Shown one piece after another: positions 1 through 48,290 of a stretch of 48,290 bases of DNA. The DNA comes from Vicinamibacterales bacterium (GTDB lineage: Bacteria; Acidobacteriota; Vicinamibacteria; Vicinamibacterales; Fen-181): positions 1 to 48,290 of the forward strand of contig DASXVO010000027.1 of NCBI GenBank assembly GCA_036504215.1, given 5' to 3'. A program made the position numbers and the translations under genes. The notes under the pieces are model-generated. The model made no database searches, was not told where the DNA came from, and worked only from the letters and a program-made list of their open reading frames with translations. How positions within the stretch are numbered: the stretch's first letter is position 1; the number at the start of each line of letters is the position of its first letter.

Positions 1-38
1 GGCGGGCGTGACCGCCGGCCGACCGCTGCACGCCGACC

Positions 39-257
39 CTAACTTGGCTTTCTTCCGGCGGCCAGGCGCTCGCCGGTTTGCGGACGCGCGGACTGGGCAA
101 TCAACGCTGGCCCTTGCGCCGTCGTTCCCACCAACCGCCCAAGCAGCGTCACGAACTCGTCGGTGCTCAGATGGGCGCTCTCGCCAGGCCCGAACGTATG
201 GACGAGCGAGCGGGCCAGCTCTTCCAATGGGTGATTCCAGAAGCTCCGTGGGCTCAT
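39..257 (-). CDS. Small hypothetical protein (72 aa)
   Basis: This 72-residue frame starts at ATG 257, with a GGAG element about 9 nt upstream on the minus strand. It lies downstream of moaA in the same direction. The first 45 residues read like a compact helical protein (FWNHPLEELARSL, then STDEFVTLLGRLVG), and the tail is Ala/Arg-rich. I do not recognise a family. An in-frame ATG at 344 would add 29 residues but has no visible ribosome site. It could be a chance frame in GC-rich DNA. The roughly 165 bases between it and moaA hold no other gene I can see. Confidence 0.3.
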   Translation of the reverse strand: MSPRSFWNHPLEELARSLVHTFGPGESAHLSTDEFVTLLGRLVGTTAQGPALIAQSARPQTGERLAAGRKPS

Positions 258-424
258 AGGGTTCGCTCCGCCGGGGTCCTCACTGACTAGGCTATAAGCA
301 AGAGCGATGCCTATTTGATACTTGCCGAAATCCTCAGAAAACATGGTGGGTCAGGTGGTGCGAGGCGGTCGGCAGACCGACACTCCCTGTCAAGGAAGAG
401 TTGCCGCAAGAGGTCAGGCTGGCT

Positions 425-1444
425 CTATCCGCCTCGGGTGTGCATCTCGAGATGGGGATTGTGCTTGAGGGTCACGGTCGGGATGAACACTCCGCGTTCC
501 CGTTCGGCGAGCCGAACCTCGGCGCCGCGATCGACGCGTCCCTGCCAGGCTCCCCGGATCGTCTGGGCGACGGCCGAACTTCCAGCACCGGTCCGCAGAG
601 GACGCCGCAAGTCGAGTCCTTCGGCCGCGTACAGACACATGAACCAGACGCCGTCGGCCGTCAACCGTGAGCGGTCGCACGTGCCGCAGAACGGTGTCGT
701 GGTCGATGCGATGACGCCGATGACCGTCCCATCGGGCAGGCGGAACCGATCCGCCGGCGCCCAGACCGTCTCCTCGATTGGCTCGGCGCTGCCGTAGTGC
801 GCAGCCAGACGCCTGAGCATCTCCTCGCGCGGCACCACCTTGTCGGTGGACCAGCGCGTCGCCCCGCCCACATCCATGTACTCGATGAAGCGCACCTCGG
901 CGCGGTGGGTCTTCGCGTACTCAATCAGCGGGACCATCTCGTCATCGTTCACGCCGCGCATGACCACGGTATCGATCTTCAGGCCGTCGAACAGCGGGGC
1001 AGCGGCCTCGATGCCGGCGAGCACGCGATCGTGCGTGGTCAGGCGGGTGAGGGCGGTGAACCTGTCGGGGCTGAGCGTGTCGAGGCTGACGGTCAGCCGC
1101 ATCAGGCCCGCGTCCTTCAGGGGCGCCGCCTGGCGGGCGAGCAGGACGCCGTTGGTCGTGAGCGCGAGATCGGTCAGCCTCGCGCTCGAGGCGAGCAGGC
1201 GCACGAGGTCCGGCAGGTCGCGCCGAAGCAGCGGTTCACCGCCGGTGAGGCGCACCTTGTCCACACCGAGGTCGGCGAACAGCGCGACCAGCGTCGCGAT
1301 CTCCTCGAACGTGAGGAGGTCCTCCTTGGGCAGCCACGCGTACTCCTCCTCCGGCATGCAGTACTGGCAGCGGAGGTTGCAGCGGTCCGTGACCGAGACA
1401 CGCAGGCTGCGAAGGGGTCGGCCGAGCCGATCGACGAGTGACAT
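425..1444 (-). CDS. moaA: GTP 3',8-cyclase MoaA
   Basis: MoaA is a radical SAM enzyme that, with MoaC, converts GTP to cyclic pyranopterin phosphate, the first step of molybdenum cofactor synthesis in the cytoplasm. The 339-residue protein has the usual family length. The N-terminal SAM cluster motif CNLRCQYC (Cys22, 26, 29) is followed by LTGGEPLLR (about 66-74). The second iron-sulfur site that holds GTP is Cys253, Cys256 and Cys270 (FCGTCDRSRL and FMCL). The protein ends in Gly-Gly, the conserved catalytic tail of this family. It starts 10 bp after the stop of the upstream radical SAM gene, so the two are probably co-transcribed. No other moa gene is in the window. Confidence 0.97.
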   Translation of the reverse strand: MSLVDRLGRPLRSLRVSVTDRCNLRCQYCMPEEEYAWLPKEDLLTFEEIATLVALFADLGVDKVRLTGGEPLLRRDLPDLVRLLASSARLTDLALTTNGVLLARQAAPLKDAGLMRLTVSLDTLSPDRFTALTRLTTHDRVLAGIEAAAPLFDGLKIDTVVMRGVNDDEMVPLIEYAKTHRAEVRFIEYMDVGGATRWSTDKVVPREEMLRRLAAHYGSAEPIEETVWAPADRFRLPDGTVIGVIASTTTPFCGTCDRSRLTADGVWFMCLYAAEGLDLRRPLRTGAGSSAVAQTIRGAWQGRVDRGAEVRLAERERGVFIPTVTLKHNPHLEMHTRGG

Positions 1445-1454
1445 CCCCTCGATC

Positions 1455-2570
1455 TTAACTCAGAGAGACCGTTCCGAGGCGACGGCCGAGTGGCCGAGCT
1501 ACGGTCTGGCCCTCGAACTTCGGGTCCCATCGGCCGGGGATTCGGGTGCCGCAGGCGGGGCACGCGCCGTCTGGCGTCAGGCGGTAGCGGCGAATCAGGT
1601 AGGCGAAGCGTTCGATGAGAATCTCATGGCACGACGGGCAGGTCGTGTCCTCGCACCCGCCGACCGAGCCGGGCATGTTGCCGGCGTAGACGTAGGTGAG
1701 TCCGGCAGCCCGACCAATGTCCACGGCCCTGAGCAGCATGTCGACCGTCGTGTCCCCCGTGCCGCTCATCCGGTAATCCTCGTGGTAGGCCGAGACGTGC
1801 CACGGAATGTTGGGGGAGACGCCGGCCAGAAACGCCGCCAGGCGCGTCAACTCGGCATCCGAATTGTTGAAGCCCGGTACGAGCAGCGTCACGACCTCCA
1901 GCCACAGCCCCATGGCGTGGGCCCGCCGGATCGTGTCAAGGATCGGCTCGAGACGTCCGCCGAGACTCCGGTAGTGCTTGTCGTCGAAACCCTTCAGATC
2001 GATCTTGAAGAGATCGATCCAGGGCCGGAGGTACTCGAGCACCTCGGGCGTCCCGTTGCCATTGGAGACGAAGCCGGTGACCAGGCCGGCCTGCCTGGCG
2101 TGCTTGAAGATCTCCACCGCCCACTCGGTCGTGATCAGCGGTTCGTTGTAGGTGCTGACGATGGCCTTGGCGCCGGAGCGGACGGCGTCTTGGACCAGCG
2201 CCTCGGGCGAGGCGGTCTGCGCGTGGAGCGAGGCGTTGGGGTCGCGGAGCGCCTGCGAGGTGACCCAGTTCTGGCAGTACCCGCAGTGGAGATCGCACCC
2301 GAGCATGCCGAAGCTGTAGGCGAGCGCGCCGGGATAGGCATGGAAGAAGGGCTTCTTCTCGATGGGGTCGCACTGGGCGCTGCTCACGTAGCCCCAGGGC
2401 ACCATCAAGCGACCGTTCCGGTTGAACCGGACCTTGCACACGCCCTGCGCGCCGTTGGGGATTGGACACCGATGTCCACACGCGAAGCATCGCGTCCAGT
2501 CTCCGTTGTACGTCTCGTACAACTCGCCTTCCCTCGTGCGCCGCGCCAGTTCGTCGGCCAACGATCTCAT
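1455..2570 (-). CDS. amrS: AmrS-like radical SAM enzyme (AmmeMemoRadiSam family)
   Basis: This 371-residue protein resembles the pyruvate formate-lyase activase-like enzymes of the AmmeMemoRadiSam group. The SAM cluster motif is CDLHCGYC (Cys92, 96, 99), inside the typical context LGCDLHCGYCQNW. A cysteine-rich N-terminus (Cys28, 31, 35, 45) and C-terminal pairs (CEDTTCPSC, CPACG) suggest extra metal sites. A longer frame begins at 2621, but that would overlap the preceding gene, which ends at 2596. I chose ATG 2570, which has AGAAGG four bases upstream. The partners AMMECR1 and Memo are absent from the window, so the substrate is unknown. It sits between the VanX-like gene and moaA in a minus-strand run. 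Confidence 0.9.
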   Translation of the reverse strand: MRSLADELARRTREGELYETYNGDWTRCFACGHRCPIPNGAQGVCKVRFNRNGRLMVPWGYVSSAQCDPIEKKPFFHAYPGALAYSFGMLGCDLHCGYCQNWVTSQALRDPNASLHAQTASPEALVQDAVRSGAKAIVSTYNEPLITTEWAVEIFKHARQAGLVTGFVSNGNGTPEVLEYLRPWIDLFKIDLKGFDDKHYRSLGGRLEPILDTIRRAHAMGLWLEVVTLLVPGFNNSDAELTRLAAFLAGVSPNIPWHVSAYHEDYRMSGTGDTTVDMLLRAVDIGRAAGLTYVYAGNMPGSVGGCEDTTCPSCHEILIERFAYLIRRYRLTPDGACPACGTRIPGRWDPKFEGQTVARPLGRRLGTVSLS

Positions 2571-2595
2571 GCTGCCTTCTGACTCCTGCCCAAGT

Positions 2596-3285
2596 TCACC
2601 TCGGTGCCGCCCGCGGAACAATCTCCGAGAACTGAATGTTGAGGATCGGATAGCGTGCCCACTCGCGGTAGTTGAAGTGCCACCACTCGTTCGGCTCGAC
2701 CGTGAACCCCTCGGTTTCCATCGCGGCCTTCAGCCGATCTCGCGCGATGCGCTGCTGGTCAGTGCCGCCGGTGTACGTCGGGTAGGCCCGCGGCGACATC
2801 TCGTCGTAGACGCTCGGCATCTCGGCCTCGCGACCGGTCGCAAGGTCGTACAGGGACAGGTCCACGGCGCAGCCGCGGTTGTGCTTGGAGCCCTTCGTCG
2901 GATCGGCGACGAACTCCCGCTTGTCGGGCGGCGTCACGTCCCAGAAGATCTTCGTCACCGACCAGGGCCTGTAGCCGTCGTAGACCAGCAACCCGAATCC
3001 CTGCTTCCTGAGCGCGGCATTGACGCGGACGAGCGCCTCGGCGGCCGGGCGCTGGAGCAGCGCCCGCGCCTCGGGGTAGACCGGGCGGCCGGCGAGGTTG
3101 TTCGGCGTGGCGTAACGGATGTCGAGATGGATGGTCGGGTCGAGTGCGACCAACTCGACCAGGTCCGAGTCCAGGATCTCTGCTGCGTCGCGACGCGGAA
3201 ACTCGGCCGGAACGGCCACCTGGGCGCTGGCCACCGCGGCCAGCAGGAGGCCGGCCGCGACGAGGACGAGCAGGACTTTGCGCAT
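2596..3285 (-). CDS. Secreted VanX-type D-Ala-D-Ala dipeptidase (peptidase M15D)
   Basis: The 229-residue protein starts with a clear Sec signal peptide (MRKVLLVLVAAGLLLAAVASA, about 1-21), so it should act in the periplasm. The zinc-peptidase motifs of the VanX/DdpX family are present: SKHNRGCAVD (His135, Asp142) and EWWHFNY (catalytic Glu200, zinc His203), with YDGYRPW around 102-108. Enzymes of this family hydrolyse D-Ala-D-Ala. There is no vanH, vanA or vanRS nearby, so cell-wall turnover or D-Ala recycling is more likely than glycopeptide resistance (inference). It is transcribed divergently from a NagX-like gene across only 30 bp, and is followed by amrS after 25 bp. Confidence 0.93.
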   Translation of the reverse strand: MRKVLLVLVAAGLLLAAVASAQVAVPAEFPRRDAAEILDSDLVELVALDPTIHLDIRYATPNNLAGRPVYPEARALLQRPAAEALVRVNAALRKQGFGLLVYDGYRPWSVTKIFWDVTPPDKREFVADPTKGSKHNRGCAVDLSLYDLATGREAEMPSVYDEMSPRAYPTYTGGTDQQRIARDRLKAAMETEGFTVEPNEWWHFNYREWARYPILNIQFSEIVPRAAPR

Positions 3286-3315
3286 GCGCCTAGGATACTG
3301 CTAATCTCTCACGCC
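3286..3315. promoter_or_regulatory. 30-bp divergent promoter region, VanX-like / NagX-like genes
   Basis: Thirty bases separate the two opposite start codons. On the minus strand TATCCT (complement of 3292-3297) lies 6 nt before the dipeptidase ATG. On the plus strand TAATCT (3302-3307) lies 8 nt before the acetyltransferase ATG. Neither start has a Shine-Dalgarno sequence. If these are the -10 boxes, both transcripts would be essentially leaderless. The boxes are imperfect and I see no convincing -35 elements. Confidence 0.4.
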
Positions 3316-4461
3316 ATGACACGGACCACCACGCCGGTTCCGGCTCTGGCTCAGCGTCTGGTCTCGCTCGACGTCTTTCGGGGCATCACGATGGCGTCGA
3401 TGGTCATCGTCAACAACCCGGGCGACTGGGGCAATGCCTACTGGCCGTTGCTCCATGCCGAGTGGAACGGCTGGACGCCGACGGATCTCATCTTTCCATT
3501 CTTCCTGTTCATGGTCGGCGTCTCCATGACGCTGTCCAAGGCCACCACGGGACCGGGATGGCGCATCGTCCGGCGCGGCGTGATGATCATGGCGCTTGGA
3601 TGGTTCCTCGGTGGGTTCCCCTACTTCGACCTGACGAAACTCAGACTGCCGGGAGTGCTCGTGCGGATCGGACTCTGCTACCTGGCGGCGGCGGGGATCT
3701 TCCGCCTCACGTTGCCTCGTGGCGATCGCGACGACCGGCGTCACGCGCGCAGGCTTGGAGCCTGGGTCGCGGGCCTGACGCTCGGATACTGGGCGCTCAT
3801 GGTGCTGATGCCCTATCCGGGGCACGCGCCTGGTGACCTTACGCCGGCTGGCAATCTGGGTGCGTTCATCGACCGCGCGCTGCTCGGCCGGGCGCACATG
3901 TGGGGACGGCGTCCTTGGGACCCCGAAGGACTGTTGAGCACGCTGCCGGCGATCGCAACGACGTTGATGGGGCTCATGACCGGGTTCTGGCTCCGAGCCC
4001 CGGCGGAGGGACGAACGAAGGCGCTGCTGATGGCCGCGGCTGGAATTGCGGCGATGGCCATCGGGGCCCTGTGGGATCTGGCGTTTCCGATCAACAAGAA
4101 CCTCTGGACCAGTTCCTACGTGTTCTTCACCGGTGGCGCCGGGATGGCAGGCCTGGCCGCCTGCTACTGGGTCATCGACGTCGAGGGCTGGCGTTGGTGG
4201 ACCAAGCCGTTCGTCATCCTCGGCGTCAACGCGATCGCCCTGTTCATGCTCGCCGGCCTCAGCGCAAAGCTGCTGATCCTGATCAAGATGACCGACGCGG
4301 CGGGGAAACGGATCTCGCTTCAGAGCCTGATGTACGCACGGGGGTACGAGCCGTTCCTCGAGCCGAAGAACGCCTCACTGCTGTTCGCGCTGACCTACGT
4401 GGTGGCGCTGTATCTGGTTCTGTGGTTGATGTATCGACGGAGGATCTTCCTGAAGGTATAG
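3316..4461 (+). CDS. NagX/HGSNAT-like membrane acyltransferase (DUF5009 family)
   Basis: This is a 381-residue, roughly ten-helix membrane protein. The N-terminus (RLVSLDVFRGITMASM, then HAEWNGWTPTDLIFPFFLF) is the signature of the heparan-alpha-glucosaminide N-acetyltransferase family. His47 in HAEWNGWT aligns, from memory, with the human active-site histidine in HASWNGLT. Bacterial relatives (NagX) occur with amino-sugar uptake genes and are thought to acetylate or transfer amino sugars at the inner membrane. The ATG at 3316 begins just before the conserved domain; a much longer upstream frame runs over the divergent VanX-like gene and is rejected. Pairing with a secreted D-Ala-D-Ala dipeptidase supports a role in peptidoglycan breakdown-product recovery (inference). 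Confidence 0.88.
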   Translation: MTRTTTPVPALAQRLVSLDVFRGITMASMVIVNNPGDWGNAYWPLLHAEWNGWTPTDLIFPFFLFMVGVSMTLSKATTGPGWRIVRRGVMIMALGWFLGGFPYFDLTKLRLPGVLVRIGLCYLAAAGIFRLTLPRGDRDDRRHARRLGAWVAGLTLGYWALMVLMPYPGHAPGDLTPAGNLGAFIDRALLGRAHMWGRRPWDPEGLLSTLPAIATTLMGLMTGFWLRAPAEGRTKALLMAAAGIAAMAIGALWDLAFPINKNLWTSSYVFFTGGAGMAGLAACYWVIDVEGWRWWTKPFVILGVNAIALFMLAGLSAKLLILIKMTDAAGKRISLQSLMYARGYEPFLEPKNASLLFALTYVVALYLVLWLMYRRRIFLKV

Positions 4462-4561
4462 CGGGCGACTGAGTCGGGCTGGTCTGGATGGCTCCTTCAC
4501 GTTCAGCTTGATCGCAACCGCCTCCAGCCGCCATACTCCGTAGGCGACACGGGGAGGATTC

Positions 4562-5266
4562 ATGACGGAACGCGAGACCTTCGGCCTAGAACTGCGCCGC
4601 ACCAGGGAGCGACGTGGTCTGACGCTCAACGAGATTGCCGAGAAGACGAAGGTCAAGACGTCGCTGTTTGCCGGACTCGAGCAGAACGATCTGTCGCGAT
4701 GGCCCGCCGGGATCTTCCGTCGCGGGTTCGTCAGGAGCTATGCGGAGGCCATCGGGCTCGACCCGGAGGAAGTCGTCTCGCGGTTCGTGCGGTTGTTTCC
4801 CGAGACCACCGGTGAACCGGTGAACTCGGCTGTCCAGTCGGCCGACCCGCGCACCCAGGTCGAGGTTCCCGCGCTGCGCCTGGTGCTCGACCAGCCGCAG
4901 CCCGTCGAGCACGGGCGATCCCTGGCTCGGGCCGAGCGCCGTCTCGTGGCGGGCGCGATGGACATCGGTCTGGCACTCGTGCCCGCGGTACTCATCGCGC
5001 TGTGGCTCGGACGCGAGTGGTTCTGGGCGACGGCGGCCTGCGTCGGGCTGGCGGGCCACGTGACGGCGCTCTGCGCCACCGGTAGCACCCCGGGAACGTG
5101 GCTGCTGCTGCGCGAACCGGCTCCGATCGACGCGCTGCCGGCGCCTGTTGCCCCTGTAGCTCGACGCGTGGACACGATGCCGCCGGCCCAGCCTGCGCCC
5201 CGGCGTCACTCGCTCCGACAGGTGCCCGCGCGGACACAGGTTCGGTCACACCGCCTTCCTCACTAG
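4562..5266 (+). CDS. HTH (RodZ/Xre-type) protein with RDD-like membrane segment
   Basis: The 234-residue protein has a helix-turn-helix of the RodZ N-terminal type at about residues 5-75 (LRRTRERRGLTLNEIAEKTK, then GIFRRGFVRSYAEAIGLDPEEV). A linker follows, then a hydrophobic region (about 128-183) opening with RRLVAGAMDIGLALVP and ending GSTPGTWLLLRE. The Arg-Asp opening and the G-x-T-P-G turn look like the RDD membrane domain. The C-terminal 45 residues are Pro/Arg-rich and probably disordered. RodZ links MreB to the membrane, but the periplasmic domain expected of RodZ is absent, so the function is uncertain: a membrane-tethered DNA-binding regulator or a cytoskeletal adaptor. The start fits ATG 4562 at the beginning of the HTH fold. 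The MFS gene follows after 14 bp. Confidence 0.75.
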   Translation: MTERETFGLELRRTRERRGLTLNEIAEKTKVKTSLFAGLEQNDLSRWPAGIFRRGFVRSYAEAIGLDPEEVVSRFVRLFPETTGEPVNSAVQSADPRTQVEVPALRLVLDQPQPVEHGRSLARAERRLVAGAMDIGLALVPAVLIALWLGREWFWATAACVGLAGHVTALCATGSTPGTWLLLREPAPIDALPAPVAPVARRVDTMPPAQPAPRRHSLRQVPARTQVRSHRLPH

Positions 5267-5280
5267 CCAACGGCTGCGCG

Positions 5281-6522
5281 ATGGCGACCACGCCTCCCGA
5301 TGACATCGAAGCTACCCCGGGCACAGAGGACACCCGCGTCGTGTTCGGCCTGCCTCGCCCCGTCTGGCTGCTCGGCCTGACGAGCCTCTTCACTGACACC
5401 GCGAGCGAGGCGATCTACCCGCTGCTTCCGCTCTACCTCACGCGCGTGCTGGGCGCCGGGGCAGCGTCGCTCGGCCTGATCGAGGGATTTGCCGAGGCCG
5501 CCAACAGCCTCCTCAAGATCGTGTCAGGGTACTTGTCGGACCGATGGCAGACGCGGCGGCCGATCGTGATCGCCGGCTACAGTTTGTCGTCGGCCGTCCG
5601 CCCGCTGATTGCGCTGGTGTCATCCTGGCCGCAGCTGTTCGTTGTGCGGTTCATGGATCGAGTGGGGAAGGGCGTGCGCGGCGCACCGCGCGACGCGCTG
5701 CTCGCCGCCTGCGCCACGCCGTCGACGCGAGGACGGATCTTCGGATTCCATCGGGCGATGGACCACGTCGGTGCCGTGGCCGGCCCGCTGCTTGCCTCGC
5801 TGTTCCTGTGGGTCTACCCGGGGCGCTACCGTTGGCTGTTCGCGCTCACGATCATCCCAGGCGCGCTCGCGGTGGCGATGCTCTTCAAGGTGCCCAAGGA
5901 CCAGGCGTCTGACACCGCGACGTCGTCGCCCGGCGTGAGACCCACGCTCGTGCCGCCTGGCTGGAGAGGTTTGCCGCGGAGTTACTTCACGCTGCTGGCG
6001 GTGCTGCTCGTCTTCGCCCTCGGGAATTCGGCCGACTCGTTCCTGCTGTTGCGCCTGACCGACGAGGGAGTCAGGCCGGTGTTCATTCCATTGCTCTGGG
6101 CGCTCCTGCACGTGGTGAAGGCGCTCATGTCGGTGTGGGGCGGTGTGAAGTCGGATCGCTGGGGCCGTCGCTTCGTCATCGGGAGCGGGTGGATTGTCTA
6201 TGCGCTGGTCTACGCCGGTTTCGCCGCCAGCAACTCCGTGGCCACGCTCGTGACCTGGTTCCTCGTCTACGGACTCTACTACGGGCTTTCGGAGGGCACC
6301 GAGAAGGCCCTGATTGCCGACCTCGCGCCGGCCGACCTCCGCGGAACGGCTTTCGGCATCTACAACGCGGCCCTTGGCATCGGATCGCTGCTGGCGAGCG
6401 TCGCCTTCGGTCTCGTGTGGAAGATGGTGAGCCCGACTGCCGCGTTCGGTGTCGGTGCGGTGCTGGCCATCCTTGCCACGTTCATGCTGTTTGCGTTCAT
6501 CCGCGAACCGCGGACGGTTTGA
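5281..6522 (+). CDS. Major facilitator superfamily transporter
   Basis: This 413-residue membrane protein has about 12 hydrophobic segments in two halves of six. It carries MFS loop 2-3 features (GYLSDRWQTRRP, about residues 93-104) and a matching loop in the second half (GGVKSDRWGRRF). The segment FMDRVGKGVRGAPRDALLA after helix 4 is typical of a bacterial MFS subfamily of unknown substrate, often annotated only as MFS transporter. It starts at ATG 5281, 14 bp after the HTH gene, so the two probably form an operon and the HTH protein could control it (inference). No clear Shine-Dalgarno precedes the ATG. The substrate cannot be read from the sequence. Confidence 0.9.
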   Translation: MATTPPDDIEATPGTEDTRVVFGLPRPVWLLGLTSLFTDTASEAIYPLLPLYLTRVLGAGAASLGLIEGFAEAANSLLKIVSGYLSDRWQTRRPIVIAGYSLSSAVRPLIALVSSWPQLFVVRFMDRVGKGVRGAPRDALLAACATPSTRGRIFGFHRAMDHVGAVAGPLLASLFLWVYPGRYRWLFALTIIPGALAVAMLFKVPKDQASDTATSSPGVRPTLVPPGWRGLPRSYFTLLAVLLVFALGNSADSFLLLRLTDEGVRPVFIPLLWALLHVVKALMSVWGGVKSDRWGRRFVIGSGWIVYALVYAGFAASNSVATLVTWFLVYGLYYGLSEGTEKALIADLAPADLRGTAFGIYNAALGIGSLLASVAFGLVWKMVSPTAAFGVGAVLAILATFMLFAFIREPRTV

Positions 6523-6536
6523 GATGCTGATGACCT

Positions 6537-6556
6537 GGCGGGCATGGATGCCCGCC
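6537..6556. repeat. Perfect palindrome (9-bp arms) after MFS gene
   Basis: Arms GGCGGGCAT (6537-6545) and ATGCCCGCC (6548-6556) are exact reverse complements around a 2-nt centre. It begins 14 bp after the MFS stop and flanks the tandem array at 6573-6742. There is no T-run, so it is not a classical terminator. It looks like one half of a dispersed palindromic element. Confidence 0.75.
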
Positions 6557-6572
6557 GCCACTGCCTCGTGAG

Positions 6573-6742
6573 CAGCGCTGCCGCCCGAGTGGTGCTGCCG
6601 TCCGCGTGGCGCTGCCGTCCGGGTGGCGCTGCCGCCCGCGCGGCGCTGCCGCCCGCGTGGCGCTGCCGCCCGCGTGGCGCTGCCGCCCGAGTGGCACGGG
6701 CGTCCGAGTGGCACGGGCGTCCGAGTGGCACGGGCGTCCCGC
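6573..6742. repeat. 17-nt tandem repeat, about 10 units
   Basis: Units begin every 17 nt at 6573, 6590, 6607, 6624, 6641, 6658, 6675, 6692, 6709 and 6726. The first seven are close to TGGCGCTGCCGCCCGCG. The last three switch to TGGCACGGGCGTCCGAG, the final copy merging into a hairpin. The 17-nt period shifts the reading frame in every copy and there is no spacer sequence, so this is neither a coding repeat nor a CRISPR array. It fills the 249-bp gap between the MFS gene and surE. Confidence 0.85.
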
Positions 6743-6748
6743 CCGTGC
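6728..6748. repeat. Inverted repeat hairpin at the end of the tandem array
   Basis: GCACGGGCG (6728-6736) and CGCCCGTGC (6740-6748) form a perfect 9-bp stem with a 3-nt loop. It sits 6 bp before the surE -10 box, where a -35 element would be expected. Read as protein, this motif gives GTGVPPV on one strand and HGRDARAT on the other. I recall these strings as common in spurious translations from Planctomycetes, Verrucomicrobia and Acidobacteria genomes, which suggests a dispersed element family. Confidence 0.7.
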
Positions 6749-6754
6749 TCATCG

Positions 6755-6760
6755 TATAAT
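6755..6760 (+). promoter_or_regulatory. -10 box for surE
   Basis: A perfect TATAAT lies 11 nt before the surE ATG. No -35 hexamer is visible because the upstream positions are filled by the GC-rich hairpin. Transcription would start about 4-5 nt before the ATG, giving an almost leaderless mRNA. There is no Shine-Dalgarno. Confidence 0.6.
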
Positions 6761-6771
6761 CGATCTCCTGC

Positions 6772-7530
6772 ATGAAACGAATTCTCGTCACCAATGACGA
6801 TGGCGTGCGCTCCGCGGGAATCAAGGCGCTCGCCGACGCGCTCGCACCCCTCGGCCAGGTGTTTGTCGTCGCGCCCAGCCGCGAGGCGAGTGCTGTTGGC
6901 CACGCGCTGACGCTGCACCACCCACTCAGGCTCGAGCACCTCTCCGACTCCACCTACGCGCTCGACGGCACGCCGACCGACTGCGTGAACATCGCCGTGG
7001 CCGCGGTACTGCGGGGTCTTCCGGATTTGGTCGTATCGGGCATCAACAAGGGGCTCAACGTCGGCGACGATGTGACGTACTCCGGGACCGTGTCAGGCGC
7101 GCTCGAGGCCGCGCTGCTCGGTGTGCCGGGGATTGCCGTGTCGCTGCAGCAGGGGGCGGGCGAGTGGGACTTTCACGCGGCGGCCCGAGTCGCGCGGTTG
7201 GTCGCCGAGCCCGTGTTGGCGAAGGGGTTGCCGGCGCGCACGTTCCTGAACGTGAACGTTCCGCGTGTCGATCCGAAGGGAATTCGCCTGACCGTGCAGG
7301 GCAAGCGGAATCACTCGACGACCGTCAGCGAGCGGCGCGACCCGCGAGGGCGACCGTACTACTGGATCGGCGAAGGAGAGGACGAGTGGATGCCGAACGG
7401 CGAGTCGGACCATGAAGCGATCCGCGCGGGCTACGTGTCGCTGACGCCGTTGCAGTCCGATCTGACCGCGCACGATGCCGTCGGTTTCGTAAAAGGCCTT
7501 GGCCTCGAGCGGGAGGCTGGGTTAGAATAG
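6772..7530 (+). CDS. surE: 5'/3'-nucleotidase SurE
   Basis: SurE is a metal-dependent phosphatase that removes phosphate from nucleoside 5'- and 3'-monophosphates in the cytoplasm and is linked to stationary-phase survival. The 252-residue protein has the family length. The metal site is formed by Asp9 and Asp10 (ILVTNDDGVRS), Ser40 (SREASAVGHA) and Asn92 (VVSGINKGLN). Other conserved elements include YALDGTPTDCVN and YSGTVSGALEAALLG. The ATG at 6772 begins directly at the conserved beta strand, so the start is secure. Its 3' end contains the promoter of the following tRNA gene, and its stop codon shares a base with that promoter's -10 box. Confidence 0.97.
   Translation: MKRILVTNDDGVRSAGIKALADALAPLGQVFVVAPSREASAVGHALTLHHPLRLEHLSDSTYALDGTPTDCVNIAVAAVLRGLPDLVVSGINKGLNVGDDVTYSGTVSGALEAALLGVPGIAVSLQQGAGEWDFHAAARVARLVAEPVLAKGLPARTFLNVNVPRVDPKGIRLTVQGKRNHSTTVSERRDPRGRPYYWIGEGEDEWMPNGESDHEAIRAGYVSLTPLQSDLTAHDAVGFVKGLGLEREAGLE
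7499..7528 (+). promoter_or_regulatory. Promoter of tRNA-Pro
   Basis: TTGGCC (7499-7504) and TAGAAT (7523-7528) are separated by 18 bp, and the -10 ends 14 bp before the mature tRNA. The whole promoter lies within the last codons of surE, so the tRNA can be transcribed independently of it. Confidence 0.6.
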
Positions 7531-7542
7531 TTTTTCTGCGGT

Positions 7543-7619
7543 CGGGGCGTGGCTCAGCCTGGTAGAGCACTCGGTTCGGGACCGAGGGGTCGGTGGTTCG
7601 AATCCACTCGCCCCGACCA
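7543..7619 (+). tRNA. tRNA-Pro (anticodon CGG)
   Basis: This 77-nt cloverleaf has acceptor arms CGGGGCG (7543-7549) and CGCCCCG (7609-7615), discriminator A and an encoded CCA (7617-7619). The anticodon stem CTCGG/CCGAG encloses the loop TTCGGGA, giving anticodon CGG, which reads the proline codon CCG. The T arm carries GGTTCGAATCC. It is followed by a rho-independent terminator. Confidence 0.97.
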
Positions 7620-7651
7620 ATTTCAGCCATATTATCCAATTCTCTCGGCAA

Positions 7652-7682
7652 CGGCCCGGTGGAACATCGCCGGGCCGTTTTT
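7652..7682 (+). terminator. Rho-independent terminator of tRNA-Pro
   Basis: CGGCCCGG (7652-7659) and CCGGGCCG (7670-7677) form a perfect 8-bp stem with a 10-nt loop, directly followed by five T residues (7678-7682). It lies 33 bp after the tRNA. The 220 bases from here to the next gene contain nothing else I can support. Confidence 0.85.
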
Positions 7683-7902
7683 CGTCGTGCCCTCCGCCCG
7701 CCGTCGGGATCGGCGCGTCGGCCGTGCCTTCCGGCGGACGCCGACTCTGCGCGCTTCCTCTCCTGGCCATGGAGGCTTCGGGGACTCGGCGATTCGGATG
7801 CCGGCGGCGATTTCGACGTGACGCCCCTGCCGCGTGATGCTATGCTTTGTTGTGTAAAGTCATTTGCATTGGGCGGCCGCCCCATCCAGGAGCGTCACAG
7901 GC

Positions 7903-9501
7903 GTGCGAATCCCGATAGCCTCGTCGTTGTTCGAACGCGTGCCCGACGATCCCTTCTACCTGCCGCGCCGTCCGCTGTGGCTGCCGCCGGACATGGTCCA
8001 GCCGCCCGAGTGGCCCCGATCGCGTGGCCCGACGCACATCGCCCCTCGCCACGCGCTGCTCCTGAATCCCTTCTATCCGAAGGATCCGCACGGCAGCTTC
8101 GGCAAGCACGTGCTGACGCCGTCGCTCGCCCTGACGAGCCTCGCCGCGGCCACGCCCCCGCCTTGGCAGGTCGATTACTGGGACGAGAACCTGCTCCAAG
8201 GCGTGCCCCGGCTCGGAGGCCTGCCGGAAGTCGTGGGCATCACGGTCCACCTGACCTTTGCCGCGCGCGCCTACGAGCTGGCCCGGTGGTTTCGCGATCG
8301 GGGCAGCAAGGTGATTCTCGGCGGCCTGCACGTCCAGTCCTGTCCCGACGAGGCCGCACCGCACGCTGACGCGATCGCGCTCGGCGACGGTGTCCAGGTC
8401 TGGCCGACAATTCTTGGCGACATCGAGCGTGGCACGCTGCGGCCCCGCTACGTGGCATCTTACGAGAGGGACTTCGATCTCGATCCTCCGCCTCGCCACG
8501 ATCTCGCCCCTCGCTCGAGCTTCCTGACGACGACCAGCCTCATCGCCACCCGGGGCTGCCGCAATCGCTGCGGATTCTGCTACCTGTCCACCGACGGCCT
8601 CCGTGTGCCGTATCGCATGCGCAGCGTGGACGCCGTCTGTCGCGAGATCGAAGCCAACGGCCAGCCGTACGCGGTGTTCATCGACAACAACCTCGGCGCC
8701 CACGGCGAGTACCTGTCGGCGCTGTGCTGCGCGCTGGAGAGATCGAGAGTCATCTGGAGCGCGGCCGTGACGCTGGACGTGACAGACGATCCGCGCCTGG
8801 TTCGCGAGATGGCCCTCGCGGGCTGTACTGCCGTCTTCATCGGATTCGAATCGCTTACGGACGACAACCTCATCGCCCTCCGCAAGCGTGGGCCCCGCGC
8901 CGAGGAGTACGCCAGGCGCGTGCGGGTGCTTCACGACCACGGCATTGCAGTGAACGGCAGCTTCGTGCTCGGCTTCGACGGCGACGGCACGGAGGTATTC
9001 CAGCAGACCGCGGACTGGATCGACGCCAATCGGCTCGAATGCGCCACCTTTCACGTACTGACGCCGTACCCGGGCACGCCCCTGTTTCGCCAGCTGGACG
9101 CGGAAGGTCGGCTGCTCCACCGCGACTGGTCGAAGTACGACACCGCACACGTCGTCTTCCGCCCCAAGCAGATGACGGCCGAGCAACTGGCGCTCGGCTA
9201 CGACTGGCTCTACCGGCGGTTGTTCTCCCCAGAATCGGTCTGGCGTCGGCGCCCTCAGGAGGCGACGGCGGTTCTGCCGTACCTGGCGATGTCCCTCCTC
9301 TACAAACGCTCGAACCGCCTCTGGCGATTCCTGATCAAGCGGCGGCTCGTACACGCGGTCTGGCGTCCGTTCGTGGAGTGGACACGGCTATGCCACCTCG
9401 TGCGGCGCCGCCGCCTCGCCCTGAGCGTTGAGCCGCGAGCACCGCGCGGCAGTCAGCCGCAATCGACCTCGATGGCACCATTCACCACGCGGACCGGGTA
9501 G
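7903..9501 (+). CDS. B12-binding-type radical SAM protein
   Basis: The 532-residue protein has an N-terminal cobalamin-binding-like Rossmann region (about 45-180, with KVILGGLHVQSCPDEA and HADAIALGDG) and a radical SAM domain with CRNRCGFC (Cys219, 223, 226). Motifs typical of B12-radical SAM proteins follow: FIGFESL, NGSFVLGFDGDG and LTPYPGTPLFRQL, which resembles the DUF4070-type subgroup. The classical DxHxxG base-off ligand motif is not visible. The substrate is unknown; family members methylate or rearrange lipids and natural products. I chose GTG 7903 because AGGAG (7888-7892) lies 10 nt upstream; an ATG at 7864 is possible. The C-terminal end overlaps the convergent reductase gene by 49 bp. 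Confidence 0.88.
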   Translation: MRIPIASSLFERVPDDPFYLPRRPLWLPPDMVQPPEWPRSRGPTHIAPRHALLLNPFYPKDPHGSFGKHVLTPSLALTSLAAATPPPWQVDYWDENLLQGVPRLGGLPEVVGITVHLTFAARAYELARWFRDRGSKVILGGLHVQSCPDEAAPHADAIALGDGVQVWPTILGDIERGTLRPRYVASYERDFDLDPPPRHDLAPRSSFLTTTSLIATRGCRNRCGFCYLSTDGLRVPYRMRSVDAVCREIEANGQPYAVFIDNNLGAHGEYLSALCCALERSRVIWSAAVTLDVTDDPRLVREMALAGCTAVFIGFESLTDDNLIALRKRGPRAEEYARRVRVLHDHGIAVNGSFVLGFDGDGTEVFQQTADWIDANRLECATFHVLTPYPGTPLFRQLDAEGRLLHRDWSKYDTAHVVFRPKQMTAEQLALGYDWLYRRLFSPESVWRRRPQEATAVLPYLAMSLLYKRSNRLWRFLIKRRLVHAVWRPFVEWTRLCHLVRRRRLALSVEPRAPRGSQPQSTSMAPFTTRTG

Positions 9502-10526
9502 CAGCGCACGCCCTCCTCGGCCGGTGGTTCCAGCACGGCACCATTGGTGACATCGAATGCGGCGCCGTGTAATGGGCACGTGACGACCTGGCCGAGCAAC
9601 TCGCCCTCCGACAGTACCCCGCCGGCGTGCGGGCATTCGTTGGCGATGGCGAAGTAGCGCTCGCCGACCCGGCAGATCAGTATCTCCCGGCCGTTCACGC
9701 GAAGTCCCCGCATCTGCCCTGCGGCCAGCGATCCCGCCTCGGCAACCTTCACGAAGCCGGGCGTGCCGGGCGTGGCTGCGGACGTCGCGCGGGCCTGAGA
9801 GCCGGCGTACCCGGCAAACTCCTCGGCGAACACGCGCTCGGGGTCTGCCCCTGCATCGAGCACGGTCTTGGTCGCAGCCGCCACAAGGCCGGGCGGACCC
9901 GCGATATAGAAGGTCGGCGCGGCGATGTCCCCGACGTGATCCCGCAGGAAGTCGGCGCTCACCGTCCGACGCTCACCCGCCCAGGGCTGCCCGGACGTGC
10001 CGGCGTCCGTCATCGTCGGCACGTACGTGAATGCCGGGTGGGCCTGGGCCATGCGCGCGAACTCTGCGTGATACGCGGCTCCCTCGGGCGTGCGATTCGA
10101 GTAGATCAGCGTGATCCGGTACGGCAGGCCCCGGGCGATGGCGTCGAGCACCATGCTGCGAAACGGCGTGATGCCGATGCCGCCCGCGATGAACACCACC
10201 AAGGTCTGGGCCGGACGGAGCGCGAACGTCCCGGCAGGGCCGATCAAGCTGACCGGCGTGGCGAATGGCGCCTCCGCCAGACTCCGCTTCAGTGCGCTGC
10301 CGGTCATCCGCGTGGCGATCGCCAGCCGCTCCGCGTCCTGGGGCGACGAGGCAATCGAGAAAATCCGGCTGTTGCCCTTCTCGTCGCTGTAGAGCGGGTC
10401 GGTCAGCGCGATCGTCACGTGCTGGCCGGCGACGTAGTCCAGCCCCTCGGGCCGCTCGAAGGTGAACGCGAGGGTGCCTTGTGCAACTTCGACGCGGTCG
10501 ATCAAATGAGTCGTGAATTTCGGCAT
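9453..10526 (-). CDS. Ferredoxin reductase-type flavoprotein fused to a Rieske domain
   Basis: The 357-residue protein joins two redox modules. Residues 1-240 form an FAD/NAD(P)-binding ferredoxin-NADP reductase fold: RIFSIASS (54-61) for FAD, IAGGIGITPFRS (113-124) and YIAGPPGLV (207-215) for NAD(P)H. After an Ala/Thr-rich linker, residues 258-357 are a Rieske [2Fe-2S] domain with CPH (Cys298, His300) and CPLH (Cys317, His320). It probably passes electrons from NAD(P)H to an oxygenase or other acceptor, which is not encoded nearby. ATG 10526 is supported by GGAGGT immediately upstream; a longer frame to 10730 has the composition of non-coding DNA and overlaps the aquaporin remnant. Confidence 0.9.
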   Translation of the reverse strand: MPKFTTHLIDRVEVAQGTLAFTFERPEGLDYVAGQHVTIALTDPLYSDEKGNSRIFSIASSPQDAERLAIATRMTGSALKRSLAEAPFATPVSLIGPAGTFALRPAQTLVVFIAGGIGITPFRSMVLDAIARGLPYRITLIYSNRTPEGAAYHAEFARMAQAHPAFTYVPTMTDAGTSGQPWAGERRTVSADFLRDHVGDIAAPTFYIAGPPGLVAAATKTVLDAGADPERVFAEEFAGYAGSQARATSAATPGTPGFVKVAEAGSLAAGQMRGLRVNGREILICRVGERYFAIANECPHAGGVLSEGELLGQVVTCPLHGAAFDVTNGAVLEPPAEEGVRCYPVRVVNGAIEVDCG

Positions 10527-10545
10527 CTCGACCTCCGGTGAACGA

Positions 10546-10710
10546 TCACCGCCTCCTTCCGTCGACTTCGCAACCATTCCACCCGAGCGTGGCGCGCCGC
10601 GAGCTGAGGGAGCCGGTGCCGGGGAACCCGCCGCCCAGGACTGCGCTGCCGCCGAAAACGAGCCAGAAGGTGCCGATGAATCGAGCGAAAGCGCGACGGG
10701 ACAGGGGCAT
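10546..10710 (-). pseudogene. Truncated aquaporin Z gene (N-terminal remnant)
   Basis: The frame starts at ATG 10710 with GGGAG upstream. It opens MPLSRRAFARFIGTFWLVFG and continues GSAVLGGGFPGTG, which closely matches the first transmembrane helix of aquaporin Z (FGTFWLVFGG...GSAVLAA). After about 35 residues the similarity stops abruptly, and the frame ends 20 codons later. Neither NPA motif is present in any frame. The next gene in this direction, the reductase-Rieske gene, begins 20 bp later. It looks like a broken aqpZ whose body was deleted or replaced. The match is from memory of the family. Confidence 0.6.
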
Positions 10711-10861
10711 GGGACACGCTCCCTTTTCAAAGCGAGTATTTGGTACGGGACGTGCGCCGCCTACCGTAGCACAGTCAGAGTCCTGACGCCGCACTGTCGG
10801 TGGACCGGCTGCGCCTGCAAGAATCCGGCGCCTCCCCGTTCTCAGAACATAGGAGGTTGAC

Positions 10862-11695
10862 ATGACCGGAACATCCCGCACGCTCGTTGCACTTGCCGCC
10901 CTCTCCCTGCCGCTCTCCATGAGTCCCGAGGCCCATCCCATTCCCGCCTGTCCGCCCGCCTTCCGCATGGAGGTGCTGGTCGACGGCCGGGCGGTCCCCG
11001 AGTACCGGGCGAACGATGCGCGTTATGTCGAGGCGCTGAAAGGAAAGGAGTACGCGATTCGCCTCCACAACCCGCTGCCAGTTCGGGTTGGTGTGGCACT
11101 CTCGGTCGATGGTCTCAACACGATCGATGCGCGCCGGACGACCCCACAGGAGGGGCGCAAGTGGATCCTCGACCCTGGCGAGACGATCACGATCGCGGGT
11201 TGGCAGACGTCGATGCAGCAGGCGCGCCGCTTCTACTTCACGTCGGAGGAGAACTCCTACGCGACACGGCTCGGCCAGCCGGGTAACCAGGGGGTGATTA
11301 CGACCGTGTTCTTCCGCGAGCGGACCCCGATCCAGGTGGTTCCCATCGAGGCCGACACCGCCAAGGAGCGTCGCGACGCGCCATCGGCGCCAGCGCCGAC
11401 GCGGCAGGCGGCGGCAGGGGGCGCTTCGGCCAATGCGATGCCGAAGGCCGAGGCAGCCGCGCCTCCGGCCGACGAATATGCCGCAACGGGAATCGGTGAC
11501 CGCACAGGCCACCAAGTTCGCCTGGTCCACCTCGATCTGGAGTCGACACCGGCGGCAACGCTGACCGTGCACTACGAGTTTCGCGCGCAACTCGTGCGCC
11601 TGGGCATCCTGCCCCCGACCATCGTCGACGATCCGCTCGCGCGCCGCCGCCATGCGACCGGCTTCGCGCCCGGATTCTGCCCGGACGTGAAATAA
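10862..11695 (+). CDS. Conserved secreted protein of unknown function
   Basis: The 277-residue protein starts at ATG 10862 behind a strong AGGAGG site and has a Sec signal peptide (about 1-25). Residues 75-140 form the most ordered part: VGVALSVDGLNTIDAR, then GWQTSMQQARRFYFTSEENS. I recall similar strings in unnamed exported proteins of other Gram-negative bacteria but cannot name the family. An Ala/Pro-rich low-complexity linker (about 175-210) leads to a second small segment (DRTGHQVRLVHLDLESTPAATLTVHYEFRAQL) and a tail with one Cys. The arrangement suggests a periplasmic or surface adaptor. It is not obviously linked to its neighbours. Confidence 0.8.
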   Translation: MTGTSRTLVALAALSLPLSMSPEAHPIPACPPAFRMEVLVDGRAVPEYRANDARYVEALKGKEYAIRLHNPLPVRVGVALSVDGLNTIDARRTTPQEGRKWILDPGETITIAGWQTSMQQARRFYFTSEENSYATRLGQPGNQGVITTVFFRERTPIQVVPIEADTAKERRDAPSAPAPTRQAAAGGASANAMPKAEAAAPPADEYAATGIGDRTGHQVRLVHLDLESTPAATLTVHYEFRAQLVRLGILPPTIVDDPLARRRHATGFAPGFCPDVK

Positions 11696-11711
11696 CGGCG
11701 CGCCGTTCGTG

Positions 11712-11717
11712 TAGGAT
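11712..11717 (+). promoter_or_regulatory. Possible -10 box of the DNPH1-like gene
   Basis: TAGGAT lies 11 nt before the ATG at 11729, and no Shine-Dalgarno is present. There is no recognisable -35. The layout resembles the surE promoter, where a -10 box sits almost on the start codon. Confidence 0.35.
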
Positions 11718-11728
11718 CGTCGCCAGCC

Positions 11729-12178
11729 ATGCGAATCTACCTAGCCTGCACTGTGCGCGGCAACCGGGGCGGTCTAAACGCCGCCCGCCGGCTGGCTGCG
11801 CACCTGGAATTCCGGGGCCACGAGATCCTCACCTCGCACCTGCTCGGCGACGACGTCGAGCAGGCCGAGGCGGCGCTGTCCGAGCGCGAGGTGTTCGAAC
11901 GCGATGTGCGCTGGCTCGATGCCTGCGACGTGCTCATCGCCGAAGCGTCGGGTTCGAGCTATGGCGTCGGGTTCGAGGTGGGATACATCACCGGCCGTGC
12001 GGCCCTCACCGGTCAGCGCGTCCTGCTGCTGTTCGACGCCGTCCGCCACGGCGCCATCTCGCGAATGGCATCCGGAAACACGCACTCTGCCTGCGCGATA
12101 CTGGCGTACCACGACGTGGACGAGATTATCGCCTTCCTTGACCGGCACCTATCACCATCGGACAAGCTCATAGGGTAG
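11729..12178 (+). CDS. Nucleoside 2-deoxyribosyltransferase / DNPH1-like hydrolase
   Basis: The 149-residue protein has the short Rossmann-type fold of the 2-deoxyribosyltransferase family. The N-terminal strand MRIYLACTVRGN holds the nucleotide, and RDVRWLDACDVLIAEASGSS followed by GVGFEVGY carries the Asp and the catalytic Glu of the S-x-G-x-G-x-E segment. This arrangement is closest to the 2'-deoxynucleoside 5'-phosphate N-hydrolase (DNPH1/Rcl) branch, which cleaves deoxynucleotides to a free base and deoxyribose 5-phosphate. The length fits that family. The role is likely nucleotide-pool sanitation or salvage in the cytoplasm. The choice between transferase and hydrolase is inferred, not proven. 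Confidence 0.78.
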   Translation: MRIYLACTVRGNRGGLNAARRLAAHLEFRGHEILTSHLLGDDVEQAEAALSEREVFERDVRWLDACDVLIAEASGSSYGVGFEVGYITGRAALTGQRVLLLFDAVRHGAISRMASGNTHSACAILAYHDVDEIIAFLDRHLSPSDKLIG

Positions 12179-12347
12179 AGCCCGAGCCACGCCGGCCTCA
12201 TTGCCTCTTCGCGGCGCGAGGCCCGCCCCGTTCTGACCGGGTGCGCTTCCAGTCTGTGCCTCGCTGCGCCGGGCGGCTCGCGCAGGCCGGCAGGGTGCCT
12301 GACCCGAGCCGTGGTAGTGTGAGCGGGTACTCGAAAGGAGTTCCGCG

Positions 12348-15300
12348 ATGCGTGCGATTCTGTCTGCGATCCTGGCCGGTTGTGTCCTTGCCCTCGCCGC
12401 CCTGTCGGCCACGCGCGGCGTGGCCGTCGTTGTCCATGCGCAAGCGTCGGCGTCGGCGACGGGGTACGATGCCGCGTTCTTCGGCGACCTGAAATGGCGG
12501 AACATCGGGCCGAATCGAGGCGGGCGGGCGATTGGCGTCGCCGGCTCGACCGCGAGGCCGCTCGAGTACTACTTCGGCGCGACCGGCGGCGGCCTGTGGA
12601 AGACGACCGACGGCGGCACGACCTGGAAGCCAGTGACCGACGAACATCTCCGCACGTCGTCGGTCGGTGCGGTTGCTGTCGCGGAGTCGAGTCCGGACAC
12701 GGTGTTCATCGGGATGGGTGAAACCGAACTGCGGGGCGACGTCATCCAGGGAGACGGGATCTACAAGTCGGTGGACGCGGGCAAGACCTGGAAGTCCTCC
12801 GGCTTGGCCGACAGCCAGAACATCGCGCGCATCCGCGTGCATCCAACCGACGCGAACCGCGTGTACGCCGCGGCGCTCGGGCACACGTATGGACCGAACG
12901 CCGAGCGCGGTGTCTTCCGCTCCACGGATGGCGGCGCGACCTGGAAGAAGATCCTCTTCCGCGACGAGAGGACTGGGGCCGTCGATCTGTGCCTGGATCC
13001 GTCGAACCCACAGGTGGTGTACGCCGCGCTCTGGGAGGTGTTCCGCACGCCGCATTCGCTGTCGAGCGGCGGCCCGGGAAGCGGTCTGTTCAAGTCGACT
13101 GACGGCGGCGACTCCTGGACCGAGATCTCTCGCAATTCGGGATTGCCAAAGGGCACGCTGGGCAAGATCGGTGTGGCGGTGGCTCCCGGCGGATCCAACC
13201 GTGTCTACGCCATCGTCGAGGCCGAGGAAGGGGGAATCTTCCGGTCGGACGATGGCGGAGCCACGTGGACGAAGGCGAACGACGCGCGGCGCTTCCGTCA
13301 GCGCGCGTTCTACTACAGCCGGATCTACGCCGATCCCAAGGAGCGCGACCGCCTCTATGTGCTCAACACCGGTCTCTACAGATCGGCGGATGCCGGGAAG
13401 ACCTGGAAGTCGATTCGGGTTCCGCACGGCGACAACCACGACCTCTGGGTCGCGGCCAATGACCCCCAGCGGATGATCAACGGCAATGACGGGGGCGGCA
13501 ACGTCAGTGTGAATGGCGGCGAGACCTGGACGGGACAGCGCTATCCAACTGCTCAGATGTACCACGTTACGACGACTGCTCACGTGCCGTATCACGTGTG
13601 CGGCGCGCAGCAGGACAACAGCACCGCATGCGTGCCGAGCACGGGCAACGGCGACGAGTTCTACGAGGTCGGTGGGGGAGAGAGCGGGTACATCGCGGCC
13701 GATCCGCGAAATCCTGGCGTGTTCTACGCGGGCAGCTACGGTGGCCTGCTCACGCGTCTCGACCGGCGGACAGGACAGATGCGGCAGATCAACGTGTGGC
13801 CGGAGAACCCGATGGGTCATTCGTCGAACGCGATGAAGGAACGGTTCCAGTGGACGTTCCCCATTGTGTTCTCGGCGACGGATCCGCGCGTGCTCTACGC
13901 GGGATCGCAGCACCTGTGGAGAACGACGAACGAGGGTCAGAGCTGGGAGCAAATCAGCCCCGACCTCACGCGGGCGGATCCGGCGACGATGGGGCCGTCG
14001 GGTGGGCCGATCACCCTCGACCAGACCGGCGTCGAGACCTACGCGACGATCTTCACGATTGCGCCATCGCGGAAGGACGGTGACACGATCTGGACGGGGA
14101 GCGATGACGGCGTCGTGCAGGTCACGCGTGACGCGGGCAGGACGTGGAACAACGTGACGCCTCCTGACCTTCCGCCCTTCGCCCGGATCAGCCTCATCGA
14201 GGCGTCGCCGCACAAGCCCGGCACGGCGTATGTCGCTGCCAACCGATATCAGCGCGACGACCGCGCACCGTACTTCTACCGCACGGACGACTTCGGCCGT
14301 TCGTGGACCACGATCGTCACGGGCATCGCCGACGGTGACTTCGCACGGGCGATTCGCGAGGACATCGTGCGTCCCGGCCTGCTCTACGCGGGGACCGAAC
14401 AAGGGATCTACGCGTCGTTCGATGATGGCGCGCACTGGCAGTCGTTGCGCCTGAACCTCCCGGTGACGCCGGTGCACGACATTGCGGTCACCGAGAACGA
14501 CATCGTGCTGGCGACGCACGGGCGTTCGTTCTACCTCCTCGAGCGGATTGGCGTGCTGCGCCAGTTGACGCCGGCCGTCGCGCAGGCGTCGGGACATCTG
14601 TTCACACCTCAGGATGCCGTGCGGTCGGTCAACCGCGGCGTCGCGGTCGACTACTACCTGAAGCAGGCGGCCGAGAAGGTCACCATCGACATTCTCGATG
14701 GCGACGGGCGCCTCGTGCGGTCGTTCACCGGAACGCCAGACGTCGAAAAGAAGGAGAAGAAGGACGAGGCCGGCGACGAGGAGGAGTACTTCCGCACGCC
14801 CGAACCGAAGGTGCCGGTGAAAGCGGGGATGAATCGGTTCGTCTGGGACATGCGGTACCCAGGGCCGGTGCCGATCCCGAAGATGATCCTGTGGGCGGCA
14901 GGCCCGCGCGGGCCGACGGCGCTTCCTGGACGCTATCAGGTGCGGCTGACCGTCGCGCAGGCCGGCGCGTCGAACGGCGCCGGTCCGATGGTGGCGTCGT
15001 TTGCCATCCGCAGGCACCCGTTGCTGACATCGGTGGCCGACGTGGACCTCCAGCAGCAGTTCGCCCTGGCGATGCAGGTTCGCGATGCCGTGACGCGGGC
15101 GGACGAGACGGTGTTGCGGATCCGCTCGATCAAGGAGCAGGTGCACGACCGCTCCGGCAAGGCGAAGAACTCGAAGCTCACGGCCGCGGCGGCTGCACTG
15201 ACGTCCAGGCTGACGGAGATCGAGGGAGAGATCTACCAATATCGGAACCAGAGCAGCCAGGATCCACTGAACTTTCCGATCAAGCTGAACAACAAGCTCG

Positions 15301-15488
15301 CGGCGCTGCTCGGCGTGGTGGAGAGCGCGGATGGCCGTCCGACCGAGCAGAGCTACGCGGCGTTCAAGGACCTCACCGTGAGGCTCGATGCGGAGGTTGT
15401 GAAGCTGGAGACCATCGAGAAGAGGGACATCCCGGCCTTCAACGCCCTGGTGGCGCGAGCGAAGCTCCCGCCGATCACGGTGCAATGA
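12348..15488 (+). CDS. Large exported BNR/Asp-box (VPS10/sortilin-like) repeat protein
   Basis: This 1046-residue protein has a signal peptide (about 1-30, ending VVHAQA) and about ten Asp-box repeats of the form S/T-x-D-x-G-x-T-W, for example WKTTDGGTTWK, YKSVDAGKTWK, FRSTDGGATWK, FKSTDGGDSWT, RSDDGGATWT and RTTNEGQSWE. These build a beta-propeller like that of sortilin and glycosyl hydrolase family 74. The C-terminal 330 residues have a beta-sandwich-like region, a charged insert (KKEKKDEAGDEEE) and a helical end around SIKEQVHDRSGKAKNSK. Proteins of this type are abundant in Acidobacteriota and are usually labelled glycosyl hydrolase, but catalytic activity is not established. ATG 12348 follows AAGGAG. 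The preceding 169 bases show nothing more than this ribosome site. Confidence 0.9.
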   Translation: MRAILSAILAGCVLALAALSATRGVAVVVHAQASASATGYDAAFFGDLKWRNIGPNRGGRAIGVAGSTARPLEYYFGATGGGLWKTTDGGTTWKPVTDEHLRTSSVGAVAVAESSPDTVFIGMGETELRGDVIQGDGIYKSVDAGKTWKSSGLADSQNIARIRVHPTDANRVYAAALGHTYGPNAERGVFRSTDGGATWKKILFRDERTGAVDLCLDPSNPQVVYAALWEVFRTPHSLSSGGPGSGLFKSTDGGDSWTEISRNSGLPKGTLGKIGVAVAPGGSNRVYAIVEAEEGGIFRSDDGGATWTKANDARRFRQRAFYYSRIYADPKERDRLYVLNTGLYRSADAGKTWKSIRVPHGDNHDLWVAANDPQRMINGNDGGGNVSVNGGETWTGQRYPTAQMYHVTTTAHVPYHVCGAQQDNSTACVPSTGNGDEFYEVGGGESGYIAADPRNPGVFYAGSYGGLLTRLDRRTGQMRQINVWPENPMGHSSNAMKERFQWTFPIVFSATDPRVLYAGSQHLWRTTNEGQSWEQISPDLTRADPATMGPSGGPITLDQTGVETYATIFTIAPSRKDGDTIWTGSDDGVVQVTRDAGRTWNNVTPPDLPPFARISLIEASPHKPGTAYVAANRYQRDDRAPYFYRTDDFGRSWTTIVTGIADGDFARAIREDIVRPGLLYAGTEQGIYASFDDGAHWQSLRLNLPVTPVHDIAVTENDIVLATHGRSFYLLERIGVLRQLTPAVAQASGHLFTPQDAVRSVNRGVAVDYYLKQAAEKVTIDILDGDGRLVRSFTGTPDVEKKEKKDEAGDEEEYFRTPEPKVPVKAGMNRFVWDMRYPGPVPIPKMILWAAGPRGPTALPGRYQVRLTVAQAGASNGAGPMVASFAIRRHPLLTSVADVDLQQQFALAMQVRDAVTRADETVLRIRSIKEQVHDRSGKAKNSKLTAAAAALTSRLTEIEGEIYQYRNQSSQDPLNFPIKLNNKLAALLGVVESADGRPTEQSYAAFKDLTVRLDAEVVKLETIEKRDIPAFNALVARAKLPPITVQ

Positions 15489-15503
15489 AGGCGCGGGACT
15501 CCG

Positions 15504-17342
15504 CTAGTTGCGAAGGTGGAACGGCACGCTGGTCACGATGGTGTTCGGCCTGAACAGGAGCGCGGCCTTGATGAGGAGTGCGTTCTGGTTGTGCAGGAGT
15601 TGTTGCCACCAGCGGGCGGGCACGAACTCCGGCAGGATGACGGTGACGTAGTCGTCAGGCGTCTCGGCATCGATGTGGCGGATGTAGTCGAGCAGCGGTT
15701 CCATCAACGAACGATAGGGGGAGTCGAGCACCACGAGCGGCACCCCCTGTCCCCACAATTCCCAGTCCCTGCGGACAGTCTCGGTGGCCTCTGCGTTCGT
15801 GCTGACATAGACCGCCCGTACGTCGGTTGACAGTGTTCGCGCGTAACGCAGTGCCTGCACGACGGCGCGGTGCAGGCCGCCGATCGGTATGAGTACGGTG
15901 TTCTTCCGCTTCGGATCCGGTTCCCAGCCCCTCAGCGTGAGCTGGCTGGCGACGTGGTCGTAGTGATGCCTCGTTTCGATGAAGATGACGACGAGCGCCG
16001 GGATCAGCATCAGGATGATCCACGCGCCCTCGGGCGTCTTCGTGATCGTCACGACGAGCAGGACGCCCGCTGTGACGATCGCACCAAGACCGTTGACGAA
16101 CGCGCTGCTGCGCCACCCGGAGGTCCGCAGCCGGCGCCAGCGCAGCACCATGCCTGTCTGTGAGAGCGTGAACGACAGGAACACGCCGATCATGTAGAGC
16201 GGGATCAATCGGTGCGTGTCGGCGTGGAAGATGATCAGCAGAACGGCCGCAAAGAACGTGAGGACCAGGATGCCGTTCGAAAAGGCGAGCCGATCGCCCT
16301 GGTTCATGAACTGGCGGGGCAGGAACCGGTCGCGTGCCACGATCGAGGCAAGCCGCGGGAAACCGGCGTAGGCCGTGTTCGCCGCCAGCACCAGGATCAG
16401 CATCGTCGCGCCCTGGACGATGTAGTAGAGGAGACCGCGTCCGGAGAAGATGCCACGCGCGAGCTGTGACAGGACCGTCTCGTGCGCCGCCGGTACGACG
16501 TGATACATCGACGTCATCACGCCCAGCCCGACGATCAACGTCACGGCGAGAAGCGCCATCGTGATGAGCGTCTGCGACGCATGCTTCGTCTCTGGCGGGC
16601 GGAAGCCGGGGACGGCGTTCGAAATCGCCTCCACGCCGGTCATCGCGGAGCAGCCGTTCGAGAAGGCTGTCAGCAGCGCGAATATCGTCAGCGTGCCGCC
16701 GGCGACGTGCAGGGGCGCGATCTGGACGACGGGCTGGAGGGTGCCGGTCATCGCCCGCCACAGGCCCGTTGCCAGCAAGGCGAGGAGCGAGACCGCAAAC
16801 ACATACGTGGGGACGGCGAATATCCGGCCCGACTCACGGACGCCTCGGAGGTTGCCGAGGGTGAGGAGGAAGACGAAGATCAGCGCGAGTTCGAGACGGC
16901 GTGGCGCGAGCGCCGGAAGGGCGGACGTCAAGGCTGCCACGCCGGACGCGATGCTGACCGCCACGGTCAGCGTGTAGTCGATGAACAACGAGGCTGCCGC
17001 CACGAGGCCGGCGTACACGCCAAGGTTCTCGTGCGCCACGATGTAGGCGCCGCCGCCCCCGGGATACGCGTAGATCGTCTGCCGGTACGAGAACGTGACG
17101 ATGATCAGGAGCGTGGCGATCAGAATCGCGATGGGTGGGCTGTACGTGAGTGCGGCGAGACCCCCGACAACGAGAACCCGCAGAACCTCTTCGACCGAGT
17201 ACGCGACCGACGACAGGCAGTCCGACGACAGGATTGCGAGACCGGTGACGCGCGAGAAGCGTTCCTCGTGCGCCCGGGAAGTGGGAATTGGCCTGCCGAC
17301 CAGGAACCGTTTGAACTGCGAGACGAGTGTGTCTTCTGCCAC
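15504..17342 (-). CDS. KimA-like potassium/APC family permease
   Basis: The 612-residue protein has about 12 transmembrane helices and a C-terminal cytosolic domain (about 455-612). It belongs to the APC superfamily and matches the KimA (YdaO) group in length and layout. Helix 1 reads RVTGLAILSSDCLSSVAYS, followed by YPGGGGAYIVAHENLG near helix 3. KimA imports K+ with protons and is inhibited by c-di-AMP in Firmicutes; whether this homologue is so regulated cannot be seen. The soluble end (NTVLIPIGGLHRAVVQALRYA) resembles a universal stress protein-like fold. ATG 17342 gives the usual soluble N-terminus RFLVGRPIPTSRAHEERFS. It converges with the BNR gene, the stops 15 bp apart. Confidence 0.85.
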   Translation of the reverse strand: MAEDTLVSQFKRFLVGRPIPTSRAHEERFSRVTGLAILSSDCLSSVAYSVEEVLRVLVVGGLAALTYSPPIAILIATLLIIVTFSYRQTIYAYPGGGGAYIVAHENLGVYAGLVAAASLFIDYTLTVAVSIASGVAALTSALPALAPRRLELALIFVFLLTLGNLRGVRESGRIFAVPTYVFAVSLLALLATGLWRAMTGTLQPVVQIAPLHVAGGTLTIFALLTAFSNGCSAMTGVEAISNAVPGFRPPETKHASQTLITMALLAVTLIVGLGVMTSMYHVVPAAHETVLSQLARGIFSGRGLLYYIVQGATMLILVLAANTAYAGFPRLASIVARDRFLPRQFMNQGDRLAFSNGILVLTFFAAVLLIIFHADTHRLIPLYMIGVFLSFTLSQTGMVLRWRRLRTSGWRSSAFVNGLGAIVTAGVLLVVTITKTPEGAWIILMLIPALVVIFIETRHHYDHVASQLTLRGWEPDPKRKNTVLIPIGGLHRAVVQALRYARTLSTDVRAVYVSTNAEATETVRRDWELWGQGVPLVVLDSPYRSLMEPLLDYIRHIDAETPDDYVTVILPEFVPARWWQQLLHNQNALLIKAALLFRPNTIVTSVPFHLRN

Positions 17343-17460
17343 CGCTACAGGGCTCCACCGAACGACCCGGCGCGTCCGGGGTGTGATGATGCTATCGCCG
17401 ACCGCGAAGCACGGTCAATCAATCTCGCCAGGTCGCGGGTTCCGGGAGTGGACGAAAGGG

Positions 17461-17490
17461 CTGACAGCCCGTGTCGCGGTTGGGTATAAT
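17461..17490 (+). promoter_or_regulatory. Promoter of acyP-apt
   Basis: CTGACA (17461-17466) and a perfect TATAAT (17485-17490) are separated by 18 bp. This is the best two-box sigma-70-type promoter in the window. It lies 30 bp upstream of the acyP ATG and probably drives acyP and apt together. Confidence 0.7.
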
Positions 17491-17520
17491 CCGCCGTTCG
17501 CGCTCTGACATAAGGCTAGG

Positions 17521-17796
17521 ATGATTATCGCGCGTCGGCTCACCGTCTTTGGTCGCGTCCAGGGTGTCGGATTCCGCTGGTTTGTCATCGAGCGGGCGAC
17601 CGCGGAGGGCGTGACCGGATGGGTCAGGAACCTGCCCGACGGTCGTGTTGAGATCGTGGCGGAAGGTGAAGCCGAGGCATTCGAGCGCTTCGAGCGGGCC
17701 GTTCGCAACGGGCCGCCGAGGTCGCGCGTGGACGACGTGACAACGGACATTCTGGCGCCGACCGGCCGATTTCCGACCTTCTCGGCGCGCCATTGA
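17521..17796 (+). CDS. acyP: Acylphosphatase
   Basis: Acylphosphatase hydrolyses carboxyl-phosphate bonds such as acetyl phosphate and carbamoyl phosphate in the cytoplasm. The 91-residue protein has the family length. The phosphate loop GRVQGVGFR carries the catalytic Arg19, and GWVRNLPDG carries the catalytic Asn37 that positions water. The gene opens a two-gene unit with apt, which starts 15 bp after its stop, behind a good promoter. Confidence 0.95.
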   Translation: MIIARRLTVFGRVQGVGFRWFVIERATAEGVTGWVRNLPDGRVEIVAEGEAEAFERFERAVRNGPPRSRVDDVTTDILAPTGRFPTFSARH

Positions 17797-17811
17797 CCGG
17801 GACTCTCACCG

Positions 17812-18327
17812 ATGGACACACTCAAATCGCGCATCCGATCCATTCCCGATTTCCCGAAACCGGGAATCTTGTTCTACGACATCACGACGCTGCTGCGTGA
17901 TCCGGTTGGATTCAAGACCGCACTCGACTGCCTCACGGACCCATACAAGGGGAAGGGCATCGCCCTCGTCGTGGGCATCGAGAGCCGTGGGTTCATCCTG
18001 GGCGCGGCCGTGGCCGACCGCCTCGGGGTTGGCTTCTGTCCGATTCGCAAGCCGGGCAAGCTGCCCGCGCCAACGATCAAGGAGTCCTTCCAACTCGAGT
18101 ACGGCAGCGATGCGATCGAGATCCACCAGGACGCGGTCGAGTCGGGGCAGCGAGTGCTCGTGGTGGACGACGTGCTGGCCACTGGCGGGACCGCCAGGGC
18201 CGCGGCGCGCCTGGTCAAGCGGTTGGGCGGCGAGTTGCACGGCCTGGCTTTCCTGATCGAACTGGTGGGACTGAACGGCCGCGCGCTCCTCGAAGGCGAG
18301 CAGATCTATTCGGTGCTGAAGTACTAG
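17812..18327 (+). CDS. apt: Adenine phosphoribosyltransferase
   Basis: Apt salvages adenine by joining it to PRPP to make AMP. The 171-residue protein has the standard length. The PRPP-binding motif [14 protein letters not shown] is at about 115-128. The N-terminal hood sequence [18 protein letters not shown] and the flexible loop KPGKLPAP are typical of this enzyme. It follows acyP closely and is followed by a hairpin terminator and tRNA-Arg. Confidence 0.97.
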
Positions 18328-18337
18328 AAGTGCGGGG

Positions 18338-18359
18338 AAATCACTCCCGGAGTGGTTTT
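18338..18359 (+). terminator. Probable terminator after apt
   Basis: CACTC (18342-18346) and GAGTG (18350-18354) pair around a CCG loop. The flanking AAAT and GTTT extend the stem to about nine pairs with one wobble, and the descending arm runs into TTTT. It lies 11 bp after the apt stop. Confidence 0.5.
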
Positions 18360-18388
18360 CGCTCGCACGTGCCATAATTGGCAGCTAG

Positions 18389-18465
18389 GCGCCCGTAGCT
18401 CAGCAGGATAGAGCATCGGTTTCCTAAACCGGAGGTCGCGCGTTCGAGTCGCGCCGGGCGCACCA
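18389..18465 (+). tRNA. tRNA-Arg (anticodon CCT)
   Basis: This 77-nt gene has acceptor arms GCGCCCG (18389-18395) and CGGGCGC (18455-18461), discriminator A and an encoded CCA (18463-18465). The anticodon loop TTCCTAA gives CCT, which reads AGG. The T arm has CGTTCGAGTCG. A CATAAT at 18373-18378 could be its -10. The DNA after it is a gene-poor stretch with remnants, the kind of site where mobile elements integrate, but no attachment repeat was seen. Confidence 0.97.
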
Positions 18466-18498
18466 TCTACGACCAACACACATCACGAGATAGCGAGA

Positions 18499-18530
18499 CG
18501 GCCTGGCAATCATCGCCAGGCCGTTCGTGT
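18499..18530 (+). terminator. Hairpin after tRNA-Arg, probable terminator
   Basis: CGGCCTGGC (18499-18507) and GCCAGGCCG (18515-18523) form a perfect 9-bp stem with a 7-nt loop, 33 bp after the tRNA. The following TTCGTGTCT is a weak T tract, so termination may be incomplete. The spacing and shape match the terminator after tRNA-Pro. Confidence 0.6.
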
Positions 18531-19328
18531 CTGGGGCCTCAGGGATGCGCCCCGCCCCGCAGCCTCTCGCCGTCACGCCCGCGCCGATCGCGAACACGCA
18601 CTCCTCCGAACCGTTCGACGCGGAAAGCGCCACCTTCTCTCGCGAGCTCGACCGCTCGGAACGGCCGCATCAACCAGGGGGTTCGTCGAGATGCCGCTGC
18701 CTAGGTCGGCAGCGGCGGGCAGGTCAATGCCACCGGGTCGAGGCTCCGGTCGTTCTGGGTCCCGTGGTTGTTCGAGATCGTCACATCGGACGCGTTGGTG
18801 ACCAGGATCCCCTGCGCCTGGGCGTTTCTCACGGTGAAGCCGCTGACGACGACATGCTCTCGTCCCTCGCCTGCCCCTGCGCGGGCAACTCCCGCACCGC
18901 CGCCAGCCGCAGCTGGTGAGAGGACGACCGTCTCAGGGGACGATGGCGCAGGACGTGATCGATGGCAGTCCCAGCCCCCAGCACGATCCGGACGTGCGCA
19001 CGGCTGCGCGCTGCGGGCGCTCCAGGTGACGGAAAGCGGGACGCACGACCGGCGGCCATTCAGCGCCGTGGCCGGCAGGACGGACCCGCTGGAAGAGCCG
19101 TCGAGTCGCGGGGAACGGGACTGCATCGAGCCTCCTGCCGCGTGTCGGAGCATGGGGACTTCGTCCTTGTTCCGTCGGCCGAAACAGCGATAATCAGGCT
19201 GTGCCTGGGCGGGACGGCTCTTCCGTACGCGGGGCGCCCGAGGGGTCCGATGGCTGGCGCCGGGTCAGCCCGCGCAATGGTGTCCCCAGGATTTCCCGCT
19301 CGGGATTCCTGTCGTCTCGGAGGGGTCG
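18524..19328. other. Gene-poor stretch between tRNA-Arg and a radical SAM gene
   Basis: About 800 bases carry no intact gene. The only recognisable protein-like sequence is a beta-helix remnant on the minus strand (18701-18937). Other frames are short and have arbitrary composition. A strong GGAGGGG site at 19318-19324 belongs to the next gene. Confidence 0.6.
18701..18937 (-). pseudogene. Remnant of a right-handed parallel beta-helix protein
   Basis: The C-terminal 50 codons of a minus-strand frame include VVVSGFTVRNAQAQGILVTN and then ASDVTISNNHGTQNDRSLDP. This is the repeating pattern (V-x-G-F-x-x-x-N, G-I-x-x-x-x-x-x-x-x-I-x-x-N) of pectate-lyase/NosD-type beta-helix proteins. It stops after about two coils, and upstream codons lose the pattern in all frames. 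I infer a decayed exported or surface protein. The boundaries are approximate. Confidence 0.5.
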
Positions 19329-20813
19329 ATGGCCCGAGTGCTCTTCGTCCTGCCTGTTCCGGAAAGCTACGGCGCCGAGAGACCACTCCTCAATTTCATG
19401 CAGGGGAACGCCGGAATCTCGCTGATGGCCGGGCTGCTGAAGGCTCATGGCCACGAGACAGAAGCATTCGTGGCAGGCCACAACCACATGGCGGCCGGCC
19501 GTCGCCTGCTGAATCTGACGATCGCGCGATTCAGGCCGGACGTCGTCGGTTTCTCGGCGATGGCGCCGACCTTTCAGGCCTCGGTCCACCTGGCGCGATC
19601 ACTCCGGCGGCATCATCCGGGACTGTACCTGGTGGCTGGGGGCCCGCACGTCTCTCTGAACCCGGAGACCACGCTCGATGCCGGTTTCGATGCCGCGTGC
19701 GTCGGGGAGGGTGAACACCCCCTTCTGGAATTGACGGAACAGCTGAGCCGCGGCCAACGGCCAACGAGCATCGCCAATTTCTGGTTTCGCAACGGAACGG
19801 AGACTGAGAGAAACCCACCCCGGCCGTTTCTGGAAGACCTCGACTCCCTACCGCCGGCTGACTACGACGTGTGGCAGAAGTGGGTCGATCCGGAAATGCT
19901 GTCGCTCTACGTCAAGGCGGGAATGCCCACGGTGAGTGTTCTGCTGAGTCGGGGCTGTCCGTTCCGATGCACCTACTGCTCAAACCACGCACTGAGCAGA
20001 CTGGCCTCCGGACCCTATGTGCGAGTCCGGTCCCCGGACGCCATCGTCGCCGACGTTCGGACGGCCTCGCAGCTTCATCCGGGCGTGCACGATATCTATC
20101 TCGAAGTTGAGACGATCGGCCTGAACCAGGAATGGGCCCTCGCCCTGTTCGAACGGCTGGAGGCGTTCAACGCCGAACGGACGTCTCCGCTCCGCTTTGG
20201 CTGCAATCTGCGGGTGATTCCAGGTCTGCAACCAGACGCCTTGTTTGCCGCGATGCAGACTGCCAACGTCAGGTTTCTGAACATCGGGCTCGAGTCAGGG
20301 TCCGAGCGTCTCCGCACGGAGGTTCTGCATCGTCACTACTCGAACGACGACATGGTGAGGACTGTGGCTGCGGCTCGGCGGTACGGCCTTCGCTTCACTC
20401 TGTACAATCTGATCGGAATCCCAGGAGAGACCTACGAGGACTTTCTCGAGACGGTCAGGATGAACCGGATCCTCGCTCCGGACGAACACATGACGAGCAT
20501 CTTCGAGCCGTATCCTGGCACGGAGCTGCACGTGGTCTGCGAGGAACGCGGGTACCTCCGCACGGTGCGCTATGACCCGCTCGGCCGGCAGCGCGCTCAA
20601 CTCGATCTCCCCGGCTTTTCCAGGGCGACGATCCAGCGTTGTTCGAATTGGTTCGACTACTACGTGTTCAAAGGCAGGATGTCGAACCGCCAGTTGTTAC
20701 TGCGGATCGGAACACGCTGGTTCCGATCCTCCCGCCTGCTTGTGACGGTGTCGCACTGGAGACCGCTGGCTCGGATTCTTCGTATCCTCAAGTCGCGAGT
20801 CCGGCCGGCCTGA
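19329..20813 (+). CDS. B12-binding-type radical SAM protein in a decayed region
   Basis: The intact 494-residue protein has a cobalamin-binding-like N-terminal domain (about 1-150, with FRPDVVGFSAMAPTF, VAGGPHVSLNPETTL and CVGEGEHPLLEL). The radical SAM domain has CPFRCTYC (Cys210, 214, 217), then FLNIGLESGSERL, NLIGIPGETYEDFLE and FEPYPGTEL. The classical DxHxxG cobalamin ligand is not evident. The C-terminal 70 residues are basic and hydrophobic, which may bring the enzyme to a membrane. Relatives modify lipids, surface sugars or natural products, but the substrate cannot be assigned. ATG 19329 has GGAGGGG 4 nt upstream. It is flanked on both sides by broken surface-polysaccharide-type genes. 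Confidence 0.88.
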   Translation: MARVLFVLPVPESYGAERPLLNFMQGNAGISLMAGLLKAHGHETEAFVAGHNHMAAGRRLLNLTIARFRPDVVGFSAMAPTFQASVHLARSLRRHHPGLYLVAGGPHVSLNPETTLDAGFDAACVGEGEHPLLELTEQLSRGQRPTSIANFWFRNGTETERNPPRPFLEDLDSLPPADYDVWQKWVDPEMLSLYVKAGMPTVSVLLSRGCPFRCTYCSNHALSRLASGPYVRVRSPDAIVADVRTASQLHPGVHDIYLEVETIGLNQEWALALFERLEAFNAERTSPLRFGCNLRVIPGLQPDALFAAMQTANVRFLNIGLESGSERLRTEVLHRHYSNDDMVRTVAAARRYGLRFTLYNLIGIPGETYEDFLETVRMNRILAPDEHMTSIFEPYPGTELHVVCEERGYLRTVRYDPLGRQRAQLDLPGFSRATIQRCSNWFDYYVFKGRMSNRQLLLRIGTRWFRSSRLLVTVSHWRPLARILRILKSRVRPA

Positions 20814-20864
20814 CTCACGCTGCGTTGCGCCGGAACCGACAGGCTCGGCTCATTCCGGCGTGAG
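20814..20864 (+). terminator. Interrupted hairpin directly after the radical SAM gene
   Basis: CTCACGC (20814-20820) and GCCGGAA (20829-20835) pair with the contiguous TTCCGGC plus GTGAG (20853-20864), leaving an 8-nt bulge on the 5' arm. It begins right after the stop codon. There is no T-run, so it may be a transcript-end stabiliser or a weak terminator. The 165 bases after it (to about 21030) show no gene. Confidence 0.35.
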
Positions 20865-21029
20865 AGGAGGGCGCCGGCCCTGGTGAGTTCGATCCGCTCG
20901 ATGACAGGTTCGTCCGTCAACCGATTCGGGCTCATGCGAGCAGCCGCTGGTTCGCCGTCTCAGCAAGGGCTCGCTCGGCGCGCCTCTCTGTAGGGCCTCG
21001 GGCACGCCGGTGGTTGTCCTGCGTACACC

Positions 21030-21582
21030 GCCGCTCAACCGAGCGCTGGCCCGATCTGCGAAATCCCCGCACCTTCAACGAGAAGGTGATCTGCAAGATC
21101 CTCTACGATCGCCGAACCTATCTCACGCTGTTCGCCGACAAGCTGGGCATACGGGCCTACGTGCGCTTGCGCGCACGTGGCTGAAGCAGAACCATGCAAA
21201 CGTCCACGGTGAGTGGGCCTACGGCGCTGTCACCCCGACCGTGTACGCCGAGCAGTTTCTCGTCGGCGAGGACGGTGGCATTCCGGACGACGACAAGCTG
21301 TTCGTCTTCAACGGCCGGGTCGGCGTGATCCAGGTCGATCGCGACAGGCATGGAGACCATCCCCAGCGTCTGTACGATCCGGGCTGGGGAGATCTCGAGG
21401 GAACGGTGATCGCGGCGCGATGTCGGGCCGTGCGACGGGACGACGGGTCCGTCGCCACGGTGGTGACTCCGAGTGGTGGATTCACGTGGACCCTCCCACG
21501 TGACGCCAACCTCGGCGGCCTCGATGCGTCTGCTCGCCGCGATGAAGGGATGGGAATCACCCGTGACGGCCGCATCATCTGA
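21030..21582 (+). pseudogene. TupA-like ATP-grasp gene, broken (frameshift and internal deletion)
   Basis: Two protein pieces in different frames match the TupA-like ATP-grasp family used in teichuronic-acid and surface-polysaccharide synthesis. The first (about 21040-21180) reads ERWPDLRNPRTFNEKVICKI and then TLFADKLGIRAYVRLRA before TGA at 21182. The second, in the frame ending at 21582, reads TWLKQNHANVHGEWAYGA, then GGIPDDDKLFVFNGRVGVIQ and VDRDRHGDHPQRLYD. The 60-80 residues expected between them, including the ATP-binding glycine loop, are missing, and the C-terminal end loses similarity. It cannot make a working enzyme. The 165 bases after it include a short frame with LNDPKTLESVIRSWIEP, origin unknown. 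Confidence 0.7.
21159..21178. repeat. 20-nt inverted repeat at the deletion point of the TupA pseudogene
   Basis: ACGTGCGC (21159-21166) and GCGCACGT (21171-21178) are exact reverse complements around TTGC. It spans the point where the two TupA-like frames join, so it may mark how the internal segment was lost. Confidence 0.7.
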
Positions 21583-21747
21583 TCGTTGGCCGGCGTGCTG
21601 AACGATCCCAAGACGCTGGAGTCGGTGATCCGAAGCTGGATCGAGCCGAAGAGGCCTTGACGCCGGGAGACGAGTCAACCGATGACGCGGTGAAGGCCTT
21701 CCGCCCACAATGCCCGACGGGCGTCGTCAAGGCTGCTGAGCTCCGGG

Positions 21748-21753
21748 TATAGT
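21748..21753 (+). promoter_or_regulatory. -10 box on the start of the TonB-dependent receptor gene
   Basis: TATAGT lies 7 nt before the ATG at 21761, and there is no Shine-Dalgarno between them. If used, the transcript would start at or next to the ATG. No convincing -35 is visible. Confidence 0.45.
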
Positions 21754-21760
21754 TGTAGCC

Positions 21761-24235
21761 ATGGTCCTCAGAGGCTCGCCGGTCGTCGCCCTGGTCCTCT
21801 TGGTCTGCGCGCCCGGCTTGGCGGGAGCATCTGGCGCGGACGCCCACCTCAGAGGGCGTGTGATTGACGCCATCTCGCAAAGGGCCGTGGCCGGTGCGAC
21901 GCTGTCGGTCGGAGAGCGGCAACTGACTGCCGATGCCGAGGGGCGATTTGAGCTGACAATCGCAGCCGGAGAGTGGGGCGTCCGCGTCAGTGCGGCGGCC
22001 TACCTCGATTTCGAGGAGAAGGTGCGTCTGGGTGACGGCGAAACCCGGACGCTGGAGATCCTGCTGGTTCACCGGAAGGCGTACGAGGAGAACGTCGAGG
22101 TTACGGCGCCGCGGGCTGCGCCCGAGCGGCCCACCGCCATCCCGGTCGAAACCAGGCAGGTCCTGGCCGCCGCCGGAACCGCCGACAACATCTTCCACGT
22201 GTTGCAGACGCTGCCCGGCGTTGCCGCGACGGAGGAATTCGGCAGCAGGCTGTCGGTGCGTGGTGGATCGCCGGATCAGAACCTGACCATCATGGACGGT
22301 GTCGAGATCCACAATCCCTACCGCCTGTTCGGTCTGACGAGCGCGTTCAATCCCGAGACGGTCCGTCGCTTCGAGTTGACGGCCGGAGGTTTCGGAGCGG
22401 CCTATGGCGACCGGCTGTCCTCGTTGCTCATCGTCGAGAATCGACCAGGAGACACGAGCAAGGCATTCAAGGGGTCGGCGGCGCTCAGCGTGACGGACGG
22501 GAACATCGTGGCGGAAGGCAAGCTCCCCGGCGGCGCGAACGGATCCTGGCTCGCCACCGTCCGCCGCACCTACTACGACCTCGTCGCCGACCGCATTGTC
22601 GGTCAGAAGCTGCCGTCGTTCAGCGACGTGCAGGGCAAGGCCGTGTGGGAGCCGAAGGAGGGAAGCCGGCTGTCCTTCTTCACGCTGGTGAGTCGAGAGG
22701 ATACGGATGCCTCCTTCGACGGGAACGCTCCGGGCGAGCGCGGCTCCATCCTCGCAAAGGCCCGGAACGACGTCGTGTCGGCCCGGTACGAACTGCAAGT
22801 GGGGAATCGCGGCACCTCGACGACGACGGCGAGTTGGTATCAGAACGTGGACCGACTCAACTTCGACGGCAGCTTCCGGCCCGAGAATCGCCGTTCGAAC
22901 TCGGTGAACGAACAGGCGACGCCCCTGTCCTCGCTGACGCTCAGCCGTGATGTCACGGTCAAGGACTTCTCCGCCCGCCAGGAGTTCGGTCTCATCCTCC
23001 CGCGCGGACATGTCGTGGAGACGGGTTTCGACGTGCACCGCCTGATGACGGGAGTGCAGTGGGCCGCGTCGTTCGACCGCTCGCTCGTCATGGGCAACGG
23101 GTCGAGCGTGCAGGGCGGGGCGGGCCTGCCGGACTTCCTGGACTCGTGGAAGCCTGCCACACGGACGGGCGTCTGGGTGCAGGACCGCGTGCCCATCTCG
23201 AAGCGATTCACGGCCGAGCCCGGCTTGCGTGTCGACTACAGCACGTTCAACAGGAAGACCGCGATATCGCCGCGATTGTCTGCAACGCTGAAGCTCGATC
23301 GCGCGTCGCGCCTTCGGGCTTCGGGCGGTCTCTACACGCAGAGTCCGGGCTGGGAGAAGCTCCTCCAATCCGACTATTTCGTGGATATCACGCCCGGGGG
23401 CGGCGTCAATCTGGCGAACGAGCGGTCGGCGCACGCCGTGCTGTCGTACGAGCGCGATCTGTCGGCGGCCCTGCTCGTGAGGGTGGAAGGGTACTACAAG
23501 CAGTTCAGTGACATGATCGTCGGCCGCCTCGAGACCGAGGCGGAGCGGGTTGCCCGGGTGGCTCAGTACGACTTCCCGGCGAGCCTGCAGGGGAGCATTC
23601 CGCGCGATCCGATCATCACCAGCTACCCGACAAATGACGGGTCAGGCAACGCGTACGGCTTCGACGTGTTCGTCTCGCGGTCGGGGCTCGTCGGCCAGCG
23701 AGGGTTGACGGGCTGGGCCTCCTACACCTTCGGGATCGCCAATCGGACCGCGTACGGCCGGTCGTACCCGTTCGAGTACGACCGGCGGCACGCCGTGAGT
23801 CTCGTGGGCAGCTATCGATTCGGCCCGCGATTCGACATCGCCGTGACGGCGAGAGTGGCGTCCGGTTTTCCGCGCACACCCGCGGTCGGTCTCCGCGTGG
23901 CGGCGGCTGAAGACGCGCGGGGCAGACTGGTGCCGGCGCGCGACGAGACGGGAGCGCTGGTCTACACGATCGACGGCGGCGGTGTGGACAACCTGAACAC
24001 CGCACGCCTGCCGTTCTTCGCGCGAGTCGATCTCCGCGCGACGTATCGACCAGGCGGCGGCTCCGGCCGATGGGAACTCTACCTGGACGTCATCAACGTG
24101 CTCAATCGGAAGAACGCGGGCGACATCAGGAACAACCTCGACTACGATGCGACGTCCGACCGGCCGAGACTCGTCGAGGAGCGAGGCGCCGCAATCCCAC
24201 TTCTCCCGTCGTTCGGCATGCGGCTACGTTTCTAG
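21761..24235 (+). CDS. TonB-dependent receptor with carboxypeptidase-regulatory N-domain
   Basis: The 824-residue outer-membrane protein has a signal peptide (about 1-23) and a carboxypeptidase-regulatory-like beta-sandwich (about 28-105: LRGRVIDAISQRAVAGATLS). The plug domain follows (about 120-230: VLQTLPGVAATEEFGSRLSV, then RGGSPDQNLTIMDGVEIHNP), then the 22-strand barrel. It ends in MRLRF, the aromatic C-terminal signal for BAM insertion. No TonB-box consensus is obvious. Such receptors take up glycans, siderophores or cobalamin; the substrate is not readable here. No SusD-like partner is adjacent. It begins right after the decayed accessory stretch and probably marks its right edge. Confidence 0.92.
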   Translation: MVLRGSPVVALVLLVCAPGLAGASGADAHLRGRVIDAISQRAVAGATLSVGERQLTADAEGRFELTIAAGEWGVRVSAAAYLDFEEKVRLGDGETRTLEILLVHRKAYEENVEVTAPRAAPERPTAIPVETRQVLAAAGTADNIFHVLQTLPGVAATEEFGSRLSVRGGSPDQNLTIMDGVEIHNPYRLFGLTSAFNPETVRRFELTAGGFGAAYGDRLSSLLIVENRPGDTSKAFKGSAALSVTDGNIVAEGKLPGGANGSWLATVRRTYYDLVADRIVGQKLPSFSDVQGKAVWEPKEGSRLSFFTLVSREDTDASFDGNAPGERGSILAKARNDVVSARYELQVGNRGTSTTTASWYQNVDRLNFDGSFRPENRRSNSVNEQATPLSSLTLSRDVTVKDFSARQEFGLILPRGHVVETGFDVHRLMTGVQWAASFDRSLVMGNGSSVQGGAGLPDFLDSWKPATRTGVWVQDRVPISKRFTAEPGLRVDYSTFNRKTAISPRLSATLKLDRASRLRASGGLYTQSPGWEKLLQSDYFVDITPGGGVNLANERSAHAVLSYERDLSAALLVRVEGYYKQFSDMIVGRLETEAERVARVAQYDFPASLQGSIPRDPIITSYPTNDGSGNAYGFDVFVSRSGLVGQRGLTGWASYTFGIANRTAYGRSYPFEYDRRHAVSLVGSYRFGPRFDIAVTARVASGFPRTPAVGLRVAAAEDARGRLVPARDETGALVYTIDGGGVDNLNTARLPFFARVDLRATYRPGGGSGRWELYLDVINVLNRKNAGDIRNNLDYDATSDRPRLVEERGAAIPLLPSFGMRLRF

Positions 24236-24258
24236 CGCGGACGGTTCACCGGGTCGGG

Positions 24259-24264
24259 TATAAT
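24259..24264 (+). promoter_or_regulatory. -10 box upstream of the TPR gene
   Basis: A perfect TATAAT lies 24 bp after the receptor stop and 82 bp before the TPR-protein ATG. A good -35 is not visible. It suggests the TPR gene has its own promoter. Confidence 0.5.
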
Positions 24265-24346
24265 TCCAAGGTTTTCCCCCATCCGGTCCTGACGGCAGTC
24301 GGCAGGACGTGCAACCGCCGCATCGAGCGGCATCTGGTCCCAGTTC

Positions 24347-25084
24347 ATGAAGAGAACAGAACGTCATCGTTTGAAGGAAAATGAGCTTGCATCGACCGTG
24401 ACGCGTCTCCGCGAAACGTTCGAGATCTACCGCAAGCCGATCATTGCCGGCGTCGTGGCGGTTGTCGTCGTCGTCGCCGCGGTGATAGGTGTCCTCGCGT
24501 GGCGATCAGAGGCCGACAGCCAGGCGCGTGTGGGCCTCGCAGATGCCATGGCCGTCGAGCGAGCCCAGGTAGCGCCGGCACTGGCGCCGGGTGCCACGAC
24601 ACCGCCTCCGCCCGCACCGGCCGGAAGCTTCCCGAACGAGAAGGCCCGGAACGAGGCGGCCCTGGCCAAGTTCATGGCGGTCGCGACTCAGTATCCCTCG
24701 GCCGACGCCGGCATCACGGCACGCTATCACGCGGCAGCACTGCTGACCCTGCTCGGCCGTCAGAGCGATGCGCTGCAGCGTTACCAGGAAGTGATCGACC
24801 GCGCCGGATCGTCGCTCTACGGTGAGATGGCGAGGCTGGGCATCGCGGACGTCCAGGTGGCGGCGGGTCAGTGGGACAAGGCCATCGCCACTTACAAGGA
24901 GATGTCCGCGCGCAAGGACGGCAAGCTGCCGGTTGACGGCATCCTGATGCAGTTGGGCCGGGCGTACGGGGCCGCCGGGAAGCCCGTCGACGCGAAGCAG
25001 ACGTTCAAGCGAATCGCGGACGAGTTCCCGCAATCGCCCTATGCGGCCGACGCGAAGCGGGAGATGGACGCGATCAAGGGATAG
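24347..25084 (+). CDS. Membrane-anchored TPR protein (YfgM/TPR_21-like)
   Basis: The 245-residue protein has a basic N-terminus, one transmembrane helix (about 34-53: PIIAGVVAVVVVVAAVIGVLA), a Pro/Ala linker and about three TPR-like helical repeats (about 105-240, e.g. YPSADAGITARYHAAALLTL and RYQEVIDRAGSSLYGEMARL). This matches the YfgM-type ancillary subunit associated with the Sec translocon, which has a short cytoplasmic end and a periplasmic TPR domain. The usual neighbour BamB is not next to it, although a PQQ-propeller gene lies 16 kb away. It converges with the ureohydrolase gene, overlapping it by 11 bp. Confidence 0.82.
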   Translation: MKRTERHRLKENELASTVTRLRETFEIYRKPIIAGVVAVVVVVAAVIGVLAWRSEADSQARVGLADAMAVERAQVAPALAPGATTPPPPAPAGSFPNEKARNEAALAKFMAVATQYPSADAGITARYHAAALLTLLGRQSDALQRYQEVIDRAGSSLYGEMARLGIADVQVAAGQWDKAIATYKEMSARKDGKLPVDGILMQLGRAYGAAGKPVDAKQTFKRIADEFPQSPYAADAKREMDAIKG

Positions 25085-25961
25085 CGAAGCGATAGCTCAG
25101 CATCTTGTAGATGAGTTTCGCGCACAGGAAGTTCGGCGCCACCATCCCCGGCAGGGGGCACAGTTCCACGACGTCGCATCCCACGACGAGGCGTTTGCTC
25201 ATGACCGCCTTCAGCAGCGCCGTCGTCTCGTGCCACGACAGGCCGCCAGGTTCTGGCGTTCCGACGGCAGGCATGATCGCCGGGTCGAGGCCGTCGCAGT
25301 CTATCGTCACGTAGACCTGGTCGGTCAGAGTGGATACGACCCGCTCAATCCAGTCCGGGTCCCGCCGCATGTCGTGGTCCCAGAACACGTGGGTCCGCAG
25401 GCCGGGAATCGCCTGGGATTCCTCCCGGCACAGGCTTCGAATGGCGACCTGCGTGCAGGGCACGTGCTCGACGATGCGTCGCATGGCGCAGGCGTGGCTG
25501 AAGCGGCTGCCCTGGTAGGACTCGCGCATGTCGGCGTGCGCGTCGATCTGCAGCACGGAGAGGCCCGGTGTGCGGGCTGCAATCGCCTCCACGACAGGCA
25601 CGCTGAGGGAATGCTCGCCGCCCAGGATGACCAGGAACTTCCCGTGCGCCATCACCGAGGCGACGACGCGTTTGATCTCGTCGAGCGCGCCGCCCATGTC
25701 GTGGTGCGAGAGGTCCATCTCGGGCAGCGTGTAGATTCCGCGGCTGTAGGCCTCACTGGCCGTCTCCTGATCCCACAATTCGACCTGGCCGGATGCCAGC
25801 AGAATCTCGCGAGGTGCGTTGCGCGTGCCGGTGACGTAGCTCGTGGTGCGTTCGAACGGGATGGGCAGTACGACCGAGGCGCAGTCCTCGAAGCTCTGTG
25901 AGTGCTCGAAACCGCCGAAGGTCAGGGGGGCAGGGTGGTCGTAGTCAACAAGGTAGTCCAT
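25074..25961 (-). CDS. speB: Agmatinase-type ureohydrolase
   Basis: The 295-residue protein carries the binuclear-manganese motifs of arginase/agmatinase enzymes: GGEHS (114-118), DAHAD (140-144) and DCDGLDP (221-227). The end of the substrate site is GTPEPGGLSWHE. Agmatinase converts agmatine to putrescine and urea, so it would supply polyamines; guanidinobutyrase or another ureohydrolase is possible. In the third motif Cys replaces the more usual Ile (DxDxxDP is intact). The ATG at 25961 has GAGGG a few bases upstream; the longer frame to 26297 runs into the neighbouring gene and is rejected. Confidence 0.9.
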   Translation of the reverse strand: MDYLVDYDHPAPLTFGGFEHSQSFEDCASVVLPIPFERTTSYVTGTRNAPREILLASGQVELWDQETASEAYSRGIYTLPEMDLSHHDMGGALDEIKRVVASVMAHGKFLVILGGEHSLSVPVVEAIAARTPGLSVLQIDAHADMRESYQGSRFSHACAMRRIVEHVPCTQVAIRSLCREESQAIPGLRTHVFWDHDMRRDPDWIERVVSTLTDQVYVTIDCDGLDPAIMPAVGTPEPGGLSWHETTALLKAVMSKRLVVGCDVVELCPLPGMVAPNFLCAKLIYKMLSYRFAIP

Positions 25962-25991
25962 CGCGTCCCTCTTGGATCCGGAACGAAGCCA

Positions 25992-25997
25992 ATTGTA
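25992..25997 (-). promoter_or_regulatory. -10 box for the agmatinase gene
   Basis: Read on the minus strand this is TACAAT, placed 30 nt before the ATG. It lies between the stop of the surface-protein gene and the agmatinase start. The -35 is not clear. Confidence 0.4.
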
Positions 25998-26010
25998 GCC
26001 GAGACCCGCG

Positions 26011-28950
26011 TCAGAACGAGCGTCCGAGGCGGAAGTACGCCGAACTGCCACGCCGACCGGTCGTGCCATCGCGCGTCCACGCGACGCCGCCGGCCAGCGT
26101 GAGCGGAACGCTGAAGCCAGCCACGACGTCGCACGCGAACTCCGCACCGACTGCGACCTTGGCGTCATCGAGCGAGAACCGGTCGTCCCATGCGTGGCCG
26201 ACATCGGCAAAGGCCGCGCCGTGAACGGACCGCAGGAGGAGTGGAAACGTCCCCCACCCGCGGTCGACGCGCCACAGTGGTTGGCGCCACTCGACATTGC
26301 CGACGGCGATTCGCGACCCGCTGAACACCTTGTCGTCGAACCCGCGAAGCATGCTCAGTGCGCCGGAACCGAAATTGACGAGCGGGCCCGCGGGTGAGGC
26401 GCCGCCAAGATAGAACAGCCTCCGCACCGCGACGTCTCCGGAGGACCCGCCGATCCCCGCACGCGCGGCGAGCACCGAATGGCCCCGTCCCAGACGCGCG
26501 TAGCCGCGGAACTCGGCGGTGAAGGCATCGGCATTGCCATCCGCGCCGAATGCGCCGCGAACCTGCTCGCTCGTCGCCGATAGCGCCACTCCGTCTTCGA
26601 GGCTGACCGCCCGCCCGTAGGCCTTGGCGCTGCTGAAGGTCCAGGCCGACTGCATCGCGTGCCGATGATAGCTCCGCGGCTGGCCCGTGATGTTGAGCGT
26701 GTCACGTTCGACGTTGAGTGCGCTCTGCCAAATCTGGGTATGGCGCATGCGGGCGATCGGCCAGGCGACGCCCGCTTTCACATTCAGTTCTCGCAGTTCG
26801 GCGTCGGGCAACCGTATCCCGTCCTTTGCGACGTGGGCCAGGTAGGACGTCTGGTCGGACGCGGCGACGAACATCGACGGCTGCCAGCGGCCGTAGACGT
26901 ACGAGGCGTTCCAGTCTGGTCGCGCGGTATGCGGACCGGTGATCGCATCACCGCCGCCGCTGAGACGCCACAGGACGCTGGCGGTAATGAGATGACGGCC
27001 AAGAACGTCAACCCCATCCGTCCGCACGCCAAGACGGAACAAGCCGTTCGCGGCGTCGGCTCCTGGAAGCCAGGCACGTGGCAACAGCGTGGGAACCGGG
27101 GAGTAGGGCCGTTCTGTCGTCGGCTCCTCACGGAGCGTGGCCGTCGTCGTGGGACCGACCGGCCAGCCGCGACCTCCGGACGATGTCGTCCACGTGCTGG
27201 GATCCAGGGGCATCTCGAAGGCGTCGTAGCCCTCGCCGAGCGCCGAGACGAACACCAGGTGGCGGCCATCGGGCGATACGTCCGGGTACGTCGCGCCGCC
27301 CGGCACCGAGGTGACCTGGCGCACCGATGGGTGCCCGGCGGTGGCCACGGCGAAGATCTGGAACGCGCGGTCGATGTCGTCGGCTGCGAACAACACCGCC
27401 TGGCCGTCCGGGAGCCACGTGGGCGTCATGCTGCGGCCCGAGCGGGTCGAGGCCAGCACCGCCATCGCTCCGTCGTCGGGCCGGATGACAACGATCTCGG
27501 AGGGACCGCCGTCCACTCGACGTTCCGCCGCAATCCATTCGCCGTCTGGCGACCAACGCGGAGAGCCGAAGTTGGCGACGTCGGACATCGCGATCGACCA
27601 GCCGGGAGGCGTTGCGGCCGTCTGGTCGAGCGATACGCGGCCGTCGGTTGCCCGGACCACCCTGAAGAGCGCGAGGTGGCGTCGGCCTCCCGCCATCCGC
27701 ACGCATGCCAGCGCTCGGCCATCCGGGGAGACGTCGGGTTCCACGAGACGCGCGCCGTGCGTCAGGCGTCGCGTGCCGCCCGTACGAAGAGACGTCACAT
27801 AGAGGTCGCTTCGGAGCGCGACGCCATCCTCGAGCTCGAATTGATCGAAGAAGACGAGATCCCCGCTCACGCCGATGTGTGTCCCGCCCGCGCGGGTCGC
27901 GATGCGACGCGGCGTGCCTGGGCGATCCATTGCGAGAGTCATGATCGCCGGGAAGCGATCGGCATCCCGCGTGGAGTAGAGCAGTGCGCGTCCACCGGCC
28001 GCGAAGCGAGGCGCGGTGACGAAGTACCCGTGCGAGGTCAGTCGGCGGGGGATCGCTGACGGCGGCGTGGATGGTGGTGTCGAGACGGGCGTCCCGGCGT
28101 GCTGCCCGGTTCCGAAGTCGCGCCACAGCGCACCAAGGCTCTCCCCGAACGTCTGACGGAACGCCCGGCTCGCGAGGTAGGGCAGCCGCCCGGCGGTGCG
28201 CCGGCTCAGCTCACCGAGCTTGGCTTCACCGAATCGGTCGGCGAGGTACTGATAGAAGTACGCGCCAACCAGGTAGGGGCCGAGGCCGCCGGGCCACTCC
28301 ACCGCGCCGCCACTCACGCGGTCGATCGGCTCGGGACCGGTGTCGCGCATTCGGCTCCGGACTACGGCCGCCACATCACCTGAATACAGGCGTCCCTGTC
28401 CGGTCGTTCGGCTCTCCTCGAAGGTTGCGAGGCCCTCGAACTGCCACTGCGGCAGGAACAGGTTTGGAAAGACGATTGGCGCCCGGCCGACGATGCGACG
28501 GAGGACCGACGCCCAGCCGACCGATTGGTCGAACTGCAGGATGTGCATGTACTCGTGAGTGAACACGAGACGCAGCCAGTCGCTCGTGTTGCCCAGCAGG
28601 TCGGAGGAGCCAGGCCACGCGGCGTCCAGCGTAATCGTGTTGTAGGGCACCGGCGTCGCCGAGCCGCTGCTCTCGTCGTCCTGGTCGGAGAGCACGACGT
28701 GGGTGACGCGGGGCGCCTGCAATCGCACGCGAGCGGGAAGCGTCGCGTGCACCGACTCGGCGATCGCGGCCACCTGGCGGGCCAGGGCCTGCCCGCCCTG
28801 GTGATAGTAGATGCAAAAGTGAGGGGTCACGATCGTGCGGAACCGGAGCCCTGGCTGGTAGCGGGAAGCCCCCTCGGTTCTGGTGCCGCCACACGCCAGC
28901 AGTGCGAACACGACGGCGAGCAGAACCGAATGCGTCCGCCGCGCGGTCAT
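26011..28950 (-). CDS. Metallopeptidase-like domain / TolB-like propeller / beta-barrel fusion protein
   Basis: The 979-residue exported protein has three parts. Residues about 35-290 are a gluzincin-type peptidase region with HEYMH (zinc ligands His132, His136; catalytic Glu133) and the third-ligand segment EGLATFEES (Glu172). Residues about 310-620 contain WD40/PD40-like TolB propeller repeats such as VEPDVSPDGRALACVR, GSPRWSPDGEWIAAER and TYPDVSPDGRHLVFVS. Residues about 650-979 form an outer-membrane beta-barrel of the surface-antigen/BamA type (YLGGASPAGPLVNFGSGALS, MLRGFDDKVFSG) and end in Phe. The signal region MTARRTHSVLLAVVFALLAC ends in a possible lipobox (Cys20). ATG 28950 follows GAGGG; the frame is open to 29343 but overlaps mutS. 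The domain assignments are by motif. Confidence 0.85.
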   Translation of the reverse strand: MTARRTHSVLLAVVFALLACGGTRTEGASRYQPGLRFRTIVTPHFCIYYHQGGQALARQVAAIAESVHATLPARVRLQAPRVTHVVLSDQDDESSGSATPVPYNTITLDAAWPGSSDLLGNTSDWLRLVFTHEYMHILQFDQSVGWASVLRRIVGRAPIVFPNLFLPQWQFEGLATFEESRTTGQGRLYSGDVAAVVRSRMRDTGPEPIDRVSGGAVEWPGGLGPYLVGAYFYQYLADRFGEAKLGELSRRTAGRLPYLASRAFRQTFGESLGALWRDFGTGQHAGTPVSTPPSTPPSAIPRRLTSHGYFVTAPRFAAGGRALLYSTRDADRFPAIMTLAMDRPGTPRRIATRAGGTHIGVSGDLVFFDQFELEDGVALRSDLYVTSLRTGGTRRLTHGARLVEPDVSPDGRALACVRMAGGRRHLALFRVVRATDGRVSLDQTAATPPGWSIAMSDVANFGSPRWSPDGEWIAAERRVDGGPSEIVVIRPDDGAMAVLASTRSGRSMTPTWLPDGQAVLFAADDIDRAFQIFAVATAGHPSVRQVTSVPGGATYPDVSPDGRHLVFVSALGEGYDAFEMPLDPSTWTTSSGGRGWPVGPTTTATLREEPTTERPYSPVPTLLPRAWLPGADAANGLFRLGVRTDGVDVLGRHLITASVLWRLSGGGDAITGPHTARPDWNASYVYGRWQPSMFVAASDQTSYLAHVAKDGIRLPDAELRELNVKAGVAWPIARMRHTQIWQSALNVERDTLNITGQPRSYHRHAMQSAWTFSSAKAYGRAVSLEDGVALSATSEQVRGAFGADGNADAFTAEFRGYARLGRGHSVLAARAGIGGSSGDVAVRRLFYLGGASPAGPLVNFGSGALSMLRGFDDKVFSGSRIAVGNVEWRQPLWRVDRGWGTFPLLLRSVHGAAFADVGHAWDDRFSLDDAKVAVGAEFACDVVAGFSVPLTLAGGVAWTRDGTTGRRGSSAYFRLGRSF

Positions 28951-29000
28951 CAGTTGCCCTCGCGGAACATGCGGCCCAGGAAGCGAAAGCCGACCGGCCG

Positions 29001-31703
29001 TCATGGTTCCTGGGCGTCCTTCTTGAGCTCGGCCAGAAAGCCCAGAGCCTCGATCGGCGTCATTCGATCGGGGTCGATTCCCTGCAGGCGCTCGAGGAGG
29101 CGTTCTCCATTGGACGGCATCGACTGGAACAGGCCGAGTTGCTGCTGAGGCTCGGTCGGTGTCCGGCTCACCGATGGCCGGCCGCCGCGCGTCAACTCGT
29201 CGTGTTCGAGCGCGCCGAGGATCTCCCGCGCCCGCTCCACGACGGTCTGAGGGAGCCCGGCCAGCCGAGCGACCTGGATGCCGTAGCTTCGGTCCGACCG
29301 GCCCGGAACGACCTTTCGCAAGAAGATGATGTCGTCGCGCCACTCGCGTGCGTCCACGTGGTAGTTGACGACGCCGGCGATGCCGTCGGCCAGATCCGTC
29401 AGTTCATGGTAGTGCGTCGCGAAGATTGTCTTCGGCCGGGCCTTCGGGTTCGTCGCCAGGTGCTCGGCCACCGCCCAGGCAAGGCTGAGGCCGTCGAAGG
29501 TGGCCGTGCCGCGGCCGATCTCGTCGAGGATGACCAGACTGCGCGAGGTCGCCGAGTGCAGGATGTTTGCCGTTTCCTGCATCTCGACCATGAAGGTCGA
29601 CTGACCGCGCGCGATGTTGTCGGAGGCGCCGACCCGGGCGAAGATGCGGTCCACCATCGCGAGCTTCGCCTGCCGTGCGGGAACGAACGAGCCGGCTTGC
29701 GCGAGCAGGCAGATGATGGCCGTCTGCCGCAGGTAGGTGGACTTGCCACCCATGTTCGGGCCGGTCAGGATCACCAACTGGTTCGACGTGGTGTTGAGCA
29801 GCGTGTCATTGGGCACGAACTGGTCCGACGACCGCCGCTCGACGATGGGGTGCCTGCCGTCCACGATCTGGAGCTCGTCGCCGTCGTGCACGTGCGGCTT
29901 GATGTAGTTGTTGAACGTGGCGGTCTCAGCGAGCGCCGACAGGGCGTCGAGCGCGGCCATGGCGCGCGCCGAGTCCTGGATGCGGGGCGCGAGCATCGCG
30001 ACCTCACCGCGCAACCGGTCGAAGATCTCGACCTCGCGGACCAGGATCCGTTCGTCCGCGCCGACTACCTTTTCTTCGTATTCCTTCAGCGCGGGCGTGA
30101 CAAAACGTTCGCCGCCGGCAATCGTCTGCTTGCGGTGGTAGTCGTTCGGCACCGCGTGCAGGTTTGATTTCGAGACCTCGATGTAGTAGCCGAACACCCG
30201 GTTGTAGCGGATCTTGAGCGACGGAATGCCGGTTCGCTGCCGCTCCTGCTCCTCCATCTGCGCAATCACCTGCTTGCCCGACCGGCTGATGGTGCGGAGT
30301 TCGTCCAGTGCCGGATCGAAGCCGTCGTGCACGAACCCGCCGTCACGGGCCAGCGCCGGCGGATCGTCGGCGATCGCCGACTCGATCGCCGACCGAACTT
30401 CGGGCACGTCATCGAGTTCGGCGGCCAGGCTTCGTGCGAGCGGTGCCTGAAGGTCCTCGAGGATCAACCGAAGCCTGGGGACGGCGCCAAGCGACTGTTT
30501 CAGCGCGACGAGGTCGCGTGGACCCGCCGAGCCGAGCGCCGTGCGGGCGACCAGGCGCTCGAGATCCTGCACCGCCTTGAGAGTGTCGCGGAACCGGCCC
30601 CGTTCCGTGGTCTTGAAGGCGAAGTCCTCAACCGCGTCCAGGCGGTCGCGCACCCGTTCCAGGGAGAGCAGCGGCCTGAGCAGCCACTGGCGGAGCAGGC
30701 GTCCGCCCATCGGGGTGATCGTCCGATCGATCTCGTCCAGCAGGGAACCGGCGCGGACGCCGCTCGACGACTCCACCACTTCCAGATGGCGGAGCGTGAT
30801 GGGGTCCACCACCAGCGTCTCGGCGGTCTGCCTGAAGGTGACGGCACGCACGTGCGCCAGATCTGCCTTCTGCGTCTCGCGGAGATACCGAACCAGGGCG
30901 CCGCCCGCGCGGATGGCGGGCACGCGCCCCTCGAGGCCGAAGCCCTCCAGACTCTGCGTCCGCAGTTGTTCCACCAGGCTGGCGCGGGCGGATTCGGCCT
31001 CGAAAGTCCAGGCTTCGACGGCCGTCGTCGGGATCTTCAGCGCGGCGACGTGGGGAAGGAAGTCGGCCACGGTGAAATCGTCCGGCACCACCAGTTCACG
31101 CGGCCGCAGCACACCCATCTCGTCGGCCAGCGCCTGGCGTCCCACGTCGCCGAGATACTCGGCCGTCGTGAACTCTCCGGTCGAGAGGTCGATGAGGGCA
31201 ATGCCTATCGCCTCGAGCCCGGCCGCAGCCCCGGTGGCCTGCGCTTTGCGCGGCGCCGCGAAGGACGGTGCAAGAGCCATCAGAAACGCTGGTTCCTTGG
31301 CATCGAGGTAGGCGGCGTCGGTCAACGTTCCCGGCGAGACCACCCTGACCACCTCACGCCGGACCAGCCCTTTCGCCTTGCGCGGATCCTCGACCTGATC
31401 GCAAATCGCGACGCGAAATCCCTTCTTCACCAGACGGGCCAGGTAGCCGTCGACGGCATGGTAGGGCACGCCGCACATGGGAATCGTGCCGCCGCTCGAG
31501 TCCTTGCTGCGAGAGGTCAGGGTCAACTCGAGGGCCCGGGACGCCACCAGCGCGTCCTCGTAGAACATCTCGTAGAAGTCGCCCATCCGGAAAAAGACGA
31601 TGGCGTCACGGTATTGCCGCTTCGCCTCGAGATACTGGCGCATCGCCGGGGTAGCCTGTCCGAGCGTGCCGGCCGACGAGGAGTGTTCTGCGGGAGGTAC
31701 CAT
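29001..31703 (-). CDS. mutS: DNA mismatch repair protein MutS
   Basis: MutS recognises base mismatches and, with MutL, starts strand-directed repair. The 900-residue protein has the mismatch-wedge motif GDFYEMF (Phe43, Glu45) in domain I, the connector, lever and clamp regions, and an ABC-type ATPase: Walker A GPNMGGKSTYLRQ (about residue 647 on), the signature region ARGQSTFMVEM, and Walker B LVILDEIGRGTATFDG. The C-terminal tail is shorter than a full tetramerisation domain. The longest open frame starts at 31853, but ATG 31703 begins at the normal N-terminus and leaves a divergent promoter region with tsaB. No mutL is in the window. The surface-protein gene follows 50 bp downstream. Confidence 0.97.
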   Translation of the reverse strand: MVPPAEHSSSAGTLGQATPAMRQYLEAKRQYRDAIVFFRMGDFYEMFYEDALVASRALELTLTSRSKDSSGGTIPMCGVPYHAVDGYLARLVKKGFRVAICDQVEDPRKAKGLVRREVVRVVSPGTLTDAAYLDAKEPAFLMALAPSFAAPRKAQATGAAAGLEAIGIALIDLSTGEFTTAEYLGDVGRQALADEMGVLRPRELVVPDDFTVADFLPHVAALKIPTTAVEAWTFEAESARASLVEQLRTQSLEGFGLEGRVPAIRAGGALVRYLRETQKADLAHVRAVTFRQTAETLVVDPITLRHLEVVESSSGVRAGSLLDEIDRTITPMGGRLLRQWLLRPLLSLERVRDRLDAVEDFAFKTTERGRFRDTLKAVQDLERLVARTALGSAGPRDLVALKQSLGAVPRLRLILEDLQAPLARSLAAELDDVPEVRSAIESAIADDPPALARDGGFVHDGFDPALDELRTISRSGKQVIAQMEEQERQRTGIPSLKIRYNRVFGYYIEVSKSNLHAVPNDYHRKQTIAGGERFVTPALKEYEEKVVGADERILVREVEIFDRLRGEVAMLAPRIQDSARAMAALDALSALAETATFNNYIKPHVHDGDELQIVDGRHPIVERRSSDQFVPNDTLLNTTSNQLVILTGPNMGGKSTYLRQTAIICLLAQAGSFVPARQAKLAMVDRIFARVGASDNIARGQSTFMVEMQETANILHSATSRSLVILDEIGRGTATFDGLSLAWAVAEHLATNPKARPKTIFATHYHELTDLADGIAGVVNYHVDAREWRDDIIFLRKVVPGRSDRSYGIQVARLAGLPQTVVERAREILGALEHDELTRGGRPSVSRTPTEPQQQLGLFQSMPSNGERLLERLQGIDPDRMTPIEALGFLAELKKDAQEP

Positions 31704-31720
31704 TGGTTTTCCAGACAGTC

Positions 31721-31726
31721 TACAAT
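31721..31726 (+). promoter_or_regulatory. Possible -10 box of tsaB in the mutS-tsaB gap
   Basis: TACAAT lies 17 nt before the tsaB ATG in the 40-bp divergent gap. On the opposite strand TAGACT (complement of 31716-31721) is a weak candidate for mutS. Both are tentative. Confidence 0.35.
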
Positions 31727-31743
31727 GAAGGGCGGTTACCCTG

Positions 31744-32490
31744 ATGCTCGTTCTCGCACTCGACACCACCACCCGGGCCGGAAGTCTCGCGCTCATGCGC
31801 GACGCGGAGATGATCGAGGTATTCGTCGGGTCTGCTGATCGCACGCACGCCACGCGACTTCCGGGAGATCTGCTCGAGTGCCTGGCCCGCCACGGCCTGG
31901 CGTTACGGGATGTGGATCTCTATGGCGTCGCAGCGGGCCCGGGATCGTTCACGGGCCTGCGGATTGGGATCGCTGCCATCCAGGGGCTCGCGTACGCGAA
32001 CGGTCGCCTGGTGGTGCCGGTGTCGGCGCTCGACGCGCTGGCCTGCGCGGCGCTGGAGGACGGCCAGGACGGCCGGGCCGCACGGCCGGATTTGGTTGCC
32101 GCGGTCATGGACGCACAACGCGGCGAAGTATTTGCTTCACTCTACCGGCCGGCCGCCGGATATGACCGGCGCACGCCGCTCGAACCGCTTCGGGGACCGG
32201 TTGTCGCGGCGCCCGAAGCCGTGTTCGCCGGGTGGGCGGAGGATCTGGCAGGACGCCGGGTGCGGTTCGCGGGCGACGGGGCGATACGGTACCGCGACAT
32301 CCTCGAACACGCCTCGGCGGGCCAGGAGGTCGTCGGCGCCACGCCACCGTTGGCCCCGGCCATCGCCCGGATCGCGCAACGACAGGCGCTGGCTGACCGC
32401 GCGGTTCGTCCTCATGCGATCAAGCCGGTCTACATCCGGCGCCCGGACGCCGAACTGGCCCGCGACCGACGTGCGGGGCGCCGGTCGTGA
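31744..32490 (+). CDS. tsaB: tRNA threonylcarbamoyladenosine biosynthesis protein TsaB
   Basis: TsaB is the non-catalytic partner of TsaD in making t6A at position 37 of ANN-decoding tRNAs. The 248-residue protein has the ASKHA-fold start LVLALDTTTRAGSLALM and the conserved VAAGPGSFTGLRIGIA (about 61-76). The C-terminal half is the less conserved lobe, as usual. Its stop overlaps the GTG start of rimI by 4 bp, a classical tsaB-rimI pairing. tsaD and tsaE are elsewhere. Confidence 0.95.
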   Translation: MLVLALDTTTRAGSLALMRDAEMIEVFVGSADRTHATRLPGDLLECLARHGLALRDVDLYGVAAGPGSFTGLRIGIAAIQGLAYANGRLVVPVSALDALACAALEDGQDGRAARPDLVAAVMDAQRGEVFASLYRPAAGYDRRTPLEPLRGPVVAAPEAVFAGWAEDLAGRRVRFAGDGAIRYRDILEHASAGQEVVGATPPLAPAIARIAQRQALADRAVRPHAIKPVYIRRPDAELARDRRAGRRS

Positions 32491-33035
32491 CGCGCGAAGG
32501 CCGCCCCTCGCCTCCCTGTGAACCTCCGGGAGTCCACGACGGCCTGCCGCCGGGTTGGGTGGTGGAAACGCTCGAGGAAAGCGACATAGACGACGTCCTG
32601 TCCATCGAGCAGGCGTCGTTCACCAACCCGTGGACGAGGCAGATGTTCCTGTGGGAACTACAGAACGTGGGGGTGTCCTACGCGTTCGTCCTGCGGACGC
32701 CCGAGTGGCACGTGGCCGCCTTCTGCACGATCTGGGTGGTCCTGGACGAGATTCACATCAACAACGTGGCGGTCAGGCCGGAATGCCGTCGGCAAGGCGT
32801 CGGGCGGGCGCTCCTCGGTTTCGTATTCCGGCTGGGGGCCGGCCTCGGGGCCCGTCGAGCGACACTCGAGGTCAGACGGTCGAACGTGGCCGCGCTTAAG
32901 TTATACGAAAAGCTAGGCTTCTACGTGGCCGGCGCGCGGACGAACTACTACACGAACCCTGTCGAAGACGCCCTCGTGCTCTGGCTCGACGAGTTTTCTT
33001 CGCCTCCGGGCACCTCCGGACAAGGTGCAGCTTGA
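32487..33035 (+). CDS. rimI: Ribosomal protein S18 alanine N-acetyltransferase RimI
   Basis: RimI acetylates the N-terminal alanine of ribosomal protein S18. The 182-residue protein is a GNAT fold: opening strand/helix VETLEESDIDDVLSIEQASF, acetyl-CoA site INNVAVRPECRRQGVGRALL (R/Q-x-x-G-x-G), and the end LEVRRSNVAALKLYEKLGFY. It is somewhat longer than typical RimI (about 150 residues) because of about 28 extra N-terminal residues (PSPPCEPPGVHDGLPPGWV). The GTG at 32487 is chosen because it overlaps the tsaB stop as GTGA, implying translational coupling. No other in-frame ATG precedes the domain. Confidence 0.9.
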   Translation: MTREGRPSPPCEPPGVHDGLPPGWVVETLEESDIDDVLSIEQASFTNPWTRQMFLWELQNVGVSYAFVLRTPEWHVAAFCTIWVVLDEIHINNVAVRPECRRQGVGRALLGFVFRLGAGLGARRATLEVRRSNVAALKLYEKLGFYVAGARTNYYTNPVEDALVLWLDEFSSPPGTSGQGAA

Positions 33036-33175
33036 AACGCCCGGTACGATGTGGTAGCGTGCCATTAGATTGCCTGGCACCTTGCCCCAGTACCGGCCAC
33101 TTCCTGAGCGTGTTCAGACCATGACCCGCGGGTGCAGCCGCGCGTTTCTCATTTTTCCATTGAAGGAGGCGGAGA

Positions 33176-33445
33176 ATGGCCGACTCACAGGATTTAAAGC
33201 CCCTGTTGCTCGAAACCGATGAGGAGTTCCGCCAACTCGCCAGCAAGCACCACGAACTCGAAGAGCGACTGCACGAGCTCACCGCCAAGCACTACCTCTC
33301 TGGTCCTGAACAGGTCGAAGAAATCACGTTGAAGAAGCGCAAGCTGCAGTTGAAGGACAAGATGGAGGCGATTGTCCGCCACTACCGTCAGCGCACGGCC
33401 CCTCCATCCGTTCAGGGGGTGACGCCCAGCCTGCAGCGCGGATGA
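33176..33445 (+). CDS. DUF465 (YdcH-like) small coiled-coil protein
   Basis: The 89-residue protein is charged and almost wholly helical (about 15-72), with EEFRQLASKHHELEERLHEL and LKKRKLQLKDKMEAIVRHYR. This is the DUF465/YdcH pattern, whose function is unknown. ATG 33176 has GGAGG in good position. It stands alone between rimI (140 bp before) and psd and is followed by a strong hairpin. Confidence 0.88.
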   Translation: MADSQDLKPLLLETDEEFRQLASKHHELEERLHELTAKHYLSGPEQVEEITLKKRKLQLKDKMEAIVRHYRQRTAPPSVQGVTPSLQRG

Positions 33446-33485
33446 GCCGCGCGGCGGCAGCGACGCTGTTCCCGAGTTGCTGATT

Positions 33486-33518
33486 CGAGGAGCCGGCGGC
33501 CACGGTCGCCGGCTCTCG
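33486..33518 (+). terminator. Strong hairpin after the DUF465 gene
   Basis: GAGCCGGCG (33490-33498) and CGCCGGCTC (33507-33515) form a perfect 9-bp stem around 8 nt. An alternative pairing with CGAG/CTCG lengthens it with one bulge. The T-rich stretch (CTTTT) only follows 13 bp later, so it may be an imperfect terminator. It lies 40 bp after the DUF465 stop and 39 bp before psd. Confidence 0.45.
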
Positions 33519-33556
33519 ACGTCTTCACGCGTCTTTTGCCCGATTCGCTGTCGTCC

Positions 33557-34180
33557 ATGATGATCGACCGAGCCGGATACCCATTCATCGCAGGCGCCCT
33601 CATCCCGGCTGTCGCGCTCGCGGCGATCGGCCAGCCGCTCTGGAGTTCGCCATGTGTTGCGGTCGCCCTCGCATTCCTGTTCTTCTTCCGCGACCCTGAG
33701 CGTCACGCCGAGGCCCCGGCCGACACCGTAATCTCTCCGGCCGATGGCCGTGTGATGGTGGCGGGTCCGCCGGAGCCCAACGCCGCGCCGCCGGGAGCCT
33801 GGACGCAGGTGAGCGTCTTCCTGTCGCCGCTGGACGTCCATGTGAACCGGATCCCGGTGTCCGGTCGTGTCACCAGAGTGGACTACCATCGCGGTGCGTT
33901 TCGCGCGGCCTACAAGCCCGAGGCGACGATCGAGAACGAGCGCAACGAGATATGGATCGAAGGGAACGGCCGGACGGTCGTCTGCCGTCAGATTACCGGC
34001 GTGCTCGTTCGCCGCGTCGTGTGCCGGGTGAAGGCTGGCGACGAGGTGCGCGCCGGCCAGCGGTTCGGCGTCATGAAGTTCGGCTCGCGCATCGATCTGT
34101 TCCTGCCGGAGGGGACACGCCTGCTCGTGGCGCCCGGAGACCGCGTCAAGGCGGGGCTGACACGCCTGGCGACGCTATGA
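33557..34180 (+). CDS. psd: Phosphatidylserine decarboxylase proenzyme (short type)
   Basis: This enzyme converts phosphatidylserine to phosphatidylethanolamine at the inner membrane. The 207-residue form is the short PSD type. It has two N-terminal hydrophobic stretches (about 8-44), FFFRDPERH, VISPADGRVM and FLSPLDVHVNRIP. The self-cleavage site is in MKFGSRIDLFLP, between Gly176 and Ser177, where Ser becomes the pyruvoyl group. ATG 33557 is followed directly by a second ATG; a TTG at 33536 is possible. pssA follows after 9 bp, so substrate and product steps are in one unit. Confidence 0.95.
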   Translation: MMIDRAGYPFIAGALIPAVALAAIGQPLWSSPCVAVALAFLFFFRDPERHAEAPADTVISPADGRVMVAGPPEPNAAPPGAWTQVSVFLSPLDVHVNRIPVSGRVTRVDYHRGAFRAAYKPEATIENERNEIWIEGNGRTVVCRQITGVLVRRVVCRVKAGDEVRAGQRFGVMKFGSRIDLFLPEGTRLLVAPGDRVKAGLTRLATL

Positions 34181-34189
34181 TGAGGGCAC

Positions 34190-35029
34190 ATGCCGTTTGA
34201 TCCCGAACCGGAACGCAGACTGAAGATGCTGCACCCGTTGCGGCGACGCTCGGAGATGCAGCGCCGTCGGTTCCGCCGGGGCGTCTATCTGCTGCCAAGC
34301 CTGTTCACGCTGGCGAACATGTTCTGCGGCTACGCGTGCATCGTCTACGCGACGCGCGGCGAGTACGAAATGGCGGCGCCACTCATCGGGTTCGCCGTCA
34401 TTCTCGACATGCTGGACGGCCGCATCGCGCGGATGACTGGCACGACGAGCGCGTTCGGCGTCGAGTTCGATTCGCTCGCCGACGTCGTCTCGTTCGGGAT
34501 GGCTCCCGCCGTGCTCGTGTTCATGTGGGGCCTGGAGCCCTTGGGCCGGCTCGGCTGGGCGGCAGGCTTCCTGTTCCTGACCGGTGGCGCCATTCGGCTG
34601 GCTCGGTTCAACATCCAGGCGACCACCGACAAGCGCTATTTCGTCGGGATGCCGATCCCGGCGGCCGCGGCGGTTCCCGCCGCGACCGTATACGTGTATC
34701 CGGCAGGCCTGCACGACTACGCCAGTGCGCTGCCTGCGCTGGCGTTGATGCTGATCCCGGCCGTGCTGATGGTCAGCACGATCCGTTTCCGCAGTTTCAA
34801 GACGATTGACCTGCACGCGCGGCGTCCATACACGGTGCTGCTGCTCGTCGCCGTCATGTTCGGCGCGATTGCCACGCACCCACGCTGGACCCTCCTCGTC
34901 ATCGCGTACGGTTATCTCCTGTCCGCGTTCATCGGGATGGGGATCTCGCGTCTGCGGAGGCGCGGGGGCGGCGGGGACGCCGAGGCGCGGGTCGTCGACG
35001 AGCCCCGCGCCAAGCCGGCACAGGAATAG
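34190..35029 (+). CDS. pssA: CDP-diacylglycerol-serine O-phosphatidyltransferase
   Basis: PssA joins CDP-diacylglycerol and serine to make phosphatidylserine, the substrate of the preceding decarboxylase. The 279-residue membrane protein carries the full CDP-alcohol phosphotransferase motif D-G-x2-A-R-x8-G-x3-D-x3-D (Asp76, Gly77, Ala80, Arg81, Gly90, Asp94, Asp98) in LDMLDGRIARM and GVEFDSLAD. There are about eight helices. A basic N-terminus (RRRSEMQRRRFRRG) precedes the first helix LLPSLFTLANMFCGY. The last 30 residues are Gly/Arg-rich. It converges with the kinase gene 24 bp away. Confidence 0.96.
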   Translation: MPFDPEPERRLKMLHPLRRRSEMQRRRFRRGVYLLPSLFTLANMFCGYACIVYATRGEYEMAAPLIGFAVILDMLDGRIARMTGTTSAFGVEFDSLADVVSFGMAPAVLVFMWGLEPLGRLGWAAGFLFLTGGAIRLARFNIQATTDKRYFVGMPIPAAAAVPAATVYVYPAGLHDYASALPALALMLIPAVLMVSTIRFRSFKTIDLHARRPYTVLLLVAVMFGAIATHPRWTLLVIAYGYLLSAFIGMGISRLRRRGGGGDAEARVVDEPRAKPAQE

Positions 35030-35053
35030 GCGGATTGCCGCGATTGCGATTCG

Positions 35054-38000
35054 CTAGGCCGCGGCGGCCGGCAGGATCACGGTCACGATGGTGCCGCGGC
35101 CGCGTTCGCTCGTGACCGAGATCGTGCCGTGGTTCAGCTCGATGTTCCGCCGGGCGATGGCCAGGCCCAGCCCGGTGCCCACCGCCTTGGTCGAGAAGTA
35201 GGGCTCGAACAGCCGCTTCATCGCTTCTTGGTCCATTCCGACGCCACTGTCCTCCACCGTCAAGCGGACGACGCCTTCTGGCTGGGGCCGCGCGATGATC
35301 GTCAGCGATCCACCGCCGGGCATGGCGTGCAGGGCGTTGTCGATGACGTTGGTCAGGGCGCGCCCGACGAGCGTGCGATCGATCATCGTGGGCGGAAGGG
35401 AGGAGGGGACGTCGATGCGGAAGGCCACGCGCTCGCCCGCGCCAGCGATGTAGGGTCTCACCACCTCGTCGACGAGTTCCTGCAGCCCCGCTGGCGCCAG
35501 ACGCGCGGTGGGCGACGAGGCGAAGCTCGAGAACTCGGACGCGATCTGGCGCAGCAGGCGGACCTGGGAGAGGATCGAATCGACGCAGTTCTCGAGCACC
35601 GGCTCGAGCGGCTTCCCGCGGTCGGCATGCACCCGGCGCAGGTGTTCGGCCGACAATTGGATGGGCGTCAGCGGATTCTTGATCTCGTGGGCGACCTGCC
35701 GGGCCATCTCTGCCCAGGCCTCGAGCCGGTGGGTCCGCTCCAATTCGCCCCGTTGCTGCTGGAGTTCGGCCGACATCCGGTTGAAGGCCTCGACGAGCCG
35801 CCTCAGCTCGTCGGACGAGGTCGCCGCAATCCTGGCGTCGAAGTCGCCACGCGCGATACGCCGGGTCGCGCGGGTCAGGCGATTCACCGGATCGGCGATC
35901 CGCTCGGCCATCGGGTAGCCGATTGCGGCGCCGATCAGGATGAACAGCAGCGCGGCGAGGATGATCCGGCGGTTCAAATCGTCGATCTCGCGCTCGATTT
36001 CCTGTTGGCGCAGTGTCAGCGGCACGGTGAGGATCGCCTCCCGGCCGGCCGCACGAACGGGCGCCGCCGCGACCATGTAGCGAACGGTGGCCGCCTGTTC
36101 CTCGGTGATCATGGTCGGCATCCGGTCGAGGACGATCGCACGATAGATGTCGGCAGGCGTGCGGGTGGGCAGCAGCCCTGACGCGAACAGATCGCGCTCG
36201 CTCGTCGCGTCGAGTTGCGGGCCGATGAAGATATTCACCGCCTGACCGATCACCCGGCTCAATCCCACCATCGCATCGTCGCTCAGCGTCAGGACGGCGT
36301 CCGGGCCGCCCGGTTGCTGAATGCTGTACTCCTCGATCATCTGCCGGGCGATGGCCGTGGTCTTGTGGGCCGCCGACTCCACGTCATGCCGCAGGCGGTC
36401 CGCGATGTAGGCCCGCGTCACGAGAGCGAGCGTCACGACCGGGACGACCGACGCCGCCACGAACGCGAGGAACAACTTGCGATAGAAGCTCTCGCGAATC
36501 TCTCGGAGCAGTGCCCGGCCGCTCCGCACGCGGCGCGCGCCGAGCGCGCGGAACAGCGCGCCGCCGCTGAGTATGCCGATGTAGGCCAGCGCGACGAGCA
36601 CGGTCATCTCCGCCAGGTTGATGAGGTGTTCGATTGGCTGGATCACCGGGTAGCCGAGCGCGTAGATTCCGGGCCGGTCGTTCTCGATGTAGACCTCGTA
36701 CACGACACCGGCGGCCGCGAGTCGGGTCCAGAACGGACGCCGAGAGGCACAGATCTGAGAGAAGAGATGGTCGTCGATTGGCCAGGCGCTGTTGCCCGAC
36801 ACGTAGAGCGGGGTGCGGCTCCAGCCGTAGACGGCGAACAAGATCTCGCGACTGGGGTTCTCGTCGGGCGGATGCGTCAGCTGGCCCCGGAGCAACTCGA
36901 AGTACGGGTTCTGCGACGAGATGAAGGAAATCGTACTGTCGTCCAAAATGACGTGGATGACGATCGTGCCGAAGATCGCTCCCTGCGGCCCGCAGATGTT
37001 CCGACCGGCATGGAGCAACTGGCGTTCGTGGGCGCCGAACCGACTCATCTCGCCGAACGTCTGCCAGTTGCAGCTCTCCTCGTGCCACAGCTGGCGGGAG
37101 GCGTCCTCGGGCAGGTTGAGCGCAAACCGGCTGACGAGCGCCCCTCCGGCGTTGTACAGCTCGATGGCCGAGGAGACGCGATACCGCTCGAGAGCCGTGC
37201 CGCTCCAGACCAGGAACGCGCTCTGGGTCGGAATCGCCTCCCCGAACGTCGGCGCCAACACCGAGACGTACGCATCCAACGCGGCCCCGCGGCTGTCGAT
37301 TTCCCCTTGCGCCGCCTGGAGGCGCTCCTGCAAGTTCTCCCGGCGGCCGAGGACCTCTGGCGCATAGCTCAACTCGACCACCCGGCGTCGGGCGCCCTCC
37401 TCGAAGTAGACGAGCGATGGGTACGTGATGACCGCCGGAGCGAGCAGCACCAGGAACATGGCGATCAGCCGGTACCCCTGGGAGGCGTGGCGCACGCGGA
37501 TCAGGCTGCGCGGCGCGAGGAAGGCCGTCAGCAGGAGCGTCCCGCAGACGAGCAGCGCCTCCGGATTCGGCAGGTCGGTGCCGGCGACGGTCCGGAACCA
37601 CGTCCAGACCACGGCAACTGGCAGGGCCCAGGTGACGAGGAGCAGCGCGTCGGTACGGACGTCTCGGCGGCGGAAACGCCAGGGAGCCAGCCCTGTCCGA
37701 AGCAGGAGAACCGCGATCCAGGCAAAGGCGGCGTGAAAGAAGACCAGGCCCCACGCCATCGCCATGCGGGCGGTGTTCCACGGATGTGGGGAGAAATAGA
37801 GGATGTCGACCGACGTGCGCTTGAAGGTCTCGGACAGGAACCACTCGTAGCCGATCACGCCGAGCGCAAGGCCCGCCCCCGCGACAGCCTGCGTCACGAG
37901 AAACCCGACGGCGGGCCGGCCAGCGTCGATTACCGGGCGCCGCCTGCCACCGTAGAGCTGGCGCCGGCGTTCGAGTGGAGCGGCCAGCAGGCCGACGAGC

Positions 38001-39064
38001 CCAAGCACCATCAGCGCGGTCAGCAGGAAATCGGCGGGATGGCGCGAGAACAGTCCGAGCCGTGACCAGTGATACGCCTCGAGCGAGAACACACGGGTCG
38101 CGCTCGCTGGCGTCGCGAGACCGAGGAGAAGCCGTGCGCCGATTGCGAGGGCGATGGACGCGACGGTCGCGAGGATATACGGCCCACGAGATCGAGCCAG
38201 CACCCGGCGGTCGAGCAGCGGTCCGATCATCAAGAGCAGCGCCAGTGCGAGGACGGCAACGGCCACGCATTGGACCGTGTGGCGATGTTCCTGCCGAGCC
38301 CGCTGCAGCGCGGCTGGATCGACCGTCGCTTCGAGCAGGGGCTCGCCGGTCGGTGAGCGCACAAGGAAGCTGAAGGGGTGAACCCGCTCGCCGGCGCCCT
38401 CGTAGCGGGTGCGCACGTTGACGGGCGCCACCCGGGTCGAGATGGTGAACCGCTCGCCGGCCGCGTCCCCAACGGCTGCGTGCTCGGAGAACAGGCGCTC
38501 GACTGCCACTATTCCGGGGCGCCCGCCGGGCCGTGGTGCGAGACGGGTCGCATTCCCGTCTCGTTCAGCGCGCGCGCGCAGCTCGCCATCGGGGCGCTGG
38601 GACACGGGCTCGATCTGAACCAGCCGGAAGCCCAGAGGGCCCGGGGCGACAAACAGGGCCGCCGGCCCGGTAATGCGCTCGAGCGGGAGTTCCGAGGAGC
38701 GTCCGGCCCATGCGACAGGCGCTCCCGACGGGCCGTACACCGTCAGGGCCAACCGGCCGTCCGGGTCCTGATGCACGAGCGCATCGGCGTGGGTGAACAG
38801 CGGGCGCAAGTCGGCTACCTCGCTCGACCCGCGAAGAACGGCCGTCGCCGCCGCCGCTTCGTCTCTGGCGATCGACGCGAGCGCCGCCGCCATCTGGCCG
38901 AACTCCGACCGGACCTGCTCCTCGACGCGCGCGTACGCCGCCCGGTCGTCGGGGCCAAGGCGCACGCGTTCGGCCACCCAGCCTCCGGCCAGGACCAGGG
39001 CAGCCGCGACGAGGCCGCCGGCGGCTATGGCCGGCACGTTGTTGGGCCGAAGGTCGAGTCGCAT
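35054..39064 (-). CDS. Very large NtrY-like sensor histidine kinase (1336 aa)
   Basis: One uninterrupted frame encodes, in order: a transmembrane helix (about 12-32), an extracytoplasmic domain (about 35-260), a block of about seven helices (about 262-530), a second sensor region (about 540-780) and another helix near 790-810. A further helix-flanked sensor and HAMP-type segment (RIADPVNRLTRATRRIARGD) comes next. The kinase core has the H-box RQVAHEIKNPLTP with phospho-acceptor His at about 1126, the N-box NVIDNALHAMPGG, and G boxes DSGVGMDQ and GTGLGLAIARRN. The C-terminus TVILPAAAA closes the ATPase domain without a receiver. No response regulator is adjacent. The input signal is unknown. 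Confidence 0.9.
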   Translation of the reverse strand: MRLDLRPNNVPAIAAGGLVAAALVLAGGWVAERVRLGPDDRAAYARVEEQVRSEFGQMAAALASIARDEAAAATAVLRGSSEVADLRPLFTHADALVHQDPDGRLALTVYGPSGAPVAWAGRSSELPLERITGPAALFVAPGPLGFRLVQIEPVSQRPDGELRARAERDGNATRLAPRPGGRPGIVAVERLFSEHAAVGDAAGERFTISTRVAPVNVRTRYEGAGERVHPFSFLVRSPTGEPLLEATVDPAALQRARQEHRHTVQCVAVAVLALALLLMIGPLLDRRVLARSRGPYILATVASIALAIGARLLLGLATPASATRVFSLEAYHWSRLGLFSRHPADFLLTALMVLGLVGLLAAPLERRRQLYGGRRRPVIDAGRPAVGFLVTQAVAGAGLALGVIGYEWFLSETFKRTSVDILYFSPHPWNTARMAMAWGLVFFHAAFAWIAVLLLRTGLAPWRFRRRDVRTDALLLVTWALPVAVVWTWFRTVAGTDLPNPEALLVCGTLLLTAFLAPRSLIRVRHASQGYRLIAMFLVLLAPAVITYPSLVYFEEGARRRVVELSYAPEVLGRRENLQERLQAAQGEIDSRGAALDAYVSVLAPTFGEAIPTQSAFLVWSGTALERYRVSSAIELYNAGGALVSRFALNLPEDASRQLWHEESCNWQTFGEMSRFGAHERQLLHAGRNICGPQGAIFGTIVIHVILDDSTISFISSQNPYFELLRGQLTHPPDENPSREILFAVYGWSRTPLYVSGNSAWPIDDHLFSQICASRRPFWTRLAAAGVVYEVYIENDRPGIYALGYPVIQPIEHLINLAEMTVLVALAYIGILSGGALFRALGARRVRSGRALLREIRESFYRKLFLAFVAASVVPVVTLALVTRAYIADRLRHDVESAAHKTTAIARQMIEEYSIQQPGGPDAVLTLSDDAMVGLSRVIGQAVNIFIGPQLDATSERDLFASGLLPTRTPADIYRAIVLDRMPTMITEEQAATVRYMVAAAPVRAAGREAILTVPLTLRQQEIEREIDDLNRRIILAALLFILIGAAIGYPMAERIADPVNRLTRATRRIARGDFDARIAATSSDELRRLVEAFNRMSAELQQQRGELERTHRLEAWAEMARQVAHEIKNPLTPIQLSAEHLRRVHADRGKPLEPVLENCVDSILSQVRLLRQIASEFSSFASSPTARLAPAGLQELVDEVVRPYIAGAGERVAFRIDVPSSLPPTMIDRTLVGRALTNVIDNALHAMPGGGSLTIIARPQPEGVVRLTVEDSGVGMDQEAMKRLFEPYFSTKAVGTGLGLAIARRNIELNHGTISVTSERGRGTIVTVILPAAAA

Positions 39065-39120
39065 TCGCTGCGCTCAGGATACGTCAGGCGCACGGCGCGG
39101 AAAAGGGCTGCGTTCAGTGT

Positions 39121-39126
39121 TATAGT
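39121..39126 (+). promoter_or_regulatory. -10 box upstream of the unknown membrane protein
   Basis: TATAGT lies 33 nt before the ATG at 39160, in the 95-bp gap divergent from the histidine kinase. No -35 is clear. Confidence 0.4.
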
Positions 39127-39159
39127 GACGCACGGTGCGCCTGGCGCCGGAACCCTCAC

Positions 39160-40167
39160 ATGACGCATCCCGGGAAGGCTCGGACGGCACTCAAGCGTGG
39201 CTCGCTGATCGCGGCCGCCAACTGGCAGGTCGTGGTCATCCAGTCCGTTGCTGAAACGACCTTCAAGCTCCTCGTCGCGCTGCCAGTCGTCGGCGGCGTG
39301 ATCCTGGTCACCGTCCTGCTCGGCCGGGACATCAGCGACATCCTCACGGGAGATCTGCGCGAAATATCGTTCGGCGTCATGGGAACGCTGCTCGCGCGAC
39401 CCGTGGCGCTGGGCTTCTACCTCTTCGGATTCCTCCTCGTTCTCGCCGGCGGCAGCATCCTGATGTTCCTCGTGAAGGGCGGCACGGTGTCAGTGCTCGT
39501 CCACGCCGACCGTGTGGGAGGACCGATCGAGCGTCCACCGCTGCGCTACGCGGCCTTCCGCCGCGCGATGCAATTCACCATCGAGGGGTTCACGGCGGGG
39601 GCGGGCCGGCTGTTCAGACGTTACCTGGCCCTGGGCCTCCTCCTTGGCGGCATCTACCTCCTGGCCGGCACGCTCTGCGTGCTCCTGGCGTACGGCCTCT
39701 ATCGACTGGGCGGCGCTCAACCGCTGCTCCTGGGTTCGGTCGTCGCGCTGGCGATCTCGCTGTTTGTGGCGCTCATCACGATGATCAACGTGCTGTACCT
39801 TCTGGCGCAGATGGTCGTGGCCGTCACTGATGGCGGAGTCGGCCGAGCCGCGCGCGAGGTCGGAAGGTTCCTGCGTGGCGAGTTCTGGAAGTTGACGCGC
39901 GTGTTCGGTGTGACGGTTCTGCTGCTCGTCGTGGCGACGGGCCTCTCGATTGCCGCCACGTGGGGTTTCTACCTGATCGCGTACGTGCCGCTGGCAGGTT
40001 TGATCGTCCTACCCCTGCAACTGGGTGCCTGGCTGCTTCGCAACCTCCTGTTTCAGTACCTCGGGATCACCGCGCTTGCCGCGTATCTTTCGCTGTACCG
40101 GTCGTTTGCCGACGACCCAGCGGCCGGCAGGGGGCCCCGTCTTCCGAATGAGCGACCTCATGATTGA
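39160..40167 (+). CDS. Multi-pass membrane protein of unknown function
   Basis: The 335-residue protein has about six or seven transmembrane helices, e.g. LLVALPVVGGVILVTVLLG, VALGFYLFGFLLVLAGGSIL, YLALGLLLGGIYLLAGTLCV and VTVLLLVVATGLSIAATWGF. Between them is a cytoplasmic loop with RRAMQFTIEGFTAGAGRLFR. I do not recognise the family; the layout resembles a glycerophosphoryl-diester-type or DUF4013-like membrane domain, but I cannot assign it. The last 20 bp overlap the start of the aminotransferase gene, so the two should be co-transcribed and perhaps translationally coupled. Confidence 0.8.
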   Translation: MTHPGKARTALKRGSLIAAANWQVVVIQSVAETTFKLLVALPVVGGVILVTVLLGRDISDILTGDLREISFGVMGTLLARPVALGFYLFGFLLVLAGGSILMFLVKGGTVSVLVHADRVGGPIERPPLRYAAFRRAMQFTIEGFTAGAGRLFRRYLALGLLLGGIYLLAGTLCVLLAYGLYRLGGAQPLLLGSVVALAISLFVALITMINVLYLLAQMVVAVTDGGVGRAAREVGRFLRGEFWKLTRVFGVTVLLLVVATGLSIAATWGFYLIAYVPLAGLIVLPLQLGAWLLRNLLFQYLGITALAAYLSLYRSFADDPAAGRGPRLPNERPHD

Positions 40168-41386
40168 CTACGAACACTTCTTATCCCGAGCTGCCCTCCG
40201 TTCACAGGGTTCGGCGATCCGCAAGATGGGCGTCATGGCCACCCGCGTGCCTGACATGATCTCATTCGCCCCGGGGTACCCCGACCCGACGGTCTACGCG
40301 TGGGACGCGTTCCGGGAGATTGCCGCCGAGTTGCTGACGGGGACGGATCCGTCCGTCCTGCAGTACGGTCCAACCCGTGGGCACAAAGCACTGATCGAGG
40401 CGGCCAGCGAGATCCTGGCCACGCGCGGAATCAAGGCGACGGTCGAGGAGTTGCTGGTCACCACGGGATCGCAGCAGGGCATCGACCTCATCGGCCGTGT
40501 GCTGCTGGATCCCGGCGACGTCGTGCTCGTGGAATTGCCCGCGTACACCGGCGCGATCAGCGCGTTCATGAACACGGGCGCGAAGCTCGTCGGCGTCCGC
40601 CAGGAGGCCGACGGCATCGACCTCGGCGACCTCGAACGCGTCGTGGAGCGCGAGCGCGCGACTGGCCGTGCGGTTCGGGCGCTGTACCTGGTTCCCAACT
40701 TCCAGAATCCAACCGGGCTGTTGCTGTCTCTCGAGAAGCGGAAAAGGCTGCTGGAGTGGGCGGACCGGGCCGACATGCTCATCATCGAGGACGACCCGTA
40801 CGGTGCGCTCTACTTCGAGGACACGTCGACTGCCGAGGACACGCGCCCAATCAAGGCCGACGATGACGAGGGGCGGGTGATCTACTTGAGCAGTTTCTCG
40901 AAGACGCTGGCACCGGGATTCCGCGTCGCATGGATGGTGGCGCCCGCACCGATTGCCGCCAAGCTCGAGCTGTTCAAGCAGACGCAAGACCTGATGCCGC
41001 CGGCGCTCGACCAGCACATCATCTACGAGGCCTACCGACGCGGCGTGTTGATGGGACGGCTCCCGATGCTGCGGCAGTTCTACCAGGACAAGCGTACGCT
41101 CATGCAGCAGCAGCTTCGGGAACACCTGGGCAGCCTCATCACCTGGCCTGAACCCAAGGGCGGCTTCTTCCTCTGGGCGTCACTGCCCGCGCACTGCAGC
41201 ACCGACGACATGCTGCCGCGCGCGATCGAGCAGCGCGTCATCTACGTGACGGGCAGCGCGTTCTTCGTGGACCACGGCGGCGCGAACCTGATGCGGCTGT
41301 CGTTCTCGCTGCCGTCGAAAGAGAAGATCGTCGAGGGCGTGCAGCGCCTCACGCGGGTGGTGACCGAGGAACTCGCGGGCCACTAG
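40148..41386 (+). CDS. PLP-dependent class I aminotransferase (2-aminoadipate/aromatic type)
   Basis: The 412-residue fold-type I enzyme has the PLP lysine Lys252 in LSSFSKTLAPGFRV, the NPTG motif at 187-190, and the cofactor-binding EDDPYGAL (214-221). It begins with the SFAPGYPDP segment typical of the LysN/MocR-type aminotransferase branch (2-aminoadipate, kynurenine or branched-chain substrates). There is no N-terminal GntR domain, so it is an enzyme rather than a MocR regulator. ATG 40148 is the first start before the conserved region and overlaps the membrane-protein gene by 20 bp; ATG 40160 is an alternative. The exact substrate is not readable. Confidence 0.9.
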   Translation: MSDLMIDYEHFLSRAALRSQGSAIRKMGVMATRVPDMISFAPGYPDPTVYAWDAFREIAAELLTGTDPSVLQYGPTRGHKALIEAASEILATRGIKATVEELLVTTGSQQGIDLIGRVLLDPGDVVLVELPAYTGAISAFMNTGAKLVGVRQEADGIDLGDLERVVERERATGRAVRALYLVPNFQNPTGLLLSLEKRKRLLEWADRADMLIIEDDPYGALYFEDTSTAEDTRPIKADDDEGRVIYLSSFSKTLAPGFRVAWMVAPAPIAAKLELFKQTQDLMPPALDQHIIYEAYRRGVLMGRLPMLRQFYQDKRTLMQQQLREHLGSLITWPEPKGGFFLWASLPAHCSTDDMLPRAIEQRVIYVTGSAFFVDHGGANLMRLSFSLPSKEKIVEGVQRLTRVVTEELAGH

Positions 41387-41430
41387 GCTGGTCCGGGCGC
41401 CCGCCCGCGTCAACGCAGAACGGGCCGGCA

Positions 41431-42636
41431 CTACTCGGCGGCGGTCCACGCGGGCAAGGCCAGGTACATCGGCAGGCCGAGGATTGGCTTCGGGACAATC
41501 GGAGCCGGGCCGGGCACGAGCATCTGGATTTCGCCCTCACCGGTCACGAGCACGATACGGGCGGACTGCGAGTCCGGCATCGGCACGAAGTGGGGAGGCC
41601 CCGCGGGTTCGCCGGCCAGTTCGACGCTTCCGGCCGGGCTGCCGTCCACCAACTGATAAGCCGTGAGCGCCGGCGCCCGGCCCGCGACGAGCAGCAGGCC
41701 CGCGTGGAGGAACGGGCCGGCGGTCGGGCGCGTCGGCAGCGACGCCTTCCAGCGCTGATCGCCATGCGCCCGGTTGAGCGCCCGCAGCACGTTGTCGAGC
41801 GACACGAAATAGACGTTGTCCTGGTCGGCCGCCACGGTGCCGACGATGGCCCCGCCGGTTCGCCACCGCCACTTTCGGTTTCCCTTCAGCGCATCGAGGC
41901 AGTAGAAGTAGCGGTCTCCGCCACCCACGAACAGACGATCCCCGATCACGTGGAGCATCGTCCCGTTCGCGGGGAGCTTCGCGTCCCACACTACGTTCCC
42001 GGTGGCGAGCGCGAGCGCCAGCGCCCGGCCATCCTCGAGCAGGCAGTAGACGTGGTCGTCGGCAAGAACAGGACGGACACGGATGGGGGCGCCCATCGGG
42101 CGGCGCCACAGCAGTTCGCCGGTGGCGGCGCGGAACATGACGAGGTCCCCGGCCTCGTTCGAAGCAAGGAGCCAGCCGTTCTGCCAGACGAGCGGCGCGG
42201 TGACCAGGCCCGGAGCCGCGATGTCCCACGTGGGCTTGCCGGTGTCGATGGCAAGTGCCTGGAGCCGGTTCTGAGCGGCGAGGAACACGTGCCCCTCGCC
42301 CGTTGCCAGCGGGGCGGCCGCTTTCGCCGGCGCCGTCCAGAGGATCCTGCCGTCGGTCAGGGAGACGGCTGCGAGTTCACCGGTGCGGAGCGGCACGAAC
42401 GCATGCGTGTCGTCGGACGCCATGCCACCAGCGGGCGGAGCGGAAAGCGTCGCGCTCCAATCGAGGGTCATGTGCAGGGGCGGAACCTTCCTGGCCTCCT
42501 TCTTCCTGTCGACCGGGCGCGGCGGCGTCGGCCGGCGGGCCTGAGCCGAAGCGGGCGCGCTGACCGCGAGACACGCGACCGCGAGAAGGAACATCAGGGT
42601 CGTGGAACGGGGTTCGACGTATCGCAGCAACTTCAC
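41431..42636 (-). CDS. Exported PQQ-type beta-propeller protein (BamB-like repeats)
   Basis: The 401-residue protein begins with a signal peptide (hydrophobic core TLMFLLAVACLAVSAPASAQA). It carries six or so repeats of the PQQ/WD-like form: SLTDGRILWTAPAK, AIDTGKPTWDI, RAATGELLWRRP, LATGNVVWDAKL, ALKGNRKWRW and NRAHGDQRWKASL. These build a periplasmic beta-propeller like BamB or a quinoprotein without evident catalytic residues. GTG 42636 is chosen because a TATTAT box lies 7 nt upstream; an ATG at 42594 would still keep the signal-peptide core. It is divergent from dnaE with only 19 bp between the starts. Confidence 0.83.
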   Translation of the reverse strand: MKLLRYVEPRSTTLMFLLAVACLAVSAPASAQARRPTPPRPVDRKKEARKVPPLHMTLDWSATLSAPPAGGMASDDTHAFVPLRTGELAAVSLTDGRILWTAPAKAAAPLATGEGHVFLAAQNRLQALAIDTGKPTWDIAAPGLVTAPLVWQNGWLLASNEAGDLVMFRAATGELLWRRPMGAPIRVRPVLADDHVYCLLEDGRALALALATGNVVWDAKLPANGTMLHVIGDRLFVGGGDRYFYCLDALKGNRKWRWRTGGAIVGTVAADQDNVYFVSLDNVLRALNRAHGDQRWKASLPTRPTAGPFLHAGLLLVAGRAPALTAYQLVDGSPAGSVELAGEPAGPPHFVPMPDSQSARIVLVTGEGEIQMLVPGPAPIVPKPILGLPMYLALPAWTAAE

Positions 42637-42642
42637 GCCGCT

Positions 42643-42649
42643 TATAATA
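42643..42649. promoter_or_regulatory. Shared bidirectional -10 box, propeller gene / dnaE
   Basis: The 19-bp gap between the two GTG starts contains TATAATA. On the plus strand TATAAT (42643-42648) ends 7 nt before the dnaE GTG. On the minus strand TATTAT (complement of 42644-42649) also ends 7 nt before the propeller GTG. Neither gene has a Shine-Dalgarno, so both mRNAs are predicted to be leaderless. -35 elements are weak or absent on both sides. Confidence 0.6.
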
Positions 42650-42655
42650 CCGTCA

Positions 42656-45600
42656 GTGGCGCATCCTGACTTCATTCACCTTCATCTCCACACGGAGTAC
42701 TCGTTGCTCGACGGCGCGTGCCGAGTGGACGAGTTGTTGGACAAGGCGGCTCGACAGAAGATCCCGGCGCTCGCCGTGACCGAGCACGGGAACATGTTCT
42801 CGTCGGTCGTCTTCCACGACAAGGCCCGCCAGAAGGGGATCAAGCCGATCCTCGGGTGCGAGACGTACGTCGCGACCAGCAGTCGTTTCACCAAGACCGG
42901 CGCGATCGGCGAGAGCAACAACCACCTGGTTCTGCTCGCGGAGAACCAGGAAGGCTACCGAAATCTGATCAAGCTGGTGTCCGCGGCCTACACCGAAGGC
43001 TTCTACTACCGGCCCAGGATCGACAAGGAGTTGCTCGCGCAGCACTCGCGTGGCTTGATCGGCCTGAGTAGCTGCCTCAAAGGGGAGATTCCCGTCCACC
43101 TGCGCACCGAACACGAGCAGCGGGCGATCGAGGCGGCGTCCACGTATCGCGACATCCTGGGACCAGGGAACTTCTTCCTCGAGATGCAGTATCAGGGCAT
43201 CGACGCCCAGCGGGTCGTCAATGACGGCTTGCAGCGCGTGGCGAAGGCGCTCGACCTGCCGCTCGTGTGCACGAATGACGTGCACTACCTGCACAAGGAG
43301 GACTTCAAGGCGCACGACATCCTGCTCTGCATCGGCACCGGCAAGACGGTGAACGATGTCGAGCGGATGCGCTATCACGGCGATCAGTTCTACCTGAAGA
43401 CGCCGGAGGAGATGGCGGAGGTCTTCGGCGATCTCCCGGAGGCGATGGCCAACACGGTCCGGATTGCCGAGCGGTGCAACGTCGATCTGGGCAAGACCGT
43501 GCACCAGTTGCCGGAGTTCGACGTGCCGGCGCCGTACTCGCTCGACGAGTACTTCGAGTGCATGGTCTGGGAGGGATTCGCCCGCCGGATGGCGCGGATC
43601 GAGGCGCTCCAGGCGAGCGGCCAGTTGCGGCACACGATCGAGGAGTACCGGGATCGCGTCGCGTACGAAATCGCGATGATCAAGCGGATGAAGTACGCGG
43701 GCTACTTCCTGATCGTGTGGGACTTCATCCGCTACGCCCGCGAACAGGGGATTCCGGTCGGGCCGGGGCGCGGGTCGGCGGCCGGCAGCGTGGTGGCGTA
43801 CTGCCTCAACATCACCGATGTCGATCCGTTGCACTTCGACCTGATCTTCGAGCGCTTCCTCAACCCCGAGCGCGTGTCGCTGCCGGATATCGACATCGAC
43901 TTCTGCGAGCGCCGGCGGGGCGAGGTAATCGAGTACGTGACCCGCAAGTACGGCCGCGCCAACGTCGCCCAGATCATCACGTTCGGGACGATGAAGGCGA
44001 AGGCCGTCGTGCGCGACGTGGGGCGCGCGCTCGATATCTCGTACGCAGACGTCGACAAGGTCGCGAAGCAGATCCCGTTCTCGCTCGACATGACGCTCGA
44101 CAAGGCGCTCGTCGAGAACCCTGCGCTGAAGGACCTCGAAGCCAGCGATCCGCGCGTCGGGGAACTGCTCGAGGTCGCCAGGCGCCTCGAAGGGATGACT
44201 CGCCACGCCTCGGTCCACGCGGCGGGCGTCGTCATTGCGCCCAAGCCGATCACCGAGTTCGCCCCGCTGTACAAAGGGGCTCGCGACGAGATCACCACGC
44301 AGTGGAGCATGAAGGAGATCGAACGGATCGGCCTCCTCAAGATGGACTTTCTCGGCCTGAGCACGCTGACGCTGCTCGATGATGCGGTGGCCGAGATCAA
44401 GCGGACGACCGGAGACGAACTCGACCTGGCGGCGCTGCCGCTCGATGACGCGAAGACCTACCAGTTGTTCTCCGACGGACAGACGCTGGGCGTCTTCCAG
44501 TTCGAGAGCTCGGGGATGCGGGAGATTCTCCGCAAGGCGAAGCCCCAGCGGTTCGAGGATCTGATCGCCTTGAACGCGCTCTATCGCCCCGGACCGCTGC
44601 GCGGCGGCATGGTGGACGACTTCATCGGCCGCAAGCACGGTCGGATCGAGATCAAGTACGAACTGCCCCAGCTCGAACCGATCCTCCGCGACACCTACGG
44701 CGTCATCGCCTACCAGGAACAGGTCATGCGGATCGCCAACGAAGTGGCCGGCTTCACGCTCGGCGAGGCCGACCTGCTGCGCAAGGCGATGGGGAAGAAG
44801 AGCATCGACGTCATGCAGGCGCAGCGCCAGAAGTTCCTCGATGGCGCGAAGGCGCGCCACGTGGACGCGAAGAAGGCCGGCGACCTGTTCGACTTGATGG
44901 AGGCGTTCGCCGGCTACGGTTTCAACAAGTCGCATTCGACGACGTACGCGCTCGTGGCCTACCAGACCGGATATCTGAAGGCGAACTACCCGGCGCACTT
45001 CATGGCGGCGCTCCTCACGATCGAATCGCAGAACGCCGCCAAGCTCGCGATGTACCTCGGCGAATGCCGGGAGCTGGGCGTGGCCGTGCTGCCGCCCGAC
45101 ATCAACAGCAGCGAGCTGGCGTTCACGGTGACGCCGGAGGGTGTCCGCTTCGGCCTGGGCGCCGTCAAGAACGTCGGGGAAGGCGCCGTGGTGGCCATGC
45201 TCGAGGTTCGAAGGCGCGAGAGCCGCATCCGGTCGCTGTATCAGCTGTGTGAACAGCTCGATTCGCGCCAGGTGAACCGCCGTGTCATTGAGAGCCTCAT
45301 CAAGGGCGGCGCCATGGATTCGCTGGCGCGGTCGTCTCCCGGCGGCGCGGACCTGCCGATTGCCTCGCTCCGCGCGCGCCTGTTCGCCGCGGTGGAGAAG
45401 GCGCTCGACTACGGGAATCGGACGAGGCGTGACCGCGACCAGGGGCAGGCGCAGCTGTTCGGAGGTTTCGACGAGCCATCGGATGGCGGGACAACGGGGG
45501 AGCTGGACCTGCCCGATGCACCGCCGTGGACCGAAGCGTTGCAGTTGGCAGGGGAGAAGGAAGCCCTGGGCCTCTACTGGAGCGGCCACCCGATCGAGCG

Positions 45601-46204
45601 CTACGCCATCGAGTTGCGGGCGGTTGGCGCGCGGACGCTGGCCGAGCTCGCCGGCGACGAGACCGAGAATGCCGACGGTCCTGCGGGCCCGCGGTCGTTC
45701 GAGGTCGTCATCGGCGGCATCATCGGCAGCGTGCGCTCGCTGAAGACGCGCAAGGGCGACCGGATGGCCGCCTTCGCGCTCGACGATCCGCACGGCACGA
45801 TCGAAGTCGTCGCGTTCCCGGAAACGTTCGCGAAGTCGGCGCCGCTCATCCAGACCGACAGCATGGTCCTCGTGAAGGGGCGCTACGAACGGGACGAAGA
45901 GAGCAGTCGCCTCCTGGCCAGCGAGATCGTGAGCATCGACACCGTGCGCGAACGCGCGGCGAAGCTCGTGGCCGTTCGCCTGCGAATGCCGCCGCACGAT
46001 CGCACGACGATCGAGGCGCTTCTCGACGTTCTCGGCCGGCACAAGGGTGACCGGCGCGTCACCCTCGAGGTCGAACTGAGGGGCGGCGCCAGGCCGTTGC
46101 GCGTCCGTGCAGACGTCGGTGGCCCGTTGCGCGTCAAGCCGTCTGCGCAGTTGGTGGCCGAGGTGGAACGGATCTGTGGCGAAGGCGCCGTGACCCTGCG
46201 CTGA
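42656..46204 (+). CDS. dnaE: DNA polymerase III subunit alpha
   Basis: DnaE is the replicative polymerase subunit. The 1182-residue protein has the DnaE1 order: PHP domain at the N-terminus (DFIHLHLHTEYSLLDG), palm with the catalytic aspartates in LPDIDIDF (about 408-415), PVGPGRGSAAGS before it, fingers with AGYGFNKSHSTTYALVAYQT, a helix-hairpin region, and a C-terminal OB fold (about 1000-1090: VIGGIIGSVRSLKTRKGDRM). The PHP metal-site His residues (His8, 10, 12) are kept. GTG 42656 encodes the normal start (V/M)AHPDFIHLH; the longer TTG frame to 42602 overlaps the divergent gene and is rejected. It is followed by accA after 50 bp. Confidence 0.97.
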   Translation: MAHPDFIHLHLHTEYSLLDGACRVDELLDKAARQKIPALAVTEHGNMFSSVVFHDKARQKGIKPILGCETYVATSSRFTKTGAIGESNNHLVLLAENQEGYRNLIKLVSAAYTEGFYYRPRIDKELLAQHSRGLIGLSSCLKGEIPVHLRTEHEQRAIEAASTYRDILGPGNFFLEMQYQGIDAQRVVNDGLQRVAKALDLPLVCTNDVHYLHKEDFKAHDILLCIGTGKTVNDVERMRYHGDQFYLKTPEEMAEVFGDLPEAMANTVRIAERCNVDLGKTVHQLPEFDVPAPYSLDEYFECMVWEGFARRMARIEALQASGQLRHTIEEYRDRVAYEIAMIKRMKYAGYFLIVWDFIRYAREQGIPVGPGRGSAAGSVVAYCLNITDVDPLHFDLIFERFLNPERVSLPDIDIDFCERRRGEVIEYVTRKYGRANVAQIITFGTMKAKAVVRDVGRALDISYADVDKVAKQIPFSLDMTLDKALVENPALKDLEASDPRVGELLEVARRLEGMTRHASVHAAGVVIAPKPITEFAPLYKGARDEITTQWSMKEIERIGLLKMDFLGLSTLTLLDDAVAEIKRTTGDELDLAALPLDDAKTYQLFSDGQTLGVFQFESSGMREILRKAKPQRFEDLIALNALYRPGPLRGGMVDDFIGRKHGRIEIKYELPQLEPILRDTYGVIAYQEQVMRIANEVAGFTLGEADLLRKAMGKKSIDVMQAQRQKFLDGAKARHVDAKKAGDLFDLMEAFAGYGFNKSHSTTYALVAYQTGYLKANYPAHFMAALLTIESQNAAKLAMYLGECRELGVAVLPPDINSSELAFTVTPEGVRFGLGAVKNVGEGAVVAMLEVRRRESRIRSLYQLCEQLDSRQVNRRVIESLIKGGAMDSLARSSPGGADLPIASLRARLFAAVEKALDYGNRTRRDRDQGQAQLFGGFDEPSDGGTTGELDLPDAPPWTEALQLAGEKEALGLYWSGHPIERYAIELRAVGARTLAELAGDETENADGPAGPRSFEVVIGGIIGSVRSLKTRKGDRMAAFALDDPHGTIEVVAFPETFAKSAPLIQTDSMVLVKGRYERDEESSRLLASEIVSIDTVRERAAKLVAVRLRMPPHDRTTIEALLDVLGRHKGDRRVTLEVELRGGARPLRVRADVGGPLRVKPSAQLVAEVERICGEGAVTLR

Positions 46205-46254
46205 ACGCTGCGCTCGCTGCAGCGGAGTCGGAGGGTGGATGCGCCAGGAGGCTC

Positions 46255-47229
46255 ATGATCAAACCCATGGAACTGATGGAGTTCGAAGCGCCCCTCGGCG
46301 TCCTGTTCAAGGAGATCGAGGCGCTCTCGATGCTGCCGCGGACCGAGCCGCGCGATCGGGAGATCGAACAGCTGCAGCGACGCGTGGTGTCGATGCGCGC
46401 GGACATCTACGCGAATCTGTCGCCGTGGCAACGCGTCCAGCTCGCACGTCATCCCAACCGTCCGTGCATGCTGGACTATGTCGGCCGGCTGTTCGACGGC
46501 TTCAGTGAGATCCACGGCGATCGCCGCTTTGCCGACGACCACGCGATCGTGGCTGGCCTGGCCGTCTTCCACGGGGCCCCGGTGCTCGTCGTCGGGCACC
46601 AGAAGGGCGGCGGCGACACCAAGCAGAAGATCTATCGGAACTTCGGCTATGCGAAGCCGGAAGGCTATCGCAAGGCGTTGCGTGCGATGAAGCTGGCCGA
46701 GAAGTTCCATCGCCCGGTCATCGTGATCGTGGACACGCCGGCGGCGTACCCGGGAATCGAATCGGAGGAACGGGGAGTGGCCGAGGCGATTGCGTTCAAT
46801 CTGCGCGAGATGGCCGTGCTGAACGTTCCCGTGATCGTCACGATCTGCGGGGAGGGGGGCAGCGGCGGCGCCCTGGGAATCGCCATTGGGGATCGTGTGC
46901 TGATCCAGGAATTCGCCATCTACAGCGTGATTCCCCCCGAGGGGTGCGCGGCAATCCTGTGGCGCGATGCCGCTCGCAAGGTGGAGGCGTCCGAGGCGCT
47001 GAAGCTGACGGCGCCGGACATGCTGCGTCTCGGCATCGTGGACGAGATTATCCCCGAACCCGCCGGTGGCGCGCACAACGATCCCGACGCGGCCGCGAGC
47101 CGGCTCGACGAGGCGATCCGCCGTTCGCTGGGAGAAGTGAGTCGACTGTCAGCCGATGACCGGGTGGCCCGCCGGTACGAGAAGTTCCGGAACATGGGAC
47201 GGCTCGGGGTGGACTTCGTCGAGAAGTGA
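46255..47229 (+). CDS. accA: Acetyl-CoA carboxylase carboxyltransferase subunit alpha
   Basis: AccA with AccD transfers the carboxyl group from biotin to acetyl-CoA, making malonyl-CoA for fatty acids. The 324-residue protein has the family length. Key parts are the N-terminal helix MEFEAPLGVLFKEIEAL, VGHQKGGGDTKQKIYRNFGY (about 118-137), VDTPAAYPGIESEERG, and the oxyanion-hole GEGGSGGALGIAIGD. It begins at ATG 46255 behind AGGAGG with only 3 nt spacing; ATG 46267 is an alternative with too long a spacing. Gene order dnaE-accA is common in bacteria. recJ starts 12 bp later. Confidence 0.97.
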   Translation: MIKPMELMEFEAPLGVLFKEIEALSMLPRTEPRDREIEQLQRRVVSMRADIYANLSPWQRVQLARHPNRPCMLDYVGRLFDGFSEIHGDRRFADDHAIVAGLAVFHGAPVLVVGHQKGGGDTKQKIYRNFGYAKPEGYRKALRAMKLAEKFHRPVIVIVDTPAAYPGIESEERGVAEAIAFNLREMAVLNVPVIVTICGEGGSGGALGIAIGDRVLIQEFAIYSVIPPEGCAAILWRDAARKVEASEALKLTAPDMLRLGIVDEIIPEPAGGAHNDPDAAASRLDEAIRRSLGEVSRLSADDRVARRYEKFRNMGRLGVDFVEK

Positions 47230-47241
47230 GAAGCCGGCTAG

Positions 47242-48290
47242 ATGCCAACTCTGCTCTGGGAACATCAGACGTGTGACGAGGTCGCGGCGGCCGCGCTGGC
47301 GACCGCGCTTGGAATCAGTACCGTCACTGCGCGGCTGTTGTGCCTGCGAGGCATCTCCACGCCAGAGGAGGCGGCTCGCTTCCTGAAGCCCTCTCTCGAC
47401 CAATTGCACGACCCGTATCTGCTCGCCGACATGGCAGTGGCGGTCGATCGCGTGCTGTCCGCCATCGCGCGCCGCGAGCGCATCGTGATTCATGGGGACT
47501 ACGACGTCGATGGCATCACCTCCACCGTGATCCTCGAGCGCGCGCTCGCGTCCCTCGGGGCCGATGTCGGGCACTTCATCCCCGAGCGCATTCGCGATGG
47601 CTACGGCCTGCAGGTGCCGGCCATCGAGCGGCTGCACGCAGAGGGGGCCCGCCTGGTGATCTCGGTAGATTGCGGGATTCGCAGCCTCGACGCGGCACGG
47701 CGCGCCCGGGCCCTTGGTGTCGACCTGATCGTCACGGACCATCACGAACCGGAAGCGGAACTGCCGCCCGCGGTCGCCGTCATCAACCCGAAGCGGTCGG
47801 ATTGCACCTATCCCGACAAGCACCTGGCGGGCGTCGGCGTGGCCCTGAAACTGGTGCAGGCGCTCTGCACGCGAAGCGGACACGAGAAGTGGCTGCCCGC
47901 GTTCGTGAAGATTGCCGCCCTCGGGACCCTGGCGGACGTCGTGCCGCTCGTCGGGGAGAACCGGGTGATCGCCAAACAGGGCCTCGAGATGCTCTCGAAG
48001 GGCCCCCACAAGGTGGGCCTGCGGGCGCTGCTCGACGCGTCCGGCTTGGGCGGGAAGACCATCGGCAGCTATCACGTCGCGTTCATCCTCGCGCCACGCA
48101 TGAACGCTGCGGGGCGCATGGCGACCCCGGATATCACCGCCAGGCTGCTGTTGGCCACCGACGAGGCGCAGGCGGATGAAGCACGTGTCCTGGCGACCCA
48201 GCTGAACGAGGAGAACCTGCGGCGTCAGGAAGAGGAGCAGGAGATCCTGGCCCAGGCCCGGCGCGCGATCGAAGGCGATCCGGACATCGG
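47242..48290 (+). CDS. recJ: Single-stranded-DNA-specific exonuclease RecJ (3' end outside window)
   Basis: RecJ degrades single-stranded DNA 5' to 3' in recombination and mismatch repair. Translation from ATG 47242 is open through the window edge, giving about 349 residues of a protein normally near 570. DHH-family metal motifs are present: HGDYDVDGITST (about 83-94), SVDCGIRS and VTDHHEPEAELP. The linker LAGVGVALKLVQAL and LAPRMNAAGRM, opening the DHHA1 part, follow. It starts 12 bp after accA, so dnaE-accA-recJ may be one transcript. The missing piece is the rest of DHHA1 and the OB domain. Confidence 0.95.
   Translation, partial: MPTLLWEHQTCDEVAAAALATALGISTVTARLLCLRGISTPEEAARFLKPSLDQLHDPYLLADMAVAVDRVLSAIARRERIVIHGDYDVDGITSTVILERALASLGADVGHFIPERIRDGYGLQVPAIERLHAEGARLVISVDCGIRSLDAARRARALGVDLIVTDHHEPEAELPPAVAVINPKRSDCTYPDKHLAGVGVALKLVQALCTRSGHEKWLPAFVKIAALGTLADVVPLVGENRVIAKQGLEMLSKGPHKVGLRALLDASGLGGKTIGSYHVAFILAPRMNAAGRMATPDITARLLLATDEAQADEARVLATQLNEENLRRQEEEQEILAQARRAIEGDPDI

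Follow-up and report, generated by a model that had tools for sequence, protein, structure and literature searches.

A predicted zinc peptidase, a TolB-like propeller and an Omp85-type outer-membrane barrel in one protein of the Acidobacteriota

A gene of a Vicinamibacterales bacterium (assembly GCA_036504215.1, contig DASXVO010000027.1) raises the question of whether a peptidase, a beta-propeller and an outer-membrane barrel can indeed be joined in a single protein and, if so, what such a protein would do in the cell envelope. The window analyzed, 48,290 nucleotides in length, comprises positions 1-48,290 of the forward strand of this contig, and the gene starts with an ATG at position 28950 (Table 1). 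Its product, here called P0001, is encoded by one open reading frame of 979 residues. The first-pass annotation, made from the sequence alone, had proposed a single protein composed of these three parts, and this proposal is substantiated: the Pfam search that it suggested detected BSP, PD40 and Omp85 in P0001, and profile matches were obtained for each part. As judged from these matches, one chain combines a domain resembling zinc peptidases with a propeller of the TolB type and a barrel of the outer membrane.

Table 1. Positions in the window of the gene for P0001, of its predicted domains and motifs, and of the adjacent genes.
Feature	Position	Strand	Basis
Whole gene (P0001)	26011..28950	-	ORF and translation; full-length homologues across the order and phylum
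Signal peptide, residues ~1-28	28867..28950	-	Hydrophobic N-terminus
Peptidase MA-clan (gluzincin-like) domain, residues ~36-285	28096..28845	-	Pfam BSP PF04450; hhalign
HEYMH, zinc-binding/catalytic motif, residues 132-136	28543..28557	-	Conservation in 33 relatives
Glu172 of EGLATFEE, predicted as third zinc ligand	28435..28437	-	Conservation; Peptidase_MA_2 alignment
Tyr226, candidate catalytic (oxyanion) Tyr	28273..28275	-	Conservation; Peptidase_MA_2 alignment
TolB-like beta-propeller, residues ~300-598	27157..28053	-	PD40; TolB structure matches; blade motifs
Omp85-type outer-membrane barrel, residues ~614-979	26014..27111	-	PF01103; barrel profile vs PDB
Loop-6 LRG(F/Y), Arg869-Gly870	26341..26346	-	Conservation; alignment with LRGY of 9ccg
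mutS, upstream neighbor, 50-nt gap	29001..31643	-	Pfam MutS I-V
Agmatinase/arginase-family gene, downstream neighbor, 49-nt gap	25074..25961	-	Pfam Arginase

The HEYMH motif occurs only once in P0001, and the EGLATFEE segment starts at E172. In an alignment of 33 homologues from across the Acidobacteriota, with identities down to 20-25%, H132 is present in all 33 relatives and E133, H136 and E172 each in 32 of them; E179 and R187 are likewise found in 33/33. In 20,000 shuffles of the residues of P0001, an HExxH followed by WxxEG within 20-60 residues occurred 0 times. The conservation and the shuffles together reject a chance origin of the HExxH...E motif. The BSP match (PF04450, a family of clan MA; residues 53-279) scored 24.0 bits, just above the cut-off of 23.8, and is weak if considered alone. 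A profile of 31 peptidase domains from P0001 and its relatives was, however, matched by hhalign to a set of 19 separate Acidobacteriota Peptidase_MA_2 domains with 99.3% probability (E-value 4.4e-20), whereas the negative control, in which the same profile was compared with the barrel, yielded 0.05%. The HExxH, the PxWxxEG (with E172 as its Glu) and a later Tyr coincide with their counterparts in the Peptidase_MA_2 set. The complete HExxH...E zinc site recognized in the first-pass annotation is thus upheld by both conservation and alignment, and the predicted zinc site of P0001 is intact and conserved. The combination of HExxH, a downstream Glu ligand and a profile relationship to a clan MA family is that of the gluzincins. 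P0001 itself has no match to PF13485 (Peptidase_MA_2) in Pfam up to an E-value of 10 and, therefore, we file the domain in clan MA and not in this family. A profile search of solved structures returned none for the peptidase profile at a meaningful E-value. Position 226 is Tyr in 30/33 relatives and Phe in 2/33; in the Peptidase_MA_2 set the aligned position is an invariant Tyr, which suggests a possible catalytic (oxyanion) role for Tyr226.

One relative (L061:430-3219, reverse strand) carries the substitutions E133G, H136R, E172A and Y226N and has retained H132 and E179. Such a joint loss is expected if E133, H136, E172 and Y226 form one active site, and the L061 protein is probably a dead peptidase on the same scaffold. 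At the locus near its relative (G179, L108), no frame of >700 residues was found in the stretch examined.

The middle part of P0001 was matched by PD40 with 61.8 bits (Pfam) and by TolB structures with a best E-value of 7e-10, in agreement with the TolB-like propeller proposed earlier; the TIGR02800 TolB model matched at 4.2e-19, yet far below the cut-off of that family itself. Five blade motifs begin at residues 314, 405, 464, 510 and 556, and a degenerate sixth was recognized by eye near residue 357. The propeller is, therefore, probably six-bladed, like that of TolB.

For the C-terminal part, the Pfam match to Omp85 (PF01103, residues 786-927) was only just above the cut-off (25.2 vs 24.0 bits), and PF01103 was found at E <= 0.01 in 20/33 relatives. 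A profile built from the 33 barrels matched the POTRA-Omp85 structure 9ccg (E-value 1.3e-9) and the BamA structure 8xnb (3.4e-7) in the PDB. In the loop-6 motif, which aligns with the LRGY of 9ccg, R869 is conserved in 33/33 and G870 in 29/33 relatives, and the terminal Phe979 in 33/33. A C-terminal barrel profile, a loop-6 (V/I/L)RG(F/Y) and a terminal Phe are the hallmarks of the Omp85 superfamily, and the assignment of a BamA/surface-antigen-like barrel ending in Phe can, consequently, be retained. The barrel comprises ~365 residues, a length compatible with 16 strands. Structure prediction, which the first-pass annotation had named as a check, gave models of very low confidence, with a mean pLDDT of 30.5 for full-length P0001 (without alignment) and of 35.8 for the peptidase domain alone; since both values are too low for use, our statements on the fold rest on sequence profiles.

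Profile searches detected no POTRA domain in P0001 or its relatives, and the gap of only ~15-20 residues between propeller and barrel leaves no room for one. By its domain composition, P0001 is not of the canonical POTRA-bearing Omp85 type. Its domain order, in which a TolB-like propeller immediately precedes the Omp85 barrel, is that of the WD40-Omp85 proteins, a subfamily of the Omp85/TpsB superfamily named by Heinz and Lithgow in 2014 (PMC4104836).

The first-pass annotation also considered a possible lipobox at Cys20 to be a topological puzzle. Cys20 does fit a loose lipobox; a Cys at this column is, however, found in only 2/33 relatives, and a conserved lipobox Cys, as expected for a lipoprotein, is thus lacking. 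Two orthologues from the same genus have no Cys at column 20, and the orthologues show Ala-rich, signal peptidase I-like ends ahead of a conserved RYDP start. Since the close orthologues lack it, we consider Cys20 an individual trait of P0001 and not part of the design of the family. The puzzle dissolves for a second reason: Omp85 lipoproteins have been described (PMC4104836), and the topology of an outer-membrane barrel protein would be compatible with a lipid attached to its N-terminus in the periplasm.

Close relatives of P0001 occur in many Vicinamibacterales genomes, and matches at <= 1e-20 were obtained in 44 of 396 genomes drawn from the Acidobacteriota. With separate profiles for peptidase and barrel, both were found in one frame in 37 cases, distributed over 34 of 109 Acidobacteriota genomes and consisting of the P0001 family and a weaker-scoring group. 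Some acidobacterial frames match the peptidase profile only, the barrel there being absent or diverged. The weaker-scoring group includes a second peptidase-propeller-barrel protein from the genome that encodes P0001 (contig C39:44000-48400, here L087; ORF 575..3730, reverse strand). This protein of 1051 residues is distant from P0001 and contains HELTH...NEGLSDYE, PD40 repeats and, in its barrel, MRGYD. Outside the phylum, its peptidase and the first part of its propeller are matched by a 634-residue protein of a Salinibacter plasmid annotated as basic secretory protein-like. Scans of viral contigs revealed no relatives. For PF04450, no hit was among the matches listed for 60 genomes, a result that does not imply absence of the family from them. 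As judged from these homologues, P0001 represents a genuine protein, conserved and fairly common in the Acidobacteriota. The idea that its architecture might be rare finds no support in these counts, and its propeller-barrel core already belongs to a named subfamily.

In the Vicinamibacterales the genomic setting is stable. mutS adjoins the gene in all 14 loci examined and the agmatinase gene lies downstream of it in 12 of these; this neighborhood is lost in the more distant relatives examined. Its constancy within the order points to vertical inheritance of the gene. The two neighbors themselves give no clue to the function of P0001. A gene for a TPR protein (24347-25084, forward strand; TPR_21 among its matches) lies tail to tail with the agmatinase gene and is kept beside the locus in most of the Vicinamibacterales. 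Elsewhere, the window encodes a 1046-residue protein with Sortilin-Vps10/BNR repeats, another large propeller type (12348-15488, forward strand), a 414-residue BamB-like PQQ propeller protein (41431-42675, reverse strand), and a 1336-residue histidine kinase (35054-39064, reverse strand), for which no Pfam match at 1e-5 was obtained in the first ~1050 residues.

What, then, could P0001 do? The explanation that we favor, and which we consider about evenly poised between right and wrong, is that it is a metallopeptidase anchored in the outer membrane, facing the periplasm and serving quality control or processing of envelope proteins. It is preferred because the zinc ligands are conserved, the predicted active-site residues are lost jointly in L061, POTRA domains are absent, the locus is stable and the architecture occurs twice in this genome. 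The three domains, the conserved zinc site, the missing space for POTRA domains and the wide vertical conservation can all be read from the sequences themselves; the explanation further presumes a fold, a topology, a proteolytic activity and a substrate. P0001 would be exported by Sec, as its signal peptide suggests, and BAM would insert its barrel into the outer membrane, as the class of the barrel and its terminal Phe suggest. Both the zincin domain at the N-terminus and the propeller would remain on the periplasmic face, with the propeller directly beside the barrel, i.e., where other Omp85 proteins have their POTRA domains. The propeller would most likely capture protein substrates or partners and hold them at the zinc site, where the peptidase may cut or process envelope proteins at the membrane, either misassembled outer-membrane proteins or periplasmic peptides. 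The periplasmic topology, the most likely one, is based on the Omp85 class and on an experiment with the Omp85 protein PlpD, the enzyme domain of which was shown to stay periplasmic (PMC11116518). The weakest step is the role in quality control, which is suggested by analogy to BepA, an HExxH peptidase with LptD as a target, which takes part in the quality control at BAM in the periplasm (PMC8423444). A more far-reaching version would see in these proteins a widespread, undescribed Omp85 class in which the propeller, seated where the barrel faces the periplasm, bears a true zinc peptidase, one chain thereby uniting the roles that BamA, BamB and BepA have in Escherichia coli; this is conceivable but we regard it as doubtful.

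The conserved loop-6 RG motif could also indicate that barrel and propeller aid the insertion of outer-membrane proteins, much like a fusion of BamA and BamB, with the peptidase as an editing or chaperone domain. Such a function has been proposed for WD40-Omp85 proteins (PMC4104836), BepA unites assembly help with proteolysis (PMC8423444), and the dead zinc site of one relative would permit a non-proteolytic role. Against this, P0001 lacks a POTRA domain, the zinc site is kept in 32/33 relatives, and the barrel of PlpD anchors an enzyme, so that an Omp85 barrel need not imply assembly activity (PMC11116518). We therefore consider a role as assembly factor unlikely. Still less likely is that the barrel exports its own peptidase and propeller to the cell surface, where they would serve to acquire nutrients or to attack other cells. 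Protein translocation does occur in Omp85 relatives, FhaC among them, and secretion of the enzyme domain was the original proposal for PlpD (PMC4104836), but that claim has been overturned by the periplasmic location of the domain (PMC11116518). In addition, a folded propeller and zincin of ~60 kDa would have to cross a barrel of ~365 residues, and no separate translocation domain or linker was seen in P0001. A route for peptide uptake, with the propeller and peptidase capturing and trimming peptides and the barrel acting as their channel, is suggested by anatomy only, as the three parts could in principle line one path; it is very improbable, since, according to the description in PMC4104836, the barrels of BamA and TamA are completely shut towards the exterior and there is no transporter among the immediate same-strand neighbors. 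A zincin that is merely a structural or binding domain, a state which L061 shows to be tolerated, is the least probable of all, as the predicted catalytic residues are retained in 32/33 relatives, including distant ones.

The preferred reading, a periplasm-facing peptidase held by its own barrel, would have wider implications. Most of what is known about the quality control of outer-membrane proteins comes from Proteobacteria, and a membrane-anchored peptidase across much of a less-studied phylum would represent a second solution to this task. P0001 is, moreover, a clear case for asking whether an Omp85 barrel can serve to anchor an enzyme, as in PlpD, and not as an assembly or secretion machine.

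Among the known systems, P0001 is related to various Omp85 proteins that carry an N-terminal domain. PF00149 is a phosphoesterase family, named Metallophos in Pfam. Omp85 proteins with this domain form the ‘Metallo’ subfamily and are nevertheless called metalloproteases in PMC4104836; like P0001, they carry a hydrolase-like domain N-terminal to an Omp85 barrel, but this domain is not an HExxH peptidase and there is no propeller. The ‘metalloprotease’ subfamily of 2014 thus rests on PF00149, whereas an HExxH peptidase occurs on proteins of the propeller type. WD40-Omp85 proteins have an N-terminal TolB-like propeller, an Omp85 barrel and no POTRA domain in common with P0001; in the literature searched, their name is used in PMC4104836 alone. 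The word ‘peptidase’ does not appear in the main text of that paper, nor is a zinc peptidase ahead of the propeller described there. Hence, the propeller-barrel core was already known and, judged from this main text, the zinc peptidase preceding it appears to be new. PlpD, which likewise joins an enzyme to an Omp85 barrel and is our model for a periplasmic topology, differs in having a patatin lipase and a POTRA domain in place of zincin and propeller (PMC11116518). BepA, the M48 peptidase of E. coli, is a functional analogue: it is likewise a periplasmic zinc metallopeptidase, active in outer-membrane protein assembly (PMC8423444), but it possesses neither the propeller nor the barrel that P0001 carries in the same chain.
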